Part shown: piece after piece, positions 1 to 51,235 of the stretch
Layout of the letters: each line of letters opens with the position of its first letter
Position numbering within the stretch: position 1 is the first letter of the stretch
Source: Candidatus Abyssobacteria bacterium SURF_5
GTDB taxonomy: Bacteria > Abyssobacteria > SURF-5
Direction: 5' to 3'
Assembly (NCBI GenBank): GCA_003598085.1
Contig: QZKU01000099.1
Span: 1-51,235, forward strand
DNA length: 51,235 nucleotides
Position numbers and translations under genes: made by a program
The notes under the pieces: model-generated
Database searches by the model: none
Seen by the model: only the letters and a program-made list of their open reading frames with translations
What the model was told of the DNA's origin: nothing

Positions 1-152
1 AAGCATTTCCAAACGCGCCTTCGGATTCCATGACAACCGATATTTTACTCTTAAAGTCATACAGGCATTCTCAGGCAACAACTAAATCGGAGAAGAACCG
101 AAAAAGAAAAGTATGAAACGAGGCTGAAGTGGTTCAGGCGGCCAAAGGGAAT

Positions 153-1310
153 TCAAACGCCTGCGGCGTTTTCCTTAATGAGGTGGCGGGCGATGATGTT
201 TCGCTGTATCTGATTGGTTCCTTCGTAGATCTGAGTAATCTTGGCGTCGCGCATCATTTTTTCGACGGGATAATCTTTCATGTAGCCATAGCCGCCCATG
301 ATCTGCACCGCGTCGGTTGTCACGCGCATTGCCATATCCGAAGCGAAAAGCTTTGCCATGGCCGATTCTTTGCCGACATTTGGCGAGCCGGCATCGATCA
401 TTCGAGCGGTGGCATACACAAGCGCGCGAGCCGCCTCGATCTGGGTCGCCATGTCGGCGAGCATGTGCTGAATCGCCTGGAATGAGGTGATCGATTCCCC
501 GAATTGCCGGCGTCCGCGAGCATAGGAAATTGCCTCGTCAAACGCCCCTTGCGCCAGTCCAACCGCCTGCGCTCCGATGCCGGGGCGGGTGCTATCCAGG
601 GTTTTCATTGCGATGACGAAGCCCATCCCTTCGCGTCCGAGCACATTCTCCTTCGGGACGCGGCAATCCTCAAAGAAAACCTCACGCTGCAGCGATGCGC
701 GAATACCCATCTTGTTCTCCGTGCGGCCAAAACTCATTCCCGGCGTATCCTTTTCCACGATGATGGCCGTCGCTCCTCTGCTGCCGCGGCTCTTGTCGGT
801 CATCGCAAAGACGGTATAGATGTCGGCTTCGCCCGCGTTCGTTATCCACTGTTTCCGCCCATTGAGCACGTAATCGTCGCCGTCGCTGACCGCCGTTGTC
901 TCAATCGCGCCCGCGTCGCTCCCGGCATTCGCCTCCGTCAATCCAAACGCGGCCAGCGCCGAGCCGGATGCAATAGCCGGCAGATATTTTTCCTTCTGCT
1001 TTTCGGAGCCGGCAACCAGAATTGGCATCGACCCGAGGGCTGTGGCTGCATACGTGGTGCAAATGCCTGCACATATCCGGGCAATCTGCTCGATCGCCAG
1101 ACATAAGCCGAGACAACCGTCGCCCGCACCACCATACTTCTCGGGAATGAAGATGCCGCTCAGATGCGCCTTCGCAAATTCTGTGAGGACCTCGCGCGGG
1201 AATTCAGAAGATTCATCGTATTTCGCCCGGACAGGCTTGATCTTTTCGACCGCAATTTTTTGAGCGAGCTCTCGGATAGCCTTTTGCCGATCAGAGAGAA
1301 AGTAATCCAT
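153..1310 (-). CDS. Acyl-CoA dehydrogenase (SCAD/butyryl-CoA type)
   Basis: FAD flavoprotein that makes the alpha,beta double bond in acyl-CoA and passes electrons to ETF (family knowledge). The 385-aa protein has the usual N-terminal helical, middle beta and C-terminal helical domains. The FAD/substrate segment GLTEANAGSD and the C-terminal QIYEGTNQIQR are visible; the Glu of YEGT (about residue 363) is the catalytic base of short/medium-chain enzymes. ATG at 1310 is chosen because GAGGG lies 8 nt upstream; a GTG two codons earlier is possible. It sits 25 bp after rnc, same strand, at the end of the yceD-fab-rnc run, so it is probably co-transcribed with it. Substrate chain length cannot be read from the sequence. 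Confidence 0.95.
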   Translation of the reverse strand: MDYFLSDRQKAIRELAQKIAVEKIKPVRAKYDESSEFPREVLTEFAKAHLSGIFIPEKYGGAGDGCLGLCLAIEQIARICAGICTTYAATALGSMPILVAGSEKQKEKYLPAIASGSALAAFGLTEANAGSDAGAIETTAVSDGDDYVLNGRKQWITNAGEADIYTVFAMTDKSRGSRGATAIIVEKDTPGMSFGRTENKMGIRASLQREVFFEDCRVPKENVLGREGMGFVIAMKTLDSTRPGIGAQAVGLAQGAFDEAISYARGRRQFGESITSFQAIQHMLADMATQIEAARALVYATARMIDAGSPNVGKESAMAKLFASDMAMRVTTDAVQIMGGYGYMKDYPVEKMMRDAKITQIYEGTNQIQRNIIARHLIKENAAGV

Positions 1311-1335
1311 GCTCACGGCCCTCAGGAATGAGCAC

Positions 1336-2049
1336 TCACTGCTCTTCCATTTTCTTCAGTGCCGCGCGGGCGGCATTTTGTTGAGCTTCTTTCTTATTTC
1401 GGCCGGTGCCGATCCCGTATGGTTCATCCTTGATCGTCAAGAGCACGTCATATGTACGGTCGTGAGGGGGTCCTGATTCTCTGACTACCGTATATTTCGG
1501 CAGGGTCTGGAAGCGCATCTGTGTTTTTTCCTGGAGGATCGACTTGTAATCCATTTTCTGCTGATCTTTGTCGAGCCGCTCAATCTCATCGGAAAAATGC
1601 TGCAGGATGAATTCGCGCGCCATCTTCAAGCCGCCATCCAGATAGATCGCGCCAATGAGCGCCTCCAGCGCGTCCGCAAGCAGGGAATTCCTTTTCCGCC
1701 CTCCACCTAGCTCTTCTCCCTTTCCCAGCTTGATGAACGGGTCGATCCCGATCTTTTTCGCCGTCTTCGCGAGCGTCGGCTTGCTGACCACAGCGGCGCG
1801 CAGCTTCGTCAATTCTCCTTCCTCATATTGAGGGTATGCCTCATACAGCTCATGGCTGATGATCAACTCCAAAACAGCATCACCGAGAAACTCGAGCTTT
1901 TCATAATGTTCGCCGCGCTCCTCGGGCAGTTCGTTCACGTAGGAAGGATGGCAAAGCGCCTGATTGAGCAGGTCGATGCGCCGCATATGCACGCCGAGGA
2001 GTTTTTCCAGATCCTTCAGCTCTTTGCGCCTTTCAGAATCGTTCCCCAT
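1336..2049 (-). CDS. rnc: Ribonuclease III
   Basis: Double-stranded RNA endonuclease for rRNA precursor and mRNA processing. The 237-aa protein has an N-terminal RNase III domain with the signature EKLEFLGDAVLEL and a second acidic cluster DALEALIGAIY, then a C-terminal dsRNA-binding domain (DYKSILQEKTQ to AARAALKKM). The open frame extends 20 codons upstream into fabF, but ATG at 2049 (MGNDSERR) leaves a clean 10-bp gap after the fabF stop and gives the usual family length. Its position after acpP-fabF matches rnc placement next to fatty acid genes in many bacteria. Confidence 0.96.
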   Translation of the reverse strand: MGNDSERRKELKDLEKLLGVHMRRIDLLNQALCHPSYVNELPEERGEHYEKLEFLGDAVLELIISHELYEAYPQYEEGELTKLRAAVVSKPTLAKTAKKIGIDPFIKLGKGEELGGGRKRNSLLADALEALIGAIYLDGGLKMAREFILQHFSDEIERLDKDQQKMDYKSILQEKTQMRFQTLPKYTVVRESGPPHDRTYDVLLTIKDEPYGIGTGRNKKEAQQNAARAALKKMEEQ

Positions 2050-2059
2050 GACGGTGGAA

Positions 2060-3301
2060 TTATTCAAATTTCTTGAAGATAATGGTTGCATTAGTTCCGC
2101 CAAACCCAAATGAATTGCTCATTGCATACGTGATATCCATCTGGCGCGCAACGTTCGGCACGTAGTCCAGATCGCACTCCGGATCCGGCTCCTCATAATT
2201 GATCGTGGGCGGGGCCGTCCCAGTCTGAATCGCCAGAAGAGTCGCGATCGCTTCAACTCCTCCGGCCGCGCCGAGCAAATGTCCCATATGGGATTTTGTC
2301 GAGCTCAGCGCCAGCTTCCGGGCATGATCTCCGAAAACCCGCTTCACCGCCTCAGTCTCAAGTTTATCATTGAGCTGAGTTGACGTCCCATGCGCGTTGA
2401 TGTAGGAAATAGATTCGGGCGCCGTCGCCGAACTTTTCAGCGCCGCCCGCATGCAACGTGCGGCTCCCTCACCTTCGGGAGAGGGGGCAGTGATATGATA
2501 GGCATCGGCAGACATGCCATAGCCGATAATCTCACCCAGGATAACTGCTCCTCGCTTTTGAGCATGCCCCAGTTCCTCGAGCAGGATGACTCCGGCCCCC
2601 TCCGCCATCACAAAACCGTCTCGATTCCGATCGAACGGCCTGCTGGCGCGCTCAGGATGATCATTATGCGAGGTAGAGAGGGCGCGCATCGCGCAGAAGC
2701 CGCCGATTCCCATCGGCGTAAGCGCAGATTCCGTCCCGCCCGCCAGCATCAAATCCGCTTCACCGCGCTGTATGATGCGATAGGCGTCTCCAATGGCATG
2801 CGTTCCGCTTGCGCATGCGGTGCTGACGGCCGTGTTGGGGCCCCTCAGGTTGAAATGCATGGCCACCACTCCGGGAGCCATATTGATGATGAGCATCGGA
2901 ATGCAGAATGGACTCAGTCGTTTCGGTCCTCTATCGAGAAGGACCAGATGCTGTTCTTCAATGATGGTCAGCCCGCCGACGCCGGAGCCGATCAGCACGC
3001 CGAACATGTCTCGATCGACCTTTTCCAGATCGATGCCGGAATGTTCGAGCGCCATCTTGCTCGCGGCAAAAGCGAATTGAGCGAAACGATCCATTCGCTT
3101 CGCTTCTTTGGAAGAGAGGAACTGGTCAGGTTGAAAGTTTTCAACAATGCCAGCTATTTTGGAAGAGAAGTCAGTCGTATCGAAGGAGGATATCCGGCGG
3201 ATGCCGGAGCGGCCGGATGTGAGGGAATCCCAGAATTTCTCCAACGCGTTCCCCACCGGCGAAATGACGCCCGCCCCTGTCGCCACTACACGTCTGTTCA
3301 T
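2060..3301 (-). CDS. fabF: 3-oxoacyl-ACP synthase II (beta-ketoacyl-ACP synthase)
   Basis: Condensing enzyme that extends acyl-ACP with malonyl-ACP in type II fatty acid synthesis. At 413 aa it has normal FabF length. The thiolase-fold catalytic triad is intact: Cys163 in STACASGTHA, His in INAHGTSTQLND (about 304) and His in STKSHMGHLLGAAG (about 341). The C-terminal SFGFGGTN loop is present. It lies between acpP (25-bp gap) and rnc in one minus-strand run. With no fabH nearby, initiation of chains must use an enzyme encoded elsewhere. Confidence 0.97.
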   Translation of the reverse strand: MNRRVVATGAGVISPVGNALEKFWDSLTSGRSGIRRISSFDTTDFSSKIAGIVENFQPDQFLSSKEAKRMDRFAQFAFAASKMALEHSGIDLEKVDRDMFGVLIGSGVGGLTIIEEQHLVLLDRGPKRLSPFCIPMLIINMAPGVVAMHFNLRGPNTAVSTACASGTHAIGDAYRIIQRGEADLMLAGGTESALTPMGIGGFCAMRALSTSHNDHPERASRPFDRNRDGFVMAEGAGVILLEELGHAQKRGAVILGEIIGYGMSADAYHITAPSPEGEGAARCMRAALKSSATAPESISYINAHGTSTQLNDKLETEAVKRVFGDHARKLALSSTKSHMGHLLGAAGGVEAIATLLAIQTGTAPPTINYEEPDPECDLDYVPNVARQMDITYAMSNSFGFGGTNATIIFKKFE

Positions 3302-3326
3302 ACGTTCGCCTGCAGATCGCGCTCCA

Positions 3327-3560
3327 TCACAGACTCTTGATGAAGTCGATCGCGTTGCGGACCGTCATGATCTTCTCCGCCTGCTCATCGGTGATCTCGA
3401 TGTCGAACTCGTCCTCGAGCGTCATGATCAACTCGACGACATCAAGCGAGTCGGCACCCAGATCGTCGATAAATTTGGCGTCATCCGTTACCTGCTCCAT
3501 GCCGATCTCGAGCTTGTCACTGATTATTTCCCTGATCTTGTCCTCGCTCACATTCACCAT
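3327..3560 (-). CDS. acpP: Acyl carrier protein
   Basis: Carrier of growing acyl chains on a 4'-phosphopantetheine arm. The 77-aa acidic four-helix protein has the attachment motif [14 protein letters not shown] with Ser near residue 41. A GGAG-type ribosome site (AAAGGAG) lies about 12 nt before the ATG. It is flanked by fabG and fabF in the canonical fabG-acpP-fabF order. Confidence 0.98.
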
Positions 3561-3618
3561 TGTCGATATATGCTCCTTTCACCCCGGTTTTTTCCCGTCT
3601 TCCCGTCTGACGGATGAC

Positions 3619-4374
3619 CTACATCGCTATGCCGCCGTCGGTTCGGATGATCTCTCCCGTTATGTAATCCGCGGCCGGAGAGGCGAGAAATCTGACTACT
3701 TCGGCAACATCATTCGGTTCGCCTAACCTGCCGAGCGGGATCAGCCTCAGCAACTCCTCCCGCGCCTTTTCCGGCAGCTCTTCCGTCATTGCCGTTCTTA
3801 TGTACCCGGGAGCCACGCAATTGACCGTGATATTGCGGGATGCCAGCTCGCGGGCGGCCGATTTGGTGAGTCCTATGATGCCCGCCTTCGAAGCGCAATA
3901 GTTGACCTGCCCCGGATTGCCGATCATACCGACCACAGACGCGATGTTGATGATTTTGCCGCTGTGCTGGCGGATCATCGTCCGGGCTGCGGCCTTGGTG
4001 CAGTTGAACGTTCCTTTCAGATTTGTATCGATAACCGCGTCCCAGTCCGCCTCTTTCAGCCGGACCAGGAGATTGTCCGCTGTGATGCCTGCATTATTTA
4101 CCAGGATATCGATGCGGCCGAATCGAGTGACGACGTCGGCGGCAAAGCTCGAAACCTCTTCGGTGTTCGAGACGTCCAATCGGAAAGCATATGCTGTTCC
4201 GCCCCGAGATTGGATTAAGTGTGCGGTCCTCTCGCCGCCCTCGAGCCTGCGGCTGCATACGGCTACGGTTGCGCCGTCTTCGGCGAGCGCCAGAGCTATG
4301 GCTTGCCCGATCCCGCGCGAGCCTCCCGTCACTATGGCAACTTTTCCCTTTAGCAGGTTACCGCGTCGCTCCAT
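3619..4374 (-). CDS. fabG: 3-oxoacyl-ACP reductase
   Basis: NADPH-dependent reductase of 3-oxoacyl-ACP, short-chain dehydrogenase family. The 251-aa protein shows the cofactor motif TGGSRGIGQAIA, NNAGIT, the catalytic Ser region NIASVVGMIGNPGQ, and the YCASKAG motif (YxxxK). Its start overlaps the 3' end of fabD by 17 nt, consistent with translational coupling. The MERRGN extension ahead of LLKGKVAIVTGG is slightly longer than usual, so a start a few codons inside cannot be excluded. Confidence 0.97.
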   Translation of the reverse strand: MERRGNLLKGKVAIVTGGSRGIGQAIALALAEDGATVAVCSRRLEGGERTAHLIQSRGGTAYAFRLDVSNTEEVSSFAADVVTRFGRIDILVNNAGITADNLLVRLKEADWDAVIDTNLKGTFNCTKAAARTMIRQHSGKIINIASVVGMIGNPGQVNYCASKAGIIGLTKSAARELASRNITVNCVAPGYIRTAMTEELPEKAREELLRLIPLGRLGEPNDVAEVVRFLASPAADYITGEIIRTDGGIAM

Positions 4375-5299
4375 GAAAATGTTTGTACACTTGCTCCAAA
4401 GATTCGGGCGTCTCGGCGTTCAAACAGACCGCGGAACCGTTGACGCGTTTCAACAGGCCGCTGAGCACTTTGCCGGGACCGACCTCTATGAAAGTGTCGG
4501 CGCCTTCCTTGAGCATATTCGTGATTGAATGCTGCCACCGAACCGGACTGCAAATCTGCCTGAGCAAATTCTCCCTGATCTGTTCCGCGTCCACCGTGAC
4601 CGCGGCCGACACATTGGGATAGAAAGCGGCGGCCGGAGCGGAAATCCTGGCAGACGAAATCGATTGCTCGAACCGCTCCGCGGCCGGACGCATCAGCCTC
4701 GAGTGAAAAGCCCCCGACACTGAAAGCGCAACGGCTCGCTTTGCGCCTCTTTTCTTCGCCTCTTCGCCCGCAAGGCGCACCGCCTCGGGCTCTCCGGAGA
4801 TGACGACTTGTTCGGCCGAATTGAAATTGGCAACGTCGACAATCCCCCCATCGATCCGTCGGCAAACCTCCTCAACCATCTTATCGTCCAGCCCCAAAAT
4901 CGCACACATAGTCCCGGTCTTTTGCTCGCATGCATATTGCATGCACGTCGCCCTCGAATAGACGAGGCCGACCGCATCCTCAAAATCGATTGCGCCGCCC
5001 GCCACCAGCGCAGAATACTCGCCCAGACTGTGGCCCGCTACAATGTCGGGACGCAGTCCCATCGAGAAGAGAACTTTGGATACGGCGACGCTGAGTGCAA
5101 AGATGGCCGGCTGAGCGTAGCGGGTCTGCCTCAGTGTCTCTTCCGGACCTTCGAACATTACCTCCCGCAGGTCGGATCCGAGAACATGCTCGGCCTGCTC
5201 GAGAACGCGACACGCTTCCGGATACGTGGTGCACAGAGATTTGCCCATTCCGACGTACTGGCTGCCCTGTCCAGGAAAGATCCACGCGATTTTGCCCAT
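4358..5299 (-). CDS. fabD: Malonyl-CoA:ACP transacylase
   Basis: Transfers malonyl groups from CoA to ACP to supply the condensing enzymes. The 313-aa protein begins with the family's FPGQGSQYVGMG and has the nucleophile elbow GHSLGEYSAL (active Ser near residue 91). Later catalytic His and Gln positions lie in SGAFHSRLM and EVGPGKVLSG. A GTG directly precedes the chosen ATG (5299). Only 29 bp separate it from rpmF, so the plsX and fabH genes found at this place in many bacteria are absent. Confidence 0.96.
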   Translation of the reverse strand: MGKIAWIFPGQGSQYVGMGKSLCTTYPEACRVLEQAEHVLGSDLREVMFEGPEETLRQTRYAQPAIFALSVAVSKVLFSMGLRPDIVAGHSLGEYSALVAGGAIDFEDAVGLVYSRATCMQYACEQKTGTMCAILGLDDKMVEEVCRRIDGGIVDVANFNSAEQVVISGEPEAVRLAGEEAKKRGAKRAVALSVSGAFHSRLMRPAAERFEQSISSARISAPAAAFYPNVSAAVTVDAEQIRENLLRQICSPVRWQHSITNMLKEGADTFIEVGPGKVLSGLLKRVNGSAVCLNAETPESLEQVYKHFHGATR

Positions 5300-5328
5300 C
5301 ACAAACCCCGTTTCCGTCAGATGCCGGA

Positions 5329-5511
5329 TTATTTTTCAGTCGTCAATACAACCTGACGTCCCTTGTAGAATCCGCATTCGGGACAAACTCGGTGAGGAAG
5401 GGCGGGGCGACCGCAATTCGAACACGCAACGGAAGTAACCGGCTTCACCTTGCGGTGCGTCCGGCGCTTATCCCGCCGTGTCCGGGAAATCCTCCTCTTT
5501 GGCAGTGCCAT
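5329..5511 (-). CDS. rpmF: 50S ribosomal protein L32
   Basis: Small basic protein of the large ribosomal subunit, 60 aa. The N-terminal MALPKRRISRTRRDKRR is characteristic. Two CxxC pairs (CSNC and CPEC) are retained, so this is the zinc-binding form. The ATG has GGAGG 8 nt upstream. It follows the YceD gene as in most bacteria. Confidence 0.97.
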   Translation of the reverse strand: MALPKRRISRTRRDKRRTHRKVKPVTSVACSNCGRPALPHRVCPECGFYKGRQVVLTTEK

Positions 5512-5555
5512 CTCTCATACCTCCATTCATTACATAACATATCGGGAGAATCCGT

Positions 5556-6083
5556 CTATTCCCCTTGCATCCGTTTTTTCAATTCTTCCAGTTTCTCAAA
5601 AGGTGAGCCCGCGGAACGATCGTGGCAATCACATCCGCTGATGTTCAGGTTCGTCCCGCAGAAAGAGCACAACCCCTTGCAATCTTCACGGCAAACGGCC
5701 TTGATGGGAAGATTCACCAGGAGCAGGTCCCTTATCTCCTGCAGCAGATCAATTGTATCCCCGACATAATAATCGATATTCGACTCCGGCTCGATTGTGC
5801 CGTTCTCTTCATCCGGAAGCTTCTCCCTTGGCACGTACATGACGTTTACCTCAAGGTCGATCGGGATGCTCATTTTCTCAAGACACCGGCTGCAATCGGC
5901 TTCAACGGCCCCCTGCAGCCTGCCTTCGACATAAACATCGTCCTCGGTCTTCACGGCATGCCCCGTAAAAGCCAGCGGTTCATTTAATCGATAATTCGGC
6001 AAGTCCAATCCGATTTCAGAAGGATCGATCAAACCCTCCAAATCGAGACCTGCCTCGGGAATAGTATCAATTCGGAGTTTCAT
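5556..6083 (-). CDS. yceD: YceD/DUF177 family protein
   Basis: YceD-family proteins are encoded next to rpmF almost everywhere and are linked to 23S rRNA accumulation (family knowledge). The 175-aa protein has the expected CSRCL motif near the middle and a cysteine cluster near the C terminus (CREDC, GLCSFCGTNLN, CDCH) that suggests zinc binding. The open frame runs 40 codons further upstream, but ATG at 6083 (MKLRIDTIPEAG) matches the family start and has an AGGGG ribosome site upstream. First gene of the minus-strand housekeeping operon. Confidence 0.9.
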   Translation of the reverse strand: MKLRIDTIPEAGLDLEGLIDPSEIGLDLPNYRLNEPLAFTGHAVKTEDDVYVEGRLQGAVEADCSRCLEKMSIPIDLEVNVMYVPREKLPDEENGTIEPESNIDYYVGDTIDLLQEIRDLLLVNLPIKAVCREDCKGLCSFCGTNLNISGCDCHDRSAGSPFEKLEELKKRMQGE

Positions 6084-6326
6084 CTTAAATATACCCCTTG
6101 CTACAACGTAACTTCGGCGAGAATCAATAGGCGTCGCGGACAGCCTCACGGATGAGGCGGCCCCTAAATGCGACAAAGGAGCAGGAGGCGATATTCCCGC
6201 CAATATGACCCAGAAGTATCCCCCGCTGCTCCCTCAAAGCACATGGAGCGACCGCGCAAATCGGCCCCCGTACATATTCGGATCGTTCCGCCGAAGCCGA
6301 GGTATGCATTCCTTAATATGCGCCTC

Positions 6327-6356
6327 ATGGTACCATTATTTGAACTTTTTTGTCAA
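6327..6356 (-). promoter_or_regulatory. Putative sigma70 promoter of yceD-rpmF-fab operon
   Basis: On the minus strand a perfect -35 TTGACA (6351-6356) is followed after 18 bp by TACCAT (6327-6332) as -10. Transcription would start near 6320, leaving a long leader before yceD at 6083. Confidence 0.6.
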
Positions 6357-6569
6357 GAGAGCCTGAAAGATTCTCCGGTTCCGCCGCCCGCCTTGGAAGC
6401 GGTTCTTTTTTGAGCGTTAACCGGCTTTTTCAACCTCCAATCAATTATAGCATCGTTTCGCTTCTGCCAGTGATGTTCTGATCCCCAAGAAACGCCCGCC
6501 ATCGATTCTCTCTGCATCAACAGCGGCAATAAGGGCCTCTTACCGAATCCGCTCCGATCTGGATCGGCA

Positions 6570-6598
6570 TTGACAAACTACGTTCTTTTTTGTATACT
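6570..6598 (+). promoter_or_regulatory. Putative sigma70 promoter of hppA
   Basis: Consensus -35 TTGACA (6570-6575), 17-bp spacer, -10 TATACT (6593-6598). The start would fall near 6605, about 60 nt before the hppA ATG, which has a strong GGAGGAGAGG ribosome site. Confidence 0.75.
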
Positions 6599-6663
6599 AG
6601 CGCCACATTAGGTATTCCCACCTTGTTTTTCTTTGCCCCAAGTATGTGTGAGGAGGAGAGGTT

Positions 6664-8760
6664 ATGGTTGGAGATGTTGTGGCAATGTTGGAAAAAGGCG
6701 TATATGTTACGCTTGGGACCGGCGTGCTTGCGCTCCTGTTTGTCGGGTATCTGGCCAGCTCGACTATGAAGCTGGATGCCGGCAATGAGAAGATGCGCAA
6801 GATTTCGTCAATGGTCCAGGCGGGCGCACGAGCGTTCCTGAAGCGCGAGTATACGTACGTATTCTCTTTCGTGATCGTGATCGCGCTGCTCATCTGGTGG
6901 GCGCCGTTCATATGGCAGCGCGTGGTTCCCGACAGGCCGCCAATTGATTTAGGATGGAGAACGTCGGTCTGTTTCGTGTGCGGAGCATTGATGTCGGCGC
7001 TCGCAGGATATATCGGCATGAGCATAGCCACTCGCTCAAATTCCAGGACCACCGAAGCCGCTCGGACATCGGGCGTTAACGGCGCACTCAACGTCGCCGT
7101 CTCCGGCGGAGCGGTTATGGGCATGAGCGTGGTCGGCCTGGCGCTCTCGGGCCTGTGCATCGTATATCTGATATTCCGCGATCCCATAGCCGTAAACGGA
7201 TATGCCATGGGCGCAAGCCTTGTCGCGCTGTTCGCGCGCTCGGGCGGCGGCATCTTCACAAAAGGCGCCGACATGGGCGCCGACCTGGTGGGAAAAGTGG
7301 AAGCGGGAATCCCGGAAGACGACCCCCGCAATCCAGCGGTTATAGCCGATAACGTAGGCGACAATGTGGGTGATGTGGCAGGCCTCGGCGCAGACCTTCT
7401 GGAAAGTTATGTCGAAGCGATCATCGCCAGTATCGCTATTGCCTTCTCGCTTGCCATTGCCGGCCTTATCACGCAAGATACTCTCGTTCGGCTGCAGTTG
7501 ATCCCGTTCCTGATCGCCGCCGCCGGTATCATCGCTTCGATTATCGGCGTGATGTATGTGAAGGTGAGCGGCGGCAAAAACGCCCAGTCGGCTTTGTTGA
7601 TGGGCACGTACGTTGCCGCCGGCCTTACGATAATCTTGAGTTTCTTCATCATCAGGCAATTTGGCGCCCCGTTCCAGGGCGTTTTCGGCACCTACTCGAA
7701 GATGGGGCCGTTCTGGGCGACCTTGACCGGCATCATCTCCGGAATCATTGTCGGGTTCACCAGCGAGTACTTTACTTCCGGCCACTATCGACCGGTGAAG
7801 AATCTGGCTGAGTCGTCGCAAAGCGGCCCCGCCATCACCGTCACCGGCGGCATGGCGGTCGGCATGATGAGCACCACCATTCCGGTCATCGTCCTGGCTG
7901 CTGCGGTCATGGTCTCCTATCACGTGTCCGGCATGTACGGCGTCGCGCTCGCCTCACTCGGAATGCTGGCGACCACCGGCATGATCGTGTCGGTTGACAG
8001 CTACGGCCCCGTGGCCGATAACGCCGGCGGAATCGCGGAAATGGCCGGACTCGACAAGAGCGTTCGCGAAATCACCGACAATCTCGATGCCGTCGGCAAC
8101 ACCACGGCCGCAATCGGAAAAGGATTCGCCATTGGCTCAGCCGCGTTCGCCGCGCTCAGTCTGGTGACCGCATTTATCAGTGCCGCAAAACTGCATGATG
8201 TTCAGTTGACGTCGCCCAACGTCATGGCCGGCCTGCTCATCGGCGGCATGCTGCCGTTCCTGTTCAGCTCGCTGCTGTTTGGTGCCGTCAGCAAATGCGC
8301 GTTCCAGATGATCGCCGAGGTCCGCCGTCAGTTCCGCGAAATCAAGGGACTGATGGAAGGCAAGGCCGATCCTGATCCCACAACTTGCGTAGATATCAGC
8401 ACCCGCAGCGCCATAAGAGGCATGCTTCTGCCCGGCACGATTGCGATCCTTGCGCCCGTTGTCGCAGGTTTCGTTCTTGGCCCGGGCGGTCTGGCCGGAA
8501 TGCTGATCGGCGCGCTTATAACCGGCGTCATGCTCGGCATCCAAATGGCCAATAGTGGCGGCGCAATGGATAATGCCAAGAAGTACATTGAAAAGGGCAA
8601 CTTCGGCGGGAAGGGCTCGGATGCCCATAAGGCGGCCGTCGTCGGCGATACCGTCGGCGACCCGCTGAAAGACACCGTCGGCCCATCCATCAACATCCTG
8701 ATCAAGTTGATGGCGGTAATCGCACTGGTGCTCGCGCCCCTCTTCATGGTGGTAGGATAG
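6664..8760 (+). CDS. hppA: K+-dependent membrane-bound ion-translocating pyrophosphatase
   Basis: Integral membrane enzyme that hydrolyses PPi and pumps H+ and/or Na+ across the cytoplasmic membrane. The 698-aa protein has about 16 membrane segments. PPi/Mg-binding loops are visible: KGADMGADLVGKVEAGIPED with the following DNVGDNVGDVAG, DSYGPVADNAGG, and DTVGDPLKDTVGP. In GNTTAAIGKG the positions equivalent to 460 and 463 are Ala482 and Gly485, the pattern of K+-dependent enzymes; K+-independent ones have Lys/Thr there. H+ versus Na+ specificity is not decided here. It stands alone under its own consensus promoter, upstream of the ribosomal/replication genes. Confidence 0.97.
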   Translation: MVGDVVAMLEKGVYVTLGTGVLALLFVGYLASSTMKLDAGNEKMRKISSMVQAGARAFLKREYTYVFSFVIVIALLIWWAPFIWQRVVPDRPPIDLGWRTSVCFVCGALMSALAGYIGMSIATRSNSRTTEAARTSGVNGALNVAVSGGAVMGMSVVGLALSGLCIVYLIFRDPIAVNGYAMGASLVALFARSGGGIFTKGADMGADLVGKVEAGIPEDDPRNPAVIADNVGDNVGDVAGLGADLLESYVEAIIASIAIAFSLAIAGLITQDTLVRLQLIPFLIAAAGIIASIIGVMYVKVSGGKNAQSALLMGTYVAAGLTIILSFFIIRQFGAPFQGVFGTYSKMGPFWATLTGIISGIIVGFTSEYFTSGHYRPVKNLAESSQSGPAITVTGGMAVGMMSTTIPVIVLAAAVMVSYHVSGMYGVALASLGMLATTGMIVSVDSYGPVADNAGGIAEMAGLDKSVREITDNLDAVGNTTAAIGKGFAIGSAAFAALSLVTAFISAAKLHDVQLTSPNVMAGLLIGGMLPFLFSSLLFGAVSKCAFQMIAEVRRQFREIKGLMEGKADPDPTTCVDISTRSAIRGMLLPGTIAILAPVVAGFVLGPGGLAGMLIGALITGVMLGIQMANSGGAMDNAKKYIEKGNFGGKGSDAHKAAVVGDTVGDPLKDTVGPSINILIKLMAVIALVLAPLFMVVG

Positions 8761-8831
8761 CAGCGCCATTTTTATCCGGGGGAGGTTCTTCCTGGAAAGG
8801 GAAAATCTTCTCCATCGCAGCGAAAGTACAT

Positions 8832-8864
8832 CCACGGCGGGAGATAAACCGTCTTCCGCCGTGG
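8832..8864 (+). other. Perfect hairpin after hppA
   Basis: CCACGGCGG (8832-8840) and CCGCCGTGG (8856-8864) form a 9-bp GC-rich stem with a 15-nt loop. There is no T-tract after it, so it is not a classical intrinsic terminator. It lies between hppA and the rpsF promoter and may end or stabilise the hppA transcript. Confidence 0.4.
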
Positions 8865-8879
8865 AATTGCATTACCCGC

Positions 8880-8908
8880 TTGCCATGCTGTATCGTCTAT
8901 GATACAAT
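8880..8908 (+). promoter_or_regulatory. Putative promoter of rpsF-ssb-rpsR-rplI
   Basis: -35 TTGCCA (8880-8885), 17-bp spacer, -10 TACAAT (8903-8908); each hexamer matches consensus at 5 of 6. The start would be near 8915, giving a leader of about 35 nt that contains a short CGGT/ACCG pairing ahead of the ribosome site. Autoregulation by S6:S18 is known in this operon elsewhere, but I could not assign that motif here. Confidence 0.55.
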
Positions 8909-8949
8909 ACGGTGCGGATATCTATGTTTTGTACCGGAGGTGAGACTGT

Positions 8950-9255
8950 TTGAAAAAATACGAGACGATCTTCATTATCCGGCCGGACGCATCGGAAGAA
9001 ACGATTGCGGCGGCCATCGAGAAAGCACAGGAACAGGTGACCCGAAATGAGGGCATCATCCTGGGTCTGGAAAATTGGGGGCGCAAGAAGCTGGCTTACG
9101 AGATTGACCGCTTCACCGAAGGCATTTTCGTAAAAATGGATTTCGAGGCACCCGGCGACGTGATCGCCAAGATTTCCCGGCACTTCATGCTGAGCGAGGA
9201 AGTGATCCGGCACCAGACGATACGGCAGCAGGAGCGGAAAACAACCGCAGGCTAA
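8950..9255 (+). CDS. rpsF: 30S ribosomal protein S6
   Basis: Small-subunit protein that pairs with S18 on 16S rRNA. The 101-aa protein starts MKKYETIFIIRPDASEE and has the ENWGRKKLAYEIDRFTEG core. The start codon is TTG, supported by GGAGGTGA 8 nt upstream. First gene of the canonical rpsF-ssb-rpsR-rplI group. Confidence 0.97.
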   Translation: MKKYETIFIIRPDASEETIAAAIEKAQEQVTRNEGIILGLENWGRKKLAYEIDRFTEGIFVKMDFEAPGDVIAKISRHFMLSEEVIRHQTIRQQERKTTAG

Positions 9256-9270
9256 GAGGGGATTGAAATC

Positions 9271-9693
9271 ATGTCACAGCTCAGCATGATCGAACTGAAC
9301 AAGGTCTTTCTTGCAGGAAGGCTCACCCAGGACCCCGAGCTTCGCTACATACCCTCCGGCGTCGCAGTCTCGACGTTGCGTATGGCCGTAAATACCACCT
9401 TCTTCCCGCGCGACGGAGAGAAAAAGGAAGAGGTTCTCTATATCGATGTCATCGTATGGCGCAAGCAGGCTGAGGCCGCCGTGCAGTATCTGCATAAGGG
9501 CTCTCCCGTCTTTGTCGAAGGACGCCTGCAAAGCCGCCGCTGGGAGACTCAGGACGGCCAGAAGCGCACATCAATCGAGGTACAGGCCGACAGAGTTCAA
9601 TATATGGAATGGGCCGGTGAAAAATCGCGTCCGCAGGAAGGCGCAGGATCGCAGCAAGCCTCTCCGGATCAGAACGATGATATCCCCTTTTGA
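9271..9693 (+). CDS. ssb: Single-stranded DNA-binding protein
   Basis: Binds single-stranded DNA during replication and repair. The 140-aa protein has an N-terminal OB fold (NKVFLAGRLTQDPELRY, YIDVIVWRKQAE, VEGRLQSRRWETQDG), a short flexible linker, and the acidic partner-binding tip DDIPF at the C terminus. The start has AGGGG upstream. Sits between rpsF and rpsR as in most bacteria. Confidence 0.97.
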   Translation: MSQLSMIELNKVFLAGRLTQDPELRYIPSGVAVSTLRMAVNTTFFPRDGEKKEEVLYIDVIVWRKQAEAAVQYLHKGSPVFVEGRLQSRRWETQDGQKRTSIEVQADRVQYMEWAGEKSRPQEGAGSQQASPDQNDDIPF

Positions 9694-9738
9694 TTGTTGA
9701 GCTGAGCAAATTTACCAGCATATTCAGGAAGGAAAAGC

Positions 9739-9972
9739 ATGGCAAAACCAAGAACATTCGGGCGCAGGAAGGTATGCCGCTTCTGCGTCGATAAAGTCCC
9801 CGCCGCGGATATCGATTATAAGGATGTCCAGAGGCTGAAACATTACACAACCGAGCGAGGAAAAATCATTCCCCGCAGGATTTCGGGGAATTGCGCGAGA
9901 CATCAGCGTGCCGTCACCGAGGCTGTCAAGCGCGCCCGTGCGGCAGCCCTTATGCCCTTCACCGCGGATTAA
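9739..9972 (+). CDS. rpsR: 30S ribosomal protein S18
   Basis: Partner of S6 on the 30S platform, 77 aa. CRFC and NCARHQ preserve cysteines/His typical of the zinc-binding form, and [19 protein letters not shown] is the conserved core. Good ribosome site (GGAAGGAA) before the ATG. The 172 bp between it and rplI contain no recognisable gene. Confidence 0.97.
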
Positions 9973-10144
9973 TACCTCTGCAGCCCGCCTTACAGGTCAA
10001 ATCCGCCGGAGAACAAGCCCCGCAACATTATGGGGCCGCCGGAAACGCCGCCGAAAGCGTTTTCGGACAGGACGCGCCGATGATGTCAATAAGGCAAGAG
10101 GGATTTGGCCCGCCGATCAATACGGAATAGTGGAAGGAACAGGA

Positions 10145-10588
10145 ATGAAAGTAATATTGAGAGAAGACGTTCAACAACTGGGCAAAGCCGGTGACGTCGT
10201 GGAAGTCAAGGACGGATACGCACGGAATTATCTGATTGCCCGCAGCCTGGCTGTGCGCGCCGACACCGGTCAGATGAAACATCTCGAGCACGAAAGAAAA
10301 CTGCTCAAGGACAAAAAGGAAAAGACGCTGAAACAGGCAAGAGACCTCGCCGATAAAATCAGCAAAACCTCGTGCACCATTGCGGTCCAGGTCGGCGAGG
10401 AAGATAAGATGTACGGATCGGTCACCTCGATGGATATCGCAAAATCGCTTGTAAAGGAAGGAATAGAAATCGATAAGAAGGATATTCACCTGGACGAGCC
10501 TATCCGTTCGCTTGGCGTCTTCACCGTGCCCATCAGGTTGGCCTCCGAAGTGGAAGCGAAATTGAAAATCTGGATCGTCAAGGAATGA
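10145..10588 (+). CDS. rplI: 50S ribosomal protein L9
   Basis: Large-subunit protein with an N-terminal rRNA-binding domain, a long central helix and a C-terminal domain. At 147 aa it has normal length. MKVILREDVQQLGKAGDVV and VKDGYARNYLIAR are diagnostic. The frame is open 79 codons upstream, but ATG at 10145 is the family start and has GGAACAGGA just upstream. Confidence 0.97.
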   Translation: MKVILREDVQQLGKAGDVVEVKDGYARNYLIARSLAVRADTGQMKHLEHERKLLKDKKEKTLKQARDLADKISKTSCTIAVQVGEEDKMYGSVTSMDIAKSLVKEGIEIDKKDIHLDEPIRSLGVFTVPIRLASEVEAKLKIWIVKE

Positions 10589-10647
10589 GACGAGCTCCAG
10601 AAAGTAATTTAAATCCGGCACGTATTTATAGACACCGGTAGTCGGGC

Positions 10648-12033
10648 ATGAAAGAAACCGCTGCTCCCCCTGCACGTGTGCCTCCCCATAATCGAGAGGC
10701 CGAGCAATGCGTGCTGGGGGCGATGCTTTTTGATGACCGCGCCGTCGGACAGGCGGTCGAAAAACTGCGCGATCTGCATTTCTATGATGAAGCGCACCGC
10801 CGCGTCTTCCGCACCATCTGCGAACTTTACAACAACAACTCCCCCATCGATCTGATCAGCATTTCCGAAAAACTGCGCACGGCCGGAGAATTGGAATCGG
10901 TCGGCGGCGGAACCTATCTTGCCCAATTGCTCGATATGGTGCCCACCGTCGCCCACCTGGACTACTACATGCAGATCGTGCGAGAAAAGGCCTGGCTCAG
11001 GGAACTGCTGACTGCTACAGCCGAAACCATGTCGGAGGCATACACCGAAGGCATGGAGGTCGAAATCATCCTCGACCGCGCGGAAAAGAGAATCTTCGAG
11101 ATCGTCGAAAAACGGGTTACGTCCTCAGTTGCGCCCATCGGCGAATTGGTGCATCCTGTCTTTAAATGGGTCGACGACCTCTACAATAACCGGCGAGAGG
11201 TAACGGGAATCCCAACCGGCTATGGTGATTTGGACAGGCTGCTCTCCGGACTGCAAAACTCCGATCTTATTATCATTGCCGGCAGGCCGTCGATGGGCAA
11301 AACCAGCTTCGCGATCAACATAGCGCAACACGTGGCGATAAAAGAGAGAAAGTCGGTGGCCATATTCAGCCTGGAGATGGCAAAACCGCAACTCGTGCTG
11401 CGCATGCTGTGCTCCCAAGTTCGCTCGAAAGAGTTGAACCTGAGAAGCTTGCAGACCGGCTATTTTGATGCAAAGCAGTATCCGAAATTGACAGACGCAG
11501 CGGGATACCTCGCACAATCCAGCATCTTCATCGATGATTCTCCCTCGATTTCCGCAATGGAGATACGGGCAAAGGCAAGAATGCTGAAGGCGAAAAACAA
11601 ACTCGATCTGATCGTCATCGATTACTTGCAGTTGATGGAGGAGGCCGGCAGGCGTCCGGAAAGCCGCCAGCAGGAAATAGCGATGATCTCGCGACACCTG
11701 AAGGCGCTTGCGCGCGAGCTCGAGGTGCCGGTTATCGCTCTCTCGCAGCTCAGCCGGGCGGTCGAGCGGCGCGAGGAAAACCGGCCGCAGCTTGCCGATC
11801 TAAGAGAATCGGGCGCGATCGAGCAGGATGCGGATGTCGTGTTGATGCTCTTCAGGGAAGAATATTATGCGCGCCTGCAGAACCCGAACAAAGAAATTTC
11901 AGAAAACCTTCTGAACAAGGCCGAGGTCATCGTGGCAAAACAACGCAACGGCCCCACCGGCATCATCGAGCTCAATTTCTTCGGGGATCAGGTGCGCTTT
12001 GAAAACCGCGTAAAGCAGGCGGAACCGTTCTAA
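10648..12033 (+). CDS. dnaB: Replicative DNA helicase DnaB
   Basis: Hexameric 5'-3' helicase of the replication fork. The 461-aa protein has an N-terminal DnaB domain beginning PPHNREAEQCVLGAML (DnaG/loader interaction), then a RecA-like ATPase domain with Walker A GRPSMGKTS, Walker B LIVIDYLQLM, and the sensor/arginine region RESGAIEQDADVV. No intein is present, as the Walker A and the downstream motifs are contiguous. It lies 59 bp after rplI, a common arrangement, and is probably part of the same transcript. The ribosome site is weak. Confidence 0.97.
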   Translation: MKETAAPPARVPPHNREAEQCVLGAMLFDDRAVGQAVEKLRDLHFYDEAHRRVFRTICELYNNNSPIDLISISEKLRTAGELESVGGGTYLAQLLDMVPTVAHLDYYMQIVREKAWLRELLTATAETMSEAYTEGMEVEIILDRAEKRIFEIVEKRVTSSVAPIGELVHPVFKWVDDLYNNRREVTGIPTGYGDLDRLLSGLQNSDLIIIAGRPSMGKTSFAINIAQHVAIKERKSVAIFSLEMAKPQLVLRMLCSQVRSKELNLRSLQTGYFDAKQYPKLTDAAGYLAQSSIFIDDSPSISAMEIRAKARMLKAKNKLDLIVIDYLQLMEEAGRRPESRQQEIAMISRHLKALARELEVPVIALSQLSRAVERREENRPQLADLRESGAIEQDADVVLMLFREEYYARLQNPNKEISENLLNKAEVIVAKQRNGPTGIIELNFFGDQVRFENRVKQAEPF

Positions 12034-12073
12034 TCACAAACGACAATTACCAATCAATCAAGGAGAACATAGT

Positions 12074-12949
12074 ATGTTTACCGGCTCAATGGTCGCTCTC
12101 GTTACTCCCTTCAAGAAGGGAAAAATCGATGAAGCAAAGATCCCGGAACTCGTGGAATATCAAATAAGCAAAGGCACCGATGTCATTTGCCCCTGTGGCT
12201 GCACGGGAGAGGCAGCCACCCTGAACCATGACGAACAGGTGTACATAATTGAAATCACGGTCGAGGCAGTCAACCGGCGGGCGAAAGTGATAGCCGGCAC
12301 CGGCTCGAACAGCACCGAAGAAGCGATTATCCTCACCCGCCGCGCGAAGCAGGCGGGCGCTGATGGCGCCCTAATGATCACGCCGTACTACAACAAGCCC
12401 ACCCAGCGCGGGCTCATGCTGCACTATGAGAAAGTCGCAGCCGAAGTGGATATTCCGATAATGCTCTATAACGTGCCGGGCAGAACCGGCGTCAATATGA
12501 CGCCCGAAACTGTCGCCGAACTCTCCGAAATCGAGAACATCGTTGCCATCAAAGAAGCAAGCGGAAACGTGGACCAGGTAAGCGCGATCCTCAGCATGTG
12601 TGATATCACGGTCCTCTCGGGCGATGATTCGCTCACGCTTCCCATGCTCGCCGTCGGCGCCAAAGGCGTGGTGAGCGTCGCCGCAAATGTCGCTCCCGCC
12701 GAGGTGGCTGCACTCATCGATAGTTTCAATAGTTGCAACATGGAGGAAGCGCGGCAGATCCACTATCAACTGCTTCCCTTGTTCAAGGTGCTCTTCTGCG
12801 AGACGAACCCGATCCCGGTCAAGCGCGCCCTGAATATGATGGGCCTGATCGAGAACGAACTTCGCTCTCCCTTGTTCCCGCTCTCGCCTGAGAATGAGCC
12901 GAAACTGCGAAAGGTCCTCGAGGAATTGAACCTGCTGGAACTGGTATAA
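12074..12949 (+). CDS. dapA: 4-hydroxy-tetrahydrodipicolinate synthase
   Basis: Condenses pyruvate with aspartate semialdehyde at the first committed step of lysine/diaminopimelate synthesis. The 291-aa TIM barrel has the Schiff-base lysine in IVAIKEASG (Lys160), Tyr132 in YNVPGRTG, and the PYYNKPTQ loop with the interface Tyr. Unusually, the family's GTTGE motif reads GCTGE (Cys43-Thr44), so the Thr that normally links the two catalytic tyrosines (Thr44 in E. coli) is Cys. A strong AAGGAGA site precedes the ATG. dapB follows 14 bp downstream. Confidence 0.94.
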   Translation: MFTGSMVALVTPFKKGKIDEAKIPELVEYQISKGTDVICPCGCTGEAATLNHDEQVYIIEITVEAVNRRAKVIAGTGSNSTEEAIILTRRAKQAGADGALMITPYYNKPTQRGLMLHYEKVAAEVDIPIMLYNVPGRTGVNMTPETVAELSEIENIVAIKEASGNVDQVSAILSMCDITVLSGDDSLTLPMLAVGAKGVVSVAANVAPAEVAALIDSFNSCNMEEARQIHYQLLPLFKVLFCETNPIPVKRALNMMGLIENELRSPLFPLSPENEPKLRKVLEELNLLELV

Positions 12950-12963
12950 CCGGAGGTGCGGAC

Positions 12964-13770
12964 GTGGCGGTCAGAATAGGGATGTTCGGAGCGATGGGAC
13001 GCATGGGTCGGCGCATCATCGAGCTCGCGGGCACTGACAAGGATTTGGTCGTGACGGCCGGTATCGAGTACCCGGGACATCCCGCGGTTGGCCAGCCGCT
13101 CGGAACCCTTTTCGGCAATGCAAACCTCCAGGGCAAACTGGCGGGAACTCTTCATAAAGTTATCAACGATATCGATTGCATCATCGCGTTCGCGACGCCT
13201 GAGGCCACGCTCGATTGCATCCGCGACGCACATGCCGACCGTAAACCGATGGTCGTCGGCACCACCGGGTTTACGCCCGAGCAGATTGAAGAAATCAAGC
13301 GGTTGAGCCAGCACATCCCGTGCGTCATGTCCGCCAATATGAGCATCGGCATCAATATCCTCCTATCACTGTCCGCACAAGTCGCCAGGGTCCTCCACGA
13401 TGATTTCGACATCGAGATCGTTGAGGCCCATCATAATCAGAAGAAGGACGCCCCCAGCGGGACTGCGATCATGCTGGCTGAGGCGATCGCAAAAACAACG
13501 AACAGGACTCTCAGCGCCAATGCCGCATATGGAAGGTACGGAATAACCGGCCCCCGCCGCGCCAAAGAAATCGGCATCCACGCCGTCCGCGGCGGCGATA
13601 TTGTCGGCGACCACACCATTCTCTTCGCCGGACAGGGCGAGCGCATCGAGATTACTCACCGGGCTCACAGCCGGGACAACTTTGCGCGCGGCGCATTGCT
13701 CGCGGCCAAATTTGTCGTGCGCCAGCCAGCCGGGCTGTACACGATGCAGGACGTCCTGAAGCTTTCTTGA
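12964..13770 (+). CDS. dapB: 4-hydroxy-tetrahydrodipicolinate reductase
   Basis: NAD(P)H-dependent reductase that follows DapA in the diaminopimelate pathway. The 268-aa protein has the nucleotide-binding GAMGRMGRR, the GTTGFTPEQ loop, and the catalytic HHNQKKDAPSGT segment (His-His, Lys, SGT). The start codon is GTG with CCGGAGGTG just upstream. It completes a dapA-dapB pair. Confidence 0.96.
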   Translation: MAVRIGMFGAMGRMGRRIIELAGTDKDLVVTAGIEYPGHPAVGQPLGTLFGNANLQGKLAGTLHKVINDIDCIIAFATPEATLDCIRDAHADRKPMVVGTTGFTPEQIEEIKRLSQHIPCVMSANMSIGINILLSLSAQVARVLHDDFDIEIVEAHHNQKKDAPSGTAIMLAEAIAKTTNRTLSANAAYGRYGITGPRRAKEIGIHAVRGGDIVGDHTILFAGQGERIEITHRAHSRDNFARGALLAAKFVVRQPAGLYTMQDVLKLS

Positions 13771-13981
13771 AGAGGCTCCCGGCGCGCCGAGCTTGTTTGC
13801 TGATCAGCGTGTCGAGGTTCGACAGATCATCAGACGTTGAACAAGGCGAATCGAGCAGTTTTTGTTTCACAAAAATGGTTTCATCAGCGGCCCTCTCTTT
13901 GAAAGACTCCTCTTTCCGGCAGCGTTTCCCCCCGCGCTCCTCACCGCTGACCAGTAGCCCCGTAAAAAGATTGGAAGGAAC

Positions 13982-15241
13982 ATGAAAACTTCATCAACAT
14001 CCAATTGGCAGATACTGAGCGCGAGCTTCCTGTGCATGAGTGTAGCGGCGGGAATAGGCTGGTTTGTCTTCCCCGTGTATATGACCACGATCGAGGAGGA
14101 ACTCGGCACCAGCCGGGCGCTGATTTCTCTGGCGGTTGTGCTCTGGGCGATGGTGGGCGCAGCTTTTTCGCCGGTCGCAGGCGGCTGGATCGACAAGTAT
14201 GGTGCGCGAAGAGTCATCGTGGCGGGAACCCTGGTGCAGATAGCCGGCACCCTCTTACTGGCTCGGATCACGTCTCTCTGGCAGCTTTATGTTCTCTTTA
14301 TCGTGGCTGCTCTCGCAAGTACGGCGAACACCACAATCCCCGTCTCAATTGTCATTTCCCGGCGCTTCGATAGCAATCGGGGAACAGCCATGGGGATCGC
14401 CATGCTCGGAATGGGAGTGGGTGGATTGGTAATGCCGATCATAGCCAATGTCTTCCTGGAAGGGTACGGCTGGAGGGGAGGCTACAACATTTTCGCCTTC
14501 ATTCTAATGGGCCTGTTGGCGCCGATCTTCTTGTGGATGCGGCCCGGACAGGATGAGCGACTTGCAACCGACGGCGGATCCCCAATCGATACGCCTGCGG
14601 GCGGGACGACAAAGACTTTGCGAAGCCTGACCGCCGCCGAAGCCGTGCGAACGAGAACCTTCTGGTTTCTCGGCAGCGGCGATTTCCTCATCGGCATCAC
14701 TTTCACTTCCGTCACCGTTCATATGGTCGCATTCTCCACCGCAGCCGGTATCTCGCAGGCGGCCGCCACGACAGCGTATGGCGTCTTTCTCGCCGTCAAC
14801 AGCCTCGGTATCATTCTCTTCGGCACCGCCGCCGACAAGATCAAAATCAAATGGATGATGGTAATCGCATATGGAGCGGCGGCTGTCGCCTGGATATTCC
14901 TTTTTCGGTTGCCGGCGCTCGTGCCGCTGTACGTTTTCGCTATTATTTTCGGAGTGACGGGAGGCGGCAGGACGGCGCTATGGCCGCTCGCCCTCGGTCA
15001 ATGTTTCGGCGTCGCGCATCTGGGGTCGGTTCTCGGCTGGTTGAATATTCCGTTTATGATCGGCAACGCAGTCGGCCCATATATGGCTGGATATATATTC
15101 GACGCCTCAAATAGCTATAGGCTGCTGTTCCTCTTTTGCATCGGGTTTTCTCTCGTTGCGGCGGTCTTCATCTCTCGGATGCGCGATGAGCGGATCCGGC
15201 AAGTCGAGCAGGCATACCTTGTGCCGGAATCTTCCAAATAG
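13982..15241 (+). CDS. MFS transporter (MCT/OFA-like)
   Basis: Predicted secondary transporter of 419 aa with 12 membrane segments. The loop between segments 2 and 3 has the MFS motif A form DKYGARR, and the order of hydrophobic blocks with a long central loop (about residues 180-215) fits the family. It resembles monocarboxylate or oxalate/formate-type carriers, so an organic acid substrate is plausible but not shown. GGAAGGAAC precedes the ATG. It converges with the NAD kinase-like gene (12 bp apart) and is 211 bp after dapB, so it is probably transcribed on its own. Confidence 0.88.
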   Translation: MKTSSTSNWQILSASFLCMSVAAGIGWFVFPVYMTTIEEELGTSRALISLAVVLWAMVGAAFSPVAGGWIDKYGARRVIVAGTLVQIAGTLLLARITSLWQLYVLFIVAALASTANTTIPVSIVISRRFDSNRGTAMGIAMLGMGVGGLVMPIIANVFLEGYGWRGGYNIFAFILMGLLAPIFLWMRPGQDERLATDGGSPIDTPAGGTTKTLRSLTAAEAVRTRTFWFLGSGDFLIGITFTSVTVHMVAFSTAAGISQAAATTAYGVFLAVNSLGIILFGTAADKIKIKWMMVIAYGAAAVAWIFLFRLPALVPLYVFAIIFGVTGGGRTALWPLALGQCFGVAHLGSVLGWLNIPFMIGNAVGPYMAGYIFDASNSYRLLFLFCIGFSLVAAVFISRMRDERIRQVEQAYLVPESSK

Positions 15242-15253
15242 GGCGGGGCAGGA

Positions 15254-16369
15254 TCAGCCAATCTTATACATGAGATAGTCCTTGTATCCGGAAACGATGC
15301 GAACATACCCGCTCAAGTCTTGATTCAGAGCTTCGTCTCCGGTATCTACCAATAAAGGCCTGCCGCCCAGAGAAATGACTTTTTCCTTCGGCGCGATGAT
15401 AATGATGTTGTCCTTGCCGACTCGCCGAATTACCTCCGGGCTGAGCTGCTGGTTCCCGCGCCCGAACACATGTCCCTGGCCGCCGATGATCGTGACCACG
15501 ATCTTCGCGGGATTCCCCTCCGTTATCTCGAGCAGCTGCTGCTCGTTCACATCGCTCAGAACGAGCTGTCGATTCCTGATGACATCAATTCCGAGCAGCG
15601 TGTTCTTCAGTCCCAGCCGCTCCATTACAGCCCGCGTCGTTGTGCCCGGCCCAATGATATAGAAGTCGTCGGCCGTCATTCCGGCGATCACCTCGGCCGC
15701 GATCCCTTGCAATGCCGCATTTTCAGAACGGATGCCGCCGGCCTTCATCCCCTGAACGAACCGGCGTTCATCGGGCACCAGCAGGTAGCCGTACAGTCTG
15801 GCCGAAACGGCGCCGTTTCTAAAAGCCTCTTCATCGATATCCATCACCTCGGCCTCGCGGATCGCCTTCACTTTGCCGGACAGGAACATGCCGGCGACCT
15901 GGCCGCAAAGTCGCGGCGTGACGGCGAAAACGGCGGAATGTATTTTTACACCTGCGGGAATTCCCAAAACCAGTGCCTCTTGACCGATCGCGTCCAGGAT
16001 ATTCCGCGCGGTCCCGTCGCCGCCGGCAAAGAGGATCAGGTCAACCTGTGCGGCCGCCATCGCCGCGGCGGCTTGTTTGGTATCATCGGCCGTCGTCTTT
16101 CCGCTGCGGATCCGCCCTGCGACCGTGCACCTGAGGCCGGCCCGCCGGCATTCGTGCTCCCCCATCTCGTCAGAATATGTGAGAATCTCGACGTCAATAT
16201 TCGATTGAACGAGCGCGCGAAGAGCCTCCACCGCCCGCGCGGGAGCTTCAGGCTGTGCGCCCAGTCGCCGCGCCTGTTCCAGTATGTCGGAACCGTCGGT
16301 CCCCTTGAGGCCGACCCTGCCGCCCATCCCCGCGATCGGATTGACAATAAGCCCGACTTTTTTCACCAT
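15254..16369 (-). CDS. ATP-NAD kinase family protein (AcoX-like)
   Basis: The 371-aa protein has the NAD kinase/diacylglycerol kinase-type fold: VGLIVNPIAGMGG at the N terminus and the nucleotide-binding FAGGDGTARNILDAI (GGDGT at 116-120), plus GPGTTTRAVMERLG. This long subfamily is distinct from housekeeping NAD kinase (about 290 aa) and is often found beside dehydrogenases in catabolic clusters. Last gene of a minus-strand set with two GcvP-like proteins and an Fe-alcohol dehydrogenase; it begins 39 bp after gcvPB-like. NADP+ supply for that set is a reasonable inference. Confidence 0.85.
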   Translation of the reverse strand: MVKKVGLIVNPIAGMGGRVGLKGTDGSDILEQARRLGAQPEAPARAVEALRALVQSNIDVEILTYSDEMGEHECRRAGLRCTVAGRIRSGKTTADDTKQAAAAMAAAQVDLILFAGGDGTARNILDAIGQEALVLGIPAGVKIHSAVFAVTPRLCGQVAGMFLSGKVKAIREAEVMDIDEEAFRNGAVSARLYGYLLVPDERRFVQGMKAGGIRSENAALQGIAAEVIAGMTADDFYIIGPGTTTRAVMERLGLKNTLLGIDVIRNRQLVLSDVNEQQLLEITEGNPAKIVVTIIGGQGHVFGRGNQQLSPEVIRRVGKDNIIIIAPKEKVISLGGRPLLVDTGDEALNQDLSGYVRIVSGYKDYLMYKIG

Positions 16370-16408
16370 ACGAATGTTCTTGCGCCTTTACCCAACAAGA
16401 CTCTGATT

Positions 16409-17971
16409 CTATTCAATGCCTTTCAGTTTCTTGTACATTCTCCAGGTGGTCGCAATTTTTTCCTCCTCAACAATTGCCGGCATCCAAATGTTGTGAATCG
16501 GCAGATTATAAGGCGCATTGTTGACGAGTTCCGGATTCTCATATGCTTCTTTCGAAATCTGGCGAAGGATTGCCGCAAACTCGTCGATGTCGTCCTTCGA
16601 GTACGATTCGCAAGGCTCGAGCGTGAACGGCTCGGGAACGACGTGCGGATGGTGGCTCTGAAAATAATGCTGCACCCCGTAGTCTGCCATTCTCTTCTCA
16701 ACGGCGTCGGTGCCCACGCCGGTATCCTCCATCAGTTTCTCCCAGGAGTACCGCACCTGCTCCAGGCGCCGTTTTCCCTCCGCGTATTTCACGACCACTC
16801 CGGGAATCTCCCGAACCTTCTTTTCAAGATAGTTATTATTCAGGACGGAAACCTCGGCCGCTTCCCTCAGACCGTCCGCTCCGTGCTGCATGATCCAGGC
16901 ATACGCTTTCAGCGCGAGCGGCGCATTCCCCAAAAACAGGCGCACGCGGCCGATGCTGTCCGGATAATCGTAATCGAGATAGTACCTTTTTCCGTTAAAT
17001 TTCACGCGCGGCGCCGGCAGGAATTTTTCCAATTCCGCCGTCACGCCGATAGCGCCCATGCCGGGACCGAAGCTGCCGTGCGGCGCCGAAAATGTCTTGT
17101 GGATGTTGAAGTGGCACAAGTCAAAACCGGTCTCCCGCGCCCTGGCGATCCCGAGGAGCCCGTTGGCGTTCGCCTGATCATATGAACAGAGAGCGCCTAC
17201 CGCGTGCGCCGCCTTCACGTACTCATCGATGTTCGAGTTGTAAATGCCGGTGTCCTCCGGATTCGTAATGAAAATGCCCGCGGTTCTCTCCGAAAGAGCG
17301 GCCTTCAGCGCACCCAGGTCCGGATACCCGTTCTCGCCCGGCATCAGTGTGATGACCTTGTACCCAGCCGTACCGGGAGCGGCAGCGTCGACCGGATGAG
17401 AGAAAATGGTGGTAATCACCTCGGTGCGGTTGCGGTCTCCTCTGGCCTCGTGATACGCGCGCACGATCGACGCGTTCGCATAGACGCCCTGGCTGCCGCT
17501 GCTCGGTTGAAGACTGAAAAAATCCATGCCCGAAACTTCCTTCAGGAACTGCTCCACCTGGTAATACATTTCCAGAATGCCCTGAAGCGTGCGCGGGTCC
17601 TGCATCGGATGCAGTTCCGTAATCCCGGGATGCCGCGCGGCCAGATGTTCTTGCACCTTCGGGCTGTACTTCATCGTGCAGGTCCCTTCTCCGATATCAA
17701 TGGTGACATCGGCGCCCATCGTCTCCTGCGACAGTCGCATGAAATGCCTGAGCACCCGCATTTGCCCGACTTCGGGAAGGGCGGCGGGTTTCTTTCGGCG
17801 GAGACTTTCAGGAATCGCTGAAATCCCGTCGCCGACTTCGGCGGTCACGGCTTCTTCAGCCTGAGGCACCAAGATCCCGCGCTCGCCCGGGACGCTCATC
17901 TCGAAAATGATCTGTTCATCCCAGCGCGCCTGATGAAATTTGCGAAGCAACGTCTTCCTATTTCTACCCAT
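16409..17971 (-). CDS. Glycine dehydrogenase (decarboxylating) subunit 2-like, divergent GcvPB
   Basis: PLP enzyme of the GcvP family, 520 aa (GcvPB is usually about 480-490). The PLP lysine is in NIHKTFSAPHG (Lys292), the pyridine-contacting Asp in YDQAN (Asp265), and GTCTMKYSPK matches the family's GSCTMKYNPK. Other normally strict motifs differ: the HGTNPAS segment reads SHPVDAAAP (His192 retained), YDGAN is YDQAN, and the glycine-rich loop after the lysine is SFGPGMG. It partners with the upstream GcvPA-like subunit. No gcvH, gcvT or lpd is in the window, so classical glycine cleavage is not assured. Confidence 0.85.
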   Translation of the reverse strand: MGRNRKTLLRKFHQARWDEQIIFEMSVPGERGILVPQAEEAVTAEVGDGISAIPESLRRKKPAALPEVGQMRVLRHFMRLSQETMGADVTIDIGEGTCTMKYSPKVQEHLAARHPGITELHPMQDPRTLQGILEMYYQVEQFLKEVSGMDFFSLQPSSGSQGVYANASIVRAYHEARGDRNRTEVITTIFSHPVDAAAPGTAGYKVITLMPGENGYPDLGALKAALSERTAGIFITNPEDTGIYNSNIDEYVKAAHAVGALCSYDQANANGLLGIARARETGFDLCHFNIHKTFSAPHGSFGPGMGAIGVTAELEKFLPAPRVKFNGKRYYLDYDYPDSIGRVRLFLGNAPLALKAYAWIMQHGADGLREAAEVSVLNNNYLEKKVREIPGVVVKYAEGKRRLEQVRYSWEKLMEDTGVGTDAVEKRMADYGVQHYFQSHHPHVVPEPFTLEPCESYSKDDIDEFAAILRQISKEAYENPELVNNAPYNLPIHNIWMPAIVEEEKIATTWRMYKKLKGIE

Positions 17972-17986
17972 TGCCGGAATCCTTTC

Positions 17987-19390
17987 CTACTTGACGGCCT
18001 TTTTCACGGCCTCAACGAGATGATCGATGTCGTCTTTCGTCATTATTTCAGTCACGCAATATAACGCGCTCTGCCCGAGAGCCGGAAAATCCTTGGACAG
18101 ATCAAGCCCTCCAAAGACGCCCGCCTTCAGCAGTTTCCGGTTTATCTTCTCCACCTTCCTGCCGGTCTCATCAAAATTCACAACAAACTCCTTGAAGAAC
18201 GAAGCGCTGAACAGTACCCGAACGCCATCGATTTCTCCAAGCTTTTTCGCAGCATACTGCGACCGCTGCATGATTGTCCGCCCGATCTCCTCCATCCCCT
18301 TCGGACCCATCAGCGAGAGATACACAGCCGCTGTAATCGCCCAAAGGCCGGTGTTGGTGCCGGTAAACTCATTGCCTTCCTCGCGGGTGAAATACGAGAG
18401 CTTATGAGGGAATACAACCCCAAACCCATACTCACCGTCCTCAACCGTTTCCTGAATGCCAACCACGATGTCCTTGAACTGCATCGCATGGTCCATGTCA
18501 AAACCAGTCGCGATGAAGCCCGACTGGCCGCCGCCGCACTGCATGTGGATACCAAGCGGATGCAGGTCCCCGCAGGCGATTGTCGCCCCGTAATGAGCGG
18601 GCGGCGCTAGCACTCCGAGAGAAATCGGATCGGCATAAACGATAAACTCCGCCCCGCGCTCGCGCGCAATCCTGCCGATCTCCTCGGCCTGTGCTTCAAT
18701 GATGCCGAAATACGACGGATTCTCAATCAGAACGGCGGCAGTCCGGTCCGAAATCTTTGCCCTGAGATCCTCAAGATCGAGCAGGCCGCTCGTCCGGTCG
18801 TAATCGATAAGTCCAATCTTCAGCGCCGGATCGGGAACACCTTTCAGATAATTCCGCACGACCGCTTGAATCTGCGGGTGCATCGATGCCGGCAGCAGAA
18901 CCTCGGTTCGACCATTGATGCCGCGCGCCATTCGCAACGATGTCGCCGCGGCCTGCGCTCCGTCATACGTCGGAAGACTCAGGTAATCCATATCTAGCAA
19001 TTCGGCCATCAGGCTGACGTACTCGAACCAGGCCTGCCACTTTCCGTGGTCCGCCCAGAAGATACTGGAATAGGCGGTGAGAAATTCGCCCCGCCCGTTG
19101 ATTTCGTCGCAGACCGCCGGCACGTAATGCTGAGCACATCCCGCCCCCAGAAAGTTGAGGTGGTCGCAACAATTCGCGTTCTTCCTCAGTAATCCGTCCA
19201 CGTGGCGCCGGATCGAGCACTCGTCCAGGATCGGCTCCGGCATCTTCATCCTTCCCTTAAACCGCAGGTGCTCGGGAATCTCGGCGTACAGCTCCATAAC
19301 TTCCTGCGCGCCGACTTCCTTCAGCATCTGCTCCTTGATCTCCCCGACGGAATTGGGGATATATGGATAAACTATCTTTCGGTCTTTCAT
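17987..19390 (-). CDS. Glycine dehydrogenase (decarboxylating) subunit 1-like, divergent GcvPA
   Basis: N-terminal-half subunit of the split P-protein family, 467 aa from ATG 19390 (MKDRKIVYPYIPN), chosen because GGAGG lies 8 nt upstream. An ATG 14 codons earlier overlaps the alcohol dehydrogenase stop as ATGA. NFLGAGCAQHYVPAV and LPTYDGAQAAATSLRMA match family landmarks, but TAYSSIFWADHGKWQA replaces the usual TAYTPYQ-type segment. Only 15 bp separate it from the GcvPB-like gene. Together they would form the heterodimeric PLP unit. The substrate is uncertain because of the motif changes and the absence of the other glycine cleavage genes. Confidence 0.83.
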   Translation of the reverse strand: MKDRKIVYPYIPNSVGEIKEQMLKEVGAQEVMELYAEIPEHLRFKGRMKMPEPILDECSIRRHVDGLLRKNANCCDHLNFLGAGCAQHYVPAVCDEINGRGEFLTAYSSIFWADHGKWQAWFEYVSLMAELLDMDYLSLPTYDGAQAAATSLRMARGINGRTEVLLPASMHPQIQAVVRNYLKGVPDPALKIGLIDYDRTSGLLDLEDLRAKISDRTAAVLIENPSYFGIIEAQAEEIGRIARERGAEFIVYADPISLGVLAPPAHYGATIACGDLHPLGIHMQCGGGQSGFIATGFDMDHAMQFKDIVVGIQETVEDGEYGFGVVFPHKLSYFTREEGNEFTGTNTGLWAITAAVYLSLMGPKGMEEIGRTIMQRSQYAAKKLGEIDGVRVLFSASFFKEFVVNFDETGRKVEKINRKLLKAGVFGGLDLSKDFPALGQSALYCVTEIMTKDDIDHLVEAVKKAVK

Positions 19391-19428
19391 CAGATCATCC
19401 TCCGGCTGGAATCTGTCGTCTCTGATCC

Positions 19429-20604
19429 TCATAAAGCGGCTTGATAGATTTCCTTGATATTTCGTTCGTTGAAGTCCCGCGGATTGTATTCGAAGAAGGG
19501 AGCGGTCGCCATCGCTTCTTCAGTTAATGTTTCAATATCGTTTTGCGAGGCGCCGTAATCCTGCAATCGATAAGAAACCTCGACTGCGTCAAGAATGTCG
19601 GTAACGCCCTCAACCGCCAGTTCCGACGCCTCCAGAGCAGTCAGCCCCTCGGTCCCCTTCCCCGTCAACTCGGCCACACGCGCATACCGCTCCGGGTTTC
19701 CCGCGCGATTGAAATCCATGACGTGGGGAAGCACAGCCGCAAGCGAGCGTCCGTGCGTGAGGTGGTACTTTCCCGCCAGCGGATACGAGAGCGCATGAAC
19801 TGCCCCGACACTCGAGCTTATGAACGCCAAGCCAGCCATCGTCGCCGCCATCGACATATAATATCTGGCGGTTACGTTCGAGCCCTTCGCCCAGACCACG
19901 GGAAGATATCGCGCCGCCAACTCGAGCGCTCTTTCGGCAAACACGTCCGAAAAAGGACTCGCATTCGAAGCAACAATGGCCTCAATTGCCGTTGCAAACG
20001 TGTCGATCGAGGTGTCCACCGTGACGGTCGGCGGCATCGACAGGGTCAGCAGCGGGTCCATGATCGCCACCTCGGGAATGGCGAACTCGCTAATGATCGG
20101 CACCACGGAATGGTCCTCCTTGGATGCCACCATGATCACGTACTGACTCAATTCTCCGCCGGCGGAATGCGTCGTTGACATCAAGATCTTCGGTAAGCCG
20201 CGCTTCGGCACCTGCTCGAATCCGATGAGAGAGATGACCTCTCCCCCGTTCGTTCCCACAAGCGAGACGCCCTTGGCGACATCCAGCGAGCTTGCGCCCC
20301 CTATCCCGATCACGAAGTCGCACCCTTCAGATCGCAGCTTTTCGGCGGCCTCATCGACCAGCGGCGCCGGCGGGTCCGGCTCTACGCCGTCGTAAATCGA
20401 GTACGGTATCTCTCCTCCCGTGAGAGATTCCAGCAGAGGGCGAATCACGTTCGCCTCAAGCAGTATCCGATCCGTTACAATGAGAGCCTTCGTTCCGCCC
20501 AGCCGCTTGACTTCGCCGGCGACCGCACTCGCGCTGCTCAACCCAAAAATAATCTTTGGAGGCGAATAAAAGATGCTGGTTTTCCCGGAGATGATTTCGG
20601 ACAT
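19429..20604 (-). CDS. Iron-containing alcohol dehydrogenase
   Basis: Group III metal-dependent dehydrogenase, 391 aa. The NAD(P) site GIGGASSLDVAKGVS and the metal-ligand regions VDTSIDTFATAIEA (Asp), GAVHALSYPL (His) and LTHGRSLAAVLPHV (His) are intact, and the C-terminal FEYNPRDFNERNI is typical. First gene of the minus-strand set ahead of the GcvPA-like gene, with a strong GGAGGAGG ribosome site. It likely reduces an aldehyde or oxidises an alcohol linked to whatever the GcvP-like pair handles. The substrate is unknown. Confidence 0.93.
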   Translation of the reverse strand: MSEIISGKTSIFYSPPKIIFGLSSASAVAGEVKRLGGTKALIVTDRILLEANVIRPLLESLTGGEIPYSIYDGVEPDPPAPLVDEAAEKLRSEGCDFVIGIGGASSLDVAKGVSLVGTNGGEVISLIGFEQVPKRGLPKILMSTTHSAGGELSQYVIMVASKEDHSVVPIISEFAIPEVAIMDPLLTLSMPPTVTVDTSIDTFATAIEAIVASNASPFSDVFAERALELAARYLPVVWAKGSNVTARYYMSMAATMAGLAFISSSVGAVHALSYPLAGKYHLTHGRSLAAVLPHVMDFNRAGNPERYARVAELTGKGTEGLTALEASELAVEGVTDILDAVEVSYRLQDYGASQNDIETLTEEAMATAPFFEYNPRDFNERNIKEIYQAAL

Positions 20605-20688
20605 TTAGGCTTTCCTCCTCCATTTTCCCGTGGATGAAAACTCCGAATGTAGTCGTGTATTGTATCACATTCGCCGGTCGAGCCTGTA

Positions 20689-20700
20689 AATAGGCCTATT
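20689..20700. promoter_or_regulatory. 12-bp perfect palindrome between alcohol dehydrogenase and phoB
   Basis: AATAGGCCTATT reads identically on both strands and lies about 90 bp upstream of the alcohol dehydrogenase start and 40 bp before the Pho boxes of phoB. A minus-strand -10-like TACAAT follows it. It could be an operator for either gene; no regulator is recognised. Confidence 0.3.
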
Positions 20701-20741
20701 CGGTTTGACCGCGGATCATACCTGCTTTGGTTCATAAGAAA

Positions 20742-20802
20742 TTAACATTTTCTTCACATGTTCTTGATATTTTTGTAATACAATTGCGGTAACAGCTATA
20801 AT
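20742..20802 (+). promoter_or_regulatory. Pho box array and promoter of phoB-phoR
   Basis: Four pentamers spaced exactly 11 nt apart: TTAAC (20742), TTCAC (20753), TTGAT (20764), GTAAT (20775). A perfect -10 TATAAT is at 20797-20802, 22 nt after the last pentamer start. Direct repeats of an 11-nt unit upstream of the -10 are the known layout of PhoB sites, so autoregulation is likely. Confidence 0.75.
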
Positions 20803-20837
20803 ATGTTGACTACCAGATGCTTTAGTGGAAGGGAAAT

Positions 20838-21521
20838 ATGGCCGGCGAACATATTCTCGTTGTCGAAGACGAGGACGACATCCTGGAACTTGTCCAATAT
20901 AACCTCCGCAAGGAGGGTTATCGAGTGACCGGCGTGACCTCCGGCGAGCAAGGGCTGGAGGCAGCCGCTTCCAAGAGGCCTGACCTGATCGTGCTTGACC
21001 TGATGCTGCCCGGAATAGACGGCCTCGAAGTCTGCAGGTTGACGAAGAATAATCCTTCAACCGAACGTGTGTCGATCATTATGTTGACGGCTAAAGGAGA
21101 AGAAGCCGATATCGTCTCAGGCCTTGAGCTCGGAGCCGATGATTATCTGACAAAACCATTCAGCCCTCGAGTCCTGCTGGCAAGAGTGCGAGCCGTTTTG
21201 CGCAGGCGGGAAATACCGCCCGATGCCGGAGCAACCGTTCGGGTGCATGATCTCCTGATCCATCCGGGGCGCCATGAAGTTGCCGTTGGGGGAAAGCCGA
21301 TCGATTTGACTTTCTCGGAATTTCAGATTCTGTACGCGCTGGCGCGGAAGCCGGGCTGGGTATTCACCAGAAACCAATTGGTTGATGCGATTCGCGGTGA
21401 AGATTATGCCGTCACCAGCCGCTCGGTCGATGTCCATATCACCAGCCTGCGCAAAAAACTCGGCGGCGCGAGAAAATACGTCGAAACCGTCAGAGGCGTC
21501 GGCTACAGGCTCAAGGAGTAG
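20838..21521 (+). CDS. phoB: Phosphate regulon response regulator PhoB
   Basis: OmpR-family transcription factor, 227 aa. The receiver domain has the acidic pair EDED, the phosphorylated Asp in LDLMLPGIDG, LTAKGE and the Lys in DDYLTKPFSP. The C-terminal winged helix contains LTFSEFQILYALARKPG and ends in DVHITSLRKKLG and VRGVGYRLKE. phoR follows 3 bp downstream and pst genes lie further on, which supports PhoB over other OmpR types. It probably binds the 11-nt repeats found at five places in this region. Confidence 0.93.
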   Translation: MAGEHILVVEDEDDILELVQYNLRKEGYRVTGVTSGEQGLEAAASKRPDLIVLDLMLPGIDGLEVCRLTKNNPSTERVSIIMLTAKGEEADIVSGLELGADDYLTKPFSPRVLLARVRAVLRRREIPPDAGATVRVHDLLIHPGRHEVAVGGKPIDLTFSEFQILYALARKPGWVFTRNQLVDAIRGEDYAVTSRSVDVHITSLRKKLGGARKYVETVRGVGYRLKE

Positions 21522-21524
21522 CCG

Positions 21525-23300
21525 ATGCGCAAAAAGACGATCCTGCTCCAATTGTATTTCTCGTACCTCCTGATCATCCTGCTCGCACTATCGGCCGTGA
21601 GCTGGTATGCAAGCCGAACCTACCGAAAATTCCATCTGGAGGAGACAAAAAGACATTTATCGGCCGCTGCGAATCTCATTCAGGAAAGTCTCCCTCCAAT
21701 TTCCGAGGGCAATCTGCCGGCTCTCGATGCCTTCTGCAAGCGAATGGCTGAAATTTCATCTACCCGGATTACAATTATCCTTGCCACAGGGACGGTGGTC
21801 GGAGATTCAGAGCGGGACCCGACCTTGATGGATAACCACGGGGACCGTCCCGAGGTCATTTCCGCCTTTACCGGGCTGGAAGGAGCTTCATCGCGTTACA
21901 GCTACACTCTCGATAAAGAAATGTTGTACGTGGCTGTTCCTGTTTCACGGGATGACGATGTCGTCGGAGTGGTCAGAACCTCTTTACCCCTCCAGGATAT
22001 CAGAAAAACCATGTTTCACCTCTCGGCCGAAATGCTCGTGGCGGCAATGCTCGTGGCGGCGGCCGCAGCCGCCTTCAGTTTTGGCGTGTCTCGCCGCATC
22101 ACGAATCCGCTGAGAGAATTGAAGGAAGGGGCGGAACGCTTCGCAGACGGCGATCTCGCGCATCGGCTCGCCGCTTCCGATTCTCATGAAACGGCCATAC
22201 TCGCCGAAGCCATGAATCGAATGGCGGCAGAGCTTGACCAGAAGATACATGACGCCGTCCAGAAGAAAAACGAGCATGAGGCGGTGCTTTCAAGCATGAA
22301 GGAAGGGGTCCTTGCGGTCGATTCGTTCGAGCGCCTGATAAGCCTGAATCAGGCTGCCGCACAGCTCTTTCGCGTCAATCCTCTTTCGGCCCGCGGACAA
22401 AGCATTCAGGAAGTGGTTCGTAATGCCGATCTCCAGCGGCTCATCCGCAAAGCCGTGGAAACCAATGAGCCTGCCGAGACTGAATTCGTGCTCTATGACG
22501 CAGGAGAAAAATTCATTCATGCTCAAGCGGCGCCGCTTCGGGATGTAAAAGGCCGCAGCAGAGGAACTGTCGTTGTGGTCAACGATATCACGAATGTACG
22601 CCGCCTTGAGAATGTGCGCCGCGATTTGGTCGCCAACGTTTCACACGAATTAAAAACACCAATCACCTCGATCAAGGGCTCTGTCGAGACTCTTCTCGAT
22701 GGCGCCATTCAAAAGCCTGATGATGCAGCAAAGTTCCTCTCCATTATCGCCAAGCAGGCGGACCGCCTCAATTCGCTCATCGATGACCTGCTCACGCTCG
22801 CCAGAATCGAGCAGGAAACCGAAGAAGAGCGCATAGAATTAACAGCCGCCAGGATTATTGATATTATCCGGAATGCCATCCAGACCTGTGAACAAAAAGC
22901 GTCGGAAAAGCGGATCGAAATCGTTTTAAGCTGTCCCAACGATCTGGTTGCCCAAATTAATCCACCCTTGCTCGAACAGGCGTTAATCAACCTGATCGAT
23001 AACGCCCTCAAGTACAGCGATCCGGACGAGAAAGTAAGAATCAGCGCGGACTCTTCCAATGACGAAACAATTATCTCGGTTTGCGATACCGGTTGCGGTA
23101 TTGCGGAAGAACATCTGCCGCGTCTATTCGAGCGCTTCTATAGGGTGGACAAGGCGCGGAGTCGAAAGTTGGGCGGAACCGGACTGGGGTTGGCGATTGT
23201 GAAACATATCGTCCAAGCCCACGGCGGCCGCGTCAGCGTCGAAAGCGCCCCCGGGAAAGGAAGTACGTTCAGAATACACCTGCCCAATATTCAAGGCTGA
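21525..23300 (+). CDS. phoR: Phosphate regulon sensor histidine kinase PhoR
   Basis: Membrane histidine kinase of 591 aa. Order: membrane segment 1 (about 10-30), an extracytoplasmic domain of about 130 residues, membrane segment 2 (about 168-188), HAMP, PAS (about 250-355), HisKA with His374 in NVSHELKTPITS, and an ATPase domain (NLIDNALKYS, DTGCGIAEEH, GGTGLGLAIVKH). The periplasmic domain makes it longer than E. coli PhoR but like PhoR/PnpS of many other bacteria. The AAGGAG ribosome site overlaps the phoB stop. Confidence 0.92.
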   Translation: MRKKTILLQLYFSYLLIILLALSAVSWYASRTYRKFHLEETKRHLSAAANLIQESLPPISEGNLPALDAFCKRMAEISSTRITIILATGTVVGDSERDPTLMDNHGDRPEVISAFTGLEGASSRYSYTLDKEMLYVAVPVSRDDDVVGVVRTSLPLQDIRKTMFHLSAEMLVAAMLVAAAAAAFSFGVSRRITNPLRELKEGAERFADGDLAHRLAASDSHETAILAEAMNRMAAELDQKIHDAVQKKNEHEAVLSSMKEGVLAVDSFERLISLNQAAAQLFRVNPLSARGQSIQEVVRNADLQRLIRKAVETNEPAETEFVLYDAGEKFIHAQAAPLRDVKGRSRGTVVVVNDITNVRRLENVRRDLVANVSHELKTPITSIKGSVETLLDGAIQKPDDAAKFLSIIAKQADRLNSLIDDLLTLARIEQETEEERIELTAARIIDIIRNAIQTCEQKASEKRIEIVLSCPNDLVAQINPPLLEQALINLIDNALKYSDPDEKVRISADSSNDETIISVCDTGCGIAEEHLPRLFERFYRVDKARSRKLGGTGLGLAIVKHIVQAHGGRVSVESAPGKGSTFRIHLPNIQG

Positions 23301-23433
23301 GGCGCGAATCGTTACGCGATGAAATGTATGCCCGCCTCCGCAAATTGCACCAAGAGAACGCCGCCGTCTAATTTGTTATGCTAACCGGTTGTCTCCGCCT
23401 CTGACCTCCTCAATCGCCGACATTCGCACATAT

Positions 23434-23471
23434 TTATCCTTTTCCTAATGCAGCGATCATCTATTCTTAAC
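23434..23471 (+). promoter_or_regulatory. Pho box-like array upstream of the 51-aa Cys-rich gene
   Basis: Pentamers at an exact 11-nt period: TTATC (23434), CTAAT (23445), ATCAT (23456), TTAAC (23467). The second and fourth are strong and the others weaker. The small gene starts 66 nt further on. Confidence 0.55.
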
Positions 23472-23537
23472 ACTGCCTGAGTATCCTTTTTTCAAGACGT
23501 GCGTCGCGCACTTGGCGGCAAAAGAGAAAAGGAGAAC

Positions 23538-23693
23538 ATGAAAATGAGGGCTGAAACCGGAGAATGTCGGTGGTGTGGCTGTCCCATTGTCCATCAATGC
23601 GGCCTTTGTTTCTTTTGCTTTGAGGAAAGGCTGGCGGCAGAGAATGGCGGAGAGTTAATATTCAGCATATCTGAGCAGGCTCTTGATCAGTAA
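23538..23693 (+). CDS. Small cysteine-rich zinc-ribbon-like protein
   Basis: A 51-aa protein starting at ATG 23538, with GGAGAAC directly upstream; a 13-codon upstream extension lacks such a site. Six cysteines and a His cluster in residues 9-28: CRWCGC, HQCGLCFFCFEE. These paired CxxC motifs suggest a single zinc knuckle or ribbon. No family recognised. It lies between phoR and a soluble histidine kinase, with its own Pho-box-like repeats, so phosphate control is inferred. The rest of the protein is acidic and featureless. It could be a regulator or adaptor, but nothing shows that. Confidence 0.6.
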   Translation: MKMRAETGECRWCGCPIVHQCGLCFFCFEERLAAENGGELIFSISEQALDQ

Positions 23694-23866
23694 CAAACGT
23701 ATAGTAAGACCCTGCCGAAAAGCTGTGCAGAAACAATACATCAAAACTGTCCGCAGCATCGGCTGTCCAATCAAAGATTGAATTCTCTTCAAAATATCTT
23801 TTCCTGCAACGCAGTGCTTGGGCGTCCTCCTGCATTCTTCCTGAGATTCCGCAACTGCTAATATTT

Positions 23867-23930
23867 TTATTCAAATATTAATGAAACCCTAATCGTTCTT
23901 TAATGGTGAGGAGATACAACTGGATATAAG
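23867..23930 (+). promoter_or_regulatory. Pho box array and promoter of soluble histidine kinase
   Basis: TTATT (23867), TTAAT (23878), CTAAT (23889) and TTAAT (23900) repeat every 11 nt. A -10-like TATAAG is at 23925-23930. The kinase ATG is at 23953 with a GGGAGG ribosome site. Confidence 0.7.
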
Positions 23931-23952
23931 AGAAAATGAAAGGGAGGAATGT

Positions 23953-24876
23953 ATGTCTGTCGAACACGGTACGTATGTGGCTGAGGACCATTTTCACGTC
24001 GTCATTTTTCCTGATCTGTGCGATTTCCATGAAGACCAGAATTGTTTCTCTCAGAGCGGACTGCCTGTCCGTAAGAAAAGGAAGATGACAATGTGTTCCC
24101 TTGGTGACGGCTCCCCTGTTTATGATCAAATTCCGGCAAACGTTGAACATCTTGCCTCAATCGGACAGATGGTTTCGTTTGTTGCTCATGAGATGAGAAA
24201 CCCATTGCAAAATATTCAGCTTGGCGTGGATATCTTGCGGATGAAGATCGAAGAAAACTGCGAAAAACTCGAGACCTTGGAACAGATCGAATACGGAGTG
24301 CATATGCTGCACACGATGGTGAAAGACCTTTTGGATTACGCAAAACCAATAGCCCTGCGTCCATGCCCCACTACGATCAGCGCGCTCATCGCGAAATCGT
24401 TGCTTGCACTGAGCAACAAGATCAACGGCATTCCGGTTCATCTCGATTTGGAGCAGGCGGACCGAGAAATTCTCCAAGACGTGGAAAAAACGCTGCAGTT
24501 GTTGATTAACTTGATGCTGAACGCAGTGGAGGCGATGCCGCGAGGCGGCGAATTGAAAGTGCGCTCTCGCTTTACCACATTGAATGGAGCAAATGCTGTG
24601 GCACTAATGATCTCTGATACCGGCTGCGGTATCAGTGAATCCGATCTGGAGCGGATTCAACAGCCGTTTGTCACTACCAAACAGCAAGGCGTCGGGCTCG
24701 GCATCCCCATCTGCAAAAAGATCATCGCGGCGTACGGCGGAACATTCCACATCACGAGCAGTGTGGGAAAGGGAACAACCGTCGTCGTGACGCTTCCCGT
24801 GCAAGCGGTCAATCCCAACCAGAACGGAAATGTTGAAGCCAACCATCCGGAAGGCTATCCGGCGCCGGTAAATTAG
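23953..24876 (+). CDS. Soluble histidine kinase in the Pho island
   Basis: Cytoplasmic histidine kinase of 307 aa with no membrane segment. The first 60 residues are cysteine/histidine-containing (DLCDFHEDQNC) and unlike a known sensor domain. HisKA follows with His79 in FVAHEMRNPLQNI, then an ATPase domain with LMLNAVEAMP, DTGCGIS and GVGLGIPICKK. It resembles the NtrB-like kinase class. No response regulator gene is adjacent; its partner may be PhoB, the NtrC-type regulator at 31382-32758, or something outside the window. Pho boxes upstream suggest it is induced on phosphate limitation. Confidence 0.87.
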   Translation: MSVEHGTYVAEDHFHVVIFPDLCDFHEDQNCFSQSGLPVRKKRKMTMCSLGDGSPVYDQIPANVEHLASIGQMVSFVAHEMRNPLQNIQLGVDILRMKIEENCEKLETLEQIEYGVHMLHTMVKDLLDYAKPIALRPCPTTISALIAKSLLALSNKINGIPVHLDLEQADREILQDVEKTLQLLINLMLNAVEAMPRGGELKVRSRFTTLNGANAVALMISDTGCGISESDLERIQQPFVTTKQQGVGLGIPICKKIIAAYGGTFHITSSVGKGTTVVVTLPVQAVNPNQNGNVEANHPEGYPAPVN

Positions 24877-24883
24877 TAAACTC

Positions 24884-24926
24884 CTCACACACCCTTAATA
24901 ATCCTCTAACATTCTCCAGTTATCAT
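24884..24926 (+). promoter_or_regulatory. Pho box array upstream of small membrane protein and porin
   Basis: CTCAC (24884), TTAAT (24895) and CTAAC (24906) have an 11-nt period. A -10-like TATCAT lies at 24921-24926, very close to the start codon at 24941. The repeats are good but the promoter assignment is tentative. Confidence 0.5.
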
Positions 24927-24940
24927 TACCCACTGGAAAT

Positions 24941-25162
24941 ATGATCCGCTTTTATGAAGACATAATGAATCTCTTGATCCCCCCGCTAGCCGTCCTCTGG
25001 GGATGGTCTATCGTGGCTTTCACACGCTGGAGACTCGAGAATTTGGCGCGGAAAGGAGGTGAGCCGCTTTGCGGAATGGATGATTGGGCGGTCCAGTTGT
25101 TTGTCCGAGGGACCGCTCTGCTTTTTCTACTTGTGATTGTGGTGTTGAGTTTCTGGAGCTAA
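24941..25162 (+). CDS. Small two-span membrane protein
   Basis: A 73-aa protein with two hydrophobic segments, about residues 9-27 and 52-71, joined by a charged loop (FTRWRLENLARKGGEP). No recognised family. It ends 12 bp before the porin gene and shares its Pho-box region, so it is probably in the same transcript. The ribosome site is weak. Its size and position suggest a membrane accessory of the phosphate response, but there is no direct evidence for a role. Confidence 0.6.
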   Translation: MIRFYEDIMNLLIPPLAVLWGWSIVAFTRWRLENLARKGGEPLCGMDDWAVQLFVRGTALLFLLVIVVLSFWS

Positions 25163-25174
25163 GAGAGGGAGAAT

Positions 25175-26470
25175 ATGAAGAAAAGCGTTATGGCATTGTG
25201 CATCGGATTTCTTCTGCTGTCCGGCCGGGCGTACGCTCAACAGCCGGACCAATCGGAACAGCTCGAGCGGCTTCAGCGTATCGTCGAGGAGCAGAATCGC
25301 ACCATTTCAGACCTCATGCAACGGCTGGAATCACTCGAAGGTGTCCAGGAAGAACAGCAAGAGTGGATTTCAGAGACCAAAGAAGCAAAGCCCGTGTGGA
25401 CCGATCGCGTGAAGCTCAAGGGCGATCTCAGGTACCGCTACGAGTATATCGACTCTCTTGATACAAAAACAGGGAAGGACGAGGAGCGGCATCGCAACCG
25501 AATCAGAGCCAGGATCGGTATCGAAGCAAAAGCGACCGACACGGTAGATTTAGGCTTCCAATTGTCCACCTCGGAAGCGGGCGGCGATGAGGATCTGGGC
25601 GACCCGGTCTCGGGTAACCAAACCCTCGATAATGCGTGGTCGCTCAAGGAAATATGGGTGTCCGAAGCCTATTTCGACTGGCATCCGGCCAACGTCGAGG
25701 GACTGCATGTCCTGGGCGGAAAAATGAAACGCCCCTTCATTAACCCAAATGCCAGCGAGCTGGTGTGGGATTCCGACGTCAATCCCGAAGGCGGAGCGCT
25801 CACCTATAAGAAAAGCCTGGACTCCACCGACCTCATGGGAAACCTTTACGGCTTCTGGATCGAGGAAAATTCGGCGTCGTCGGATTCCCTGCTGGTCGGA
25901 GCACAGGGCGCGCTCAAACAGAAATTTGAAGCCTTTGATAACGGCCTCTATGCGATGGCCGGCGCCAGCTACTACGATTACGGCGGTATCGAGGCAAAAG
26001 ACACGTTCTTCGATGACGGCAAAAGCTTCGGGAATACGATCCTGCCCGATGGCACATACGCCGAGGATTTCAATGAACTCGAAGTTTTCGGCGAAGTCGG
26101 CATGAGGATCAAGGAGGTCCCCGTCTCCGTGTTCGCCGATTACGTGCAAAACCTCGCGGCCGACGAAGAGGATGCCGGCTGGTCGGTCGGCTTTGGCGTC
26201 GGAAAAACAAAAGACCCGGGTTCCTGGGCATTCCGATACCTGTACAAAGAACTTGAACAGGACGCGGTCGTCGGCCTCTTCACCGACTCCGATTTCGGCG
26301 GCGGCGGAACAAACGTGGATGGCCACGAGGTGAATTTGACCTACCAACTCGCCAAAAACTGGCAACTGGCTGCGTCTTACTTTCATAACAACCAGTTCAT
26401 CAGCGATGACGACGGCAGAGACGAAGAGGATTACCGGAGACTGCAGCTCGATGTCATCTTCAAGTTCTAG
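25175..26470 (+). CDS. Outer-membrane porin, putative phosphate-starvation porin
   Basis: The 431-aa protein has a Sec signal peptide (MKKSVMALCIGFLLLSG, cleavage near AYAQ), a periplasmic coiled-coil stretch (about 27-65, EQLERLQRIVEEQNR), then a beta-barrel rich in alternating aromatic residues that ends in the outer-membrane signal VIFKF with terminal Phe. The RYRYEYIDS start of the barrel is typical of porins annotated as putative or phosphate-selective porins. A strong GGGAGAAT site precedes the ATG. Pho boxes upstream and pstS downstream suggest it admits phosphate or other phosphorus compounds during starvation. The selectivity is inferred from context only. Confidence 0.85.
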   Translation: MKKSVMALCIGFLLLSGRAYAQQPDQSEQLERLQRIVEEQNRTISDLMQRLESLEGVQEEQQEWISETKEAKPVWTDRVKLKGDLRYRYEYIDSLDTKTGKDEERHRNRIRARIGIEAKATDTVDLGFQLSTSEAGGDEDLGDPVSGNQTLDNAWSLKEIWVSEAYFDWHPANVEGLHVLGGKMKRPFINPNASELVWDSDVNPEGGALTYKKSLDSTDLMGNLYGFWIEENSASSDSLLVGAQGALKQKFEAFDNGLYAMAGASYYDYGGIEAKDTFFDDGKSFGNTILPDGTYAEDFNELEVFGEVGMRIKEVPVSVFADYVQNLAADEEDAGWSVGFGVGKTKDPGSWAFRYLYKELEQDAVVGLFTDSDFGGGGTNVDGHEVNLTYQLAKNWQLAASYFHNNQFISDDDGRDEEDYRRLQLDVIFKF

Positions 26471-26570
26471 TAAATTTGGAACGGTCCATCTGCCAAACGG
26501 CCGCGATGGCGACTTCGCGTGCGGAGCGGGACCGGCTCCATTTAACGAAGTGCGAAGGGGACCGGAATTA

Positions 26571-26592
26571 AGGCGGCTGTCCTTTGCCGCCT
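26571..26592 (+). other. GC-rich hairpin after the porin
   Basis: AGGCGGC (26571-26577) and GCCGCCT (26586-26592) form a perfect 7-bp stem with an 8-nt loop, 100 bp after the porin stop. No T-tract follows. It may mark the end of the porin transcript ahead of the pstS promoter. Confidence 0.35.
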
Positions 26593-26674
26593 GTCCCCGA
26601 AGCAGGAACCAGCCGCTCAATTCGGAAGGTCTTACGGTCTCAGCTTTCCTGCCGGCCTCCCGGAATACAGAATC

Positions 26675-26722
26675 TTAACAGAACCTTAACGAAATGCTAA
26701 CAATCTCATGAGACAATAACAT
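26675..26722 (+). promoter_or_regulatory. Pho box array and promoter of pstS
   Basis: The clearest copy in the window: TTAAC (26675), TTAAC (26686), CTAAC (26697), exactly 11 nt apart, two of them in the context CTTAAC. A -10-like TAACAT is at 26717-26722. The pstS ATG follows at 26751. Confidence 0.78.
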
Positions 26723-26750
26723 ACAACGAAGAGGAAGAAAGGACGAAGAT

Positions 26751-27794
26751 ATGCGTAATCTATGGACAGTCGCATTAGCTATGCTTCTGATTTTCAGCGC
26801 AAGCGCAGTTGGTCTCGGGCAAGAGGTCGCCATAAACGGCGCCGGCGCAACTTTCCCCTACCCCATTTATTCACAGTGGACATACAAGTACAATCAGCTA
26901 ACCGGAGTCCGAATCAATTACCAGTCGATCGGCTCCGGTGGCGGAATCGCTCAGATAAAAGCCGGAACCGTCCATTTCGGCGCCTCCGACGCCCCCCTGA
27001 AACCGGAGGAACTGGACGAGGCAGGGCTGATCCAATTCCCGATGGTGATCGGCGGCGTCGTGCCGGTCATCAATGTCTCCGGGATCGAGTCGGGAAATCT
27101 GAAGTTAACGCCCAGCCTCCTCGCGGATATCTTCCTCGGAAAGATAACCCGGTGGAACCACCCCTCACTGCTGAAAGCGAACGTCGGACTCCGGCTTCCG
27201 GATAAGGCGATCACCGTTGTGCACCGGGCGGACGGCTCGGGGACTACGTGGATTTTCACCGACTATCTGAGCAAAGTCTCACCGCAGTGGAAGGAAAGCA
27301 TCGGAGTCGGCACGGCGGTCGCCTGGCCCACCGGCATTGGCGGCAAAGGCAATGAGGGCATAGCCACCTACGTCCAGCGGACAGCAGGTTCGATCGGGTA
27401 TGTCGAATATGCCTATGCATTACAGAACAAGCTGGTGTATGCCCTCCTGCAAAACAAAGCCGGCAACTTCGTGGCGCCGACTATGGAGACTTTTCAGGCC
27501 GCGGCCGCCGGCGCGGATTGGAAAAACGCCCCTGGCTATTACCTGATCCTGACCGACCAGGACGGCGCCGAAAGCTGGCCCATCACCGGCGCGTCGTTCA
27601 TCCTCGTTTACAAACAGCAGAGGAATGCGAAACAGGGAAAGACCATGCTTTCGTTCTTTGACTGGTGTTACAGGCACGGCGCCGATATGGCCAAAGAGCT
27701 GCACTACGTCCCGATCCCGATGAACGTCGTCGATCTTGTCAAAAACACCTGGCAGGAACAAGTAACATCGAATGGGCAGCCCCTGTGGCCATAA
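26751..27794 (+). CDS. pstS: Phosphate ABC transporter substrate-binding protein PstS
   Basis: Periplasmic high-affinity phosphate-binding protein, 347 aa, with a signal peptide ending near VGLGQE. Phosphate-binding landmarks: INGAGATFPYPIYSQW, SIGSGGGIAQI, FGASDAPL and RADGSGTTWIF. GKGNEGIATYVQ is also typical. It begins the pst operon behind three perfect Pho-box repeats. A 142-bp repeat element separates it from pstC, which may lower expression of the downstream genes relative to pstS. Confidence 0.96.
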   Translation: MRNLWTVALAMLLIFSASAVGLGQEVAINGAGATFPYPIYSQWTYKYNQLTGVRINYQSIGSGGGIAQIKAGTVHFGASDAPLKPEELDEAGLIQFPMVIGGVVPVINVSGIESGNLKLTPSLLADIFLGKITRWNHPSLLKANVGLRLPDKAITVVHRADGSGTTWIFTDYLSKVSPQWKESIGVGTAVAWPTGIGGKGNEGIATYVQRTAGSIGYVEYAYALQNKLVYALLQNKAGNFVAPTMETFQAAAAGADWKNAPGYYLILTDQDGAESWPITGASFILVYKQQRNAKQGKTMLSFFDWCYRHGADMAKELHYVPIPMNVVDLVKNTWQEQVTSNGQPLWP

Positions 27795-27799
27795 GCAAA

Positions 27800-27941
27800 A
27801 ATATGGGGACAGAGACCATATTTTTATCGTTATTATTATTTTTGTTCTTGCAGTAAAGATAGAAATATAGGGATAGGGAGCGTATTTTCGTTTACAATAT
27901 TTTTGTACTCCGAAAATAAAAATGGCATCTGCCCCCATATT
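27800..27941. repeat. 142-bp MITE-like element with terminal inverted repeats
   Basis: The left end (27800-27819) reads AATATGGGGACAGAGACCAT; the reverse complement of the right end (27922-27941) reads AATATGGGGGCAGATGCCAT, 17 of 20 identical. The inside is AT-rich and non-coding, in contrast to the GC-rich flanks. It sits between pstS and pstC. Similar AATATGGGGACAG-type ends are familiar from elements mobilised by REP-associated (Y1) transposases; that link is by memory, and no transposase is in the window. No other copy was noticed here. Confidence 0.6.
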
Positions 27942-28000
27942 AACTCGATAATTCCGGGTTCCAGGGCCGAATATCAAAGGAGCACCAGGGACTTTCAGCA

Positions 28001-28984
28001 ATGAACGAGCCGCAGCCCACATACCTCGGGAAAATGGCGCCTGCGAATGAATCCTTTCCTGCTGCACTTGCCCGTTCAGGAGATCCCGTCTTCAAGTGGT
28101 TCACGATCTCCTGCGCGGGCACCATGTTGATGCTGCTCGTCGGCATCTTTGTCATCCTTGTCTGGCGATCCAACCTCTCAATCCGGAAATTCGGCTTCTC
28201 GTTCCTGCTCTCACAAGAGTGGAATCCGGTGATCGGAGAATTCGGCGCGCTCAGCAGCGTTTACGGGACGGTGGTATCGACCGTCATTGCAATGCTCCTG
28301 GCGGTTCCGCTGAGCCTCATCATTGCGCTCTTTCTGGTCGAGCTGGCGCCTCAGTCGATAAGCCGCATTATCGGAGGCGCCATCGAGCTCCTGGCGGCGA
28401 TCCCCAGCATCATCTATGGGATGTGGGGCCTCTTCGTCTTTGCGCCGCTCATGGCGGATCATGTGCAGCCGTTCCTTGGAGACATCGCCGGATGGCTCCC
28501 GCTGTTTCAGGGACCCCCGATGGGGATTGGCATGTTAACCGCCGGATTGATCCTCGCCCTGATGATCCTCCCTTTCATCTCGGCCATTTGCCGCGACGTC
28601 TTTCGCATGGTGCCCGCAGTCGTCAAGGAGTCCGCGTACGGAGTCGGCGCCACTACCTGGGAAGTGACCAGAAAAGTGACGCTCCGATACGGCGCGCGCG
28701 GGATCATCGGGGGCGCCTTCCTCGGTCTCGGACGCGCACTCGGAGAAACCATGGCCGTTACCTTCGTCATTGGAAACGATCACACCATCTCGCCCTCGCT
28801 CTTCGCTCCGGCTAACAGCATCGCATCCACACTCGCCAATGAATTTACTGAGGCCTTCGACCCGCTCTACCTGAGCGCCCTGATCGAACTCGGCCTTGTC
28901 CTGTTCGTCCTGACGCTGATCGTTCAGCTTATCGCACAGATCTGGCTCAACCGCATGCGAAAAGCGGCAGGAGGTGGATTATGA
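28001..28984 (+). CDS. pstC: Phosphate ABC transporter permease PstC
   Basis: Inner-membrane permease subunit, 327 aa with six predicted membrane segments (the first about 37-58). The coupling-helix region (ESAYGVGATTWEVTRKVTLR and the following GGAFLGLGRALGETMAVTFV) is typical. Its stop overlaps the pstA start as ATGA. The ribosome site is modest (AAAGGAG lies farther upstream than usual), perhaps a result of the repeat element inserted just before it. Confidence 0.95.
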   Translation: MNEPQPTYLGKMAPANESFPAALARSGDPVFKWFTISCAGTMLMLLVGIFVILVWRSNLSIRKFGFSFLLSQEWNPVIGEFGALSSVYGTVVSTVIAMLLAVPLSLIIALFLVELAPQSISRIIGGAIELLAAIPSIIYGMWGLFVFAPLMADHVQPFLGDIAGWLPLFQGPPMGIGMLTAGLILALMILPFISAICRDVFRMVPAVVKESAYGVGATTWEVTRKVTLRYGARGIIGGAFLGLGRALGETMAVTFVIGNDHTISPSLFAPANSIASTLANEFTEAFDPLYLSALIELGLVLFVLTLIVQLIAQIWLNRMRKAAGGGL

Positions 28985-29829
28985 GAAACCGGTCCCATAA
29001 ATGGCGGCGGCGAGTCAATCTTGTAGTCCAAATTTTGTCATCGACAGCGGCTTTGGCCGGCGTGGCGGCGCTGGGTTGGATTCTCATCGAAGTGGCCGTC
29101 CGCGGCGCCGCGGCCCTTAACTTCGCGTTCTTCACTCAACTGCCCACTCCCCCGGGAATGCCCGGCGGCGGATTGGCAAGCGCCATCGTGGGCACCCTCC
29201 TGATGACCGTACTGGCGTCTCTTTCCGGGATCATGATCGGCGTGTTCACCGGCGTCTACTTATCTGAATTCGGGCGCAGCACGCTCTTTGCCTCCTCAGT
29301 CCGCATGGGAACAAATGTCCTGATGGGAACCCCCTCCATTATCATTGGAGTATTCATCTATGCGCTGCTGGTTGCGCCGATGGGTCATTTCTCGGGTTAC
29401 GCGGGAGCGGCGGCTCTCGCCATCATCATAGTCCCGGTAGTCGCCAGAACGACCGAAGACATGCTCGGACTCGTGCCCAATGAACTGCGAGAGGCGGCGC
29501 TTGCAATCGGCGCGCCCCGCTGGAAAATGACGATGGGAATTGTCTTCCGCTCCGCAAAGGCCGGCCTGTTGACGGGAGTTCTGCTTGCCATCGCCCGCAT
29601 CAGCGGCGAAACGGCCCCCCTTTTGTTTACCGCTCTCAACAGCCCTTACTGGCCGAAGTCGTTGACCGAGCCGACCGCAAATCTTACGGTGACTGTATTC
29701 AACTACGCCATGTCGCCGTATGCCGACTGGCAACGGATGGCATGGGGCGCTTCATTTATAATTACCGGCAGTGTGTTATTATTAACAGTAGCGGCAAGAG
29801 GTTTTCTGCTCATGAAAAGGGAAAGATGA
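28981..29829 (+). CDS. pstA: Phosphate ABC transporter permease PstA
   Basis: Second permease subunit, 282 aa, with six predicted membrane segments. [20 protein letters not shown] is the coupling helix and [16 protein letters not shown] the conserved following segment. It overlaps pstC and pstB by 4 nt each (ATGA), indicating tight translational coupling of the pstCAB set. Confidence 0.96.
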
Positions 29830-30671
29830 AACTGGTGGAAAAGGAACCCAAACACGCTCTCGTGAAGCCTTATGCAGTGAAGGCAGGCGTGCCGGGAAAT
29901 GCTTCTTCAACTCAAATGCAAAAAAAAGTTTCGGTGAGAGGTCTTAATTTTTATTATGGATCCCACCAGGCCCTCCACGACAACGACCTCGATATCGCTC
30001 CGAACCAGGTGACGGCGATCATCGGCCCGTCAGGATGCGGAAAATCCACCCATATCAGGGTCTACAACCGCATATATGAATTGTATCCGGACCAGCGAGC
30101 AACCGGCGAGGTCCTTCTTGATGGGGAAAATGTCCTCTCCCCGTCAGCAGATCTCATCCAGCTACGAAAGAAGGTGGGAATGATCTTCCAGAAGCCCACG
30201 CCGTTTCCGATGACCGTCTTTGAAAATGTCGCCTACGGGCTGAAACTCCACTACCGCCTGAGCCGCAGTCAACTGGCGCAACAGGTGGAAAAGGCCTTGC
30301 GCGACGCCGCTCTCTGGAATGAGGTGAAGGATAAACTCAATAAGCCGGGCTTGGCTCTTTCCGGTGGACAGCAACAGCGGCTTTGCATCGCCCGCGCAAT
30401 CGCCCTCGAGCCGGAGCTCCTCCTGATGGATGAACCGTCTTCCGCAATCGATCCGGTCGCGACAGCGAAGATCGAAGACCTGATCGAAATACTCAAGGTC
30501 AATTATACGATCGTAATCGTAACGCACAACATGCAGCAGGCTGCACGCGTCTCCGATTTCACCGCCTTTTTCTATGAGGGTCGGATCATCGAGTTCGATA
30601 CCACTTCGCGCATCTTCACGAATCCATCCGAAAAACAGACGCAGGACTACATCACGGGCCGCTTCGGTTGA
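29826..30671 (+). CDS. pstB: Phosphate ABC transporter ATP-binding protein PstB
   Basis: ATPase of the Pst importer, 281 aa from ATG 29826, which overlaps the pstA stop. Walker A is GPSGCGKST, the signature is [14 protein letters not shown], Walker B is [12 protein letters not shown], and the H-loop is [34 protein letters not shown] is specific for PstB. A roughly 35-residue N-terminal extension before [13 protein letters not shown] is longer than in E. coli. Two positions differ from common PstB sequences: Walker A is followed by HIRVYNR, and DEPSSAIDP replaces DEPCSALDP. Confidence 0.95.
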
Positions 30672-30687
30672 GAAAGGATACGCAAGT

Positions 30688-31377
30688 ATGCCCATTCACT
30701 TGCACCGCGAAATTGATCGGCTGAAAAAGAACGTCCTTCACCTCGGCGCGGTTGTCGAGGAGAACGTGTTCCGGGCCGTGAAAAGCATAGAAGACCGGGA
30801 CGTAAAGCTTGCGAAGAAAGTACTCGAGGTGGACGCCGAAATAGATAAGATGGAAGTCGAAGTCGAGGAAGACTGCCTGAAAATACTTGCGCTCAACCAA
30901 CCGGTCGCAATCGACCTGCGTTTCCTGATCGCAATGCTCAAACTCGACAATGATCTCGAACGAATCGGCGATCTCGCCGTCAATATCGCCGAACGATCCA
31001 TCTACCTCGCAAATAATCCGCCGACCAACGTCTCTTTTGAATACCGGGAAATGACGCGGAAAACCGAAGCTATGCTCCGCAAAAGCCTCGATGCCTTGGT
31101 AAACTTGAACATCGAGCTTGCGCGTGAAGTCTGCGCCGCCGACGACGAAATCGACGCAATTGAACGAAAAATCGTCGAGCAGGCGCAAGAAGCCATTAAA
31201 AAATATCCGGACGAGGCGGACAGGCTGTTACACCACATGTTCGTCGCCCGCCACCTGGAGAGAATCGCCGACCATGCAACTAACATAGCCGAGGATGTGA
31301 TCTATATGGTCGGCGGCGAGATCGTGCGCCACCGAGTAGTGAACTACTTCCAGAAACACGGCCGGAACCGCCAATAA
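30688..31377 (+). CDS. phoU: Phosphate transport system regulator PhoU
   Basis: Cytoplasmic all-helical protein that links Pst activity to PhoR and keeps the Pho regulon off when phosphate is plentiful. The 229-aa protein has two three-helix repeats, each with the metal-binding pattern: DNDLERIGDLAVNIAE and HLERIADHATNIAEDV. ATG at 30688 (MPIHLHREID) is preferred over an upstream in-frame extension into pstB; AGAAAGGA precedes it. Last gene of the operon, converging with the sigma54 regulator 4 bp away. Confidence 0.95.
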   Translation: MPIHLHREIDRLKKNVLHLGAVVEENVFRAVKSIEDRDVKLAKKVLEVDAEIDKMEVEVEEDCLKILALNQPVAIDLRFLIAMLKLDNDLERIGDLAVNIAERSIYLANNPPTNVSFEYREMTRKTEAMLRKSLDALVNLNIELAREVCAADDEIDAIERKIVEQAQEAIKKYPDEADRLLHHMFVARHLERIADHATNIAEDVIYMVGGEIVRHRVVNYFQKHGRNRQ

Positions 31378-31381
31378 AGCT

Positions 31382-32758
31382 TCACTTCAGTCCAAACTTC
31401 TGAAGACGGTACCGCAGCGTATCGCGCGAAATCCCGAGAAGCTCGGCCGCACGCGTCTGATTTCCCGCCGCCATCGAGAGCGCCTTTGAAATGAGTTCCT
31501 TCTCAACTTCCTCAAGCGAAAGCCCCGTCATCGGAAATTTTTCCGCGACCGCGGACCTTCGCGGACCCTCAACGTACTGTGAGATCTCCGGGGGCAAATC
31601 ATCAATGTCGATATAGTCGCCTGTTTCCAGGATCAGTATTCGTTCAATTACGTTCTTCAACTCGCGAATATTGCCCGGCCACGGGTAGACGGAAAGCAAT
31701 TGAAGGGCTTCGCTTGAAATTCCTTGTACCGACTTCTTGAACTCGTAGTTGAACTTCTCGATGAAGAACTGCGCCAGCCTCGGAATGTCCTCGCGCCGCT
31801 CCCTCAGCGGAGGAAGGTAAATGGGGATGACCTTAAGCCGATAAAACAGATCGTTGCGGAATCTGCCTTCCTCGATCGCGGCTTTCAAATCCTTGTTGGT
31901 CGCGGCAATGATCCTGACGTCAACACTGATTTCGACCGTGCCCCCTACGCGGCGGAAGCGCTTCGTTTCGATCGCCTTCAGTAGTTTTCCCTGAAGCGAG
32001 AGCGGCATGTCGCCGATCTCATCCAGGTACACCGTTCCCCCGTTTGCCAGTTCAAACAAGCCTTTCTTCTGTCCTCGCGCCCCGGTAAATGAGCCGCGCT
32101 CGTGTCCGAAGAGCTCGCTCTCGAGCAGACTCTCGGGAAAAGCCGAGCAGTTGATGTCAAGGAAGATGGACTGCGAGCGATCGCTGAGCGAATGGATCGT
32201 CCGCGCGACAAGATCTTTTCCTGTCCCGCTCTCTCCTTGCAGCAATACGGTGGAAAATTTGCTTGCGGATACCTTCTCGATGGTCGAAAAGATTTCCTTC
32301 ATCGAGGGGGCTTCTCCAATCATATTCCCCAGACCGAACTGCGCCTTCAAATCGTCCTTCAGATTGCTGAGCTCGCGGCGCATCCGCGAGGTCTCCAGGG
32401 CCATCTCGATCCGAAGTTTGACATCCTCAATTTCGAACGGCTTGCAGATATAGTCGACCGCGCCCTCTTTTACCGCCCGAACGGCTGTCTTCACATCGCC
32501 CGTCCCCGTAACAATAATGAAGAGCGGATGAAAATCCCGCCTCTTCGTTTCCTCCATGACCTGGAACCCGTCGATGCCGGGCATTCGTAAATCAAGCAGG
32601 ACAACATCAGGCTCGATCTCCTCGATGAGACCAAGCGCCTCTTCGCCGGAAGCAGCCTGCGTCGTGCTGTAACCCGCCTGCTGAAGATCCTTCTCAAGCG
32701 ACCACCGGATAAGGTGCTCGTCATCAACAATCAGAATTTTCGCCTTATTCATCTCCAT
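31382..32758 (-). CDS. Sigma54-dependent response regulator (NtrC/AtoC family)
   Basis: Enhancer-binding activator of 458 aa. The receiver domain has VDDEH and phosphorylated Asp56 in LLDLRMPG. The AAA+ domain has Walker A GESGTGKD (175-182), the sigma54-contact loop as GSFTGA (usual GAFTGA), and LDEIGDMPL as Walker B. The C-terminal Fis-type helix-turn-helix is AGNQTRAAELLGISRDTLRYRL. It is the last gene of a three-gene cassette after a histidine kinase (22 bp gap) and a binding lipoprotein. I saw no convincing -24/-12 sigma54 promoter in the window, so its targets are unknown. Confidence 0.93.
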   Translation of the reverse strand: MEMNKAKILIVDDEHLIRWSLEKDLQQAGYSTTQAASGEEALGLIEEIEPDVVLLDLRMPGIDGFQVMEETKRRDFHPLFIIVTGTGDVKTAVRAVKEGAVDYICKPFEIEDVKLRIEMALETSRMRRELSNLKDDLKAQFGLGNMIGEAPSMKEIFSTIEKVSASKFSTVLLQGESGTGKDLVARTIHSLSDRSQSIFLDINCSAFPESLLESELFGHERGSFTGARGQKKGLFELANGGTVYLDEIGDMPLSLQGKLLKAIETKRFRRVGGTVEISVDVRIIAATNKDLKAAIEEGRFRNDLFYRLKVIPIYLPPLRERREDIPRLAQFFIEKFNYEFKKSVQGISSEALQLLSVYPWPGNIRELKNVIERILILETGDYIDIDDLPPEISQYVEGPRRSAVAEKFPMTGLSLEEVEKELISKALSMAAGNQTRAAELLGISRDTLRYRLQKFGLK

Positions 32759-32780
32759 TTACCCGATACTTCCCTCGCAC

Positions 32781-34748
32781 TCAGTTGTCCGCCCGGTTGC
32801 CCGGATTTTCTTCTCCGGCGGATATTCCGCTTGAAACCGAAGCGCGCTCTTCGCTCATTATCGGGAGTACGACCGTAAACGTGCTTCCCCGCCCGGGCGT
32901 GCTCTCCGCAAGAATTTCGCCGTTATGATCCTTGATGATCCCGTAACTGATGGAGAGGCCCAACCCTGTCCCCTCGCCGGGCTTGCGCGTCGTGAAAAAC
33001 GGGTCGAATATCCGATCACGTATCTCCGGTTTTATCCCCTCGCCCGTGTCCGTTATCGATACCTGAATCGTCCTCTCGTCAGCGCCGCTTGAAACGAACA
33101 GGGTGCCGCCATCGGGCATCGCTTTGCGAGCGTTTACAATGATGTTAAGGAATACCTGCTGCAACTCATTCGGATCCCCCAGCACCGGCGGCAGGTTTTC
33201 CGTCAGCCGCGTTTCAACCTTCACCCTGTCCTTCTTCAGGTTGCTCTGCATGAATCCCAGGGTCTCCCGGACAACGTCGTTCAAACTCAGCGGGACAAAA
33301 TGTTTCTCCGACACCCGAGCAAACGTCAGCAAGCTGCCGACAATCGACTTGCATCTCTGGATTTCCCGCTCCACGTAGACGAGGTTCTTCTGGAAGCCCT
33401 CGGCTTCCTCATCGCTTACGTTGCGAAAACCGCGCGCACGTACGGTCTCCGCCAGCACTTGCAGAAACGCGTAGATGCCGGCCAGCGGATTATTCAGTTC
33501 GTGGGCGATCCCGGCGGCGAGCTCGCCAACAGCCGCTAGTTTGCTCGATTGAATCAGCTTCGCCTGCGCCTCGGCCAGTTGCTCGCTTCGTTTGGCCACT
33601 CGTTCCTCGAGCGTCTGATTCCAGCGCTCCAGTTCCTCCCGATATTTTCGCAGATCGGCAACCATCAGGTTGAACGATTTGCTTAACTCCCCCACTTCAT
33701 CGCTGGTCCGGACCGGAACGTACTGATCCAGGTTTCCTTCGGCAACGGCATTGCTGGCGCGAGAAAGCTCCCGGATCGGGTCAATTGTCTTCGAAACCGT
33801 CAGCACGTATATCGGAACCACAATGAGCAACATCAGCCCGACTGCAACGATGGTTGTGATCACAATGTTCCGCTTGGTCCTCGAGAGGTCATCGATCGAC
33901 TCGAACACGGCCACAATCGCGTCTTTCTTGAAATTGACCACCAGCGGAGCGAGCGACATCTTTACGGAGTGACCGTCGTAATTGTATTCGGAGATATAGG
34001 GGACGCCGCTGACTATAACCTGGCTCATCAGCTTCGGAGTCACCTCCTGCCGAACCAGCGCATCGCAGCGTTCGTCGCGTGAACTGCTTTCCACCAGAAT
34101 TCCGCGATGATACACTTGCAGCCGGTACGCGCCCGCCTTCTGGCAAAGATCCTGAAGAAATTCAGAATCTATTCTCTTCGAAACTGTAACGACCGATCTG
34201 CTGTCGGAGCGACCTTCGATCCGAGCCACAGCGGAAATGGCAAGACCGGGTTTACCGTCCTCGAACTCAGACACCAGCCCAATCGTTCTGATTCCAAGCA
34301 TGCCCAGTCGGCTCAGCTCGGGGTTGCGCTTGGCAAAGCGCGTGCCGCTTCCCCCAATGTCGGAGTAAATCCCGTTCTCATTCAGGAATTCCAGAAGATA
34401 TATGAGAATCAACCGGCTGTCGCGCGCCTCAGAGATGTGACCCGCAAGCTTCTCGGTGTCGGCGATGAACTCCGCATAAAACGCAAGACTTTTCTCCATG
34501 TCGGATACCATCTCCTGCACCAAGCGGACATCGTTGTCCAACTTCTCATTCACCCGCGCTTCGACATTCGAAGAAACCAGATCCATCATCCCGTAAATAA
34601 TGAAGACGGCAATGAAGATCATCACCGCCAGGAACGGCAGGAAAATCTTGTTCTGCAGCTTGTTCCAGCGGGCAAAGTACCTGTGCATGAGCCGGTTCAC
34701 GTCACTCCACAACTTCATTTGCAGACAGCGCCGATTTAGGATCCACAC
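32781..34748 (-). CDS. Membrane sensor histidine kinase, partner of the binding lipoprotein
   Basis: Histidine kinase of 655 aa from GTG 34748, which has AAGGAG 4 nt upstream; ATG at 34718 (MKLWSDVN) is an alternative. Either start overlaps the preceding gene, suggesting coupling. Membrane segments at about 35-57 and 293-317 enclose a roughly 235-residue extracytoplasmic domain that looks Cache-like. HAMP (318-370), a coiled coil, HisKA with His416 in [13 protein letters not shown], and an ATPase domain ([21 protein letters not shown]) follow. It is flanked by a periplasmic binding lipoprotein and an NtrC-type regulator, so it probably reads the lipoprotein's state. Confidence 0.92.
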
Positions 34749-36435
34749 CGATCTCCTTCAGCATTCTGTATAAATCCTCATAATCGGCATCGGTGGTGGG
34801 CAAAAATCCGCTGGCTCCACCCAGTGAGGAAAGCGCAACTCTGCCTTCCGCATCCTGAGGCATCGCAGCAAGAAACTCCCCGATCGTTGCGCCCACATCA
34901 AATTTGGCGGGAAGATCCGATTGAATCTTGCCTTCTTTCCCAAGCGATGAATGACAATCGAAACACGGCAGATTCAGATTCTTACGGACAACAAACGCGT
35001 TGTTCGGAACGGGCGGCGATTTCTCCAGAATATGAAATGCCGATTCAAGTTCAGGATTCTCCTTCATGAACATGCGAAGAATCAGGTCTTTTGCCGCTCC
35101 GACGTCTGCCTCACGATGCAGAACCGCCAGGATGACGTCGTCATGAGTGCCGACAAAATTGGCCTGAGAAAAGTACGCCCGGTAATCCTGTATCCCCTGT
35201 TGCTTGAAATGGTAAAGCGGGAACACGTATCCGGCCGTCGTCGTCCTGCCGGCCATGACGAGACGCTTCCCGCGCATCTGCGCAAGGTTCTTGATCCCGC
35301 TGTCGGCCCTGACAAAAATCAGGCCGCGATACATGGAAATCCCGTGATAATCCGGGCGCGCAATAACGTCCACAACGTCGCTTACTGTCGTATAGGCGTA
35401 GCTGCCCAGAAAAGCGGCGTTTATCGAACCGTCTGCGAGTGCGCGGCAGACTTCAATATACGCCGAGAACAGCTTGAGCTTGACCGAAAAGCGCTCTCCC
35501 AGCTTGTGAGACAGATAATCCGCCAGCGGCTGGTATCTCTGATTTTGCACCATCACGTCCTGCTCGGGCACGATGCCGATCAGAATCTCGTAGCGCTGCG
35601 GAATATACCCGGAATTTTCGATGATGCGAGAGCCGGCATCGGAAAAAATGAAGTTGACAAACCGCATGGTGGCCACTTTCGGGTGAGGTCCGAGGACTAG
35701 TCCGAACGGCCGCAGAAACTTGTAACTGCCGTCCTTTACGTTCGATCTTGTCGGTTTTACGCCGTTCACGGAGAGAATGTTTACCCTGGGTCTTTCTGAA
35801 ACAATCTCGCCAAGCGAAGTATACCCGATCGAATTCGCGATCCATTCGATGGAATCGGTTACCTGCCACGGGCGCTCCACCACGACCGCCTCGGAAGTAA
35901 CAAGCGCGTCTTCCGGCAGATAATGTTTCCGGAATGCCAGCTTCGCCGAGCTGAGTTCCGGACGATCAATCACCACAATCTTCGCGTCCGGACCTCCCAC
36001 CTCCGACCAATTCGACATCTTTCCGGTATAGATATCCCTGATCTGATCGATACTCAAATTGACGATGTCAAGATTTGGATTAACCGCAAAGACCAGACCG
36101 TCACGAGCCAAATGGAGATAGCGCAATGGGTTCACTTTTTCATCGGGCATCCGCTCCCGCGAGATGGCTCCGATATCATATTCCTCCTCCGTTGTCCCCA
36201 CAATCGCGACGTCAGAATGGGAATCGGGCAGAAAGACAACCTCTATTTCCTTTTCCCTTTTCATGAATTCGCCTGCCAAAATCTTCAGCAGCGGCATGAC
36301 AGCGGCAGAGCCTGAGACGAATACTTTTTTGTCGCGAACGGCGAGTGATCGGGCGGATGGTTCCTTTTCAGAGCACGATAGTAACGATGCCGATACAAGC
36401 GCTACCACAGCGGGAATGCAGAACGTCCACTTCAA
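34702..36435 (-). CDS. Tandem PstS-like/PhnD-like binding lipoprotein with CXXCH haem-type motif
   Basis: 577-aa lipoprotein. The start is TTG at 36435: AAGGAGA lies 6 nt upstream and the promoter is just beyond it; a longer frame to 36576 begins upstream of that promoter. Signal peptide with lipobox SLLSC (Cys21). Residues about 37-280 are a PstS-type phosphate-binding domain (SGSAAVMPLLKIL, YDIGAISRER, NPNLDIVNLSIDQIRDIYTG). Residues about 283-577 are a PhnD-type phosphonate/phosphite-binding domain (GIVPEQDVMVQNQRYQPLADYL, FLGSYAYT, SGFLPTTDADYEDL). An insertion of about 25 residues carries CFDCH (491-495), a c-type haem attachment motif. It heads a kinase/regulator cassette, so a sensory rather than transport role is inferred. 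Confidence 0.85.
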   Translation of the reverse strand: MKWTFCIPAVVALVSASLLSCSEKEPSARSLAVRDKKVFVSGSAAVMPLLKILAGEFMKREKEIEVVFLPDSHSDVAIVGTTEEEYDIGAISRERMPDEKVNPLRYLHLARDGLVFAVNPNLDIVNLSIDQIRDIYTGKMSNWSEVGGPDAKIVVIDRPELSSAKLAFRKHYLPEDALVTSEAVVVERPWQVTDSIEWIANSIGYTSLGEIVSERPRVNILSVNGVKPTRSNVKDGSYKFLRPFGLVLGPHPKVATMRFVNFIFSDAGSRIIENSGYIPQRYEILIGIVPEQDVMVQNQRYQPLADYLSHKLGERFSVKLKLFSAYIEVCRALADGSINAAFLGSYAYTTVSDVVDVIARPDYHGISMYRGLIFVRADSGIKNLAQMRGKRLVMAGRTTTAGYVFPLYHFKQQGIQDYRAYFSQANFVGTHDDVILAVLHREADVGAAKDLILRMFMKENPELESAFHILEKSPPVPNNAFVVRKNLNLPCFDCHSSLGKEGKIQSDLPAKFDVGATIGEFLAAMPQDAEGRVALSSLGGASGFLPTTDADYEDLYRMLKEIGVDPKSALSANEVVE

Positions 36436-36736
36436 ATAATTCTCCTTGCTCGACAGATGCCTGAATTTTGTCGTTTCATTATACCATATGGGCAGAGAGT
36501 TCCAAAAGAAGGGACATTGTGCGAAAGGATACCATTTGCCGGCGTGATAAATGAAGGGCATGAGCAACAAAGACAACCATCGTCATCTTGCTCGTTGAAG
36601 TGCGCCCGCTTCAGTGCTGAACTCTTAAACTGCTTCAATCCTGAAAAAGCTCGCAGAATTCAGCTATTGCGACCCTGAATCTTATCGGATAATTAAGGAG
36701 CTTCGTTTCTCGGAGGGGATTTCTCAATGCGTCGCC
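36436..36736. other. Non-coding region between Lon-like gene and binding lipoprotein gene
   Basis: 301 bp with no convincing gene. It contains the promoter of the signalling cassette (separate entry). A weak ATTCAG/CTGAAT inverted repeat near 36655-36682 lacks a T-tract. No 11-nt TTAAC-type repeats are visible, so the cassette does not look PhoB-controlled. Confidence 0.5.
36478..36505 (-). promoter_or_regulatory. Promoter of the binding lipoprotein/kinase/NtrC cassette
   Basis: On the minus strand, -35 TTGGAA (36500-36505), 16-bp spacer, perfect -10 TATAAT (36478-36483). Transcription would start near 36471, 36 nt before the TTG start at 36435. This supports the TTG as the true start. Confidence 0.7.
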
Positions 36737-39193
36737 TCAATTCTTATTATTGGCGACTTTCGTCTCACCGTCGCCGTAGTACTCCTTCAGCCCTCTGCTC
36801 AAAATTTCCAATCGGTCTACTACAAGACGATTCAGCGTCCCCTTCGGGTATTTCCCTGTCTTCGTCCGCGTCCCGCACTTCATGCCGGTCAAGAGCTCCA
36901 ACCCCTCGTCAACGGTGTTGACGGAAAAGATGTGGAATTTTCCTTTACGGACCGCTTCGACTATCTCTTCATTCAACATCAAATCGTCCACGTTCATTCG
37001 CGGTATGAGAACGCCTTCATTCCCCTTAAGGCCTCTCGTCTTGCAGATCTTGAAAAACCCCTCGATTTTTTCGTTCACGCCGCCGATCGGCTGTACGTTC
37101 CCTTTCTGGTCTATTGAACCGGTTACCGCAAGATTCTGTCTGATGGGCACTTGCGCAACGCTCGAAATGAGCACGTACAGTTCGGCCGTAGACGCGCTGT
37201 CGCCGTCAACCTCTGCATACGATTGCTCGAAGCAGATGCTCGCGCTGAGAGTCAGCGGCTTGTCCTGCGCGTACTTGCCGCGCAGGTACCCGCTCATGAT
37301 GAGCATTCCCTTGTCATGCGTGCTTCCGCTTAACTTGGACTCGCGTTCGATGTTTACGATCCCGGCGCGGCCCATCGACGTCTCAGCCGTAATTCGTACC
37401 GGCTTCCCAAACACGTGGTCGCCCGTATGATAAACCGCAAGGCCGTTGATCTGCCCGATCTTGCTGCCGGCAGTGTCAATGCGGATGCGGCCGTCATCCA
37501 CATATTCCTTTATTATCAATTCAAGTTGACTCACTCGCTCGATGCGATCCTTGATTGCTTGCTGGACATGCTTCGAGCTTATGCATGCGACCTTTTCCTT
37601 TTGCCCGAGATAGCTCGCCTCACGAATCACATCGGCTACCTCGCTAAAGCGGGTGGTTATCTTTTTCTGCCTGCCCGCCTCCTCCACACCAAATTCGATT
37701 ACGGCGGCGGCGCCCGTCGGATCAAGATGAAGCAGTCCCTCACGGTTGCAGAGGCTGTTCATGAAGTTCAAGTAATCCCGTATATGCTTCTGACTGTTCT
37801 CCATGTCCGGCACAAAGTCCGATTTCACCTTGAAGACTTTGCGGAAATCTTCATCGTATCCGTGCAGCATCCGATACAGGTAGTAATCGCCTACCATTAC
37901 CACTTTGAGATTTATGTTAATCGGCTCAGGCTTCATTCCCGAAACGGAAAAGAACGGGAACATCCCGGTCGTCGGAATCTCGACCACTTTGTTTATAAGC
38001 GCCCGTTTCAGGGTCTTCCAGACATACGGCTCGGTAAGAGCGTCCATCGCATTAAAGACGAGGTAACCCCCGTCGGCGCGCAAAATGGAGCCGGCTTTGA
38101 TCCTCATATGATTGGTCTCGGGCTCGCCGCTGCGAGAAAAGGAAGTCTCCACCGTTCCGAAAAGATTGTGGAACGTCGGTGAATTCTCAATCACGATCGG
38201 AACCCGCTTCGTTTCAGAATTATCCACGATCACATTGACCTGGTACTCCAGAAACGAGTCCTCGATCCGAATCGTCGGCAGGCCGGGCGCAGGCGCATAC
38301 TCGACCGGACCGCGCTTGAACCGGTCGATATCCAAAAGCACATTGTCTTTCACCTGTTCAAGGAAATCAAGAATCTCCTCGTTTTCCCCATATTTCACCT
38401 TCAGGCTCTCTATGAAACCGTCAACCACAAACAGCGCGAAATCGCGGTCAAGTTTTTCCAATTTCTCCTTCACCTCTCGCTCAATCGCGGCGGCGGCCTT
38501 TAGTATCTCCTGCAATTGCTTGTCGTACTCGATATACTTCTTCTTGAATTCCTCGAGATCAACTCCCGTTATCTTGCCCGCATTGACTAGTGCAACATAT
38601 TCTTCAACCGGAATAGGCTTCCCCTCGACCAGCGGCGCAATCCCCGATTTGGTCAGAGTGCCCACCTTCATCTGAATAAGAGCCAGGTTTTCCTGATTCA
38701 GTTTTTCCTGGAACGGCTGAAAAATATCTTCTTCTGATGCGCGCAATCGACTCACAATCTCCTCGCGACTCTCCTGGTAGTTCTCACTTTCAAATACCTT
38801 CGGTATATTCGACGTCAGAGAATCGATCAGGTCTTCCATATCTTTTCTGAATCGCTTCCCGAAGCCGGCGCGAAGCTCGATAATTCGCGGCATATCAGGC
38901 ATTTTGAAATTATGCACAAAACATTTATCGTTGGGCACGCCGTTCTTGACCTTGAGCTTTTCAAGAATGAACTTCACGGTCGTCATCTTGCCCGTTCCGC
39001 TTAATCCCGCAACATACACGTTAAAGCCGGGACTGCCGATGGCAAGGCCGGTTTCCATTGCCTTCAATGCCTTTCCCTGACCGATTATCTCCATTTTCTC
39101 TTTGATATCTGCGGTGGTCTTGAATTTAAACAAGGCCGGATCGCACTTCCACCGCAACTGTTCGGGTTTCAATTCCAGGTTCTTTATTGGCAT
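36737..39193 (-). CDS. Lon-family ATP-dependent protease with AAA_32-type ATPase
   Basis: An 818-aa Lon-like protease distinct from classical LonA. The N-terminal ATPase has Walker A GLSGTGKM (63-70) and a long insertion (about 95-250, coiled-coil rich). The C-terminal Lon protease domain has the Ser/Lys dyad: Ser666 in DGDSAS and Lys709 in GVNEKIEGF, 43 residues apart as in E. coli Lon (679/722). ATG 39193 (MPIKNLELKPEQLRW) is chosen with GGAAGGGA upstream; in-frame starts at 39220 and 39241 are weaker. It has its own promoter and probably acts in protein quality control. Confidence 0.92.
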   Translation of the reverse strand: MPIKNLELKPEQLRWKCDPALFKFKTTADIKEKMEIIGQGKALKAMETGLAIGSPGFNVYVAGLSGTGKMTTVKFILEKLKVKNGVPNDKCFVHNFKMPDMPRIIELRAGFGKRFRKDMEDLIDSLTSNIPKVFESENYQESREEIVSRLRASEEDIFQPFQEKLNQENLALIQMKVGTLTKSGIAPLVEGKPIPVEEYVALVNAGKITGVDLEEFKKKYIEYDKQLQEILKAAAAIEREVKEKLEKLDRDFALFVVDGFIESLKVKYGENEEILDFLEQVKDNVLLDIDRFKRGPVEYAPAPGLPTIRIEDSFLEYQVNVIVDNSETKRVPIVIENSPTFHNLFGTVETSFSRSGEPETNHMRIKAGSILRADGGYLVFNAMDALTEPYVWKTLKRALINKVVEIPTTGMFPFFSVSGMKPEPININLKVVMVGDYYLYRMLHGYDEDFRKVFKVKSDFVPDMENSQKHIRDYLNFMNSLCNREGLLHLDPTGAAAVIEFGVEEAGRQKKITTRFSEVADVIREASYLGQKEKVACISSKHVQQAIKDRIERVSQLELIIKEYVDDGRIRIDTAGSKIGQINGLAVYHTGDHVFGKPVRITAETSMGRAGIVNIERESKLSGSTHDKGMLIMSGYLRGKYAQDKPLTLSASICFEQSYAEVDGDSASTAELYVLISSVAQVPIRQNLAVTGSIDQKGNVQPIGGVNEKIEGFFKICKTRGLKGNEGVLIPRMNVDDLMLNEEIVEAVRKGKFHIFSVNTVDEGLELLTGMKCGTRTKTGKYPKGTLNRLVVDRLEILSRGLKEYYGDGETKVANNKN

Positions 39194-39255
39194 CGTCCGA
39201 TATATCCCTTCCTTCTCCATATAAAAGCATGGGTAACTCACCCCGGGTGACGTTC

Positions 39256-39285
39256 ATTCTACTCAAACCATTCAGACAGAGTCAA
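39256..39285 (-). promoter_or_regulatory. Promoter of Lon-like protease gene
   Basis: Minus strand: -35 TTGACT (39280-39285), 18-bp spacer, -10 TAGAAT (39256-39261); each matches consensus at 5 of 6. The start would be near 39249. No heat-shock sigma32-type hexamers were noticed. Confidence 0.6.
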
Positions 39286-39323
39286 GTTACAACCAAAGTG
39301 AACAGTGGACTTTACCATCACCG

Positions 39324-40739
39324 TCATCCGCGTGCCCTTCGATGCTTGCCGTACAACACAAGCGCATTCATCGCGCGGGCGCAAGTCTCAGGCGACTCGA
39401 AGAACGGGATGTTGCCCCTCTTCAGAATCTCGAATGTTGCGGTGCTCTTGTATTCCCGCATGGCAAATGCGAGCACCGGCTTCTTGTGTTTTGCCGGAAT
39501 CTCCGCAATCATGGCGCAGCCGTCGACAAGCGATTTCATCACGTCGACCGGCGTCGTCCGGTGAATCCCGCCGTAGGGAGGCATGATGATCAAGCCGTCA
39601 ATATAATCCTGTTTCGCAAGCACCTCGATCGCAGCGGCATAATCCAGGTGACTCTTCCGCGCAATCAGGTCAACCGGATTCAGGAGCGGAGGCGAAAATT
39701 CGCGTACATGCTTGCGCAGTTCCTGCTGAGTCTCAGAGTGCAGGACCGGCACTTCCAATCCCATCTTCGCGCACGCTTCGGAAGTCACCACGCAAAAACC
39801 GCCTCCTCCGGATGCAATAGCAACCCGATTCCCCCGCGGAAGCGGCTGGTTTCCAAGCGCTTCCGCATAATCAAACATTTCCAGCATGTTCTCGCAAATG
39901 ATGACGCCCGCCTGCCGGCATGCAGCATCGAATATGTCGGCGCTGCCGGTCAAAGAAGCAGTGTGACTTGCCGCGGCACGCGCGCCCACCGCCGTGCGGC
40001 CTACCTTGTAGACCAGCACCGGCTTGTTTGCAGTTGCCTTGCGGGCGGCCTCCAGAAAACGCTTGCCGTCGCTGACACCTTCCAGGTACAGCGTGATTGC
40101 CTTCGTCTCTTCGTCATCCGCCAGATACTCGAGATAATCGCATACATCCAGGCTCGCCTGATTTCCGGAGCTCACAAACCTGGCGAAGCCGTATCCTTTC
40201 GCCTGCGCAACGTCAAACAGATAATCTCCCATCGTTCCGCTCTGTGATATGAATGCGGTGGGACCGGGCTGTACGATTCCCCAAAAACACAGGTTCAAAC
40301 GCACGGCAGAACTCCAGATGCCATTGCAGTTCGGACCCACGAAGCGAATGCCGCTCTCCATCGAGAGCCGCTTTAATTCCTCCTGCATCTGCCTGCCTTG
40401 GTCACCGATCTCGGCAAAACCCGCAGTAATAATGACAGCGCCGCCCACCTTTTTGCAGACGCACTGCCGGAATACGTCAACCGCCTGCGCCGCGTTCACC
40501 ACAATAACCGCCAAATCGATCTCGGCCGGAACATCCAAAACGCTCTTGTACGCCTTGATCCCGCAGACTTGATCCTCTTTCGGGTTTACCGGATACACCT
40601 CTCCGCGAAATTGGCTCCAGTCGAGCACACTGCGCATTGTGCCGTTGCCCCACCTCTCGGGGTTATTCGATGCGCCGACCACAGCTACCGAGCGCGGACG
40701 AAATATCGGATCCAACTGTCTCTTTATCGCATAGTTCAT
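39324..40739 (-). CDS. CoA-binding acyl-CoA synthetase (NDP-forming) alpha-type subunit
   Basis: The 471-aa protein matches the alpha part of ADP-forming acetyl/acyl-CoA synthetases: an N-terminal Rossmann CoA-binding domain (RPRSVAVVGASNNPERWGN) followed by succinyl-CoA-ligase-like domains with FVGPNCNGIWS, SQSGTMGDYLFDVAQ and the phosphohistidine region AASHTASLTGSADIF. ATG 40739 is preferred (GGAG about 9 nt upstream) over TTG 40754. No ATP-grasp beta subunit is encoded nearby. It could conserve energy from acyl-CoA or activate an organic acid; the substrate is unknown. Confidence 0.87.
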   Translation of the reverse strand: MNYAIKRQLDPIFRPRSVAVVGASNNPERWGNGTMRSVLDWSQFRGEVYPVNPKEDQVCGIKAYKSVLDVPAEIDLAVIVVNAAQAVDVFRQCVCKKVGGAVIITAGFAEIGDQGRQMQEELKRLSMESGIRFVGPNCNGIWSSAVRLNLCFWGIVQPGPTAFISQSGTMGDYLFDVAQAKGYGFARFVSSGNQASLDVCDYLEYLADDEETKAITLYLEGVSDGKRFLEAARKATANKPVLVYKVGRTAVGARAAASHTASLTGSADIFDAACRQAGVIICENMLEMFDYAEALGNQPLPRGNRVAIASGGGGFCVVTSEACAKMGLEVPVLHSETQQELRKHVREFSPPLLNPVDLIARKSHLDYAAAIEVLAKQDYIDGLIIMPPYGGIHRTTPVDVMKSLVDGCAMIAEIPAKHKKPVLAFAMREYKSTATFEILKRGNIPFFESPETCARAMNALVLYGKHRRARG

Positions 40740-40796
40740 GTGCGAGTGCTCCAATCTTTTCTGGGAAATGCGAAAGAAAGGGATTGATCACGCAAT

Positions 40797-40825
40797 ATTT
40801 TAGTTCTCTTACATCCCGACGTCAA
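40797..40825 (-). promoter_or_regulatory. Promoter of acyl-CoA synthetase gene
   Basis: Minus strand: -35 TTGACG (40820-40825), 17-bp spacer, -10 TAAAAT (40797-40802). The start would be near 40790, about 50 nt before the ATG. Confidence 0.6.
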
Positions 40826-40886
40826 GCCTCCACCCACAATCCTGCCGCCCAATGACTCGCAATCCGTGAACCGGCCCGTACAGAGG

Positions 40887-40913
40887 TTGACTTACCCGCG
40901 GAAAGTTGATAAT
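40887..40913 (+). promoter_or_regulatory. Possible promoter of the dicarboxylate symporter gene
   Basis: -35 TTGACT (40887-40892) and -10 GATAAT (40908-40913), with a short 15-bp spacer. The symporter ATG is at 40961. Divergent from the acyl-CoA synthetase promoter. Confidence 0.35.
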
Positions 40914-40960
40914 CTCGAAAAAGAATCCCTTTCGTCCCAAAACCCGCGGAACATCTCGAT

Positions 40961-42250
40961 ATGCAAGAACCCAGAACAGGCACGAGCGGAAAAATACTCG
41001 CCGGCATCGTCATCGGGATGATCGCCGGAGGCATATGCGGATGGTTCTTCGGCGAGCGAATGGAGACCGTCAAGTGGATCGGCGACCTGTTTCTGAACGC
41101 CCTGAAGATGATCATCGTCCCCCTGATCGTGGCGTCGATGATCACCGGCATCGGAAACCTCGGCGATATTCGAAAACTCGGGCGGACGGGCCTCTATACA
41201 TTTGCATATTTTCTCAGTACAACCGGAATCTCCGTGCTTATTGGCCTGATGCTGGTCAATATCTTTACGCCCGGAGCCGGGATGAATTTCGGCGAGACAT
41301 ATGCCCCAACTGCGGTGTTGGAGAAGGATCTTTCCCTGACCGCTGTCCTCATCGGTATGATTCCAGAAAATATTTTCGAGGCCGCCGCCAAAAATGACGT
41401 GCTCCCGCTTATCGTTTTCTCGCTCTTCTTCGGAGCTGTGACAAGTACGCTCGGCGAACGCGGCAAACCTGTTCTCGTTTTTTTTGGGGCCGTTAACGAA
41501 GCCATCATGAAAATGGTGCATATCATCCTGTATTTCGCGCCGATCGGTGTGTTTGCGCTCATCGCCTACCGCCTCGGGAAGGCGGGCGGCGGCGACTTAT
41601 TCTGGGCGGCGCTGGCAAAGTTGTTCTCGTATGCGGGAACAGTCATCCTCGGTTTGTTAATGCACGCACTCCTTGTCCTGCCGTTCCTGCTCTGGCTCCT
41701 TGGCAGGCGGAATCCGGCGCAATATTCCCTTAACATGATGCCCGCGCTAACTACTGCATTTTCGACCGCATCGAGCTCCGCCACGCTCCCGCTGACAATG
41801 GAATGCGTCGAGCACCGAAATGACGTATCCAATGAATCCGCATCGTTTGTTCTTCCCATGGGCGCAACTATTAACATGGACGGCACTGCCCTCTATGAGG
41901 CGGTGGCGGCAATGTTTATCGCGCAAGCCTATGGCGTGACGCTCGGTCTTCCGGAACAGGCAATCATCTTCCTCACCGCAACCCTCGCCGCAATAGGAGC
42001 GGCCGGTATTCCCGAGGCCGGACTCGTGACAATGGTGATTGTACTGAAGTCGGTCGGCCTCCCCCTCGAAGGGATCGGGCTCTTGCTTTCTATAGACTGG
42101 TTTCTCGATCGATGCAGAACCACCGTCAACGTATGGGGCGATGCGGTCGGAGCCGCTGTCGTCGACAGAATCGCCGGAATCGGGAAAAAAGAGCAGATCG
42201 TCCGCCCGGCTGCATCCCTGCCTGTGCAGGAGCACACGATCAAGAGGTGA
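40961..42250 (+). CDS. Dicarboxylate/amino acid:cation symporter (DctA/GltP family)
   Basis: Secondary transporter for C4-dicarboxylates or acidic amino acids with Na+ or H+, 429 aa and eight predicted spans plus two re-entrant loops. Family motifs are intact: STASSSATLPLT (serine-rich loop), NMDGTALYEA, GIPEAGLVTMVIVL, and DRCRTTVNVWGD. The specific substrate cannot be assigned. The next gene begins 22 bp or more downstream on the same strand, so co-transcription is likely. Confidence 0.94.
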   Translation: MQEPRTGTSGKILAGIVIGMIAGGICGWFFGERMETVKWIGDLFLNALKMIIVPLIVASMITGIGNLGDIRKLGRTGLYTFAYFLSTTGISVLIGLMLVNIFTPGAGMNFGETYAPTAVLEKDLSLTAVLIGMIPENIFEAAAKNDVLPLIVFSLFFGAVTSTLGERGKPVLVFFGAVNEAIMKMVHIILYFAPIGVFALIAYRLGKAGGGDLFWAALAKLFSYAGTVILGLLMHALLVLPFLLWLLGRRNPAQYSLNMMPALTTAFSTASSSATLPLTMECVEHRNDVSNESASFVLPMGATINMDGTALYEAVAAMFIAQAYGVTLGLPEQAIIFLTATLAAIGAAGIPEAGLVTMVIVLKSVGLPLEGIGLLLSIDWFLDRCRTTVNVWGDAVGAAVVDRIAGIGKKEQIVRPAASLPVQEHTIKR

Positions 42251-42296
42251 TTCCCCATGAAAAATTCACCACTTGAATCGGAGACGCACGCGAAGT

Positions 42297-44087
42297 ATGG
42301 CGACGGCAATCCACAGAAATAATTTCGCACAGTTCTTCTCGCGTCTTTACGATAGCCGCCTTTTCCTCCTCGCATGCTATTGTTCCTGTATCGCGAGTGC
42401 CGCATGCTTCTCCTGGCTTCTCTGGGATATCGAAGGCACCTTCAACCGTTTCCCCGACGCTTATTCCGTCTCCTATCAGACCGTCTACCTCGCTTCCGGG
42501 GCATTCGGATTTTTCTTCCTCTGGCATCTCTTCTCCGCGCTGTCATCCTGTTTGACCCATAGGCCATTCAAAACTGCTCTGGTAGACAATGCCGCGCCGT
42601 TTGTCGCCGTTGTGATCAGCTTTCTTGCGGCCTTCCCCCATCGCTCATATATAGCGGCCGAAATCAGCCGATTTCACCTGGTACATTCCCTGATAACGAG
42701 AGCCGGCGCCGCTGCCGCCGAGACCGAAATAATTTTCCTGGCCGTCGCCCTCATCCCGGCCTCTTTCCTCGCGCTGGCGACAAACCTGCACGTCCTGAAA
42801 AACCTGCGCCTCGATTTCGGCATGATTCAAATCCTCAGATGCTTCATTTTCTTGCTCTTATCGGGAGCGGCATGTGCCGGATGGGCCGGATGGAGGGAGC
42901 GGGCATTTGAACGTCGCCCCGGAGAGAACAATATTTTATTCATCATTTCTGATGCGCTTACACCATCTCACATGAGCTGTTACGGCTATGACAAGAATAC
43001 GACGCCTCACATCGCCCAGTTGGCCGAAGAGGGGCTTCTTTTCAAGAATTTCATCGCCGCATCAAGCTGGAGCTTGCCTTCATATACCACCATCTACACG
43101 TCTCGCTATTTTTCCTACAGTCTGGATCCGAACGGGGACGGATGGAGGAATCCGGCTCTGAATATGGCGCAAATAATGGCTGATAACGGGTGGTACACGA
43201 AATCGTTGCTGACGAATCCGTTCGCAGCGAACGCATATCAGGCAACCGGCATCCAGGTCGACGCGACAATGGATTTCGTTTACGGCTCGGCCTTGCTTAC
43301 GGACAGGGCAATCGGCCTGCTCAGAGAACATCGAACCAAACGTTTCTTCTTTCATATCCAGTACATGGACCCGCACGGCCCCTACTCGCCGCCCGAGCCC
43401 TACCGGAGCGCTTTTTTTGATGAAACCGAGCCGTGCGCCGACAGTTATGACGGCGAAATCGCCCATCTCGATTACCAGATATCGCGCCTGATCTCGGAAC
43501 TCGAGCAACTGGAATTATCAGATAACACCTATGTTGTCATCACCGCGGACCACGGCGAGGGGATTGAAACATGCAGCGGACACATCTATTCCCTTGAAAA
43601 TGAACTGATCAATATTCCGCTTATCATTTGGGGGCCGAAAATGCCTCGCGGGAAAAAGATCGAACAGGTCGCCGGACATGTGGACCTCCTGCCGACTTTC
43701 GTCGAGTGGATCGGCGGAAAAATGGATCCCCGCTTCCAAGGGAAAAGCCTCATGCCGCTCATCCGGGATGAGGAAGCGGAAGACCGCGTTATTTTCAGCG
43801 AGTTGTACCTGCCGCGTACAAATCCCGAATACCATTATGTCAGTGTCAGGAAAGGACAATGGAAATTGTTGACGGGTGACCCCAAAGGCGACGCTCTCTA
43901 TGATGTCAAAACAGACCCTTCTGAGGATATAAGTCTTGTGGGACAGGAGAGCGAACCTCTCAAATTGTTGAAGACCGAAGTCGAACGCTTCAGGAACGGG
44001 ATTGAACGGGGGCCGCTCTCCCTGCAAGGAGGAGCTTTTTCGAAAGAAGAAAAGGACGCGCTCAAGGCTCTCGGATACGTCCAGTGA
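42297..44087 (+). CDS. Membrane-anchored sulfatase-like hydrolase (alkaline phosphatase superfamily)
   Basis: 596 aa from ATG 42297; a TTG eight codons upstream is possible. The N-terminal third has about five membrane segments, and the rest is an extracytoplasmic sulfatase domain. Metal/active-site features: ISDALTPSHMSCYGYDKNTTPH, the nucleophile region WSLPSY (Ser259), DPHGPYSPP, and ITADHGEGI. The classical C/S-x-P-S-R formylglycine motif is SLPSY here, with Tyr instead of Arg, so activity as a true sulfatase is uncertain. Phosphoester or phosphoglycolipid cleavage is an alternative. It follows the symporter gene on the same strand. Confidence 0.85.
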   Translation: MATAIHRNNFAQFFSRLYDSRLFLLACYCSCIASAACFSWLLWDIEGTFNRFPDAYSVSYQTVYLASGAFGFFFLWHLFSALSSCLTHRPFKTALVDNAAPFVAVVISFLAAFPHRSYIAAEISRFHLVHSLITRAGAAAAETEIIFLAVALIPASFLALATNLHVLKNLRLDFGMIQILRCFIFLLLSGAACAGWAGWRERAFERRPGENNILFIISDALTPSHMSCYGYDKNTTPHIAQLAEEGLLFKNFIAASSWSLPSYTTIYTSRYFSYSLDPNGDGWRNPALNMAQIMADNGWYTKSLLTNPFAANAYQATGIQVDATMDFVYGSALLTDRAIGLLREHRTKRFFFHIQYMDPHGPYSPPEPYRSAFFDETEPCADSYDGEIAHLDYQISRLISELEQLELSDNTYVVITADHGEGIETCSGHIYSLENELINIPLIIWGPKMPRGKKIEQVAGHVDLLPTFVEWIGGKMDPRFQGKSLMPLIRDEEAEDRVIFSELYLPRTNPEYHYVSVRKGQWKLLTGDPKGDALYDVKTDPSEDISLVGQESEPLKLLKTEVERFRNGIERGPLSLQGGAFSKEEKDALKALGYVQ

Positions 44088-44108
44088 TTCTCTCGCGCGC
44101 TTAGTGGA

Positions 44109-44903
44109 TTACTTACCCTTGAACTCGGGTTTGCGCTTCTGCATGAATGCCATCGGCCCCTCTACCGCATCCTCCGATTTGTACACCGGCGTCGCAAGCC
44201 GGGTCTCGCGCCTAAACGCGTCTTCGAGCGGCAGGCTGAGGCATTCGACCGCCGACTGCTTGATCGCTTTCACTGCAAGCGGACCATTCTCGGAAATGCG
44301 TTGTGCAATACGCTCGGCAGTCGGCATCAATTCCTCCGGCGAAACGACGTAATTCACCAGCCCGATTCGATGAGCCTCGCGCGCATCGATCTTCTCGCCC
44401 GTCAATAAGATTTCCATTGCCTTGCAAAACGGGATTTGCCGCGGCAGGCGCACCGTCGATCCGCCTGCGGGAAAAAGACCCCAGCGCACTTCCTGCAGCG
44501 CAAAGAAGGCCTTTTCCGAGGCGATACGGATATCCATCCCAAGCAGCATCTCTAATCCTCCCGCGATGCAGTAGCCGTTAACCGCTGCCACAATTGGCTT
44601 CCAGAGATCAAAATCCCGCAGCATCGCCGATTGGAATATTTTAGCCACCTCGCCCGTCAGCAAACCCTCGATCCCCTCGGGAGAGGCGGTAATTCGCGGG
44701 ATCAACGTGGCGAGATCGGCGCCCGCGCAGAATGAGTTGCCGACGCCGGTAACAATGGCGACCAGCAACGACGGATCATCCCGAAAGTCGATCCAGGTCT
44801 GCCCAAGTTTCTCAAGCGTCTCGGGATCGAGCGCGTTGCGCGCTTCGGGCCGGTTCAGCGTTATGTACGCGATGTTGCCCTTCTTCACATAATCTACCGA
44901 CAT
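44109..44903 (-). CDS. Enoyl-CoA hydratase/isomerase family protein
   Basis: Crotonase-fold enzyme, 264 aa, from ATG 44903 with GGGGAGAGGG upstream; a longer frame into the next gene is rejected. The two catalytic glutamates of hydratases are both present, 20 residues apart: one in AGGLEMLLGMD and one in FALQEVRWG, matching Glu144/Glu164 of rat enoyl-CoA hydratase. It therefore probably hydrates enoyl-CoA in beta-oxidation. It lies 22 bp after an acyl-CoA dehydrogenase whose product it could use. Confidence 0.93.
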   Translation of the reverse strand: MSVDYVKKGNIAYITLNRPEARNALDPETLEKLGQTWIDFRDDPSLLVAIVTGVGNSFCAGADLATLIPRITASPEGIEGLLTGEVAKIFQSAMLRDFDLWKPIVAAVNGYCIAGGLEMLLGMDIRIASEKAFFALQEVRWGLFPAGGSTVRLPRQIPFCKAMEILLTGEKIDAREAHRIGLVNYVVSPEELMPTAERIAQRISENGPLAVKAIKQSAVECLSLPLEDAFRRETRLATPVYKSEDAVEGPMAFMQKRKPEFKGK

Positions 44904-44925
44904 TGCCCTCTCCCCTGTTCCGGAA

Positions 44926-46080
44926 CTATTGAAGCAGCAGCCTGCCAATGATCTCGCGCTGGATTTCCGACGTGCCTCCGCCGATGGGGCCGATCCGCGA
45001 ATCGCGCCACAGCCGCTGAATCGGGTATTCCATCATATAACCATATCCGCCAAAGAGCTGAAGCGACTGATTGATGACACGATTGGACATCTCGCAGGCG
45101 AACAACTTGCACATGGCGACTTCGACGTTGCAGGGCTCCTGTTCGATATGCATCCGGATCGTGTTGTACACTAACTGGCGCGCAGCCTCGATCTCAGTGG
45201 CCATATCCGCGATCTTGTGGCGAGTCACCTGAAACTTTGCAATCGGTCTCCCGAATTGGACGCGGTCCTTCGAATACTCGATCGCAAGGTCGAGCGCTTT
45301 CTGGGCTTCACATACGGCGCCGATTGCCATATATAAGCGCTCCTCCTGAAAATGGATCATGATCTGGTAAAAACCCATGTTCTCCTCGCCAAACAGTGCG
45401 CTTCTCGGCACGCGCACATCCTCGAAAGCGAGTTCGGCCGTGTTCCCGGAGCGCCAGCCCAGCTTGTCAAGGTCCCGGCTGACCGTGAAACCCGGTAGAT
45501 TCGTGTCAACAAGAAAGAGGCTGATGCCGGCGTGCCCCTTCTCCTTGTCGGTTTTGGCGGCCAGGATGATGAAGTCGGCGATTCCGCCGTTCGTGATGAA
45601 TATCTTGCTGCCATTGATGACGTAGCTGTCACCGTCGAGCACTGCGGAGGTTCGGATCGAGCCGACATCCGAACCTGCATTCGGTTCCGTCACCCCCAAA
45701 CAGCCGATGACCTCGCCCCTGACGCCCGGCACAAGATACTTCTGCTTCTGCTCCTCCGTTCCGAGCATCGAAAGATACGGCAGCACGATGGTGGCATGCA
45801 TTCCAATGGAAGCAGATACGCCGGCAACGTTGCAGGCGCCCATCTCCTCGCCATAGACGATCGTGGAAACGAAGTCGCCGCCCGCCCCGCCATATTCCTC
45901 GGGAATGTTTAGGCCCAGGAAGCCCAATTCGCCAAAACGCTTGAACAGTTCCCGGTGAGGAAAGCCGCCCCGCCGATCCCACTCGTCGGCATGCGGAGCG
46001 ATTTCCTTTTGAAGAAAGCTGCGAACCGAGCGCCGCAGCATTTCATGTTCTTCAGTGAAAATAGGATGTTGTCTGCCCAC
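44926..46080 (-). CDS. Acyl-CoA dehydrogenase (LCAD/isovaleryl-type active site)
   Basis: FAD-dependent dehydrogenase of 384 aa with GCLGVTEPNAGSDVG and FITNGGIADF. The C-terminal YEGT glutamate of short-chain enzymes is replaced (GPIGGGTSEIQ, 367-370), but Glu247 in QEERLYMAIG aligns with the helix-G base used by isovaleryl- and long-chain enzymes, so it should be active. The start is GTG with GGGAGGGACC just upstream. Forms a two-gene operon with enoyl-CoA hydratase. Differs in active-site class from the dehydrogenase at 153-1310. Confidence 0.94.
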   Translation of the reverse strand: MGRQHPIFTEEHEMLRRSVRSFLQKEIAPHADEWDRRGGFPHRELFKRFGELGFLGLNIPEEYGGAGGDFVSTIVYGEEMGACNVAGVSASIGMHATIVLPYLSMLGTEEQKQKYLVPGVRGEVIGCLGVTEPNAGSDVGSIRTSAVLDGDSYVINGSKIFITNGGIADFIILAAKTDKEKGHAGISLFLVDTNLPGFTVSRDLDKLGWRSGNTAELAFEDVRVPRSALFGEENMGFYQIMIHFQEERLYMAIGAVCEAQKALDLAIEYSKDRVQFGRPIAKFQVTRHKIADMATEIEAARQLVYNTIRMHIEQEPCNVEVAMCKLFACEMSNRVINQSLQLFGGYGYMMEYPIQRLWRDSRIGPIGGGTSEIQREIIGRLLLQ

Positions 46081-46134
46081 GGTCCCTCCCGCTTGCGTAT
46101 TCCCTTAGTTCCAACTCAACTAATCGCCTTCAAC

Positions 46135-46180
46135 AGTCTGCGCAGACTCAAATGTATACCAGCTTTTAAGCATATGTCAA
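46135..46180 (-). promoter_or_regulatory. Promoter with palindromic operator, acyl-CoA dehydrogenase operon
   Basis: Minus strand: perfect -35 TTGACA (46175-46180), 16-bp spacer, -10 TATACA (46153-46158). A perfect 14-bp palindrome AGTCTGCGCAGACT (46135-46148) covers the expected start site. This position is typical of repressor operators, as with TetR-type regulators of beta-oxidation genes, but no regulator gene is in the window. Confidence 0.55.
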
Positions 46181-46303
46181 GCATCTCAAAGCAGAATTGG
46201 ATGGTCATTGACTAAGCGCAAGGGCCGGTGATAGAATGGGCCCCTTATCCGAAACACGGCGATCCATTCCTCATCAAAACAGAAAGTTCTCAACCAGATC
46301 CCG

Positions 46304-47605
46304 ATGACTTCCGAGGCTTCGACAAAGGCGCAATCAATCACGCCGGGCAGGATGGCCCACATCACGCTCGCCATCCTCTTTGTCATGAACCTCCTCAACT
46401 ACATCGACCGGAGCGTGCTCAATGGCATGCTGCCGCTCATCAAGGATGAATGGGCACTTTCAGACCGCGCGCTCGGGATGCTGGTATCGGCCTTCATTTT
46501 CACCTACATGATTTTCTCCCCCCTTTTCGGATGGTTGGGCGACCGGTATGCGCGCAAGTGGATTGCCGGCGCCGGAGTGGCCGGTTGGAGCATTACCACT
46601 GCCGCATCGGCTCTCGCACAGAATTTTGCGCAACTATTCGGATTCCGCCTCCTCCTCGGGGTCGGGGAAGCGAGCTATTCGACGACTGCGCCCACCATCA
46701 TCACCGACCTGTATCCCCGCGAGAGCCGCTCCAAAATGCTCGCCTTTTTCTATGTCGCAATTCCCGTCGGGTTCGCCCTCGGCTACATTCTGGGCGGCGC
46801 GCTCGGCGTTCGCTTCGGATGGCGGCCCGCTTTTCTCATCGTCGGACTTCCGGGCCTTCTGATGGCGCTCGCGATTACGTTCATCCGGGAACCCGTTCGC
46901 GGACAAAGCGAAGCCGTAAGTGAGGAAGAATTAGCCCAGTATTTGAAAACCAAGCTTCCGCTCAAGGCTTACTTTGACCTGGCGCACATACCTTCCTATG
47001 TATTCGATACTATCGGTATGACCTTGATGACCTTTGTGACCGGCGGCCTGGCGGCATGGATGCCGACTTACTTCTATCGAGTCCGTGGACTCTCACTCCA
47101 AAATGCCGACCTCTACTTCGGTATTGCCACACTGGCGGCCGGCATCATTGGAACATTTTTCGGCGGCTGGCTTGCAGACCGGCTTCAGAAACGGTGGGAG
47201 AGCGCGTATTTCCTCGTATCCGGAGCGGGATTATTGCTCAGCGTTCCCTGTGCGATTATCGCCCTCACCGCCCGAACTCCACTCGTATATTGGCAGGCGG
47301 TTTTCTGGGCCGAGTTCTTCCTGTTCGTCAATACCGGCCCGTCCAACGCAATCATTATCAATGTGACCATGCCGAAAATGCGCGTTACCGCATTTGCGCT
47401 CAACATCTTCTTCATTCATGCCCTCGGAGACGTCATCTCGCCGGTACTCGTCGGGTGGGTGTCGGACCTGACGAATCTGCACTTTGCTTTGCTGGCCATC
47501 ATGCCGATCGTGATGGCGCTCAGTGCGGCAGCTTATCTGATGGGCGCGCGCCACCTCGTTCGGGACTCGGAGCGCGTGCTCGAACGCATACGGACATCAT
47601 CTTAA
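46304..47605 (+). CDS. MFS transporter (spinster-like)
   Basis: The 433-aa protein has 12 predicted membrane segments. FVMNLLNYIDRSVLNGMLPLI and the motif A loop GWLGDRYARKW place it with spinster-like/ACS-type MFS carriers, several of which move organic anions or lipids. RLLLGVGEASYSTTAPTIITD is also typical of this group. The start has no strong ribosome site; Met17 (MAHITLAIL) is an alternative. It is divergent from the acyl-CoA dehydrogenase operon, and a related substrate is possible but not shown. Confidence 0.88.
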   Translation: MTSEASTKAQSITPGRMAHITLAILFVMNLLNYIDRSVLNGMLPLIKDEWALSDRALGMLVSAFIFTYMIFSPLFGWLGDRYARKWIAGAGVAGWSITTAASALAQNFAQLFGFRLLLGVGEASYSTTAPTIITDLYPRESRSKMLAFFYVAIPVGFALGYILGGALGVRFGWRPAFLIVGLPGLLMALAITFIREPVRGQSEAVSEEELAQYLKTKLPLKAYFDLAHIPSYVFDTIGMTLMTFVTGGLAAWMPTYFYRVRGLSLQNADLYFGIATLAAGIIGTFFGGWLADRLQKRWESAYFLVSGAGLLLSVPCAIIALTARTPLVYWQAVFWAEFFLFVNTGPSNAIIINVTMPKMRVTAFALNIFFIHALGDVISPVLVGWVSDLTNLHFALLAIMPIVMALSAAAYLMGARHLVRDSERVLERIRTSS

Positions 47606-47708
47606 GAAGAAAATGCTTCGAGGAAAAGTGAAAGATTTTGAAGGTGAGTGCTGCAAGACTTCAACGCGGCAAGCGATCAATAATGAGACGTTTGGCGCTG
47701 TTCGAATC

Positions 47709-48386
47709 TCAATCCTCAGGGCACGCGGCCCTCTCAGCGACGGCATCCGAAGACTTTCTGCGGGAGCGAACGAACTCGATTATACCCGGCAGGATCGAGA
47801 TGAAGATGATTGCAAAGATCACCAGCGAAAAATTGTTCTTGACCACCGGCATATTCCCAAAGAAATAGCCGCCCAGCACAAAAAGCAACACCCAAAACGT
47901 TCCGCCTAAAACGTTGTATACGATAAAATGGCGGTAGTTCATGCTCCCAATGCCGGCCACAAAGGGCGCAAATGTCCGAATGATAGGAATAAATCTTGCC
48001 AGGACAATTGTCTTGCCCCCGTATTTCTCATAAAACCGATGAGTCCGGTCAAGGTGCTCCTTGTTCAGGAATCGCGAATTAGTCTTCGTGAAAACTTTCG
48101 GACCGGCCGCATGACCGATCCAGTAATTAGCGGTATCTCCAGCGATCGCCGCAATGATCAAAAGAATCAGCACCAGCTTTACATCCAGCGAGCCGAGGGC
48201 GGCCAAAGCGCCTACGGCAAACAACAGCGAATCTCCCGGAAGAAACGGCGTGACCACAACGCCGGTCTCGAAAAAGATGATGCAAAAGAAAATGGCATAT
48301 GTCCAGTTGCCGAAATTCTTGATGACCACATCCAGGTGCTTGTCCAGATGCAATATGATGTCAAAGAAATATTTGATTAATTCCAT
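47709..48386 (-). CDS. DedA family membrane protein
   Basis: DedA/SNARE-associated family inner-membrane protein, 225 aa from ATG 48386 ([12 protein letters not shown]); the frame extends 19 codons further but without support. Signature segments: [20 protein letters not shown] and [23 protein letters not shown], with the conserved acidic residue and arginines. Members flip or recycle polyprenyl phosphate or phospholipids and affect proton motive force tolerance (family knowledge). Stands alone between two plus-strand genes. Confidence 0.92.
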
Positions 48387-48433
48387 CAAGCCCGCCCTTA
48401 CCATAGAAGATTTTGTATCTGATTCAGAGATGT

Positions 48434-48463
48434 ATTTTACCATAACCGAGCGCCAGGCAACAA
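48434..48463 (-). promoter_or_regulatory. Possible dedA promoter
   Basis: Minus strand: -35 TTGTTG (48458-48463), 18-bp spacer, -10 TAAAAT (48434-48439). The start would be about 40 nt before the DedA ATG. Confidence 0.4.
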
Positions 48464-48477
48464 CCTCATTTCCCGCT

Positions 48478-48506
48478 TTGAGGGCGGGCGTTCACTTTGA
48501 TAGAAT
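48478..48506 (+). promoter_or_regulatory. Promoter of the transglutaminase-like/amidohydrolase operon
   Basis: -35 TTGAGG (48478-48483), 17-bp spacer, -10 TAGAAT (48501-48506). The start would be near 48513, before the 41-codon frame at 48547. Confidence 0.5.
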
Positions 48507-48546
48507 GGATGTGATACTAACGGCCCTGTCCCGATGTCAGAATCGC

Positions 48547-48672
48547 ATGAAGAAAGAATTACTATTGCAGAAATCCGATCTCTACTATTTCTATCGTCCG
48601 TTGACATATATCTATGCCGGAATTAAAGGAATGCGCTTTCACATTGGCCTTCACAACAGATCAAAGCCATGA
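48547..48672 (+). CDS. Possible 41-aa leader or small protein
   Basis: A 41-codon frame starts MKKELLLQKSD and ends in a TGA that overlaps the next gene's ATG as ATGA. This suggests translational coupling to the transglutaminase-like gene. It contains an aromatic-rich stretch (YYFYRPLTYIYAG). No ribosome site is evident and no family is recognised, so it may be a chance frame. Confidence 0.3.
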   Translation: MKKELLLQKSDLYYFYRPLTYIYAGIKGMRFHIGLHNRSKP

Positions 48673-49316
48673 TTGCGGAAATTGTTCCGGGTACCTATGA
48701 CGCACTAGGAAAACAGGTCTCGCAGCCGAGAAACAAGCGTTACCATGTGCTCTTCGCTCCAACGCTCCCTCTTGGCCGTTATCTCAATCGACCGTTATCC
48801 GTAAAATGTTCCAATCTCGATGAAGTCCATTGCTTCCTCAGGCAATGCCGATATGTCTCAGACCTAAAACAGTTCGGACAAAGGGATTATTGGATGCCGC
48901 CCGAGGATTTCGAGATCAAGAAAAAAGGAGATTGCGAGGACTTCGCCCTCTGGACCTGGCGGCAACTGATGGCTCTGGGCTACGAAGCTCGCCTCGTCTT
49001 GGGCACGCGAGGAAGATACGGATCGGGCCACGCATGGGTCACTTTTACTGATGACGAGCGAATCTTCCTCGTTGAACCATGCCTGGCGTGGCTGAGCAAA
49101 AAACTGCCCCGCTTCTCTGTTCTCCGATATAAACCGGAACTCTCTGTCACATATAGCGGTGATCGCTTGCGGTATTTTGAACATCAAGAATCTCCTTATG
49201 ATCCTGCGTTTCGCGAGGCTTTGCCGCTGATCTGCGAATGGATTGCATTCACCGGTAAATATTCCCATAAAATCGTTGCCCGTAGAATCCGGACTTACAT
49301 TTCGCAAATAAAATAA
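48669..49316 (+). CDS. Transglutaminase-like cysteine peptidase family protein
   Basis: The 215-aa protein has a papain-like transglutaminase core: Cys89 in KKGDCEDFALW, His121 in GSGHAWVTF, and an acidic third position at Glu136 in IFLVEP, where Asp is more usual. There is no clear signal peptide, so it is probably cytoplasmic. Family members act as peptidases or amide-bond enzymes; the substrate is unknown. It is 10 bp before the amidohydrolase gene and likely co-transcribed. A cytoplasmic peptide- or amide-processing pair is one possible reading. Confidence 0.75.
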   Translation: MIAEIVPGTYDALGKQVSQPRNKRYHVLFAPTLPLGRYLNRPLSVKCSNLDEVHCFLRQCRYVSDLKQFGQRDYWMPPEDFEIKKKGDCEDFALWTWRQLMALGYEARLVLGTRGRYGSGHAWVTFTDDERIFLVEPCLAWLSKKLPRFSVLRYKPELSVTYSGDRLRYFEHQESPYDPAFREALPLICEWIAFTGKYSHKIVARRIRTYISQIK

Positions 49317-49326
49317 GGGGAAAAAG

Positions 49327-51075
49327 ATGAATACCAATACATCCTTTGCGTCCTCCCGGCCCCCATCACAAACCCTTCTGATCACGGGCGGCAAAGTCCA
49401 TGTCATGGATGGCGTCACTCCCCCGGCCGAAGCGATTGTTTTGAAAAACGGCCGCGTGGCCGGAGTTGGCTCTTCAGAGGAGATGAAAAACCTCGCAGGG
49501 TCCGCGGCTGAACCCCTGGACATTCATGGTTGCTCGGTAATGCCGGGCCTCATAGACACGCATCCTCACCTCCTCCATTTCGGAGCATTGAGTTATCCAC
49601 TCGCCAATCTGGCGGACGCGCAGTCGCATGAAGACATCGTCCAGCAAATACAAAAAAAGGCGTCTGAGACTCCGGCCGGAGAATGGGTGATGGCGACCCC
49701 CGTGGGAGAGGCTCACTACTTCATTCGCCGTTCCTATCGCGACCTGAAGGAGCGAAACCTCCCCCAAAAAAAGGTATTGGATCGCGCCACTACACAACAT
49801 CCGGTGCTCATTCAGGCGTGGGCGCCCGTGATCCCGAACGTGTGCGCCCTCAATAGCCTCGGGCTCCGCACTCTCGGCATCACCAGGGAAACTCCCGACC
49901 GGGTGGAGAACGTATGGATCGAGAAAGACGCGAACGGAGAACCAACGGGCATCCTTCACGGGTCGGTCAACCTCTATTACACCAATGATTCTTTCATCGA
50001 TTCGCTCTGGAAGCAGATTCCGTTTCTCAATCCGGAATCGATTTTCCCCGGTACCCGCGGAGCGATGGCCGAATACAACCGCATAGGCGTCACAACGGTC
50101 TATGAGGGACATATGATGAGCCCTGCGGAGATCGAGATATATCGAACGCTCCGGGAAAATGACGAGCTGACCGTGCGTGTGCTTACCGCACTCGAATCCG
50201 AGATCTACGGGCTCCCGTGGGCATTACCGCTTTCGGATGAGGAGTTCGAGGAAAACCTGAAGCTTGCGCTCTCCATGACAAACACGAATGACGATTTTCT
50301 CCGCTCAAACGGAGTAACCATCTCGCGTGGCGGCCCCTGTTGGCCCGGCTTTCTGCGAATGCACGAAAGCTATCCCGGCCCCTACGAAAAACCCACACGC
50401 GGATTCACTTTCGTCTCCGGCGAAAAGGAAGCGAGAGCAATTGAATTCTGTGCCAGAAACAAGCTGCGCCTGAATTGCATCAATACCGGCTATCGAGACC
50501 ACGATGAGTTTTTGGATCGCGCCGAAACCCTGCTCGCCGGCTTGAGCGAGGCCTCCCGCGGCTGGATTCTGCAGCACGTTTATCTGCTGAAGCAGGAACA
50601 TGCAAGGCGCTATGCACGCCTCCGATTCCATGCGACAACAAGCATGTCATTCTCCTGGGGAAAAGGAGACCTGATGAGAAAACGCTTCGGAAACGACATC
50701 CTGCAGGACCTGATCCCCCTGCGAAGGCTCCTAGATGCCGGACTTGTCGTCGGCTGCGGAACCGATTGGGGACCAAAAAACATTTTCGAGCACATACAGC
50801 TTGCGCAAACCCATCGCTTCTGTGGAAGCGGAACCTGTAATCTCGGGCCGGCGCAGCCGGTCACTCGGATGGAGGCCGCCCTCATGTGGACCCGTGATGC
50901 CGCGCGTGTTCTCGATTGGGAAAACATCGGGACGCTTCGCCCAAGCGATTACGCCGATCTGATTATAACCGACCGTGACCCCCTCACGTGTGATCTGGAT
51001 GATTTGCCGCAAACAAAAGTGGTGCGAACATTCCTTGGCGGCCGCACCGTATATGACGACGGCACGCTCCCTTGA
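49327..51075 (+). CDS. Amidohydrolase family protein (YtcJ-like)
   Basis: Metal-dependent hydrolase of 582 aa. The N-terminal beta-sandwich segment (LLITGGKVHVMDG) leads into the TIM barrel with the metal-binding DTHPH (His79, His81); CGTDWGP carries the late Asp. The C terminus ARVLDWENIGTLRPSDYADLIITDRDPL is characteristic of the amidohydrolase_3/YtcJ group, which hydrolyses N-substituted or cyclic amides. AAGGGGAAAAAG precedes the ATG. The substrate cannot be predicted. About 160 bp follow to the window end with no recognised gene. Confidence 0.9.
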   Translation: MNTNTSFASSRPPSQTLLITGGKVHVMDGVTPPAEAIVLKNGRVAGVGSSEEMKNLAGSAAEPLDIHGCSVMPGLIDTHPHLLHFGALSYPLANLADAQSHEDIVQQIQKKASETPAGEWVMATPVGEAHYFIRRSYRDLKERNLPQKKVLDRATTQHPVLIQAWAPVIPNVCALNSLGLRTLGITRETPDRVENVWIEKDANGEPTGILHGSVNLYYTNDSFIDSLWKQIPFLNPESIFPGTRGAMAEYNRIGVTTVYEGHMMSPAEIEIYRTLRENDELTVRVLTALESEIYGLPWALPLSDEEFEENLKLALSMTNTNDDFLRSNGVTISRGGPCWPGFLRMHESYPGPYEKPTRGFTFVSGEKEARAIEFCARNKLRLNCINTGYRDHDEFLDRAETLLAGLSEASRGWILQHVYLLKQEHARRYARLRFHATTSMSFSWGKGDLMRKRFGNDILQDLIPLRRLLDAGLVVGCGTDWGPKNIFEHIQLAQTHRFCGSGTCNLGPAQPVTRMEAALMWTRDAARVLDWENIGTLRPSDYADLIITDRDPLTCDLDDLPQTKVVRTFLGGRTVYDDGTLP

Positions 51076-51235
51076 AACTGAGCGACGGAAGACCATTATC
51101 GGATTCGTCATCAGCGACCAAGTGAATCGCGGGTGCCGCCCAGGGCTTACGCATCTAAATTCCGAGTAATTTCTGTAGGAAAGTTTGATCGAGGGCGGCT
51201 TTTGTTCTTTTTCTTCTGAGTGATAGCTTTGGTGT

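Follow-up and report, generated by a model that had tools for sequence, protein, structure and literature searches.

A tandem binding protein with a predicted haem-attachment motif

Why would a binding protein of the phosphate and phosphonate type carry a CXXCH motif, and what might a haem at that site report? The question is raised by a gene for a 577-aa protein, in which an initial annotation had seen a PstS-like and a PhnD-like domain fused in one exported lipoprotein. It lies in a 51,235-nucleotide stretch of DNA from Candidatus Abyssobacteria bacterium SURF_5, the whole of which was analysed and is here called the window. The features of the locus are as follows.

34702..36435, minus strand: receptor gene, encoding the 577-aa tandem binding protein predicted to bear haem (TTG start; open frame)
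36442..36447, minus strand: ribosome-binding site AAGGAG, 6 bases 5' of the TTG start (from sequence)
36373..36384, minus strand: LLSC, lipobox-like, residues 18-21, putative membrane tether (from sequence)
35596..36333, minus strand: PstS-type domain, residues 35-280 (Pfam PF12849; sequence and fold matches to phosphate-binding PDB entries)
34753..35592, minus strand: PhnD-type domain, residues 282-561 (PF12974, TIGR01098; AioX, PtxB and ArrX folds)
34897..34968, minus strand: insert of some 24 residues (490-513) that other PhnD-type proteins lack (alignments; pLDDT about 42)
34951..34965, minus strand: CFDCH, residues 491-495, predicted c-haem attachment motif (C, C and H invariant in five proteins)
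32781..34748, minus strand: partner histidine kinase (HAMP, HisKA, HATPase_c), 655 aa, without CXXCH, overlapping the receptor gene by 47 bases
31382..32758, minus strand: partner NtrC-type response regulator (REC, sigma-54 activator and Fis-type HTH domains)

The tandem architecture was borne out by Pfam domains, an AlphaFold2 model and Foldseek. The N domain matched PBP_like_2 (PF12849; residues 35-266, E 4e-25); its score fell below the cut-off of the PstS family TIGR02136 (144.6 versus 206.6), yet its fold matches PstS. The C domain matched Phosphonate-bd (PF12974; residues 286-552, E 1.5e-51) well over the curated cut-off (175.6 bits versus 27), which places it in the PhnD-type binding protein superfamily. 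It also passed the NCBIfam model TIGR01098 (127.3 versus 112) and fell below the cut-off of the PhnD phosphonate-transporter equivalog TIGR03431 (128 bits versus 261). Built from a 30-row alignment, the model comprised two well-folded domains (mean pLDDT 85.5), with Foldseek matches to PstS (4gd5) and to AioX, PtxB, ArrX and PhnD. Both folds were modelled as type II binding-protein folds, and the Cache fold that characterizes sCache_heme proteins was absent around the CXXCH in the model. Export of the protein was likewise supported, with Cys21 of the LLSC motif a plausible lipobox cysteine on sequence grounds; a relative from another phylum (G033) has no lipobox-type Cys, and its tether appears to be an N-terminal membrane segment instead.

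Elsewhere in the window, a LonB-like AAA protease is encoded directly upstream of the receptor gene (36737-39241), and a membrane H+-pyrophosphatase at 6664-8760. A protein of length similar to the LonB-like protease is encoded divergently beside a PhnD gene in another genome (G043; L154:8099-10612).

Conservation of CXXCH within a variable insert

Relatives were sought in some 400 genomes (close to one for each family) and in a few small phyla besides. In the genome-wide pattern scan, seeded by the N domain, most matches were ordinary PstS because the patterns were drawn from that domain. Four other proteins (G001, G002, G033 and G208) shared both the tandem architecture and an equally long insert, in which the counterparts of CFDCH are CFECH, CFECH, CYNCH and CYKCH, respectively. 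The first three are 63%, 60% and 42% identical to the window receptor. The window's genome, G001 and G002 are all the sampled genomes of their phylum, G033 is the single sampled genome of its own and G208 comes from another set of five, so that the four CXXCH-bearing relatives span at least two further phyla. These phyla contain few genomes (1 to 12), which limits wider sampling there. Most of the relatives come from draft or metagenome assemblies, although five independent ones agree. No receptor relatives were found in viral contigs.

The annotation's belief that the CXXCH segment is an insertion relative to ordinary PhnD-type proteins held up: residues 490 to 513, approximately, have no counterpart in 14 single PhnD-type relatives or in three tandem relatives (G360, G397 and G398), and all 17 of these aligned relatives lack CXXCH as well as the insert. 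Conversely, the homolog search found CXXCH kept in 5/5 insert-bearing tandem proteins, and among the window's open frames of at least 100 aa none besides the receptor carries the motif. C491, C494 and H495 are the sole invariant residues of the insert among the five; the rest of it is only 0 to 36% identical pairwise, versus 39 to 69% over the remainder of the C domain. Because these three residues are fixed while the surrounding insert drifts, conservation of the motif is no accident, and the pattern suggests selection on haem attachment rather than chance.

Could the two cysteines instead form a thiol-disulphide switch, or a metal site together with the histidine, without any haem? In favour of this, the mature protein has no conserved cysteines besides these two, and the insert is predicted to be flexible (modelled by AlphaFold2 at low confidence). 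The histidine after the second cysteine is nevertheless invariant, of which a disulphide has no need, and the CXXCH spacing is exact in 5/5; given also the haem-attachment genes and the CXXCH-bearing kinases described below, whose domains are c-haem-like, we regard this explanation as quite improbable.

In a tree of the C domain, the haem tandems were compatible with one clade and one change; this held in 72% of the bootstrap trees, with branch supports of 71/40, so that support for a single clade is modest. H108 and M257 are invariant in the haem tandems and absent from G360, G397 and G398; by our estimate, chance would place about one such His or Met among 22 lineage-specific positions, and the two are no more than candidates for a distal haem ligand, their pattern lying within chance.

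Capacity for c-type haem attachment

The window's genome contains two CcsA-type genes (PF01578), each beside a gene assigned by eye as ResB-like, and these sets presumably represent System II cytochrome c biogenesis. Genes for multihaem cytochromes are present as well. The annotation had considered haem attachment feasible in an exported protein, unless the genome had no cytochrome c maturation genes; that objection falls with the presence of the CcsA-type and ResB-like genes. A conserved CXXCH in an exported protein thus coincides with maturation genes in the same genome, and we infer haem attachment from this combination, as we infer the ligand, signalling direction and target genes of the receptor from the patterns described below.

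A kinase and an activator encoded with the receptor

The receptor gene is followed by the overlapping HAMP kinase gene and then by that of the NtrC-type activator. A kinase gene adjoins the receptor gene in 5/5 haem tandems and an NtrC-type activator in 4/5; in G033, a kinase-receiver hybrid (a kinase with its own receiver domain) takes the place of the activator. The arrangement is that of AioX- and ArrX-type systems, with a PhnD-fold receptor gene beside those of a kinase and a sigma-54-type regulator. As AioX-AioS-AioR likewise joins a PhnD-fold receptor to partners of this kind (PMC5908839), the window receptor is more likely a signalling protein than a transporter subunit. The structure model of the partner kinase was of too low confidence to be used (mean pLDDT 61).

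Where present in the loci read, CXXCH lies either in the receptor or in the kinase

The strongest argument that the motif has a signalling role is its either-or placement between binding protein and kinase. The kinases that accompany the five haem tandems all lack CXXCH, whereas the three insert-less tandems adjoin kinases that carry it in their periplasmic parts (CFRCH for G360, CYRCH for G397 and G398). Those periplasmic parts resemble PF21563 in all three cases and also PF11845 in G397 and G398, mostly below the curated cut-offs; these are the families that contain the c-haem sensors of Geobacter and of the Tll0287 type (PMC12889525). The annotation had held that homologs of the same architecture lacking the cysteines would count against haem. 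Such homologs do exist in these three tandems, but because the whole insert is missing there and the adjacent kinase bears the CXXCH, they strengthen the haem reading.

Single PhnD relatives have a CXXCH kinase directly adjacent in ten loci, and no CXXCH in an adjacent gene in six (L153, L156, L157, L161, L164 and L165). Among the loci read that bear the motif, it occurs in the receptor or in the kinase, never in both. In eight aligned kinases associated with single PhnD proteins, the CXXCH occupies one periplasmic position (L152:6952-8412, L154:4748-7039, L155:2154-3950, L158:6849-9374, L160:3986-5728, L162:3704-5965, L163:3462-5723 and L175:5628-7481). No Pfam domain was named around it in those scanned, and the region may be a helical c-haem sensor domain that has yet to be described.

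On its other side, the receptor of G397 and G398 is flanked by a second protein, a homologue of the window kinase's sensor part. Homologues of that sensor part at L173:6021-8015 and L174:6000-7775 have an unusual H-box, IKHTVNNSL, and lie beside a separate CXXCH kinase.

A probable oxyanion pocket without the phosphite cap

The oxyanion-binding residues of PtxB (Y55, Y100, S130, T131 and H160) correspond to Y326, Y369, T399, T400 and H431 of the receptor, all invariant in the five haem tandems, and from this sequence comparison the ligand is likely an oxyanion. Phosphite was rejected as the ligand in view of the capping residue: the tyrosine that confers phosphite specificity in PtxB (Y208) is replaced by Asn479. 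With the third residue of the STS motif replaced by Ala401 as well, and no phosphonate or phosphite transporter genes adjoining the receptor gene, the earlier suggestion of reduced phosphorus such as phosphite found no support. Of the AioX residues, the ligand Cys106 corresponds to Gly344 and Asp210 to Asp450. The insert starts 11 residues after the cap residue, so that, judging by sequence order, the loop predicted to hold the haem might be affected when the cap moves as the domain closes.

The neighbouring pst-phoU genes

A run of genes in one direction (20838-31377) comprises a PhoB/PhoR-like pair, another kinase, a porin, pstS, two permease genes, pstB and phoU, and ends 4 bases from the convergent activator gene. 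Might the receptor simply serve the phosphate regulon of these neighbours, its CXXCH incidental? Its N domain is PstS-type, and the pstS-permease-pstB-phoU genes (26751-31377) are close by. They are, however, convergent with the receptor operon, a PhoB/PhoR-like pair already lies near them (20838-23300) and pst genes were not seen beside the relatives' receptors among the flanking genes scanned; membership of the receptor in the pst system was rejected on these grounds. The conservation of CXXCH further argues against an incidental motif, and we consider a phosphate-regulon role highly improbable.

Multihaem cytochromes as neighbours and possible targets

Multihaem cytochrome genes adjoin the receptor in three of the five haem tandems (G001, G002 and G208). 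In G001 and G002, a 20-haem cytochrome gene lies directly upstream of the receptor within a larger cluster that also encodes two more multihaem cytochromes, a large protein (with NHL repeats in its ortholog from the window's genome) and two lipoproteins; in G208, multihaem cytochrome genes flank the receptor on both sides. No cytochrome gene adjoins the receptor in G033 or in the window's own genome, which has the 20-haem ortholog (56%) with its NHL and lipoprotein neighbours on another contig (C64), apart from the receptor. The cluster of 20-haem cytochrome, two lipoproteins and large NHL-repeat protein (L166:338-7639 and L151:647-6134) is a candidate outer-surface electron-transfer system of this phylum. 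In a scan for sigma-54 sites, a strong match was found only in G002, 768 bases before the receptor gene. This sigma-54-like site, TTGGCAAGAATTTTGCT (L035:5131), falls shortly past the 20-haem cytochrome gene, ahead of a small PilZ-like gene; small proteins judged PilZ-like by eye are encoded between receptor and cytochrome or kinase genes at L035:5238-5648, L150:10358-10711 and L173:4182-4535.

Such neighbours could mean that the haem serves electron transfer, the receptor relaying electrons between multihaem cytochromes and the membrane with the kinase gene merely co-located, as the directly upstream 20-haem genes of G001 and G002 and the multihaem genes near the G208 copy would suggest. The kinase is nonetheless adjacent in 5/5 and a cytochrome only in 3/5, the ligand pockets are conserved and the either-or placement of CXXCH points to signalling; an electron-transfer role is therefore unlikely. 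The same association with multihaem cytochrome genes would fit a check on haem supply, in which the receptor becomes active once haem is attached and the kinase reports the capacity for cytochrome c assembly rather than redox state. A precedent is found in the Tor system, where apo-TorC interacts with TorS and prevents induction (PMC10845959). This, too, we judge improbable, in that the CXXCH domains of the related kinases resemble known redox and NO sensor families (PMC12889525).

The annotation's proposal that ligand sensing is coupled to redox or respiratory status gained support from the kinase and NtrC-type partners and from the multihaem cytochrome neighbours in three relatives. With a predicted haem site of its own, and with its gene encoded together with those of a kinase and an activator, the receptor probably conveys two inputs, the binding of an oxyanion and the state of the cell envelope with respect to redox or gas. 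We consider it quite likely that it acts as a dual-input sensor, in which oxyanion pocket and c-haem jointly control a kinase governing respiratory cytochromes. Somewhat less firmly, we favour a covalent c-haem substrate-binding protein of AND type, responding in one molecule to an oxyanion together with redox state or NO, in which a short CXXCH segment would have been inserted into the PhnD scaffold and would functionally stand in for a haem that other units have in the partner kinase. Such a three-part system would consist of the membrane-tethered tandem binding protein, the HAMP histidine kinase and the NtrC-type sigma-54 activator. The PhnD-type domain would close around a tetrahedral oxyanion, and one covalent c-type haem would be attached in the insert, which lies a few residues past the ligand-capping segment. 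The conformation of the receptor would depend jointly on the oxyanion and on the haem's redox or ligation state (set by electron supply, or by a gas, NO for instance); the kinase would read this conformation and so switch on respiratory (multihaem cytochrome) genes. The haem would sit in the binding protein here and in the periplasmic domain of the kinase in related systems.

Comparison with known systems

The window receptor is a real, conserved and unusual protein, most likely the c-haem-bearing tandem binding protein of a kinase-activator system with a link to respiratory cytochromes. Binding proteins are generally treated as cofactor-free ligand clamps, from which one bearing a c-type haem would depart. 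If the reading is right, it would represent a second scaffold, after Cache, to have gained haem through insertion of a short cytochrome-like segment, as well as an example of a cofactor changing places within a receptor-kinase pair. It would also offer a handle on the control of multihaem, possibly extracellular, electron-transfer genes in poorly known subsurface bacteria. In our literature searches, no description turned up of a binding protein to which haem is covalently attached, or of a sensor combining bound-oxyanion with envelope redox or gas input.

The closest precedent is sCache_heme (DUF3365/Tll0287; Geobacter GSU0582 and GSU0935), in which a short CXXCH segment is inserted into a ligand-binding sensor scaffold and which is linked to kinases or chemoreceptors (PMC12889525). 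The receptor likewise has such a segment inside an existing ligand-binding scaffold, but it has a type II binding-protein fold, is a protein separate from the kinase and retains an oxyanion pocket. AioX, ArxX and ArrX, with AioS and AioR, are binding-protein systems that sense arsenic oxyanions, and AioX and ArrX are among the closest folds to the C domain. Compared with AioX, the receptor shares the aligned aspartate (Asp450), adds the N-terminal PstS-type domain and the CXXCH insert and lacks the ligand cysteine. With PtxB and PhnD it shares the fold and the oxyanion-binding Tyr, Thr and His, but differs in the Asn cap, in the Ala for the third STS serine and in having a kinase partner instead of an ABC transporter. 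In TorT-TorS-TorR, a periplasmic binding protein and a kinase receive extra input from the c-type cytochrome TorC (PMC10845959); there, the cytochrome is a separate protein, whereas in the window receptor the CXXCH lies within the binding protein.
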